A stretch of 32,894 bases of DNA from Chitinophagaceae bacterium. Lineage in GTDB: Bacteria > Bacteroidota > Bacteroidia > Chitinophagales > Chitinophagaceae. Below are positions 1 through 32,894 of the stretch, piece after piece. The notes beneath the pieces are model-generated. The model saw only the letters and a list, made by a program, of their open reading frames with translations. It did no database searches and had not been told where the DNA came from. Positions within the stretch are counted from its first letter, which is position 1; the number at the start of each line of letters is the position of its first letter. The stretch is from positions 1 through 32,894 of the forward strand of contig CANGBH010000022.1 in the NCBI GenBank assembly GCA_947451935.1, read 5' to 3'. The translations under genes and the position numbers were made by a program.

Positions 1-1996
1 CATTCATATCGGTCTTCGTCATACAGGGACCTGAAAATGAGAACGCACTGATCAACAATTGTTGTCTATTAAAGTCGTTCACCTTTGCTGAAGAATCTAC
101 AAAGTCGATGATGGGGTCCAATTCGTTAAACCAAGGTTGGATTGAAGGGGTACTCCTTGATTTATCTTTGGCATCTTTTTCATGAAGCGTTACTACTTGA
201 TTTGCCTTTACATTATACAAGCGTTGAACTTTACCACTATTCCACCGAATAGTAAGTGAATCAGCTTGAGCTGATGCACCAAGTCCAAAATGAATTGCAG
301 CACTTACCGATGAAAGATAGCCTCTTGCTGGATATTGTTCAATGGATTGTTGATTTTTACCACTGTACACAATCAGCTTTGCTCCTATCCCTTGAACATT
401 ACCCGAAAGTCCATCAAGCCTAATTTCTAAAAAGTTATTTTTATTTTGACTTCTTGAATCGTTTCGGTAAACGAATGCCGCTTGATTAATATTATTTACT
501 ACTAAATCTAAATCACCATCATTATCTAAGTCTGTATACACAGCGCCATTGCTGCTTGAACTTTCTTTTATACCCCAGAGGTTATTTTTTTTATCAAAAT
601 GATTTCCTTGTTGATTCTGGAATATGTAATTGCGCACATCAGATGATGGCATTTCTTTTATAATTTCCATTACATCTTCCCTATTTAATCGACCACGCTC
701 TTTTGTGAATTCATTCATGTAAAAAATGAAATCTTGGTTAGTGTAATCTCTGAAGTATCCATTCGAAACGAATAGGTCTTTCCATCCATCATTATCATAA
801 TCTCCAAACAAGGCAGACCAACTCCAGTCTGTGTTGGATATTCCTTTTTGTTGTCCAACCTCACTGAATGTTCCATTTCCATTATTTAACTGCAGCATGT
901 TGCGCATATACTGATAATAAAAACCACTACGCACATTGAGGTCGAATTTTTCGTAATTGTCTGGAGCCATCAATAACTTCTGTCTTTTATTATCCTCTGG
1001 CAGCATATCCAATGTAAATATATCAGCCAGGTTATCGTTGTTGATGTCGGCAACATCATTTCCCATGGAGAATTGACTCGTGTGACCAATGCTAGTAGAA
1101 AGTCGATTGACAAATCCACCGCGCTTATCATTTATGTAGAGATAGTCAGGTACTGAATAATCATTTGACACATAGAAATCTGGCCATTCATCACCGTTGA
1201 TATCTGATATTCCTAATCCAAGTCCATAGCTTAATTCCGAGCCATTGATACCCGAGTTAGTAGTTACATCTTCAAACTTTTGATTGGTTTGTTTAAACAA
1301 ACGCAAGCCTTTATCGGGGTTGTCGATGTTAAATAAATCTGCTGTACTTTGTTCATTTAAGAACGGAAGATTTTTGGGGTTATGATTCAGAAGAAGCATG
1401 TCTAGATCGCCATCTCTATCATAATCGAAAAAGTAGGATTGATTACTGAAGCCAGTGCTAGCTAATCCATACGATTCAGCTTGTTCAGAAAAAGTAGGCA
1501 CCCCTTCGCTGTTATTTCCAAGGTTTATAAAGAGTTGATTTTTTCGCTTTTCTGCGGGCATTGCGCCTGAATAGCAGAGATAGATATCCAATTTACCATC
1601 GCTATTTATATCTACTGCATTAACACCTGTCTTCCAAGGGCCCGCTCTTCCGCTAGCACCACTAACAGATGTTATGTCTTTGAATTTGAGGTGACCTAGA
1701 TTGAGGTAAAAGGCATTATCACTCATGTTTGAGGTGAAATACAAATCTTGTAATCCATCTCCATTAAAATCACCTGAAGCTATCCCTCCTCCATTATAGA
1801 AGTACTCATACATGAGGATATTTGTATTGAGGCCTTCTGTTAGTGTGTTTTGAAAAACAACTCCGGTAGTATCCGGAGCGAGAAGGGTGAATACAGTAGG
1901 ACCAGTATATTCTTCTGATGAAGATCCTTGCTTACAAGCAGACATCACAATCACCAAAAGACAACCACAGAACAATATGCTTCTACAGGATTTCAT
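1..1996 (-). CDS. FG-GAP/VCBS repeat lipoprotein with ASPIC/UnbV domain (3' partial)
   Basis: The reading frame is open from the ATG at 1996 to the left edge, giving about 665 codons without a stop; the C-terminus lies outside the window. The N-terminus is a lipoprotein signal ending VIVMSAC (Cys21), so the mature protein should be outer-membrane anchored. Calcium-loop FG-GAP/VCBS repeats follow, for example DFNGDGLQDLYF and DINSDGKLDIYL, forming a predicted seven-bladed propeller. An ASPIC/UnbV-type segment lies near 170-400 (GAKLIVYSGKN, then DSLTIRWNSGKV). The last residues (GPCMTKTDMN) resemble the start of a second FG-GAP half, so the full protein is probably about 1100 residues. Such proteins often sit beside SusCD pairs in Bacteroidota and are inferred to be surface glycan-associated; their biochemical role is not settled. 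The start codon abuts a terminator hairpin, which is odd. Confidence 0.85.
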   Translation of the reverse strand, partial: MKSCRSILFCGCLLVIVMSACKQGSSSEEYTGPTVFTLLAPDTTGVVFQNTLTEGLNTNILMYEYFYNGGGIASGDFNGDGLQDLYFTSNMSDNAFYLNLGHLKFKDITSVSGASGRAGPWKTGVNAVDINSDGKLDIYLCYSGAMPAEKRKNQLFINLGNNSEGVPTFSEQAESYGLASTGFSNQSYFFDYDRDGDLDMLLLNHNPKNLPFLNEQSTADLFNIDNPDKGLRLFKQTNQKFEDVTTNSGINGSELSYGLGLGISDINGDEWPDFYVSNDYSVPDYLYINDKRGGFVNRLSTSIGHTSQFSMGNDVADINNDNLADIFTLDMLPEDNKRQKLLMAPDNYEKFDLNVRSGFYYQYMRNMLQLNNGNGTFSEVGQQKGISNTDWSWSALFGDYDNDGWKDLFVSNGYFRDYTNQDFIFYMNEFTKERGRLNREDVMEIIKEMPSSDVRNYIFQNQQGNHFDKKNNLWGIKESSSSNGAVYTDLDNDGDLDLVVNNINQAAFVYRNDSRSQNKNNFLEIRLDGLSGNVQGIGAKLIVYSGKNQQSIEQYPARGYLSSVSAAIHFGLGASAQADSLTIRWNSGKVQRLYNVKANQVVTLHEKDAKDKSRSTPSIQPWFNELDPIIDFVDSSAKVNDFNRQQLLISAFSFSGPCMTKTDMN

Positions 1997-1998
1997 AT

Positions 1999-2055
1999 AA
2001 AAAAAGTCACTTACAATTAAACCGCCATAAAAAGGTAGCTTAATTGTAAGTGACT
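1999..2055 (-). terminator. Intrinsic terminator/attenuator between SusD and the FG-GAP lipoprotein
   Basis: The arms at 2005-2020 and 2040-2055 are perfectly complementary over 16 bases with a 19-base loop. On the minus strand the stem is followed at once by seven T residues (2005-1999). The next gene's ATG begins only three bases after this tract. It should end most susCD transcripts and limit expression of the downstream lipoprotein. Confidence 0.85.
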
Positions 2056-2074
2056 ACAAAATTTAATTCATTAA

Positions 2075-3964
2075 CTATTCTTGCCCAGGATTTTGAACAA
2101 GCTTATCGTTACGCTTGATCTCATCCCTGCTGATTGGACGATAATACATTTTATCTTTCCACGTTCGAGTTTCGTTGTCTGTGTTACTTGCTACAGTATA
2201 TGTATAGTCGTAAACAGTTTCGTCATGTCTGTAAGGAACAAGGGCAGATTTTCCAGCTTTCAACTTAGCTTCAACACGAATTACTTTAATTCCGCGTCCA
2301 AGTGTTTCTTCGGCTATCATCCATCTCCTTGCATCATGATAACGATGTTCTTCGTATACCAATTCAATTCGGCGCTCATTTTGATAACGCTTTAGTAAAT
2401 CGGCACCAGACTCAGTGATTGCAGGCATACCAGCACGGAACCTGATTTTATTTAACCAAGCTTTTGCTTCTGCTTCAGCTCCTGTTGCGATACATGTTTC
2501 AACATAGTTAAGAACTATTTCAGTGTACCTGATGAAGGGCCAAGGAATAACCTGTGCACTTGAAGTGTTATCTGTAAGTGCAGGGTTAGCATCTATGAAC
2601 TTTCTTGTGTAGTAGTGAGTACGGCTACCATTCCAGTTTTCAATTGGAGATTCACGTGTATCCACCCCATTTAACTGTCCACCCTTTCCATCATCATAAT
2701 ATCCTGTTTGTAGCTCGTTAACTTGATCAAGACCTACAACGTCAGCTGGTCTTGGCTTCCAAGCAGAACCATCATGAAGTATAGTTGCATCAAAACGTGG
2801 GTCACGATTAGTATATGGGTGAGCAGCTTGGTCAGGATTGTTCCAATCAAATTTGCTACCATCCATCATTTCATAATCATCAACCAATTGCTGAATTGGA
2901 GTGTTTCCAGCCCAGTTATGGTAACCGTTTGGACCGTTGTTGATACCATAGTGGATACCACCAAGAGGCCATCCGTCTTCTTGTGTATAAAGAGCAGTGT
3001 GTGTTCTTTGGAATATGAGTTCAACAGCGGCAGCTGCATCTCCGATTGCACTTTGTCCACCCATTGCAATAGAAACGTAGTTATGAGTTCCTTCTTCAGC
3101 AGATACTGGAGCAGAAAGATCTAATTTATAACCAGAACCTTCATCCAATACCGCTTTAGCAGCAGCCTTAGCCGCAGCCCATCTAGAAGCCCTATCACCT
3201 GAAGTATAGGCGATCAAGTCAAGATTAGCGTAGCTAGCTAGTGTAGCTGAATTTGCAGTTGCTGTAGGGCCATCATGCAAATCACTTGCAGCATATAATA
3301 ATACTCTAGATTTCAACGCCATAGCAGCCAATCGAGTTGTACGACCTGGAGTTGTAGGCTTACCATCCAATAATTGAGAAGCCTTATCAAGATCAGATAC
3401 AATAAAGCTTATACAATCAGCGTAAGAACTTCTAGCAAGGGTATAATCCTCATTTAAACCATAAGGCTTTTCAATGAGTGGAACACCACCATAGAATCTA
3501 ACCAATTGTTGATAGTAATATGCTCTCAAGAAGTAAGCTTCTCCAAGAAGTCTATCTCTTTTATCGGTATCAGTAAATGTTGCTGTTGGAAGTCTATCGA
3601 TAGCAATGTTTGCTTGGCGTATAGCAAGATACATTCTATCCCATCCGTAGGTATCACTTATCCATCCAACGTTTGAAGGTGTTTCAGAACCTTCTGTGAA
3701 GGTGTTGATATTCCTACCAGCGTGGGTAAACATAGCTTCATCGGTGTAAGCAGCTAGCGCTTGCTCTTCGAATCCACCATAACCCAAGAATGAGTATACG
3801 TTGTAGATAAAGGCTTCAGCCAAGGCACCATCGCCCCATGTTGCCTCACTGGATATCTTATCCAATGGTTTTGTATTCAAGAAATCCTGTTTGCACGAAA
3901 CGGCAAATACAGAGATAACTGAACAGATTGCGATTAAAAATTTTAGCTTTCTCATAAATTTCAT
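2075..3964 (-). CDS. SusD/RagB-family nutrient-binding outer-membrane lipoprotein
   Basis: This 629-residue protein is the surface glycan-binding partner of the SusC-type transporter just upstream. The N-terminus is a lipoprotein signal with Cys24 (ISVFAVSC). The SusD-like N-terminal TPR region shows the typical helix LGEAYFLRAYYYQQL followed by YGGVPL. The C-terminal SusD/RagB domain carries ELVYEEHRYHDARRW, close to the family pattern near the end. This is the classical SusD-like type, unlike the second SusD at 18586-20355. It starts three bases after the SusC stop, so the pair is translationally linked. The ATG at 3964 is used; a second Met three codons later would also give a working signal peptide. 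The bound sugar cannot be predicted. Confidence 0.95.
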   Translation of the reverse strand: MKFMRKLKFLIAICSVISVFAVSCKQDFLNTKPLDKISSEATWGDGALAEAFIYNVYSFLGYGGFEEQALAAYTDEAMFTHAGRNINTFTEGSETPSNVGWISDTYGWDRMYLAIRQANIAIDRLPTATFTDTDKRDRLLGEAYFLRAYYYQQLVRFYGGVPLIEKPYGLNEDYTLARSSYADCISFIVSDLDKASQLLDGKPTTPGRTTRLAAMALKSRVLLYAASDLHDGPTATANSATLASYANLDLIAYTSGDRASRWAAAKAAAKAVLDEGSGYKLDLSAPVSAEEGTHNYVSIAMGGQSAIGDAAAAVELIFQRTHTALYTQEDGWPLGGIHYGINNGPNGYHNWAGNTPIQQLVDDYEMMDGSKFDWNNPDQAAHPYTNRDPRFDATILHDGSAWKPRPADVVGLDQVNELQTGYYDDGKGGQLNGVDTRESPIENWNGSRTHYYTRKFIDANPALTDNTSSAQVIPWPFIRYTEIVLNYVETCIATGAEAEAKAWLNKIRFRAGMPAITESGADLLKRYQNERRIELVYEEHRYHDARRWMIAEETLGRGIKVIRVEAKLKAGKSALVPYRHDETVYDYTYTVASNTDNETRTWKDKMYYRPISRDEIKRNDKLVQNPGQE

Positions 3965-3967
3965 ACT

Positions 3968-6900
3968 TTAAAAAGTTAATGTTAAACCACCGTTGATAAC
4001 CCTAGGTTGTGGGTAATAAACTCCACTTTCAGCTGTTGCTTCAGGGTCAAATACTTTAACCTTATCAACAGTCAAAAGGTTCAATCCATTCACAAATAAT
4101 CTTAATCCGCTTACTTTGATCTTGCTCAACACTTTAGGAGAAAGTGTGTAACCGATTTCAAGGTTTTTCAAACGGATATAATCTTTGCTAAATAGATAGT
4201 AGGTATTGAAACCATAGTTACCACCTGTAAAGTAGGTATCGCCACGGCTAGCAAGTCTTGGGTGAACACTGCTTGGATGATCTACAGACCATCTGTTGTC
4301 ATAGAAATACTTCAAGTAGTTTCCAATGTCTCCAGATTCTGTTTGAATACGTATAGCAGCTCCTTTGGCCCCTTGGAACAATACACTAAAATCAAAGTTT
4401 TTATACTTTAATTCGAGGTTAGCACCAAAGTTGAAAGTTGGAGTTGAGTTTTTATCAAGCCTAACACGGTCATCAGCATTAATTTTACCATTACCGTCTA
4501 CATCTTCAAATTTCATATCACCAGGCAATAGATTGCTAGTTACACCGCTGTAATCGATAGTTGTAGCATCGATATCGGCTTGGTCTTTAAACACACCGGC
4601 AGATTTGTAAACCAAATATGCTCCAATTGGCTTGCCTTCCATTCTTTGATAATCAGGTGCTCCAGGAATTTCATCCATGAAGACAACTTTGTTTTTTGCA
4701 TAACCACCGTTAATACCAGCTTTCAATTGAAGATCTTTGGTGATTTTTGCATTGTAAGCAACACTAAATTCAAATCCTCTGTTGTTTACTTTACCAGCAT
4801 TTACTGGAGGAAGTAGAGAGTTGATACCAGATGAAGCTGGCGTAGAACCAGTTTTCTGAATCAAGATTTGGTCCCTTTTATTCATAAAGTATTCGAGGGT
4901 TACATCAACGTGGTTGTTAAACAACGTTGCGTCGATACCTGCGTTGTAGTTGTTTGCTCTTTCCCATGTGAAACTTGGGTTAGCCAATACTGTTTCATAA
5001 AGAGAAGTAACCACTTGGTTGTTGATTGGATATGAGCCAAAACCATATGTAGCTAAGTAAGCATACTCTTGAAGTCTTCCGTTATAGAAAACTTGGTCAT
5101 TACCCATTTGTCCGTAAGACGCTCTTACTTTTAAGTAGTTGATGAAATCAACTTTGAAGAACTTTTCGTTGGTAACGTTCCAACCTAACAATAGACCAGG
5201 GAAGAAACCAAAACGTTTTACTTGAGGGAAGATGTATGAACCATCGTATCTCCAAATAAGTTCCGCTAAGTATTTCTCTTTGTAGCTATACTGAGCACGT
5301 CCATAATAACCTAAACGAGCTCTGTTGTATGCACTACCACCTGTGTTTTGAGAAAGAGAACCTCCCGCAAACATTTGGTCAACTGCTGGTGAAATGTAAT
5401 TTCTGCGGAATGCGAAGAAATTATCCCCACTGAATTTTTCTTTTGTTGCACCTGCTAACAAGCTTAAGTTGTGGTCAGTTCCAAAACGATGCTCATAGGT
5501 AAGTAATGCAGAAGCATTTGTATTTAATGTAGAACTATAAGCTTGTGTAAGTCTTGGGTCAGAGAAACTTGAACGGTATGCACCAACAAGTTTTGGTGTA
5601 ACGCCATCAGCTTCATATGTTACTTTGTCCCAAGTATATAACTGCCATGGAGTCTGCCATGTTTTAGAAGTCTGACTGTTTTTATCTACTGAGGCAGATA
5701 GAGACAATTTCAATCCTTCAATCCATGGGTTAGTGATATCCACTGAACCATTTGCTTGCACATAGTCGGTTGGATTATCATTATAACCAGTAGCATTTGT
5801 AGTAATTACATAAGGGTTTTGTCCGTTTTCAATATCTGGACCAGGCTTACCATTAGGCCAAACCTCAGGTTCAGTTGGACGACCTCTCATTAACATACGG
5901 AAGATAGAACCAGCACTTTCAGTAGGATACCTACGTGCTTCCCTTCTTGCCATGATGCCTAAGTTCGTAGTGATATAACTGTTTACTTTAGCATTTAGGT
6001 TTGTTCTGAAATTGTATTGCTTGTAGTTAGTTGCAGAATGTTGATAATACGCATCTTGGTTTACAAGTCCGATTGAAGAGAAATACCTAATATTTTCATT
6101 ACCACCACTGATTTGAATGTTGTGGCGTGATTGACCAGACCATGGCTTGAATGCATCACCAAACCAATCTGTATTTGGATGACCCCAAGGATCAGTTCCA
6201 TCAGTATATTTCTGAACATCACTTGGACTGAACTGTGCGTTCATTGTTTTGATGTCCGGAGTTGGTGAGTCATAAGTACCCGTGCTCTTGATGGCAGACC
6301 ATGCAGCAGACCATTCATCAGCAGGAACTATTTTATAAAAAGGAATTTCATTCATGATGTTAGCATACTCTACAGCATTTGCCATTTTAGGAACACGTGC
6401 AGGTTGAGTTGAACCTATGTTCATATCGTATGTAACTTTTGGCTTTCCGCTAGCGCCTTTTTTGGTAGTAACCAATATGGCACCATTCGCAGCTCTTGCT
6501 CCATAAATCGCAGCAGAGGCATCTTTCAAAACAGAGATAGATTCTACATCACGTGGGTTCAAGCGACCAAGGCCACCGTCACGATCTGGAACTCCATCAA
6601 TTACAATCAATGGACTGCTATTCCCAAGCGTGTTTGTACCACGAATTGAAATACTAGCACCATCATAACCAGGTTCACCACTTTCTTGTATTACTACAAG
6701 ACCAGGTAATCTACCTGCAAGTGAGTTTGACAAGTCAACCGCTGGCGACTTAATCAAGTTTTCACCTTTTAATGCACTAACGGCACCAGTTACAGTTACT
6801 TTCTTTTGAGTAGCGTAACCTACAACTACTACATCAGCTAGAGCCGCCGATGTTACGGTAAGTGTAATAACAATTGGGCTATTACCCTTAACCACAGCAG

Positions 6901-7192
6901 ATGCAGTTTTATACCCTACACTCGAAAAAACCAATGTCTCTCCATCAGCAGCGTTGATAGAGAATGATCCGTCAGCTTTGGTAAGCTTAACTCTGTTGGT
7001 ACCTTGAACGGTTACCGAAATGTTTGCAATTCCATCACCCTTTTCATCTACCACTTTTCCGGAAACTTCCGCAACGTGATAAAAGCCAAGTGTTTTCGCT
7101 TGGGTGGTTTGAATGGAAGCAACAAGGCTTAACATCAAAAAAAGGAGGAAAAAGGGCCGTACAGAGAGCGCCCTGCAGAAAAGGTTACTCAT
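3968..7192 (-). CDS. SusC/RagA-family TonB-dependent outer-membrane transporter
   Basis: A TonB-dependent importer of about 1074 residues. In order: Sec signal (ending near IQTTQA), a CarboxypepD_reg-like beta-sandwich (VSGKVVDEKGDGIANISV), a TonB-box-like stretch (ADVVVVGYATQKK), a plug with the SusC signatures SIRGTNTLGNSSPLIVIDGVP and DASAAIYGARAANGAILVTT, and a beta-barrel ending in GGLTLTF. There is no N-terminal STN domain, so it is not expected to signal through a FecR-type anti-sigma factor. The frame extends upstream to a TTG at 7234, but the ATG at 7192 puts the positively charged signal peptide at the N-terminus and is preferred. It is the first gene of the SusC-SusD pair and lies 168 bases downstream of the SMP-30 gene. 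Confidence 0.95.
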   Translation of the reverse strand: MSNLFCRALSVRPFFLLFLMLSLVASIQTTQAKTLGFYHVAEVSGKVVDEKGDGIANISVTVQGTNRVKLTKADGSFSINAADGETLVFSSVGYKTASAVVKGNSPIVITLTVTSAALADVVVVGYATQKKVTVTGAVSALKGENLIKSPAVDLSNSLAGRLPGLVVIQESGEPGYDGASISIRGTNTLGNSSPLIVIDGVPDRDGGLGRLNPRDVESISVLKDASAAIYGARAANGAILVTTKKGASGKPKVTYDMNIGSTQPARVPKMANAVEYANIMNEIPFYKIVPADEWSAAWSAIKSTGTYDSPTPDIKTMNAQFSPSDVQKYTDGTDPWGHPNTDWFGDAFKPWSGQSRHNIQISGGNENIRYFSSIGLVNQDAYYQHSATNYKQYNFRTNLNAKVNSYITTNLGIMARREARRYPTESAGSIFRMLMRGRPTEPEVWPNGKPGPDIENGQNPYVITTNATGYNDNPTDYVQANGSVDITNPWIEGLKLSLSASVDKNSQTSKTWQTPWQLYTWDKVTYEADGVTPKLVGAYRSSFSDPRLTQAYSSTLNTNASALLTYEHRFGTDHNLSLLAGATKEKFSGDNFFAFRRNYISPAVDQMFAGGSLSQNTGGSAYNRARLGYYGRAQYSYKEKYLAELIWRYDGSYIFPQVKRFGFFPGLLLGWNVTNEKFFKVDFINYLKVRASYGQMGNDQVFYNGRLQEYAYLATYGFGSYPINNQVVTSLYETVLANPSFTWERANNYNAGIDATLFNNHVDVTLEYFMNKRDQILIQKTGSTPASSGINSLLPPVNAGKVNNRGFEFSVAYNAKITKDLQLKAGINGGYAKNKVVFMDEIPGAPDYQRMEGKPIGAYLVYKSAGVFKDQADIDATTIDYSGVTSNLLPGDMKFEDVDGNGKINADDRVRLDKNSTPTFNFGANLELKYKNFDFSVLFQGAKGAAIRIQTESGDIGNYLKYFYDNRWSVDHPSSVHPRLASRGDTYFTGGNYGFNTYYLFSKDYIRLKNLEIGYTLSPKVLSKIKVSGLRLFVNGLNLLTVDKVKVFDPEATAESGVYYPQPRVINGGLTLTF

Positions 7193-7360
7193 GGTCAAAC
7201 AATTATTCGTTATTAAATCGTTAAATAAAATCAAATAAAAATAATTGGTAATCTATTAATTACCAAAAAAATAAAACCTTTTCGTAAAATAAAATTTAGT
7301 TGAATTATTTGTAGAATAAAAGGCAGGTCAGATTAAACAAACCGAAGGGAAATAAACAAC
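7193..7360 (-). promoter_or_regulatory. AT-rich leader upstream of the first SusC gene, with a palindrome
   Basis: This gap separates the SMP-30 stop from the SusC start. It contains a perfect 8-bp-arm inverted repeat (7245-7252 and 7259-7266, six-base loop). On the minus strand the repeat is followed by a T-rich stretch, so it may be a weak terminator for the metabolic genes or an operator for susC. I found no convincing TAnnTTTG-type promoter element. The regulatory role is inferred from position only. Confidence 0.4.
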
Positions 7361-8233
7361 CTAGAATGTACATTGATGGCCCTTAACGCCAGCAATTCCG
7401 GTCGAAACGTTGAACAAATTACCACTTTGCGGATATTCTTTCAACTGCTCTGGCGTCATATTCTTTTGTGCAGTAGTAATGATTAAGGAGCCCAAATCCT
7501 CACCAGCAAAAGCACATGAAGTTACATGAGGGGCGGGAACATAAATCTTTGAGATCAAATCACCCGTATTAGGGTTCCATCTATATACTCCATATCCACC
7601 CCAATGAGCAACCCATAGCATACCCTCTGCATCAATAGTCATCCCATCGGGCGTTCCCATTTCGATAGGAATTTTGACAGCGACTTTTTCAAAAACAATT
7701 TCACCAGATTCTTGATTGAATACGTAAGATCTGATTTCTTGTGTTGGACTATCAATAAAATACATTCTTGAATTATCCAAGGACCATACTAAACCATTAG
7801 AGATGGTGACATTTTTTATTTTAGGAATTGGCGATGATCCTAGTTCCACTGCATATAAAACTCCCCTTTCGAAATCATGATCTTCGTGTGTGCTACCAAC
7901 CCAAAGTCTACCTTTCACATCACAACCTCCATCATTACAACGATGGTTTTTGATGGTAGGTTCTAAATCAAATAAGGATTCTATCTTACCTGTTTCCGTG
8001 TCAAATTTTACAATTGTTGTTTTCAGTGCAATCAACAAATGATCGCCAGTTGATTCTACAATCAATGAAATATCTTCATTGAATTTCCATTGCCGAGTTT
8101 CTTTTGTAATCCAATGGAATGAATATAAAACATGACCAGTGATGTCTACCCAAAAGCAGCATAGTTTTCGGTGATGCCAAGTTGGACTTTCTCCAAGCAT
8201 GCACTGAGAAGAAACCAATGATGTTGCAGTCAT
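7361..8233 (-). CDS. SMP-30/gluconolactonase/LRE-family sugar lactonase
   Basis: A 290-residue six-bladed-propeller protein of the SMP-30/regucalcin family, whose members hydrolyse aldonolactones using a divalent metal. The expected metal ligands are visible: Glu15 in LGESPTW, Asn100 in NHRCNDGG, Asn146 in TISNGLVWS and Asp196 in GTPDGMTID. No signal peptide is present, so it should be cytoplasmic. It is the last gene of a tightly spaced minus-strand cassette (18 bases after the isomerase). Its presence suggests that one of the two neighbouring dehydrogenases makes a lactone, which this enzyme opens to the sugar acid. The exact sugar is unknown. Confidence 0.9.
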   Translation of the reverse strand: MTATSLVSSQCMLGESPTWHHRKLCCFWVDITGHVLYSFHWITKETRQWKFNEDISLIVESTGDHLLIALKTTIVKFDTETGKIESLFDLEPTIKNHRCNDGGCDVKGRLWVGSTHEDHDFERGVLYAVELGSSPIPKIKNVTISNGLVWSLDNSRMYFIDSPTQEIRSYVFNQESGEIVFEKVAVKIPIEMGTPDGMTIDAEGMLWVAHWGGYGVYRWNPNTGDLISKIYVPAPHVTSCAFAGEDLGSLIITTAQKNMTPEQLKEYPQSGNLFNVSTGIAGVKGHQCTF

Positions 8234-8251
8234 GTATTAAATATTAGAATA

Positions 8252-9136
8252 CTAAGGCCAGTATACTGGAATTTTTTTGCGAAGGAAGTTAACACTACGT
8301 TCCAATTGATCCATTCCATCAACACCATCTTCAATGCTGATCCAGCTATCAAACCCTACTCGCTTCAATTCAGTAAAAATAGCATCGTAATCGTTTAATC
8401 CTTTTCCAATTTCCCCATGGCTCAATCGCTTTGCATAACCAGCAGCGCCACCTTCTTCATTTCGTAAGTCTTCGATTGTTCCTTCTTTTAAATAACGATC
8501 ACTTGCATGCATCGTTACTACACGATTCGAAACACGCTTCAATAATTCGATTGGATCTTCACCAGCTAAATACGTATTGCTTGGATCATAATTTACACCA
8601 AAAAAAGGATGGTGAATACTATCTACTAATTGACAAAAGACATCCATCTTTTGTGCAAATTCTGGGTATGTCCAAAAATCATCTTTATAATGATTCTCGA
8701 TAATGAGTGTAATATTTCTTTCCTGAGCATACGGCAAACATTCGTTGATACAATCTGCCGCCAACTTAACTCCTTCATCAATTGTTAATTCAGGGCGACG
8801 TTGTCCAGATAGCACACGACAATAACTTCCGCCTAGTGCATACGTCATATCAATCCATCTCTTTTGCTTTTCAATTTCAATATCACGAAATGATTTATCA
8901 GGATGTGTAAAATCTGGAGAGCAACACATCATGGGAATTACTTTACCATGATCTTCAACTTGCTTTCTAAATTTCGGCCAATTGGATTCGTCGCTCATTT
9001 CTAAAAAACCAGCATACCATTCTAAACCATCGATATCTAGTTTACAAGCAAGTTCAATCCATTCTGACACACGCATTGTTCCATCCTTACATAAGGCTTG
9101 CATAAATGCTTTGGGGAATACGGCTAATTTGGGCAT
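8252..9136 (-). CDS. Sugar phosphate isomerase/epimerase-like TIM-barrel protein
   Basis: A 294-residue protein of the xylose isomerase-like/AP endonuclease 2 superfamily, cytoplasmic (no signal). The four metal ligands typical of the fold can be seen: Glu147 in IIENHYKDD, Asp184 in VNYDPSNTYL, His210 in VTMHASDRY and Glu269 in WISIEDG. The HGEIGKGLND stretch is the usual HGxxGxG segment. Known members are epimerases and isomerases of keto sugars such as tagatose/psicose or 3-ketoglycosides, and some cleave or dehydrate substrates, so the reaction here is open. It lies 12 bases after the SDR gene in the same operon. Confidence 0.88.
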   Translation of the reverse strand: MPKLAVFPKAFMQALCKDGTMRVSEWIELACKLDIDGLEWYAGFLEMSDESNWPKFRKQVEDHGKVIPMMCCSPDFTHPDKSFRDIEIEKQKRWIDMTYALGGSYCRVLSGQRRPELTIDEGVKLAADCINECLPYAQERNITLIIENHYKDDFWTYPEFAQKMDVFCQLVDSIHHPFFGVNYDPSNTYLAGEDPIELLKRVSNRVVTMHASDRYLKEGTIEDLRNEEGGAAGYAKRLSHGEIGKGLNDYDAIFTELKRVGFDSWISIEDGVDGMDQLERSVNFLRKKIPVYWP

Positions 9137-9148
9137 TGAAACTATTTT

Positions 9149-9949
9149 TTATTTTTTTACTGGAATTGTACTGGTGTCCTTTGGTGGGTTACGTCCTATG
9201 AAAGGATGTTGTTCTAAATCGACCACCTGACCACTAATTGGACCACTTTCATCAGCTAACCAATAAATGGCAGCTGCTGCAATTTCGCTTGGCCATAGAA
9301 TTCTTCCAGCAGGTGCATACACCGGGGGGAGATCTTTATACCAATCTTCTGCCAAGCCATGTTGTTTTTTCCGCTCACGTTCTGTTTCAGTTAACACCCA
9401 GCCTGGATTAATTTGATTTACACGAACGCCGTTTTCTCGATGAAGTGTATCACCCAAATTACGTGTCATAGTCATTAAGCCACCTTTTGAAATACTATAA
9501 GCTAGAAGGTTAGGTTCTCCGCTATAGGCATTGACAGAGCCAATATTCAAGACACAACCATGCTGTGTTGTTAAATAGGGCAATGCTGCTTTTATTAACA
9601 AAAAGGGTGCAATGGTATTTACATTTAATAGACGTTGCAGGTATGCTTTATCTGTTGATTGAATATTGGACGAGGCTACAATAGCAGCATTATTCACTAC
9701 GGCATCGAGTTTCCCAAATGCATTGATTGCAGCTTCCACAAGTTTCTCAGGAGATCCATCTAAACTTAAATCTGAAATATGCAACACTGCATTTTTTTCA
9801 CCTAATTCATTTACAACTTCTTTACCCCATTCTTCTTCTAAGCCATGAATGACAACCTTTGCTCCTTCGGCAACACATCGTAAAGCAATGGCTTTACCAA
9901 TTCCGGTAGTGCTACCTGTAATAATAATGACCTTATTTTCTAATCTCAT
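9149..9949 (-). CDS. SDR-family NAD(P)-dependent oxidoreductase
   Basis: A 266-residue classical short-chain dehydrogenase. It shows the cofactor motif TGSTTGIG (residues 11-18), the NNAAIV strand (87-90), Asn111, and the catalytic Ser138, Tyr151 and Lys155 (YSISK). The ATG at 9949 is preferred over an upstream GTG at 9970: it puts the Rossmann strand at residue 6 as usual and leaves a 4-base gap after the preceding dehydrogenase. It has no signal peptide. In context it probably oxidises or reduces a sugar or sugar-acid hydroxyl, feeding or following the SMP-30 lactonase. The substrate cannot be told from sequence. Confidence 0.9.
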   Translation of the reverse strand: MRLENKVIIITGSTTGIGKAIALRCVAEGAKVVIHGLEEEWGKEVVNELGEKNAVLHISDLSLDGSPEKLVEAAINAFGKLDAVVNNAAIVASSNIQSTDKAYLQRLLNVNTIAPFLLIKAALPYLTTQHGCVLNIGSVNAYSGEPNLLAYSISKGGLMTMTRNLGDTLHRENGVRVNQINPGWVLTETERERKKQHGLAEDWYKDLPPVYAPAGRILWPSEIAAAAIYWLADESGPISGQVVDLEQHPFIGRNPPKDTSTIPVKK

Positions 9950-9953
9950 ACGA

Positions 9954-10988
9954 TTAAGGTTTAAGCACACTTTTTACTACTTCACCTTTGTGCATTTTTT
10001 CAAATGCTTCATGCCATTGATCAATTGGCCATACACCACCTATGATAGGTTTAACATCAAGTGCTCCACTTGCTAACAAGCCAATGACTTTTTCCCAGAT
10101 AGGCCAGTTATGACTGAAGCTTCCTTTAAGTGTCACATTTTTTTGAACCAATGGATCCAATGAAAATCCTAATGGTTGAGGGCCCCATCCTACTTTAGTA
10201 ATGTGGCCATTTGGACGAACCAATTGCATAGCAATCTTTAATGTAATACTTGCGCCAGCTGCATCAATAATGAAATCAGCACCAAGTCCATCTTTCTTCA
10301 TTGCCCATTCCGTAGCATCACCAACGATTGGTATGCAACCATACTGTTTTGCTATATTAAGTCGATGAAGATCTGATTCTAATCCAACAATTGCTACTTC
10401 AGCACCACAGAGTTTAGCCATCGCTGCACAAAGAATTCCTATGGTACCAGGGCCAAGAACGATTACACGATCACCTGGTTTAATATGTGAATTATTTACT
10501 ACTGCATTATAGGCAACACAACAAGGCTCTGTTAAACAGGCTTGTTCAAATGGCAATTCATCCGGAACATGATGCAGGCATCTAGCTGGTACCTTTACAT
10601 ATTTTGTCATCGCTCCATTAACACCATATCCAAATCCTTTTCTATCTGGATCTAGATTATATAATCCAGTTCTTGACAAAGGGCTAGCGGGATTAATGAT
10701 TGCTGCTGTTTCACTTACCACGCGATCACCGGCTTTCCAACCAGACACTCGACTTCCTAATTCAGCAATAATTCCGCCAAATTCATGACCTAATACAACT
10801 GGATAATTTACAGTCCAACTGTGATCAGATGTCCATTGATGAAGGTCACTTCCACACACGCCAACATTCATGACTTCAAGCAACACATCATCTTCGCCGA
10901 TGATAGGCTTTTCGATTTCTCTAATTTCTACTGAACCTTTTTCTTGTGAAAAATTTACTACTCCGGGAGACGTTTTTGGTATAGACAT
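9954..10988 (-). CDS. Zinc-type medium-chain alcohol/polyol dehydrogenase lacking the structural-zinc cysteines
   Basis: A 344-residue MDR-family dehydrogenase, related to sorbitol/threonine dehydrogenases. Catalytic-zinc ligands are present: Cys45 (GVCGSD), His68-Glu69 (GHEFGG) and Glu154 (LTEPCC). The nucleotide motif GPGTIG is near residue 180. The loop that normally holds four cysteines for structural zinc reads ETAAIINPASPLSRTG and then YNLDPDRKGFG, with no cysteine in it. The ATG at 10988 is used; a TTG two codons upstream is unlikely. It sits 21 bases after the HUMPS-family gene and 4 before the SDR gene, so all are probably co-transcribed. A sugar or sugar-alcohol substrate is inferred from context. 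Confidence 0.9.
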   Translation of the reverse strand: MSIPKTSPGVVNFSQEKGSVEIREIEKPIIGEDDVLLEVMNVGVCGSDLHQWTSDHSWTVNYPVVLGHEFGGIIAELGSRVSGWKAGDRVVSETAAIINPASPLSRTGLYNLDPDRKGFGYGVNGAMTKYVKVPARCLHHVPDELPFEQACLTEPCCVAYNAVVNNSHIKPGDRVIVLGPGTIGILCAAMAKLCGAEVAIVGLESDLHRLNIAKQYGCIPIVGDATEWAMKKDGLGADFIIDAAGASITLKIAMQLVRPNGHITKVGWGPQPLGFSLDPLVQKNVTLKGSFSHNWPIWEKVIGLLASGALDVKPIIGGVWPIDQWHEAFEKMHKGEVVKSVLKP

Positions 10989-11009
10989 ATACAAAAGTTT
11001 ATAAACGAA

Positions 11010-11711
11010 TTATTTCATGGCAATATCGCCATATGCGTGAATTTTTTCACATATTAATCTTAGTGATGCTTCTAAATTTCCATCAGCAGTTTTAAATGCA
11101 TCAGCATCTATTGTAAGTGGAGCGCCAAGCACTACAAGTGGAGCGCCAAACAATGGACATTGAATAGCTTGTTCCAATGATAAGCCTCCTACTGCTTGAA
11201 CAGGAATTTTTACCGCATCTACTACTTCTTTCAATTGATCCAGCGGGCTTGGCATACGTAAGCCTTGTGCTGCGATTCCTCTTCGCTCATCATAACCAAT
11301 ATGATGAATAACATAATCACATCCTAAGTCTTCAAGCCATTTAGCTGCTTCAACCATATCCGGACAACCAAGGTTGTCGCCCATTACTTTTGCGCCAAAG
11401 TCGCGACCTGCAGCAACGACACACTTAATTGTTTCTGCATGAGCGCGTGCCATCACTACTACATGTGTAGCACCAGCTTTTGCCATCATTTCAGCTTCAA
11501 GGTATCCACCATCCATCGTTTTCAAATCAGCCACAATCGGAACTCCGGGAAATGCTTCGCGTAGTTTTTTTACGCCATGTAGTCCTTCGGCAAGAATCAA
11601 AGGGGTTCCAGCCTCAAGCCAATCTACACCAGCTCTCATGGCCATCGCTGCAGTTTCAAGCGCTTCGTCAATATTTGTTAGGTCAAGTGATATTTGTACA
11701 ATTGGCTTCAT
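11010..11711 (-). CDS. HUMPS/OMPDC-superfamily protein (hexulose-6-phosphate synthase or ketogulonate-6-phosphate decarboxylase-like)
   Basis: A 233-residue (beta/alpha)8 protein with the superfamily signature DxKxxD (Asp62, Lys64, Asp67 in ADLKTMDGG). Asp10, Glu33 (WLEAGTPL) and His136 lie where the decarboxylase/synthase active site has them. The HHIGYDERRG segment looks more like hexulose-phosphate synthase (GYD) than ketogulonate-phosphate decarboxylase, so the two remain open. Known reactions are aldol addition of formaldehyde to ribulose 5-phosphate, its reverse, or decarboxylation of 3-keto-L-gulonate 6-phosphate. No 6-phospho-3-hexuloisomerase is next to it. It is the first gene of the metabolic cassette, after a terminator. 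Confidence 0.85.
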   Translation of the reverse strand: MKPIVQISLDLTNIDEALETAAMAMRAGVDWLEAGTPLILAEGLHGVKKLREAFPGVPIVADLKTMDGGYLEAEMMAKAGATHVVVMARAHAETIKCVVAAGRDFGAKVMGDNLGCPDMVEAAKWLEDLGCDYVIHHIGYDERRGIAAQGLRMPSPLDQLKEVVDAVKIPVQAVGGLSLEQAIQCPLFGAPLVVLGAPLTIDADAFKTADGNLEASLRLICEKIHAYGDIAMK

Positions 11712-11775
11712 CTGATAAAATAATTTTGATGATTAAAATTTAAATAACGTAAAATATATTTCGTGTTTATTATTT
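11712..11775 (-). promoter_or_regulatory. Probable promoter region of the sugar-metabolism cassette
   Basis: This short AT-rich stretch lies between the terminator at 11776-11819 and the first cassette gene. Since the upstream oxidoreductase transcript should end at that terminator, the cassette needs its own promoter here. A stretch reading TATATTTT on the minus strand is near the Bacteroidota -7 consensus but lacks its final G. The assignment is positional. Confidence 0.4.
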
Positions 11776-11819
11776 AAAAAATCCCCCGTACTTCATCAAT
11801 GATTATGAAGGACGGGGGA
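11776..11819 (-). terminator. Intrinsic terminator after the Gfo/Idh/MocA gene
   Basis: The arms at 11782-11796 and 11805-11819 pair over 15 positions with one mismatch, including a run of five C-G pairs; the loop is eight bases. On the minus strand the stem is followed by six T residues (11781-11776). On the plus strand the following bases are not T-rich, so it acts for minus-strand transcripts only. Confidence 0.9.
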
Positions 11820-11847
11820 AATATAAAACGATACAATTATAAACGAA

Positions 11848-13287
11848 TTACAACGACACTCCCCATCCTGCTCTATACTCACGTTTTACAAACTGATTTG
11901 CTTCATCAAAGTTTGTAATTTTCATTTCCTTAGCGTTCCAATATAATTTTTTTCTTCCAAGGAAATCAGCATCAGAATCTTGTGTCTTTTTAGAATTCTC
12001 AAGTCCCCAACTTCTAATAGCAAGGTTACCAATCAAAATACTTTCAGTGAAAGGACCAGCATATTCAAATGGAGAACTAGTGGTTGCATTACCATGACCA
12101 GCGATACATGCATTTACCCACTGCAAGTAGTGCCCTTCTGGAACACGTGCAATGGTTTCTTTTGGCATAGTTGTTTCAGCCATTAGTTTTGATGGCAATA
12201 GACGTGGTCTTTCACCATAACAATCCACCATCATCTTTCCTTTAGTTCCGATGAAAAGTGCTCCGCCATCATCCCCACCAAATGGTTCACCATCGAGAAG
12301 TTCTTCTGGCATTGGCGGAAGCAATCCACCATCGTACCAAGAAACTTTAATATCTCCTTTACCATCTTTGCGAGGATATTTCAAATGTATCATTGATGCA
12401 GCAGGGAATCCATCAGGATACTTTGCTTCATCACCAGCTGGCGTCCAACTTGTTGGAATAGAACATTCAACTTCAGTTGGGAAATCAATTGGAAGAATCC
12501 TGAACACTGGATCCATCATATGACATGCCATATCTCCAAGGGAACCTGTTCCAAATTTGTTCCATCCTCTCCAACTCCATGGGTGATAAGCAGGATTATA
12601 GTCAACATGTTGAGCTGGGCCTAGCCATAGGTTCCAGTCTAAATCTTTAGGCACATCAAACTTACCTGTTGGTGTTGGCAATCCTTGTGGCCAAATTGGT
12701 CTGTTTGTCCATACTTGAACAGTATGCACTTCACCAATCAAACCAGCGTCATACATTTCTTTTGCTTTACGCACACCGTCGCTTGATCCACCTTGATTAC
12801 CCATTTGAGTAATTACATTATATCTTCCTGCAGCTTTCGCCATTAAGCGTGCTTCATATATATCGTGTGTTAGAGGCTTTTGGCAATAGACATGCTTTCC
12901 TAATTGCATAGCAGAAAGTGATGCGATTGCGTGAACGTTATCAGGAACAGAAACAGAACATGCATCTATATGATTCTTTTCTTTGTCGAGCATCTCTCTG
13001 AAGTCCTTATAATAACTTGCTTTAGGGAAACTTTTTCTTGAATCAACAGCTCTGCTTTCATCAACATCACATAGTGAAACGATATTCACTCTTGGGCTTG
13101 TTGCGAAATTACTTAAATCGCTTTTCCCTTTACCACCAGCACCGATACCTGCAATGTTTAATTTATCACTTGGGGCAATAAATCCTTTGCCCAATACATG
13201 ACGAGGAACAATCATAAAACCACTAGCAGCTAGTGCCGTGTTTCTAACAAAATTCCTTCTTGACAATTCGCTTTTTTTACCTGACAT
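11848..13287 (-). CDS. Tat-exported Gfo/Idh/MocA-family oxidoreductase
   Basis: A 479-residue NAD(P)-dependent sugar oxidoreductase with a twin-arginine leader (SRRNFVRN, residues 9-16), so it should fold with cofactor before export. The Rossmann motif GIGAGGKG is at 47-54. The family EKP triad appears as CQKPLTHD (Lys137), and the C-terminal domain holds GDMACHMMDP with the likely catalytic His256. Exported relatives of this Bacteroidota type are common in glycan loci, and some members oxidise or reduce the 3-position of glycosides. It is divergently transcribed from the DUF1080 gene, a family linked to 3-keto-glycosides, which suggests joint action. A terminator separates it from the downstream cassette. 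Confidence 0.93.
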   Translation of the reverse strand: MSGKKSELSRRNFVRNTALAASGFMIVPRHVLGKGFIAPSDKLNIAGIGAGGKGKSDLSNFATSPRVNIVSLCDVDESRAVDSRKSFPKASYYKDFREMLDKEKNHIDACSVSVPDNVHAIASLSAMQLGKHVYCQKPLTHDIYEARLMAKAAGRYNVITQMGNQGGSSDGVRKAKEMYDAGLIGEVHTVQVWTNRPIWPQGLPTPTGKFDVPKDLDWNLWLGPAQHVDYNPAYHPWSWRGWNKFGTGSLGDMACHMMDPVFRILPIDFPTEVECSIPTSWTPAGDEAKYPDGFPAASMIHLKYPRKDGKGDIKVSWYDGGLLPPMPEELLDGEPFGGDDGGALFIGTKGKMMVDCYGERPRLLPSKLMAETTMPKETIARVPEGHYLQWVNACIAGHGNATTSSPFEYAGPFTESILIGNLAIRSWGLENSKKTQDSDADFLGRKKLYWNAKEMKITNFDEANQFVKREYRAGWGVSL

Positions 13288-13513
13288 AGCTTGTTTTGTT
13301 TTAAGGTTAAAGAACTAATGCAGTTTAAAAATTCAATACACAAAAAATTGCTACTGTGTTCATGTTTGTCAGGATTGAAAAAATATGAATAAAGATTAGC
13401 GCGACTTTTTTAACTCTAAAAAAAAGTGAAGCGATTAATTTATTTATTGATAATTTACCAATTCATCGACCCGCGAAAACAGACTCTAAATATACATATT
13501 AATTAAATAAACA
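13288..13513. promoter_or_regulatory. Divergent intergenic region between the oxidoreductase and DUF1080 operons
   Basis: These 226 AT-rich bases lie between two start codons facing apart, so both promoters must be here. I see no clear consensus promoter, operator or riboswitch. Shared placement suggests co-regulation of the exported oxidoreductase and the exported hydrolase operon. Confidence 0.5.
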
Positions 13514-14155
13514 ATGCGAATAATGCGAATCAATTTCAGCTCCATAGTAATATTTTTTAGCGCCCTTTTCATCTGTAGCAGTGCAACCCTAGATCATGGA
13601 ACAAAAAACAAACAAAATGAAGAAGGAGAATGGATCTCCTTATTTAACGGAAAAGACCTTACAGGATGGAAAGCAAGAGGAAAGGCAAAATGGAAGGTTG
13701 TAAATGGTGTATTAACGGGTTCACGTGGTAGAGGACATCTATATGCAGATCCTATTATAACGGACTTCGAAGCAAAAGGGGAATTCAGGATAACAGATCA
13801 AGGACATGGAGCGAATAGTGGTTTTTATTTTAGGGCGAATGAAGACCCTACAGAACCCAAAGGATTTCCTGAAGGATATGAAGCCCAAATTTGCAATAAC
13901 CAAGAAGCGTCTACTGGTTGGTTATGGAAACCTGGTAATCCAACTGGACGCGCATCAGCTTTACTAACAAAAGATGGAGAGTGGTTTTCTATGCGTGTTA
14001 GGGCTGTTGGTGAACATATACAAATTTGGGTAAAAGATTCACTGGTGACAACACACGATGATACAGAATTTAAAGAAGGACATTTTGTGATTCAATGCCA
14101 CAACGATAAAATGTTGGCTGAAGCACGAAACCTATATTATCGAGTAATAAAATAG
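13514..14155 (+). CDS. DUF1080 family protein (3-keto-disaccharide hydrolase-like), exported
   Basis: A 213-residue protein with an N-terminal Sec-type signal (hydrophobic SIVIFFSALFIC) and one jelly-roll DUF1080 domain. Family hallmarks are WISLFNGKDLTGWK near residue 40 and NSGFYFR near 110. Family members act on 3-keto-glycosides, cleaving after oxidation at carbon 3, and are usually periplasmic. It is first in a four-gene operon whose products all carry export signals and is divergent from the exported Gfo/Idh/MocA gene. The start is ambiguous: a nine-base near-tandem repeat gives two ATGs three codons apart (13514 and 13523), and both give a plausible signal. Confidence 0.9.
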   Translation: MRIMRINFSSIVIFFSALFICSSATLDHGTKNKQNEEGEWISLFNGKDLTGWKARGKAKWKVVNGVLTGSRGRGHLYADPIITDFEAKGEFRITDQGHGANSGFYFRANEDPTEPKGFPEGYEAQICNNQEASTGWLWKPGNPTGRASALLTKDGEWFSMRVRAVGEHIQIWVKDSLVTTHDDTEFKEGHFVIQCHNDKMLAEARNLYYRVIK

Positions 14156-14199
14156 TTACTACACTATACTTACTTTTCCAGCTAAATGAATAATTAGAA

Positions 14200-15552
14200 A
14201 TGAATAATTTCTCCTTTCGCTTGATACTAATTTGTTTACTATGTTCAATTCGTATATCCATCATTGCACAGGATCGAACTGAATTAATTAGCGAAACAGA
14301 TTTTCATTTTTTACAAGACATGACCAAGGTAATTATTGATAGCTCGCGCATACTTCCAGGTCAACGTATATCAACATCTTTCGGTCCAAATAATCTTGGC
14401 ATCACGCTTATTCGCCCTGGTGCAAGAGATGCATATCCATCCTTTTGGATAAGAGACTACGCTATGTCCATTGAAACAGGATTCATTTCAATGGAAGAGC
14501 AGAAAAATATGTTACTGCTCACTGCTATAACTCAATGTGACCAAACATGGATAACAAAAGGTGGTGCGATGGTTCCACGAGGTGCAATTGCCGATCATAT
14601 CCGAATAGATGATGGTCTTCCCATTTATTATCCTGGAACATATGAATATGTAAAACAAGGCGATGGCCGTTTTGGATTTACTCCACCCTACTGCGATCAA
14701 TTCTACTTCATCCATATGGCCAACCATTATATTGAGCAAACACATGATTCAAATTTTCTTTTAGAGGAAGTCAATGGCATACGACTAATAGATCGCTTAG
14801 AAAATGCATTTGCAGTTGTTCCAACTAACGGAGAAACTGAATTGGTCTATACCAACGACGCTTTTCGCGGGGTAGATTTTGGATTTAGAGATGCTATAAT
14901 TATTACAGGCGATCTATGTTTACCTTCCATTTTAAAATATAAAGCGGCGCTTCATTTATCAAATTGCTTTAGACTAATAGAGCAAAAACAAAAATCAGCT
15001 CACTATCTAGAAATTGCTAAAAAAATTAAATCGTCCATAGCTAGTGCATTTCAAAATGAGAAAGGAATGCTGAAATCATCTACTTGCAAAAGTCAACAAG
15101 CTGATGTCTGGGCAACTGCATTAGCTATTTATTATGATATGCTTAATAGAGAACAAACAACAAAAGCATCTAGGGCACTAGCCTTGGGGTATAAAGGTGG
15201 CGCTTTGTCCTATCATGGAAACATTAGACATGTTATGACATTTGACGACTTCAACAAGGAAACAATGTGGGAGGTTTCACTTGCTGAGAAAAACACCTAT
15301 CAAAATGGTGCGTATTGGGGAACACCCGTTGGTTGGGTATGCTATGCCATGGCTAAAACTGACTTAGCGAGCGCGAAAAAGCTTGCGGCTGAATATATCG
15401 CCGATTTGAAGTTGCATGATTTCAGAAAAGGAGGAGAAGAAGGTGCACCATTTGAATGCTTCACTAGTAATGGAGGTCAACAGAATCCACTCTATATGAC
15501 GACCGTGGCAAGTCCATATATAGTATTTAAAAAAATGACTGAAAATAATTGA
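14200..15552 (+). CDS. Exported six-hairpin glycosidase-like protein, family uncertain
   Basis: A 450-residue protein with a Sec signal peptide cleaved near SIIAQ (residues 21-24). It has helix-rich character and motifs seen in (alpha/alpha)6-barrel glycosidases: PSFWIRDYAMS (residues 80-90, candidate Asp86), PYCDQFYFI, and a late NGAYWGTPVGW stretch. I cannot place it in a named glycoside hydrolase family. In the operon it follows DUF1080 by 44 bases and precedes the YhcH-like gene by 15. A role in cleaving an oligosaccharide in the periplasm is inferred. It may instead be a lyase or an inactive binding form. Confidence 0.7.
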   Translation: MNNFSFRLILICLLCSIRISIIAQDRTELISETDFHFLQDMTKVIIDSSRILPGQRISTSFGPNNLGITLIRPGARDAYPSFWIRDYAMSIETGFISMEEQKNMLLLTAITQCDQTWITKGGAMVPRGAIADHIRIDDGLPIYYPGTYEYVKQGDGRFGFTPPYCDQFYFIHMANHYIEQTHDSNFLLEEVNGIRLIDRLENAFAVVPTNGETELVYTNDAFRGVDFGFRDAIIITGDLCLPSILKYKAALHLSNCFRLIEQKQKSAHYLEIAKKIKSSIASAFQNEKGMLKSSTCKSQQADVWATALAIYYDMLNREQTTKASRALALGYKGGALSYHGNIRHVMTFDDFNKETMWEVSLAEKNTYQNGAYWGTPVGWVCYAMAKTDLASAKKLAAEYIADLKLHDFRKGGEEGAPFECFTSNGGQQNPLYMTTVASPYIVFKKMTENN

Positions 15553-15567
15553 ATCAAAAAAAGCTAA

Positions 15568-16215
15568 ATGAAAAAATACTTTTTATTTATATTAATACTT
15601 ATTGTCGCGAATTCAACTGCGATCAACGCACAAACAACGTCACGTGTACTAAATAAACATGACCAGAAAAATAATAGAAAAGCTACACATTGGTTTCATC
15701 AGCGAAAATGGGCCAATGGATTAACCTTAACACCACATGAAAGCACAAACATTAACCTATTCCACGAACAATACTTGTCAAACCAAGAAGCATGGGATAG
15801 TGCGTTTTCGTTCTTAAAAAACCAGCATTTAAATGAACTAGTGGCAGGCAAATATTCGATACTTGGGGATCGTGTTTTTGCAACCATTTCAGAGACGTCA
15901 GCAAGAGAAAAAGACAGTGCAGTATGGGAGTCTCATAGACAATATATAGATATTCATTATGTAATTCGTGGCTCTGATCAAATTGGAATAACGGATAGTA
16001 CCCAAGCAAAAATTATTAAGCCGTATACAGTTGATGCCACTCACTATACGGCAGAAGGTACGTTTTACAAATCAGATCCTTCGATCTTTTTTATACTATT
16101 CCCTGTAGATTTACATAAGCCTAATATTAAGTTGAACGACAATCAACTTGTAAAGAAATTAGTCATAAAAGTACAGGTTGCAGAAAGTTCGCTAAAGCAA
16201 AAAAAGATTCAGTAA
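15568..16215 (+). CDS. YhcH/YjgK/YiaL-family protein (sugar anomerase-like) with signal peptide
   Basis: A 215-residue protein. Residues 1-22 form a clear Sec signal (MKKYFLFILILIVANSTA, cleavage near INA-Q). The remainder is a cupin-like YhcH/EbgC domain with the metal-site region WESHRQYIDIHYV (Glu121, His123, Asp128, His130) and FPVDLHKPN (Asp181, His183). Characterised relatives are cytosolic (about 150 residues) and act as anomerases or otherwise in sialic acid and related sugar catabolism; here the extra length is the signal and linker. It sits 21 bases before an exported aldolase of the N-acetylneuraminate lyase superfamily, supporting a sugar-acid role. The periplasmic location is the unusual point. 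Confidence 0.85.
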   Translation: MKKYFLFILILIVANSTAINAQTTSRVLNKHDQKNNRKATHWFHQRKWANGLTLTPHESTNINLFHEQYLSNQEAWDSAFSFLKNQHLNELVAGKYSILGDRVFATISETSAREKDSAVWESHRQYIDIHYVIRGSDQIGITDSTQAKIIKPYTVDATHYTAEGTFYKSDPSIFFILFPVDLHKPNIKLNDNQLVKKLVIKVQVAESSLKQKKIQ

Positions 16216-16236
16216 TTTTATTTTAATAATGCATGA

Positions 16237-17319
16237 ATGACTGTAAAAAACCATTCAACTAGACGTGATTTTTTAGGCAAGGTTTCTGTCCTGCCAATTG
16301 GACTTGCACTAGCAGGACTTCCTAGTCAACATCTATTTTCACAAATAACAAAAAGCAATAATATCTTCGAATCAAATCATTTAATTATGTCAGATAACAA
16401 CGAAAAGAAATTTGTGCCGGTTATGGTTACCCCTTTCACACAAGAAGGGAAGATTGATTTTAAAACATTATCTGCCTTAATTGATTTTTATATTGCAGCA
16501 GGTGTAAAAGGTTTTTTTGCAAACTGCCTTAGCAGTGAAATGTACGCCTTAACTCCTGAAGAAAGACTATCCTTAACTAGGCATGTCGTTAAGCATGTAA
16601 ATGGCAGTATGCCAGTTGTTGCTACCGGATCCTTTGGCGACACTAACAAAGAGCGTGCTGAATTTGCTAAACAGATTTACCATACAGGAATCAATGCTGT
16701 GATTCTCATAACGAGTCACTTCGCAAAAAAAGAAGAGTCAGATGAAATCATGTTGGCGAACTTTCATGAATTCTTTGACCTTACCGATAATATTCCAATG
16801 GGCACTTATGAATGTCCCGCACCGTACAAGCGTATTCTAACCCCTCAAGCATTCACTTCATTGCTTGAGACCAATCGTTTGGTATATCATAAAGATACCT
16901 CACTCGATTTCCCCTTAGTAAAAGCAAAACTAGATTTAATAAAAGGCAATCGAATTGAATTTTATGATGCGCATACTCCAAACACCATGAATGCCTTGCA
17001 ACATGGGGCTAAAGGAATGAGTGCTATTGCTGGCAATTTTTATCCTGAGATTTTTGTTTGGATGTGTAATCATGCTAATGATCCTAAGCTACAAAAAGAA
17101 GTAGCATGGCTTCAAGCCGAATTAACCAAAGCCGACTCAATTATTTCTACTTCATATCCAATGAGCTCGAAATATTTCTTACACAAACGTGGACTTAATA
17201 TACTTCCTGTTAGCAGAACAAGTCCTACCCCATTGACTAGTCAAGAAATGCAAACATTGGATGGCGTGCATGCAACCTTCATGGGTTGGTGTGATCGTTT
17301 AGGAATAAAAGCGGTATAA
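16237..17319 (+). CDS. Dihydrodipicolinate synthase/N-acetylneuraminate lyase-family aldolase with Tat signal
   Basis: A 360-residue protein. Residues 1-35 form a twin-arginine leader (STRRDFLGK, then a hydrophobic stretch). The (beta/alpha)8 barrel follows from about residue 58. Schiff-base Lys219 (VYHKDTS) and the conserved active-site Tyr191 (GTYECPAPYKR) are present. The usual GTTGE/GSTGE loop is replaced by NCLSSEM (96-102), so it is neither a typical DapA nor a typical NanA, and the keto-acid substrate may differ. An internal Met51 would yield a cytosolic form of near-normal length. It is the last gene of the operon and ends exactly where the convergent sialidase-like gene ends. Confidence 0.88.
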   Translation: MTVKNHSTRRDFLGKVSVLPIGLALAGLPSQHLFSQITKSNNIFESNHLIMSDNNEKKFVPVMVTPFTQEGKIDFKTLSALIDFYIAAGVKGFFANCLSSEMYALTPEERLSLTRHVVKHVNGSMPVVATGSFGDTNKERAEFAKQIYHTGINAVILITSHFAKKEESDEIMLANFHEFFDLTDNIPMGTYECPAPYKRILTPQAFTSLLETNRLVYHKDTSLDFPLVKAKLDLIKGNRIEFYDAHTPNTMNALQHGAKGMSAIAGNFYPEIFVWMCNHANDPKLQKEVAWLQAELTKADSIISTSYPMSSKYFLHKRGLNILPVSRTSPTPLTSQEMQTLDGVHATFMGWCDRLGIKAV

Positions 17320-18408
17320 TTATTTCAGAAGATCCTTTTTTGTTCCCATCCAAAATGCGATGTTTTTGCGTTGCCATGTATAACATACAGCCACGGTATC
17401 TCCAAAATTAATCAACCCAGGATAAGAGAATTCATCATCTCCTTTGCCCTGTTCTATATTTAGATTCTTTGGCCACGTAAGTCCATTATCAAATGAAACG
17501 CCTAAAAGAAGTGGTGCTCTATCACCATCATTTCTGTTATCAGGGTTATAGGCTAAAACCAATACATCTCCAGGTAGTTTTGTCACATCTATCCCACTGT
17601 TTGGATTAGGCAATGTTGTCTTATAAATCGGGGCCCATGTTTTCCCATAATCTTTTGAATCACTTCGACAAATAATGCCTAATTCACTACGAATAAGCAT
17701 ATGAATATTTCCAGGAGTTGACTCCCATAATGTAGGTTGGATAAGCTCTTTGTTTTGCAAGCTTGTATCGGCTAGTTTCAGGTAAGGAGTTGCCTGCCAT
17801 GTTTTTCCACTGTCAATACTTCTGTCTGTAAACACATGATATCCTTTATACTCATGCGAAGAGCCTGCTAACCAAGAACCATCAGATAGAACAATGGGTT
17901 TACTACGAACAGGACCTCTACCGCCTTTATCACCTTTAACAAGTTCGTATGCGTCAGTCCATGTATCGCCATTATCATCTGAAGTCTTAACCCATGTTTC
18001 CCAATGTTCAATTTCCTTCCCTACTTTGAAAAATAAAAATAGTTTCCCTGCAGGTGATTGAAATAAAACAGGATTCCAGTGTGCATCATTTCTGATTTTT
18101 GCAATTTGTTTTGGAGCAGACCAATGACGAGGAGATCCTTTAACCATCCAAATGCCAACATTATCATTCTTTTCTTTCTCCCCAGCAAACCAGGCAACGA
18201 TAAAATTATTATCTCTCAATTTAACCAAGGTTGAAGCGTGGCATTCTTTAAAGGGAGGATTCTCGCCAGCTACAAATTCTTTTACAGGCAGTGTGTCTGC
18301 TAACCCGACGGAGAGGCTATCGGCAGCGACAGTTTTGTTGGCCTGTTGACTACAACTTGAGATAAATAAAATACAGCATGCTAAGAGTAAAGAATAATTA
18401 TTTTTCAT
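17320..18408 (-). CDS. Sialidase-fold (BNR/Asp-box) exo-glycosidase-like lipoprotein
   Basis: A 362-residue lipoprotein with lipobox ISSC (Cys19). Four Asp-box repeats are visible: SDDNGDTW (143-150), SIDSGKTW (197-204), SKDYGKTW (251-258) and SFDNGLTW (305-312), marking a six-bladed sialidase fold (BNR_2 type). The N-terminal strand reads CHASTLVKLRDNN and lacks the FRIP-type arginine motif of true GH33 sialidases, so sialidase activity is not assured. It is transcribed toward the aldolase operon, with stop codons touching. Placement beside YhcH-like and NAL-like genes fits release of an acidic sugar. Confidence 0.85.
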   Translation of the reverse strand: MKNNYSLLLACCILFISSCSQQANKTVAADSLSVGLADTLPVKEFVAGENPPFKECHASTLVKLRDNNFIVAWFAGEKEKNDNVGIWMVKGSPRHWSAPKQIAKIRNDAHWNPVLFQSPAGKLFLFFKVGKEIEHWETWVKTSDDNGDTWTDAYELVKGDKGGRGPVRSKPIVLSDGSWLAGSSHEYKGYHVFTDRSIDSGKTWQATPYLKLADTSLQNKELIQPTLWESTPGNIHMLIRSELGIICRSDSKDYGKTWAPIYKTTLPNPNSGIDVTKLPGDVLVLAYNPDNRNDGDRAPLLLGVSFDNGLTWPKNLNIEQGKGDDEFSYPGLINFGDTVAVCYTWQRKNIAFWMGTKKDLLK

Positions 18409-18476
18409 GTAGACATTATATTAAAAAATCAATTTTATAAACTTGTTTGCAAGTCAACATTATACAGATGAAATTA

Positions 18477-18530
18477 AACAAATAAAGAAGCCTTGCCAAA
18501 TAGCCGATAGGCATTTTGACAAGGCTTCAA
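18477..18530 (-). terminator. Intrinsic terminator after the second SusD gene
   Basis: The arms at 18487-18500 and 18515-18528 pair over 14 positions with one mismatch, extended by an inner GCC/GGC stem with a four-base loop. On the minus strand the stem is followed by a T-rich tract. The plus-strand side is also T-rich after the stem, but no plus-strand gene ends nearby. It should stop susCD transcription before the sialidase-like gene, which starts at 18408. Confidence 0.88.
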
Positions 18531-18585
18531 TAATTTTATTTATCTCTACTCGGGAAGATTTATAAAATCATCCAGAGATTGATTT

Positions 18586-20355
18586 TTACCAAGGTTTTCC
18601 TGTGCCTTGAAGCAACCAGAACTTAGACCAAGGGCTATTTTTACCATCAGAACCAACGTAGCTTGATTCTTCAAGCTTACTTATTGCAGCATTTGTATTT
18701 TCTGTATTGCTTTGCAATTCAGTATTGCTGTATGAGAAACGCAATGGAATAGCACCACGCTTAGAAAGGTATCCTATATTAATTGTAGGGAATCCTGTTC
18801 TTCTCCAATCCATGAATGACTCAACAGATGCTTGCCAAGAAGCAACCCATTTTTGTTCGATAATTCTTTCTAATGTACCATCATATGCTACACTAGGTTG
18901 AGCAAGGTATGAATCAACGTCTTTTACACATCCAGCATATCCGTCAACATCTGATTGATAGGTATCAAATACTTGCCATAAATCAAATGATGCTTTAACG
19001 CCATTGTTATACCACTCTTCCGCAGATCCACCTACATTCCATCCTTTTTGTGCAGCTTCAGCCAAATCAAAACAAACTTCAGTGTAAGAAGCAAGCCTTT
19101 GCTTAAGCAAATCGCCACTTGGATTATCGTAAATATCTCTACGCATATATGATACGAATGCATTAGTAGAGTTTGCTTGTCCACCAGTACCATTTAAGTT
19201 ATAGGTATATGTTTCACCATAATAACTGATTGGAATACCAACATAGGTTGGAGTAGTGTCATAAAAATTCTTCACAGCATCAAGTGGAGTACCATAAGGC
19301 CTGTCCTCTGAATAAGTACTTTGATTGAATTGCTTATAGTTAGCTGCTGCAGCAGCAACTGGATTGATGTAACGGATATTAGCTACATCATCGTATGTTG
19401 TAAGGTTAACATCATCATTTACATCGAACTTGCTACCATCCACTACAGAATTGGTTTCAACAGGTTCTGCCATGATCACCAAACGTGGGTCTTTAAGATC
19501 AATAAGCTTTGTTACCAATGTGGCAGACATTTTATTCCTTTTGAAGTTTGAAGCACCTCCATATTCAGAGTTCTTCTGATATGATGTACCACCATCTTGT
19601 CCAGGAAATGCCATTGCAAAATCATCATCATTGCTTGTGAACACATTATGAGATACAGCTTCAACTTCAGCTTGTACATTTCTTTTTGAAGAAAGTCTCA
19701 TGTAATAACGAAGCAACAACGTATTGGCCAACTTAGACCATTTTTCAGTGTCCCCATTGTAGAAGACATCTGAGGTAGTTGTTGCTGGTGTAATTTCAGG
19801 ATGCGAAGCTGCTGAACCTGCAAACAAAGGGATAGCCGCTTTTAAATCTGCGATAACACCATCATAGATTGCTTCTTGAGAATCAAAAACAGGGTATGCA
19901 TTTTCAGCACCAACTAAATCTCCTTTAAGAGCAGCACTGTATGGAGCATCACCCCAAAAGTCAGCGATATAACCGAAGTTAAATGCACGCATTACCAATG
20001 CAACTCCTTGATGGAATTTCCAGTCGTTAGCTTCAGCTTTATTCAACAAAACTTGGTTATTACGAAGTCTTCCATAGATACCGCTCCAGTCTACAGAACT
20101 CCAATCGTAGTTGCTATAGGTGCTAGACCAAGCGTCGTTTGCAGTTTGCTGCATAGCTCCAGACATATTACCTGAACCAAGGTTTCCATAATCCATAGCT
20201 GTGCTAGTCAATACACCAGCCATTAAATAGTCTGGCGCAGCGTCTGCCTGAGTTAAATTGTTGGGGTCCTTATTCAGCACCTCAAACTTCTGACAAGAAA
20301 CAGTCAACAATGCTAATGTTAGCATTCCAACTAATATCCTATTAAAATTTTTCAT
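18586..20355 (-). CDS. SusD/RagB-family lipoprotein of the SusD-like-2 type
   Basis: A 589-residue lipoprotein with Cys21 (ALLTVSC). The N-terminal LNKDPNNLTQADAAPDYLMA and the C-terminal WQASVESFMDWRRTGFP are features of the SusD-like-2 group, distinct from the classical SusD at 2075-3964. It binds the transporter's ligand at the cell surface and forms a complex with the SusC encoded 29 bases upstream. The following region holds a strong terminator, so the pair is probably a two-gene operon. Its ligand is unknown; SusD-like-2 proteins accompany SusCs taking up sugars and peptides alike. Confidence 0.93.
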   Translation of the reverse strand: MKNFNRILVGMLTLALLTVSCQKFEVLNKDPNNLTQADAAPDYLMAGVLTSTAMDYGNLGSGNMSGAMQQTANDAWSSTYSNYDWSSVDWSGIYGRLRNNQVLLNKAEANDWKFHQGVALVMRAFNFGYIADFWGDAPYSAALKGDLVGAENAYPVFDSQEAIYDGVIADLKAAIPLFAGSAASHPEITPATTTSDVFYNGDTEKWSKLANTLLLRYYMRLSSKRNVQAEVEAVSHNVFTSNDDDFAMAFPGQDGGTSYQKNSEYGGASNFKRNKMSATLVTKLIDLKDPRLVIMAEPVETNSVVDGSKFDVNDDVNLTTYDDVANIRYINPVAAAAANYKQFNQSTYSEDRPYGTPLDAVKNFYDTTPTYVGIPISYYGETYTYNLNGTGGQANSTNAFVSYMRRDIYDNPSGDLLKQRLASYTEVCFDLAEAAQKGWNVGGSAEEWYNNGVKASFDLWQVFDTYQSDVDGYAGCVKDVDSYLAQPSVAYDGTLERIIEQKWVASWQASVESFMDWRRTGFPTINIGYLSKRGAIPLRFSYSNTELQSNTENTNAAISKLEESSYVGSDGKNSPWSKFWLLQGTGKPW

Positions 20356-20384
20356 CGTGTAAAATTTAAATTTAATTATTATGA

Positions 20385-23300
20385 CTAGAATCTAACATTC
20401 AACTTAACACCAACTGGGATAGTCCATGGAGTTACATTGTAACGCTCAATACCTTGTCTGAATTGAGATCCATTTCCTTGTGCACCACCTTGAAGATAGA
20501 AAGCAGATTCAGGATCTACACCACACTTCGCTTTAGTCCAAAGAACGATATTTCTTGTGTACACGCCAAGTGATAATCCTTGTAATTTAATTGCTTTGCT
20601 ATACCAATTTTTTGGTAATTCAAAAGAAAGGTTAAGCTCACGAAGTTTAATGTAAGACGCATCAAACATGTTTTGCTTAGCGAAATTCCAGTTAGCGGTA
20701 ACCGCATCACAATAATAATCGTAGAAAGTAGTAGCAGGATCACCTAAGTTTTCGATATATCCACCATTACCATCTTCATAAACACCAGGATAGAAAGTTC
20801 CATCATTTCCAGGTACACCATCTCCATCGAATGGAAATCCACCTAACTCAGCAGTTGGACCACCAACAACGTGTGCTGATTGGAATCCTGATATTTTAAT
20901 GAATGCATCAGGATTTGATTTCAAGTATGCAGGTATATCGCCTTTGTTTGCATCTGGAATTTTTATTCCCATGTTCAACTGTCTAGCCAATACCGCATCA
21001 GATCCAACATATCTATAGGTTTGAGAGAAGAATTGTCCACCCAACCTTGTATCAATGCTTGCACTGATTGTGAATCTTTTATATGTCAATGAAGTTTGAA
21101 CCCCTAATAACAATTTCGGATTGAAGTTTCCTACAATTTCTTTAGCATCAAATGCTCCACCTTTATATTTTTGATGATATCCTTCATCATCCAACAAAGG
21201 CCATCCATAATAAGGAGACGATTTATCAGTAACAGTCAACAATTGGTTATCCCAAATTTGTCCAATCTTACCATCACTAATCATTGGAGAACCATCTTTG
21301 TTAAAGTTGTTTGGAATTACTTGGCCCTTAGCATATGTCCAAGAACCACTTGGTCCATCAGACCAGAATCTGTAGTAAGGAACTCCATCTGCAAGAGAAA
21401 TTACATAAGAATTGTTCTTTGTGTAATTCACACTAAGATCCCAATTTAGATTTTTGTTAGAAATCAATGTTGCACCCAATTGCAATTCTATACCCTTGCT
21501 ACGTACCAAACCTGCATTGATTTGACGGCTTGTGTAACCAGAAGAAGGAGGTGTGCTGATTCCTAGAACTTGGTTTTTGTTATCTGATTGGTAAACTGTT
21601 CCTTCAAATCTCAAGCGATTTTTAAGGAATGCAAGTTCAATACCGAACTCTGAAGAGATAGCTTGTTCAGGCTTCAATTCAGGGTTTTTAAGTGTCCCAG
21701 CAACAGATTGGATAACAGTTGAACCAAAGCTTCCAATACCAAGAGAACCATATAGATTATATGGATCAGTGTCTTTACCTACGCTAGCATAACCACCACG
21801 AACTTTAACCATATCTACACTTGAACCAAAGTTGATTAATTTACTTAAGATCAAACTAAGTGATGCAGATGGATAGAAGTATGAGTTTGCATTTGCAGGC
21901 AAAGTACTTGACCAGTCATTCCTAGCTGTCACATCCAAATAAGCGATGTCTTTGAAACCAAGAGTAGCTGTTCCGTATAAGCTGTAAAGTGCTTTTTGAG
22001 AATAATAACCATTAGATCTCAAAGCTGTTGGACTGATATTCGATAAGTTGAACAATTCAGGTGCAATGATACCCACACCAGATTGAGAATAACTCATTTG
22101 GTTAGCACCATATACATACTGCAAGTTTCCACCACCAGAAGCAGATAACGTGAAATCGTTAAATGAATTACGGTAGTTTATTAAGAAGTCTGTATTGCTT
22201 TCAGTATTAAGAATATTCTGTAAACTATAATATCCATTTTTCTCTTTGTAAAGAGACTTAGAAATTTTGGTTTCACGTCTTTCATTCAATAAGTCTTGAG
22301 AGTATCTTACGAAAGCGCTTAAATGTTTATTGATTTGATAATCCAATTTAACATTACCAAACAACCTATTACGCAAGAAACTATTCTTTACTTGATTCAA
22401 TGTAAAGTATGGGTTGTTGTCAAAATCCACTACGTCAAATCCTAAATCAGCTGGAGGCATTGCCTTTCTTTGCTGAATACCAGGAGTTAACCAATAATCT
22501 TTCATTTGTCTAACGTCTACACTTGGAGATAGATAAATGATATCTTGATAAACACCACCACGATCACCTGCTGCAATGTTATCAGCATTAGAACGTGTGT
22601 AGTTTAAAGAAGATGTGATTTTGAATTTATCATTAATCTTGTGTTCAATATTTAAACCAAGGTTATTACGACCCAATCCAGTAGTAGGAAGAATTCCTGT
22701 ATTAGCTGTATTGGTGTAAGACAAACGATAGGTGTCTTTATCTGTAGAGTTTTCAATTGACACACTGTTTACAGAAGTCATTCCGTTCTGTACGAAATTT
22801 TTAAGGTTGTTATACCCTTTCATTTCATAAGGAATGTAATCACCATTAGCATCTTTTTGACTATTCCATTGAATAGCTTTGATACCTTGATTCAATGGTG
22901 TACCAAAACGATATGTATTGGTTCCAACTAGATCCAAGATATTAACACCATCTAAACTGTTGTTAGCATTTGGTGTAGTGTAAGAGTGGTCACCGATACC
23001 ATATGATTGGTTCGTTGGTAAAAACTTGTATGGTGTAGCCAATTCATTGCTTGAACTAAATGTAACACCCAAGCCTTTTGATTTTTTACCAGACTTGGTT
23101 GTAATCAAGATAACACCGTTACCAGCGCGCGATCCATAAAGGGCTGCAGCACTTGGGCCTTTCAATACAGAAAGACTTTCAATGTCGTTAGGGTTTAAAT
23201 CTGATATAGCATTACCGTAATCGATTGTATTATCGTTACCAGTGTTCGTACTTACGTTATTCAACGAGTTCTTTACTGGAACTCCATCAATTACGAATAG

Positions 23301-23951
23301 TGGTTGGTTATCTGTATTCAATGAACGAATACCGCGGATAACAACACTCACTGATGCAGTTGCTGCACCACCGGTAGAGCTGATGTTAACACCAGACACT
23401 TTACCAGCCATAGAGTTCAACAAGTTAGTCTGAGCAACTTTATTCATGTCGTCGCCCTTGATTTCACCTACTGAATATCCAAGAGATTTTTTTGCTCTAG
23501 TAATACCTAATGCTGTAACCACCACATCTGATAGTTGACCAGCAGCAGGCTGCAATGTTATGTTGACTTCAGCTTGACCAGCAACATTCACTTCTGTTGA
23601 AGCATATCCAACATAAGAAATAACCAATACAGCTTTAGGACCAGAAGCATTGATGCTATATTGTCCTGCAGCGTTGGTTGTAGCTTGCCTTGAAGTACCT
23701 TTTTCAGTGATGGTAGCTCCTTGTAATGGACCATTAGCATCCCTTACAGTACCTTTTACTACAAAATCAAAATTTGTTGCAGATTCATTTGTTGCATCTG
23801 CCATCTCAAATCGAGCATTAACCTCTTCCTTGAAGTTATGGTTCACTGCAGTAATTTCTCGTGCAGACAACCCTCCAGAAAAGAAAAACATGAGGTACAA
23901 AGGCACTTTTAACCTCTGTACAAAATTTAAGGAAGTACACCTTTTTTTCAT
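20385..23951 (-). CDS. SusC/RagA-family TonB-dependent outer-membrane transporter (second)
   Basis: A transporter of about 1188 residues. In order: a signal peptide ending near GGLSA, a CarboxypepD_reg-like domain (VVKGTVRDANGPLQGATI), a TonB-box-like region (SDVVVTALGITRAKK), a plug with SVVIRGIRSLN, PLFVIDGVPV and AAALYGSRAGNGVILITT, and a barrel ending VGVKLNVRF. There is no STN domain. The ATG at 23951 is preferred over a TTG at 23972, which would only add a short charged tail before the signal. It belongs to a different SusC subgroup from 3968-7192, as the longer plug insertion and different partner SusD show. It is probably transcribed from its own promoter in the 199 bases upstream. 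Confidence 0.94.
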   Translation of the reverse strand: MKKRCTSLNFVQRLKVPLYLMFFFSGGLSAREITAVNHNFKEEVNARFEMADATNESATNFDFVVKGTVRDANGPLQGATITEKGTSRQATTNAAGQYSINASGPKAVLVISYVGYASTEVNVAGQAEVNITLQPAAGQLSDVVVTALGITRAKKSLGYSVGEIKGDDMNKVAQTNLLNSMAGKVSGVNISSTGGAATASVSVVIRGIRSLNTDNQPLFVIDGVPVKNSLNNVSTNTGNDNTIDYGNAISDLNPNDIESLSVLKGPSAAALYGSRAGNGVILITTKSGKKSKGLGVTFSSSNELATPYKFLPTNQSYGIGDHSYTTPNANNSLDGVNILDLVGTNTYRFGTPLNQGIKAIQWNSQKDANGDYIPYEMKGYNNLKNFVQNGMTSVNSVSIENSTDKDTYRLSYTNTANTGILPTTGLGRNNLGLNIEHKINDKFKITSSLNYTRSNADNIAAGDRGGVYQDIIYLSPSVDVRQMKDYWLTPGIQQRKAMPPADLGFDVVDFDNNPYFTLNQVKNSFLRNRLFGNVKLDYQINKHLSAFVRYSQDLLNERRETKISKSLYKEKNGYYSLQNILNTESNTDFLINYRNSFNDFTLSASGGGNLQYVYGANQMSYSQSGVGIIAPELFNLSNISPTALRSNGYYSQKALYSLYGTATLGFKDIAYLDVTARNDWSSTLPANANSYFYPSASLSLILSKLINFGSSVDMVKVRGGYASVGKDTDPYNLYGSLGIGSFGSTVIQSVAGTLKNPELKPEQAISSEFGIELAFLKNRLRFEGTVYQSDNKNQVLGISTPPSSGYTSRQINAGLVRSKGIELQLGATLISNKNLNWDLSVNYTKNNSYVISLADGVPYYRFWSDGPSGSWTYAKGQVIPNNFNKDGSPMISDGKIGQIWDNQLLTVTDKSSPYYGWPLLDDEGYHQKYKGGAFDAKEIVGNFNPKLLLGVQTSLTYKRFTISASIDTRLGGQFFSQTYRYVGSDAVLARQLNMGIKIPDANKGDIPAYLKSNPDAFIKISGFQSAHVVGGPTAELGGFPFDGDGVPGNDGTFYPGVYEDGNGGYIENLGDPATTFYDYYCDAVTANWNFAKQNMFDASYIKLRELNLSFELPKNWYSKAIKLQGLSLGVYTRNIVLWTKAKCGVDPESAFYLQGGAQGNGSQFRQGIERYNVTPWTIPVGVKLNVRF

Positions 23952-24150
23952 ATTTGTTGTTTTTTTTACCAATCAAGATTTAGTTGTTCTTTCCAAATCC
24001 CAAAAAGTATGAATTAAAGAGAATCTAAACATAGAAATAATTTTTGATATAAATGTTAAAAAATGTGTTTTTTTTAACATTTAATGTAAAAGTAACTCAC
24101 TTACAAAAGTGTTCCAAATACACATCCAAAACTAAACTATGATATTTACT
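23952..24150 (-). promoter_or_regulatory. AT-rich region upstream of the second SusC gene, with a long palindrome
   Basis: This gap lies between the MFS transporter stop and the SusC start. It contains an inverted repeat with 13-base perfect arms (24051-24063 and 24070-24082) made almost wholly of A and T with a central GTT/AAC. It could be a weak terminator of the murQ-MFS transcript or an operator for susC. The susC promoter should lie here by position; I could not identify its elements. Confidence 0.4.
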
Positions 24151-25431
24151 TTAGCTAGACTTTATCCGATGTCCTTTCGCTGCATAATAGAAAATAACCA
24201 AATAGCAAGGAACTACCATCCAATAAGCATGATGAGGAGAGAAATGATCAGCGATTCGACCATAAATTAACGGCAAAACTGCACCGCCACCAATAGCCAT
24301 GATAAGTATTGACGATCCTGTTTTGGTAAAACTTCCTAAACCGCTAAGTGCTAATGGCCAAATAGAAGGATACATCAACGCATTGGCTAATCCAAGCAAC
24401 GCAATAAATACAACCGAAACCATTCCAGAAGTAAACAAGGCTGTTAGGCAAAATAAAATCCCTGCTAGGGCAGAAAATTTCAATGCCCGTTCTTGTGATA
24501 TAAACTTCGGAATAAAGAGGATTCCAATAAAATACCCCAACAACATACCTCCAAGAGTGAAACTCGTAAAAAACTTTGCAGTAGCTAACGGAATCCCTTG
24601 TGAAGAACCATAAAGTATTATTGTATCCCCAGCAATCACTTCAACGCCAACATAGAGAAACAGGGTAAAAGCGCCTAGTAACAAATGTGGAAATTGAAAA
24701 ATACTTGTCTTTTGTATTGAATCAGAAGGGTCGAGCCCTTCGTCTTCCTCATCTGGATTAATTTCAGGCAATCCAGAAAAATAGATTAACACTGCTAATA
24801 TTACCATAACAACAGTCATGGCAACATAAGGCGCTATGATTTTTCCCGCTAAGTTTTGTAAGGCAATAATTTTTTCTTGCGCACCCATTCTTAGTAGGTC
24901 CGTTTTAATTTGATCGGTATTGTCTAGAATGATTGATCCTAAGATGATTGGAGCAAGTATACCAGCCACGCCATTTGAAACACCCATCATGCTAATGCGT
25001 TTTGCTGCACTATTTCTTGGCCCCAACATGACCACATAGGGATTTGCTGCAGTTTGCAAAATAGCCAACCCACTTCCTTGTATAAATTGTCCTATTAAAA
25101 ACAACAAATATGTTCTAGAATGTGCAGCAGGAATAAACATTGTTGTACCAATGGCTATTAGTAATAAGCCCAATGCCATACCATGCCTAAATCCTGTTTT
25201 TTTTAATAATGCTGCAGATGGAAGAGCGAGTACTAAATAAGAAATATAAAATGAAAATGCAATAAGATAAGATGAAACATTATTCAACTCGCAGGTAATC
25301 TTAAGATAAGGTATCAACACAGATCCCAACCAAGTCACAAAACCAAATACAAAGAATAAAACACCAATTATAAAAAGGTATTTGAAACGATGCTGACTCG
25401 AAATTGCTAATGTTGATTCTGGATTATTCAT
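24151..25431 (-). CDS. FucP/GluP/NagP-type MFS sugar:proton symporter
   Basis: A 426-residue inner-membrane protein with about 12 predicted transmembrane helices. The FucP-family signature GSGLAILQTAANPYVVMLGP lies in the first half, and IWPLALSGLGSFTKTGSSIL late in the protein is also typical. Relatives carry fucose, glucose/galactose or N-acetylglucosamine with protons. It begins three bases after the MurQ stop, so the two are co-translated; this suggests an amino-sugar or N-acetylmuramic acid-related substrate, which is inference from the neighbour. It is the only inner-membrane sugar importer in the window and may also serve the SusCD systems. Confidence 0.9.
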   Translation of the reverse strand: MNNPESTLAISSQHRFKYLFIIGVLFFVFGFVTWLGSVLIPYLKITCELNNVSSYLIAFSFYISYLVLALPSAALLKKTGFRHGMALGLLLIAIGTTMFIPAAHSRTYLLFLIGQFIQGSGLAILQTAANPYVVMLGPRNSAAKRISMMGVSNGVAGILAPIILGSIILDNTDQIKTDLLRMGAQEKIIALQNLAGKIIAPYVAMTVVMVILAVLIYFSGLPEINPDEEDEGLDPSDSIQKTSIFQFPHLLLGAFTLFLYVGVEVIAGDTIILYGSSQGIPLATAKFFTSFTLGGMLLGYFIGILFIPKFISQERALKFSALAGILFCLTALFTSGMVSVVFIALLGLANALMYPSIWPLALSGLGSFTKTGSSILIMAIGGGAVLPLIYGRIADHFSPHHAYWMVVPCYLVIFYYAAKGHRIKSS

Positions 25432-25434
25432 TAC

Positions 25435-26241
25435 CTATAATAATGTATCAAGCGCTTTTCTAACACTCCCATTAGCGAGTAATAATTCTTTAGCCTTATC
25501 ATAATCAGTAATGGAAGATTTCTCCATTAGCATTTTAACTGCACGATCAGTAATCTTATCATTGATTAACTTAACATTCACCATACGATTGTCTTCTACC
25601 CTTCCAAGTCGAACCATGGTTGTGGTACTAATCATATCGAAGAGCATTTTCTGCGCTGTTGCGCATTTCATTCGTGTACTTCCACAAATGAATTCAGGAC
25701 CTGTAATCACTTCAATAGGGAAATCGGCATACTGAGCAATAGGCGAATCGGGATTACTCACAATACATCCAGTAGTTACATTATTTTCTTTACATGCCAT
25801 TAAGGCTGACAACACAAATGGAGTTGTTCCACTTGCTGAAATGCCAATAACCATATCCTTATCTGAAATGTTTTTTTCTAGAAGCATTTGCCATCCAGCC
25901 TCAGTATCATCTTCTTTTTCTTCTAATGCTTGCACTAAATTTTCTTTTCGCCCAGCAAGTATTACATCAACAATACCTGGCTCAATACCATAGGTGGTTG
26001 GCAATTCTATTATATCTAAAACCGATAACCTTCCTCCACTTCCTGCACCTAAATAGAACATTCTACCTCCGGCTTCAAGGTGACTGACAACCGACTCAAT
26101 TAAGGCATTAATTTGTGGTAATGATTTTTCAATTTCAAATGCAACTGTCTTATCCTCAGCATTAATCGCTGCCGTCAATTCTGCTATGCTTTTCTTTTCA
26201 AGATCTCTATTCTTTCCGGGTTGTTCTGTAATTTTTATCAT
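25435..26241 (-). CDS. murQ: N-acetylmuramic acid 6-phosphate etherase (MurQ)-like SIS protein
   Basis: A 268-residue cytosolic SIS-domain protein. It carries GAGSGGRLSVLD (66-76) with Glu79 in ELPTTYG at the place of the catalytic Glu of MurQ, and the C-terminal signature GPEFICGSTRMKCATAQK followed by RMVNVKLIND. MurQ removes D-lactate from MurNAc 6-phosphate, giving GlcNAc 6-phosphate, in cell-wall recycling. Family members are usually about 300 residues; this one lacks some of the N-terminal helix region. No kinase (AnmK/MurK type) is in the window to make its substrate. It is first in a two-gene operon with the MFS transporter and divergent from the cytochrome lipoprotein operon. Confidence 0.88.
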   Translation of the reverse strand: MIKITEQPGKNRDLEKKSIAELTAAINAEDKTVAFEIEKSLPQINALIESVVSHLEAGGRMFYLGAGSGGRLSVLDIIELPTTYGIEPGIVDVILAGRKENLVQALEEKEDDTEAGWQMLLEKNISDKDMVIGISASGTTPFVLSALMACKENNVTTGCIVSNPDSPIAQYADFPIEVITGPEFICGSTRMKCATAQKMLFDMISTTTMVRLGRVEDNRMVNVKLINDKITDRAVKMLMEKSSITDYDKAKELLLANGSVRKALDTLL

Positions 26242-26458
26242 GTCATGAAGGATTTACTGAATCTAGGTTACTAAATTCCTACTTATATATTATGCAATAT
26301 AGAAAATTGAATTTTATTGAATTGATTTGATTTATTCAAGTAATCAATCATAATTAATGGGATTTAAACCTAAAGAGTATTTATTACACATTAGTCAATA
26401 AACTTTTGACCTTATTATGATAATTCACTATTTTCAAATTCAACTATTTTAATTTGCC
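26242..26458. promoter_or_regulatory. Divergent intergenic region between murQ and the cytochrome operon
   Basis: These 217 very AT-rich bases lie between two start codons facing apart, so promoters for both operons must be here. Repeated TTGAAT/ATTCAA words occur around 26306-26338, but nothing is convincing as an operator or riboswitch. Confidence 0.45.
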
Positions 26459-29146
26459 ATGTATACAAAATTACGTTCAGTCACTTTTTTAGTAGCCATT
26501 TATTGTCTCGTTCAATGTTCAACTTCATGTAACAACACAAATGAGGTTGTTGAAATCTCAAAGGATCCAAAGATTGCAGCATTAAAACTACCAGCTGGTT
26601 TTAAAGCAGATCATTTATATAGTCCTGGTGAAAACAACCAAGGATCTTGGGTTGCAATGACCTTTGATGACAAAGGCAGAATGATTGCATCAGACCAATA
26701 CGGCAATCTATATCGCCTAGTTATACCTGCTATTGGCGCAGATACATCTAAAGAAAAAATCAAAGTTGAAAAGATTGAAGTGGTGTTACCTAATGACACT
26801 TCATCTATTGCTAGAAGAATTGGTTATGCACATGGCCTACTTTATGCATTCAACAGTTTATACGTAATGGTGAATGATGAAGGTGATCAAGAAAATTCTA
26901 AGCCAAGTGGTTTATATAGACTTCAAGACACAAACAATGATGATCAATTTGATAAAATCACCTTGTTAAGAAGATTAGAAGGTGAAGGTGAACATGGTCC
27001 ACATAGCGTTGTATTATCACCAGATGGTAAATCACTTTATGTAATAGCAGGAAACTTTACTAAGATTCCTAAAATGGATACTTATGCCGCAGCAGCTGTT
27101 TCAGAAATCGACAATTTACTTCCATTAGTAAGAGATCCAAATGGCCACGATGGCACAGTAAATACACACGGAGGTTGGATTGGACAATTGAATCCAGATG
27201 GATCGAATTTCAATCTTGTTAGTTCAGGATTTAGAAATCCTTTTGACCTTGCTTTCAACGACGCAGGTGATATTTTCACTTTTGATTCTGACATGGAATG
27301 GGATTTTGGTTTGCCATGGTATAGACCAATTCGCATATGTCATGTTCCAAGTGGAGGAGAATTTGGATGGCGCCCAGGAACCGATAAATGGTCACCTACC
27401 AATGCTGATAATTTACCAGCCTTACTTAATGTTGGACAAGGTTCACCAACTGGTGTATTCAGTGGACAAAATGCACATTTCCCAGAAAAATACCGTCGTT
27501 CAATTTTTACATTCGATTGGACTTTTGGTGTAATGTATTCTGTACAACCTATTCCAAATGGCGCTACCTATACCCCTAAGGCAGAAGAATTTATTTCAGG
27601 ATCTCCCCTTCCTCTAACTGATGGAACAGTTGGTCCAGATGGCGCAGTATATTTTCTTACAGGTGGTCGTAGAATTGAATCGGACTTATACCGTGTATAC
27701 TACAAAGACAATAAAGAGAATACGGAGAAGCTAGCAGCTACTCCATTAACAGAGGCTCAAAACATCAGAAAGAAATTAGAAACATACCATTCAGCACCTA
27801 AGCCAGATGCTATTGATGTTGCTTGGCCTTATCTTAATAACTCAGATCGCTTTATTCGCTATGCAGCACGTATTGCTATGGAACATCAACCTATAAACCT
27901 ATGGGAAGCAAAAGCGTTAAACGAAAAAGATCCAGTAATACTTACACAGGCAGCTATTGCGTTAGCGCGATTGAATGACAAAAATGTAAAAGATAAATTA
28001 CTACAAGCACTTACTGCAATTAATTTATCATCACTTAATGATGATCAAAAAATTGATGTAGTAAGAGCATATGAATTAATTCTTATTCGTCTTGGTAATC
28101 CAAGTGATGATGTAAAAAATCAAGTCATCAATCATCTTGATGCACAATACCCTGCTTCATCAAATAACTTGAATAGGTCATTAAGCAAAGTGTTACTTTA
28201 TCTTGATGCGCCGAAGGCTGTAGAAAAAACAATGACACTCCTTGCTAGTGCAAAAGATGACCCCAACGATCAGAAAACATTTATGGAGTCGTCAGATCTT
28301 ATTCTACGCAATCCACAATATGGTCTTGATATAGCAGGCATGCTTTCAAGTGTTCCTCCAAAGCAACAAACTTTTTATGCAACCGCTTTAAGTCAAGCCA
28401 AGAATGGTTGGACTCCAGCCTTACAAGAAAATTATTTCAAATGGTTCTATAAAGCATTTGGATATAAAGGTGGATATAGCTTCGTTGGATTCATTAACAT
28501 CATTCGTAAGAATGCATTGAAAAATGTTGCAAAAGACAAACAAGAATATTTCAATACTATTTCTGGAGACTCATTGGTTGTTCGTGCACAAATGGGACTT
28601 GCTATTTCAGATGTTCAACCAAAAGGACCTGGAAAAGATTGGGAGGTTGATACTGCTTTAGCATTGATAAAAGACGGATTAAGTGGGCGCAATTTTGAAC
28701 AAGGTAAAGCTATGTTCTCTGCTAGCCTTTGTGTTAAATGCCATAGCATGCGTGGAGAGGGTGGTATAGCTGGTCCAAACCTTACTAATGTAGGTACACG
28801 CTTTTCTTACAAGGACATGCTTGAAGCCATCATTGAACCGAATAAAACCATATCTGATCAATTTGCTGCTATTGTTTTCTACCTTAAAGATGGTAGTTCT
28901 GTAGTAGGTAAAATGGTTAATGAGGATGCAGATAAATATTATATTGGTCAAAATCCATTCGCCATGCAAAATGTAAAAGAGATCAATAAGAAAGATGTAA
29001 TTCGTACAAGACTTTCTGAGACTTCGTTTATGATGGGTGGACTAATTAACCGATTAAATGGTGAAGAATTAAAAGACCTTCTAGCCTATTTGAAATCTGG
29101 TGGCAATCCTAAGGACTCCATATTTATAGCAAAAAGCGTTAAGTAA
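26459..29146 (+). CDS. Beta-propeller dehydrogenase-like lipoprotein with C-terminal cytochrome c (PVC-type)
   Basis: An 895-residue protein with a lipoprotein-like signal (candidate Cys20 or Cys24). The N-terminal half is a soluble-dehydrogenase-like propeller (LKLPAGFKADHLY, SGFRNPFDLAF, PDGAVYFLTGG). A helical HEAT-like middle follows from about 430. The C-terminus is a PVC-type heme domain with CVKCH (Cys758 to His762) and a likely axial Met in FMMGGLINRL, ending KDLLAYLKSGG. Such proteins are thought to oxidise sugars or polyols in the periplasm and pass electrons to cytochromes. Its stop overlaps the next start (TAATG), so the pair is translationally coupled. Confidence 0.9.
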   Translation: MYTKLRSVTFLVAIYCLVQCSTSCNNTNEVVEISKDPKIAALKLPAGFKADHLYSPGENNQGSWVAMTFDDKGRMIASDQYGNLYRLVIPAIGADTSKEKIKVEKIEVVLPNDTSSIARRIGYAHGLLYAFNSLYVMVNDEGDQENSKPSGLYRLQDTNNDDQFDKITLLRRLEGEGEHGPHSVVLSPDGKSLYVIAGNFTKIPKMDTYAAAAVSEIDNLLPLVRDPNGHDGTVNTHGGWIGQLNPDGSNFNLVSSGFRNPFDLAFNDAGDIFTFDSDMEWDFGLPWYRPIRICHVPSGGEFGWRPGTDKWSPTNADNLPALLNVGQGSPTGVFSGQNAHFPEKYRRSIFTFDWTFGVMYSVQPIPNGATYTPKAEEFISGSPLPLTDGTVGPDGAVYFLTGGRRIESDLYRVYYKDNKENTEKLAATPLTEAQNIRKKLETYHSAPKPDAIDVAWPYLNNSDRFIRYAARIAMEHQPINLWEAKALNEKDPVILTQAAIALARLNDKNVKDKLLQALTAINLSSLNDDQKIDVVRAYELILIRLGNPSDDVKNQVINHLDAQYPASSNNLNRSLSKVLLYLDAPKAVEKTMTLLASAKDDPNDQKTFMESSDLILRNPQYGLDIAGMLSSVPPKQQTFYATALSQAKNGWTPALQENYFKWFYKAFGYKGGYSFVGFINIIRKNALKNVAKDKQEYFNTISGDSLVVRAQMGLAISDVQPKGPGKDWEVDTALALIKDGLSGRNFEQGKAMFSASLCVKCHSMRGEGGIAGPNLTNVGTRFSYKDMLEAIIEPNKTISDQFAAIVFYLKDGSSVVGKMVNEDADKYYIGQNPFAMQNVKEINKKDVIRTRLSETSFMMGGLINRLNGEELKDLLAYLKSGGNPKDSIFIAKSVK

Positions 29147-30213
29147 TGCCCTTAAATAGTGTACCTGATTGGCAGGAAAAAATTTCTAACCCCGCCCAAG
29201 TTGGTGGAATAGAAACGTCTGTTCTTGATAACGGACTTGGACGGGGTACTAGAATAGCATGGATCAATACGGGCACTGGATTACGATATAAAGTGGTAAT
29301 AGACAGAGCAATGGATATTGCTGATGCATTTTATAATCAACATAATCTTGCTTGGTTGAGTCATAGTGGAATCACTTCTCCACAACCTTTGTCCAATAAG
29401 GGAATTGATTGGCTTCAAACCTTTGGAGGCGGATTACTTACTACCTGTGGCCTTTCACATGTAGGTGGGCCTGAAAAAGATGAATTTGGTGAGCGCGGCG
29501 TACATGGAGAAATTAGCAACACTGCTGCTGAAATTGAATCCATTATTCAACCAGACCCTGCAAATAATAAATTGGACATGAGTATAACGGGTATCATTAG
29601 ACATACCCCCATATTCGGTCCTGCGCTTGAATTGAAAAGAACCATTTCCGGAAAACTAGGTGAGGCTAAAATTTGGATTCACGACGAAGTAACCAATCGA
29701 GGCAATCAACCAGCCCCGCACATGATTTTATATCACTGCAACTTTGGTTGGCCATTAGCCGATGAAGGAGCAGAACTTCTTTGGAAAGGAAAATGGAAAC
29801 CTCGCTTTGAAGATAAACCTAATAGAATATTCAACGACACCCATAATTTTCATCGTTGCCCTGCCCCCATGGAAGAGCATGGTGGAACAGGCGAAGATGT
29901 TGGATTCATTGACATTGATCAGGATGCCGATGGGAAATCAGTTTGTGGCTTATTCAATTCAAAAATCAATCTAGCACTCGCTTTACGATTTGACAAAAAA
30001 CAACTGCCTTGGTTAACCAATTGGCAACATTGGGGGAAAGGTGAATATGTTACTGGACTTGAACCAGGCAGTCATCCCCCAATAGGACAAGCAAATGCAA
30101 GAAAAGACGGTTCCCTCCTCTTTATTGCTCCAAGAGAAACCAAACAATACAATTTGGAAATCTCACTCATGCATGATCCCACTGAAATAAAAACTTTTTT
30201 GGCTGAATTTTAA
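29146..30213 (+). CDS. DUF4432 family aldose 1-epimerase-like protein
   Basis: A 355-residue galactose-mutarotase-fold protein without a signal peptide. It shows the DUF4432 features VIDRAMDIADA, TFGGGLLTTCGLSHVG, HDEVTNRG and MILYHCNFGWPL, and ends with EPGSHPP in the usual place. Relatives interconvert anomers or act on unusual sugars; no reaction is proven for the group as a whole. Its ATG overlaps the stop of the cytochrome protein by one base. The lack of a signal suggests that the substrate also enters the cytoplasm. Confidence 0.88.
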   Translation: MPLNSVPDWQEKISNPAQVGGIETSVLDNGLGRGTRIAWINTGTGLRYKVVIDRAMDIADAFYNQHNLAWLSHSGITSPQPLSNKGIDWLQTFGGGLLTTCGLSHVGGPEKDEFGERGVHGEISNTAAEIESIIQPDPANNKLDMSITGIIRHTPIFGPALELKRTISGKLGEAKIWIHDEVTNRGNQPAPHMILYHCNFGWPLADEGAELLWKGKWKPRFEDKPNRIFNDTHNFHRCPAPMEEHGGTGEDVGFIDIDQDADGKSVCGLFNSKINLALALRFDKKQLPWLTNWQHWGKGEYVTGLEPGSHPPIGQANARKDGSLLFIAPRETKQYNLEISLMHDPTEIKTFLAEF

Positions 30214-30286
30214 AGATCAATCATTTTAAAAAGAGAAACTTAATTACATTACTGCTCCAATTATTTAAACCAGTTAACTAGAATCA

Positions 30287-31501
30287 ATGGAAAATTTGAA
30301 ATTGGCTGAATTAGCCCTAGAACAAGGAAAAGGAATATTAAGACTTGCACCAACTTGGGTACCACGATCTTTTTGTGTACCAGGAAGAAGAATAAAACTT
30401 CACCCAGATGATTATTATGTTTTAGGTGGAGAACGCGGTGGCATTGATGAACGTTGGCTATCTTCTACCACTCCTGCGATGAACGGACCCTTAACTGGAG
30501 AGAATGAAGGATTAAGTCCAGTTGTTTTTTCCGATGGAGGCGAAGAAAAGCAAATACTTCTTAAAGACGTTATCTCAACACTAAAAGGAAAAATCATTGG
30601 TGATCGTTTATGGAACGAACATGGTGCGTGGCCTATGTATTCAAAGTTTTTCGACAACATGGGACCATTGCCACATCACGTTCATCATAACGATGAAAAA
30701 GCAGCCTTGATTGGACAATTTGGAAAACCTGAAGCGTATTATTTTCCACCACAATTAAATAACCATGGTGGTGATTTCCCATATACATTTATTGGTATTT
30801 GTCCGGGCACAACTCGCGAGCAAATCAAAGAATGCTTGCTGAACTTTACAAAAGGAGATAACAAGATTACAAACTATTCTCAAGCCTTTAGGCTAGAACC
30901 TGGAACAGGCTGGGATGTACCCCCAGGATTACTACATGCACCTGGTAGCTTGTGTACCTATGAACCACAAAAGGCTTCAGATGTATTTGCCATGTATCAA
31001 TCATTGGTGAATGAAGCCATCATACCAGAGGTGTTATTATGGAACGGAACACCAAAAGAAAGCATTGGAGATTACGATGCATTATTAGATGTAATTGATT
31101 GGGACCTTAACGTTGATACTCATCTCATGCAAAATAGATTCATGGCACCAATTCCTGTAAAACCAGAAGCAGAAATGAATGCTGATGGATACAGTGAAAA
31201 ATGGATCTGTTATAAATCAGCAGCCTTCAGCGCAAAAGAACTTACTGTATTACCAGGTAAAACAGTGACGATTAAAGATAGTGCTGCTTATGGTATGATT
31301 ATGATGCAAGGACGTGGCAAAATGGGTGTATGGGAAATTGAAACACCATCATCAATTCGTTACGGACAATTAACCAACGACGAATTTTTCATCACAGAAA
31401 AAGCAGCAATCGAAGGGGTAACTATAACAAACATGTCAACCACCGATCCAATTGTTATGCTTAAACATTTCGGTCCTGAAAATCCAGATCTTGCTTTGTA
31501 A
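30287..31501 (+). CDS. Type I phosphomannose isomerase-like cupin protein
   Basis: A 404-residue cytoplasmic protein. Its pattern matches type I PMI: GPLPHHVHHND (His131 and His133 at the metal-site pair, where PMI has Gln and His), GKPEAYYF (Glu149, as in KPEMWY) and DVPPGLLHAPGS (His217, as in PAGTxHA), followed by ASDVF. A sugar isomerase reaction, probably on a different substrate, is inferred. The Gln-to-His change in the first metal ligand departs from classical PMI. It lies 73 bases after the DUF4432 gene and is probably co-transcribed. Confidence 0.75.
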   Translation: MENLKLAELALEQGKGILRLAPTWVPRSFCVPGRRIKLHPDDYYVLGGERGGIDERWLSSTTPAMNGPLTGENEGLSPVVFSDGGEEKQILLKDVISTLKGKIIGDRLWNEHGAWPMYSKFFDNMGPLPHHVHHNDEKAALIGQFGKPEAYYFPPQLNNHGGDFPYTFIGICPGTTREQIKECLLNFTKGDNKITNYSQAFRLEPGTGWDVPPGLLHAPGSLCTYEPQKASDVFAMYQSLVNEAIIPEVLLWNGTPKESIGDYDALLDVIDWDLNVDTHLMQNRFMAPIPVKPEAEMNADGYSEKWICYKSAAFSAKELTVLPGKTVTIKDSAAYGMIMMQGRGKMGVWEIETPSSIRYGQLTNDEFFITEKAAIEGVTITNMSTTDPIVMLKHFGPENPDLAL

Positions 31502-31557
31502 AAAATCACTTAATCTGATCACTCTTCAGAACACTTGGCCATAAAAATTAAACGACT

Positions 31558-32894
31558 ATGAGAAAAGGTAAACAATTAAGCAAACTACATTTTGCGATTC
31601 TAGGTGTAGTGTTTTTTGCAGTATCAGCATTCATCTTGCTAAACGCTGATCAGAAAAAGCTAACCCTCAAAAAAGGTTCTCATATTATTTTAATAGGTAA
31701 TAACCTTGGCTCAAGAGAAATGAATTATGGTCACTTTGAAACGGCCTTACAACTTCGCTACCCAGATAGCATGTTGTATATCCGTAACATGTGTGATGGT
31801 GGTAACACACCAGGCTTCAGACCGCAATCAGCTCGCCCTACACCTTGGGCATTTCCAGGCGCTGAAAAATTTCAAACAGAATTAGCCAGGAGTCCAGAAA
31901 CTGAAGGATTCAATGAATATCCTGATCAATGGATTACACGCCATAAAGCAGATATCATTATAGCCTTCTTTGGTTACAATGAATCATTTCAAGGAAAAGC
32001 TGGATTAACTAATTACAAAGCGGAATTGGATGCATTCATAAAACATACACTGAAACAAAAATACAATGGGGAGTCAGCGCCTCAATTAGCTATAGTTTCT
32101 CCTATTGCATTTGAAGACTTGTCGAAAAAATTTGACTTACCAAATGGCAAAACTGAAAATGCAAACTTAGCGATGTACTCTCTTGCGATGAAGGAAGTTG
32201 CAGCAAAAAACAATGTACTTTTTGTAGACGCATTTACTCCTACTAAGGAATGGTTTGCTGACGAAGCTTCATCGTATACAATTGATGGTTCTCAAATGAC
32301 CGATGAAGCCTATGCTAAATTCTCACCTTTGTTGGCTGATAAACTATTTGGTAAAAGTCCTACCATAGCAGAATCAAATAGAGAATTAGTACATGCAGCT
32401 GTGATGGAAAAAAATTGGGTATGGCACAATGATATCAAGGTGCCAAATGGAGTACACGTATACGGACGCAGGTATGATCCATTCGGACCAGATAATTATC
32501 CTGCTGAGCTTGTTAAGATTCGTGAAATGACATTGATTCGCGATCAGGCGATTTGGAATGCAAATCATGGAGTAAAAATGGATTTAAAAGCGGCAGATGA
32601 TAAAACCTCAGTATTGCCTCCAGTAAAAACGAATTATGATCCAAAAGAAAAAAATGGCGATCCCAAGTATTTATATGGGCAAGATGCTTTAGATAAATTT
32701 ACTGTTGCGCCAGGTTATAAAATTGATTTGTTTGCTGGTGAAACTGAATTCCCTGACCTTGCTAATCCAGTTCAAATTTCATTTGATAATAAAGGTAGAC
32801 TATGGGTTGCTGTAATGCCAACCTATCCACATTGGAAACCAGGTGACCCAAAACCAGATGATAAATTATTGATTTTTGAAGATACTAACGGGGA
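31558..32894 (+). CDS. SGNH-like plus PVC-type propeller protein (3' partial)
   Basis: The frame is open from the ATG at 31558 to the right edge (445 codons). A single N-terminal hydrophobic segment (residues 11-29) is a signal or anchor. Residues 40-330 resemble the SGNH/GDSL-like module found in front of cytochrome dehydrogenases (HIILIGNNLG, then AFFGYNESF near 136-144). From about 375 a propeller begins (FTVAPGYKIDLFAGE, PVQISFDNKGRLWVAV), as in 26459-29146; a C-terminal heme domain is expected beyond the window. The SGNH nucleophile and histidine positions look changed. It starts 56 bases after the cupin gene and is probably in the same operon, as a second cytochrome-linked dehydrogenase. 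Confidence 0.85.
   Translation, partial: MRKGKQLSKLHFAILGVVFFAVSAFILLNADQKKLTLKKGSHIILIGNNLGSREMNYGHFETALQLRYPDSMLYIRNMCDGGNTPGFRPQSARPTPWAFPGAEKFQTELARSPETEGFNEYPDQWITRHKADIIIAFFGYNESFQGKAGLTNYKAELDAFIKHTLKQKYNGESAPQLAIVSPIAFEDLSKKFDLPNGKTENANLAMYSLAMKEVAAKNNVLFVDAFTPTKEWFADEASSYTIDGSQMTDEAYAKFSPLLADKLFGKSPTIAESNRELVHAAVMEKNWVWHNDIKVPNGVHVYGRRYDPFGPDNYPAELVKIREMTLIRDQAIWNANHGVKMDLKAADDKTSVLPPVKTNYDPKEKNGDPKYLYGQDALDKFTVAPGYKIDLFAGETEFPDLANPVQISFDNKGRLWVAVMPTYPHWKPGDPKPDDKLLIFEDTNG

What the first reader, a model, noticed from the sequence alone, without database searches (positions are those of the whole stretch)
15568..18408. Sugar-acid enzymes of usually cytosolic families carry export signals and sit by a sialidase-fold lipoprotein
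A YhcH-family protein with a Sec signal and a DHDPS/NAL-family aldolase with a Tat signal are adjacent, and a sialidase-fold lipoprotein converges on them. In the classical scheme sialidase releases the sugar acid outside, while anomerase and lyase act inside. Here all three appear to be extracytoplasmic, suggesting periplasmic cleavage of a nonulosonic or other 2-keto sugar acid.
Basis: partly seen in the sequence, partly recalled or inferred. Interest (0 to 1): 0.65.

Follow-up and report, generated by a model that had tools for sequence, protein, structure and literature searches.

The report
Exported sugar-acid lyase and anomerase pair
A bacterium of the Chitinophagaceae carries, side by side, exported versions of two enzymes that normally work together inside cells to open and split keto sugar acids, and the pair recurs in its relatives, so this step of sugar-acid digestion seems to have moved outside the inner membrane.

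Summary
YhcH-family protein (15568-16215, Sec-type signal), DHDPS/NAL-superfamily protein (16237-17319, twin-arginine signal) and BNR_2 lipoprotein (17320-18408, minus) are intact and under purifying selection. The Tat-bearing DHDPS forms one strongly supported clade (12 rows, 100/98) nested inside a cytosolic family that usually sits beside a sodium:solute symporter. RR and F are invariant in 12/12, and the internal Met51 start is not shared by the other 11 rows. Sec-YhcH is directly adjacent in 9/12 Tat loci and 0/63 others.

The Schiff-base Lys and catalytic Tyr are kept. The residues with which NanA holds the sialic-acid tail are not, so a sialic-acid lyase is unlikely. The 'sialidase' has the GH33 propeller and nucleophilic Tyr, but His for the first triad Arg and Gln for the catalytic Glu, invariantly; it is not a canonical sialidase and is not enriched beside the Tat pair.

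Half of the cytosolic sister loci carry rhamnogalacturonan-II-type genes, pointing to KDO or DHA as ancestral substrate; no Tat locus does, so the substrate here is open.

Best reading: an extracytoplasmic anomerase-plus-aldolase module for a 2-keto-3-deoxy sugar acid. New variant of a known kind.

The parts
15568..16215 (+). YhcH/DUF386-family protein with Sec-type signal peptide and a conserved ~45-residue spacer (WxxxxxWxxGL...) before the cupin core; predicted extracytoplasmic sugar-acid anomerase
   Evidence: PF04074 and TIGR00022 above cut-off; candidate metal residues E121/H123/H183 invariant in 9 exported orthologues; dN/dS 0.11
16237..17319 (+). DHDPS/NAL-superfamily class I aldolase with Tat signal (RRDFLGK), predicted extracytoplasmic 2-keto-3-deoxy sugar-acid lyase
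   Evidence: PF00701; K219 and Y191 align with NanA K165/Y137; TIM-barrel model Z ~34 to DapA/YagE/HOGA/NAL structures; Tat clade 100/98
16237..16386 (+). Tat signal and linker (residues 1-50)
   Evidence: RR and F invariant 12/12, K 11/12; pLDDT <50 for residues 1-51; no synonymous change in this stretch against L014 while the rest of the gene has 39
17320..18408 (-). BNR_2 six-bladed-propeller lipoprotein, GH33 fold, non-canonical active site; converges tail-to-tail on the aldolase
   Evidence: PF13088; model pLDDT 88, Z 37 to Micromonospora sialidase; H57 for Arg68, Q224 for Glu260, R240, R297 and Y329 kept, all 27/27
14200..15552 (+). Exported protein of unknown family, 15 bp upstream of YhcH, same strand; probably co-transcribed
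   Evidence: No Pfam, NCBIfam or PDB match; no homologue in 294 other sampled genomes of the class; Sec-type N-terminus
13514..14155 (+). Exported 3-keto-disaccharide hydrolase-family protein (DUF1080), first gene of the plus-strand run
   Evidence: PF06439; 44 bp before the next gene
11848..13287 (-). Tat-exported Gfo/Idh/MocA oxidoreductase, recurrent neighbour of the Tat-DHDPS
   Evidence: PF01408; within three genes of 6/12 Tat-DHDPS vs 4/63 others

Best explanation
The two plus-strand genes encode an extracytoplasmic version of the NanQ-NanA partnership. Exported YhcH opens the ring of a 2-keto-3-deoxy sugar acid; the Tat-exported class I aldolase, which needs only its own lysine and no nucleotide cofactor, splits the open form into pyruvate and a shorter aldose, which then cross the inner membrane through ordinary transporters. 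The aldolase arose by export of a cytosolic lyase that works behind a sodium:solute symporter and whose likely substrates are KDO or DHA, so the substrate is most likely an acid of that type. The neighbouring BNR_2 lipoprotein may release it from a glycan but is not an obligatory partner. Shown here: genes, signal motifs, clade, adjacency, catalytic residues, predicted fold. Inferred: localisation, ring opening, cleavage, substrate, uptake of products.
For: Tat-DHDPS is one clade (100/98) inside the cytosolic family. RR/F invariant in the Tat clade and Lys219/Tyr191 kept in all 39 sequences. Sec-YhcH adjacent in 9/12 vs 0/63, and the six best-scoring exported YhcH in 294 genomes are exactly the six beside it. 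The window genome holds no cytosolic copy of this lyase (only a 23%-identity DHDPS-family match) and no close relative of its symporter (best 22-29%), so the exported enzyme has no cytosolic double; TatC present. YhcH gives the open form to the aldolase in E. coli (PMC8141875). Substrate class: sister cytosolic loci carry a BT_1020-like propeller, GH141, GH78-BNR_2 fusions and D-threonate-kinase-like/PdxA genes, at least one of these clusters in 19 of 38. Second module of the same logic: L121 has Sec-YhcH, a signal-bearing RraA-like aldolase, a Tat enolase-superfamily protein and an MFS transporter.
Against: No biochemical or localisation data. Signals were read by motif only. RG-II-type markers are absent from the Tat loci (0/12) and the BT_1020 propeller from the genome. 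Some pocket-region positions differ between the Tat clade and its cytosolic sisters (H304 lost in 12/12, H246 to C in 8/12), so specificity may have shifted. 3 of 12 Tat-DHDPS lack an adjacent YhcH.
Confidence: 0.6

Rival explanations
1. Sialic-acid scheme outside the cytosol: the lipoprotein is a sialidase, YhcH a Neu5Ac anomerase and the aldolase a Neu5Ac (or other nonulosonate) lyase, with ManNAc imported by the NagP-like MFS.
For: Gene families match the nan set; GH33 fold Z 37; NagP-like MFS and MurQ in the window, GH20 family beside two other Tat loci.
Against: NanA D191, E192 and S208 are replaced by T, P and I; NanA equivalog model scores 56 against a cut-off of 281; first triad Arg and catalytic Glu of GH33 replaced in 27/27.
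Confidence: 0.12
2. Exported lyase for a uronate- or aldonate-derived 2-keto-3-deoxy acid (KDG-like), with YhcH acting on uronic acids; the BNR_2 gene is incidental.
For: Other exported YhcH genes sit by GH88-like, alpha-fucosidase, MFS, cupin and Tat enolase-superfamily genes; a Tat Gfo/Idh/MocA gene is enriched near Tat-DHDPS.
Against: BNR_2 genes lie within three genes of 29/75 members of this DHDPS family, including GH78 fusions, which suits a ketosidic sugar acid better.
Confidence: 0.2
3. The Tat/Sec forms are exported but have lost the lyase/anomerase reaction and serve as binding or sensing proteins.
For: Some pocket-region positions have changed in the Tat clade.
Against: Lys, Tyr and most of the conserved SSE and YECP motifs are kept in all; dN/dS 0.04.
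Confidence: 0.07
4. The lyase is cytosolic through the internal Met51 start.
For: ATG at residue 51 of the window protein.
Against: No ATG at the corresponding place in the other 11 clade members; the RR motif is invariant; the N-terminal 50 codons are conserved against L014.
Confidence: 0.03

Closest known systems
NanQ(YhcH)-NanA partnership of E. coli (PMC8141875)
   Same: A DUF386 anomerase encoded beside, and feeding, a DHDPS-superfamily class I aldolase; Schiff-base Lys and Tyr kept
   Different: Both proteins carry export signals here; glycerol-tail residues of NanA absent; about 19% identical to NanA in the structural alignment; YhcH has an extra N-terminal segment
Cytosolic SSS-linked DHDPS-family lyase of Chitinophagaceae (uncharacterised; L069, L070, L020 and others)
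   Same: About 54-62% identity, same catalytic motifs, the group inside which the Tat clade is nested
   Different: No signal, next to a sodium symporter instead of YhcH, often in loci with RG-II-type genes
GH33 sialidases (Micromonospora, 1eus/1wcq)
   Same: Six-bladed propeller, Tyr nucleophile, second and third Arg
   Different: His for the first Arg, Gln for the Glu partner, acid/base Asp not clearly alignable; 16-20% identity
E. coli NanM (periplasmic sialic-acid mutarotase)
   Same: A periplasmic ring-opening enzyme for a keto sugar acid
   Different: Different family (background knowledge); its lyase partner stays in the cytosol (PMC8141875)

Membership tests
N-acetylneuraminate lyase (NanA) | Schiff-base Lys165 and Tyr137 | tested here: met
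   K219 and Y191, 39/39 sequences
N-acetylneuraminate lyase (NanA) | Residues binding the sialic-acid glycerol tail (D191, E192, S208) | tested here: not met
   T247, P248, I264 in the window; I264 in 39/39; the first two are mostly V/T and A/P in the Tat clade
N-acetylneuraminate lyase (NanA) | NCBIfam equivalog cut-off | tested here: not met
   56 bits vs 281 (NF003164), 33 vs 382 (TIGR00683)
DapA (dihydrodipicolinate synthase) | NCBIfam equivalog cut-off | tested here: not met
   77.7 bits vs 206 (TIGR00674)
DHDPS/NAL superfamily (PF00701) | Pfam gathering score and TIM-barrel fold | tested here: met
   100 bits vs 22; model Z ~34
YhcH/YjgK/YiaL (DUF386) | Family score | tested here: met
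   PF04074 112 vs 26.5; TIGR00022 87.5 vs 45.5
NanQ N-acetylneuraminate anomerase | NCBIfam equivalog cut-off | tested here: not met
   69.9 vs 160 (NF040884)
NanQ N-acetylneuraminate anomerase | Metal-dependent anomerase activity | not testable with these tools
   Candidate ligands E121, H123, H183 invariant in exported orthologues, at conserved positions of HI0227
GH33 sialidase | Six-bladed propeller fold | tested here: met
   Z 37.2, rmsd 2.2 over 305 residues to 1wcq
GH33 sialidase | Arg triad | tested here: not met
   R240 and R297 align with R276 and R342, but R68 is His57, 27/27
GH33 sialidase | Tyr nucleophile with Glu partner | tested here: not met
   Y329 aligns with Y370, but E260 is Q224, 27/27
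Tat substrate | Twin-arginine motif before a hydrophobic stretch, and a Tat system in the genome | tested here: met
   RR-x-F invariant 12/12; TatC 202 bits
Tat substrate | Actual export | not testable with these tools
   Needs fractionation or N-terminomics

The most novel reading that the evidence does not exclude
Chitinophagaceae have moved whole steps of sugar-acid catabolism (ring opening, dehydration, aldol cleavage) outside the inner membrane, more than once and with unrelated enzymes: Tat-DHDPS plus Sec-YhcH here, and Tat enolase-superfamily plus Sec RraA-like aldolase plus Sec-YhcH elsewhere, so that pyruvate-forming cleavage happens in the periplasm and small products are imported.
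Probability: 0.35. Interest if true: 0.75.

Novelty: new variant of a known kind. Interest (0 to 1): 0.55.

Why it matters
Keto sugar acids are textbook examples of compounds taken up first and cleaved inside. An exported anomerase-aldolase pair would mean that pyruvate is released outside the inner membrane, removing the need for a dedicated sugar-acid transporter and possibly sharing products with neighbours. It also makes testable predictions about the uncharacterised DHDPS-family lyase and BNR_2 family that recur, in the sister loci, in rhamnogalacturonan-II-type gene clusters; no gene for KDO or DHA cleavage in such clusters was found in the papers searched here.

Tried and rejected
Sialic-acid lyase reading: rejected on NanA tail-binding residues and equivalog scores. 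DapA: rejected on score. Met51 start: rejected. BNR_2 as an obligatory third member: not enriched beside the Tat pair. RG-II reading for the window itself: no BT_1020 propeller in the genome and no RG-II-type marker in the Tat loci. The upstream 450-aa protein gave no Pfam, PDB or genome homologue. Bacteroidetes-type promoter pattern: one hit in the window, fewer than expected by chance. No Rfam element in the window. Literature searches for a Tat-exported DHDPS-family lyase, KDO aldolase genes or exported DUF386 gave nothing directly relevant; most subscription journals are not held.

Full report
OBSERVATION. The three genes are present and intact at the stated coordinates. Pfam gives YhcH/DUF386 (3e-32), DHDPS (1e-28) and BNR_2 (6e-64). 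The YhcH begins with a hydrophobic Sec-type signal, the DHDPS with STRRDFLGKVSVLPIGLALAGL, and the BNR_2 protein with a lipobox. Only motif reading and simple hydrophobicity were available for signals, but conservation supports them (below). The window lies in a 2.56-Mb, 186-contig Chitinophagaceae assembly that encodes TatC. Against a second assembly (L014) dN/dS is 0.04, 0.11 and 0.025 for DHDPS, YhcH and part of BNR_2, so these are maintained genes.

EVOLUTION OF THE EXPORTED LYASE. Relatives were collected from sampled genomes of the class and family and from genome contigs and their neighbourhoods read. Two forms exist: a ~313-residue protein without a signal, and a ~360-residue protein whose extra N-terminus is a twin-arginine signal. 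A maximum-likelihood tree of 76 rows puts 12 Tat forms in one clade (100/98) nested in the cytosolic family; further Tat-like forms lie outside it (L030; L108/L110), and the tree needs three changes of the label. RR and F are invariant in the 12. The window's Met51 ATG has no counterpart in the other 11.

NEIGHBOURS. A YhcH with a signal is directly adjacent to 9 of the 12 Tat forms and to none of 63 others. The rows are related, so the Fisher value (2e-9) overstates independence, but the six best-scoring exported YhcH proteins among 294 family genomes are exactly the six that lie beside a Tat-DHDPS (313-364 bits; next best 256). Cytosolic forms instead adjoin a sodium:solute symporter in 37 of 63 (0 of 12 Tat forms). 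The window's genome has no cytosolic copy and no close symporter relative. In the window and in L066 (same genus) the BNR_2 gene abuts the lyase tail-to-tail. BNR_2 genes in general lie within three genes of 5/12 Tat and 24/63 other members: a family-wide association, not one peculiar to the exported pair.

CATALYTIC RESIDUES. Against E. coli NanA (sequence checked against 3lbc) the Schiff-base Lys and catalytic Tyr are kept in all 39 sequences, while NanA's glycerol-tail residues D191, E192 and S208 are not. The model is a TIM barrel from residue ~52, equally close to DapA, YagE, 4-hydroxy-2-oxoglutarate aldolase and NAL structures (Z 32-34). The BNR_2 model (pLDDT 88) has the GH33 fold (Z 37). 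Profile alignment to the Micromonospora sialidase (sequence checked) shows R276, R342 and Y370 kept (R240, R297, Y329), R68 replaced by His57 and E260 by Gln224, each in 27 of 27 sequences. It should be called a sialidase-fold protein, not a sialidase.

SUBSTRATE. The cytosolic sister loci give the best clue. They contain GH78-BNR_2 fusions, a BT_1020-like propeller, GH141, Fe-ADH, a second DHDPS, PdxA and D-threonate-kinase-like genes; at least one of four such marker clusters occurs in 19 of 38. From background knowledge, BT_1020 and GH141 belong to rhamnogalacturonan-II degradation, whose side chains hold KDO (capped by rhamnose) and DHA. Cleaving DHA by retro-aldol would give pyruvate and D-threuronate, one reduction from D-threonate, which fits the kinase and dehydrogenase; this is inference. 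No Tat locus has these markers, and some pocket-region positions differ in the Tat clade, so the exported lyase may act on another 2-keto-3-deoxy acid. Tat loci more often have the Tat Gfo/Idh/MocA protein, GH20 and a MurQ/NagP/BadF set.

MECHANISM. In E. coli YhcH supplies the open form of Neu5Ac to the aldolase (PMC8141875). The pairing of the same two families, both with export signals, suggests the same division of labour outside the inner membrane. A class I aldolase needs no diffusible cofactor and YhcH only a metal, so both can work there. A second, unrelated exported set, Sec-YhcH with a signal-bearing RraA-like aldolase, a Tat enolase-superfamily protein and an MFS transporter (L121), suggests that the theme is wider. 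Exported YhcH itself is widespread in the family (about 40 long-form matches; 18 of 18 read have signal-like N-termini).

VERDICT. Observation confirmed; interpretation partly supported: an exported anomerase-lyase pair is well supported, sialic acid as substrate and the sialidase role are not. New variant of a known kind.

Noticed in passing
7361-11711: SGL lactonase, xylose-isomerase-like, SDR, zinc ADH and OMP-decarboxylase-family genes form a minus-strand run; four of them (not the lactonase) recur at roughly 78-94% identity in several other Chitinophagaceae loci, far higher than most neighbouring genes: a conserved pathway of unknown substrate.
   Followed up: partly
24151-26241: MurQ (N-acetylmuramic acid 6-phosphate etherase) and a NagP-like MFS transporter pair; in relatives (L020, L017) a BadF-type kinase and the cytosolic DHDPS with its symporter follow.
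   Followed up: partly
L069:3817-14416: GH78 rhamnosidase fused to a BNR_2 domain, followed by symporter, DHDPS, Fe-ADH, second DHDPS, PdxA and D-threonate-kinase-like genes: possible KDO/DHA pathway of rhamnogalacturonan-II use.
   Followed up: partly
L121:1672-6608: Signal-bearing RraA-like aldolase, Tat enolase-superfamily protein, MFS transporter and Sec-YhcH in a row: a second candidate exported sugar-acid module.
   Followed up: partly
14200-15552: Exported 450-aa protein without any database or genome homologue found, inside the plus-strand gene run.
   Followed up: partly
16237-16386: No synonymous difference from L014 in the first 50 codons although the rest of the gene has 39; perhaps a constraint on translation start or RNA.
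   Followed up: no
26459-32892: Large lipoprotein with cytochrome c domain, DUF4432 protein, a 404-aa protein without Pfam match and a GDSL/DUF7133 protein on the plus strand, of unclear role.
   Followed up: no
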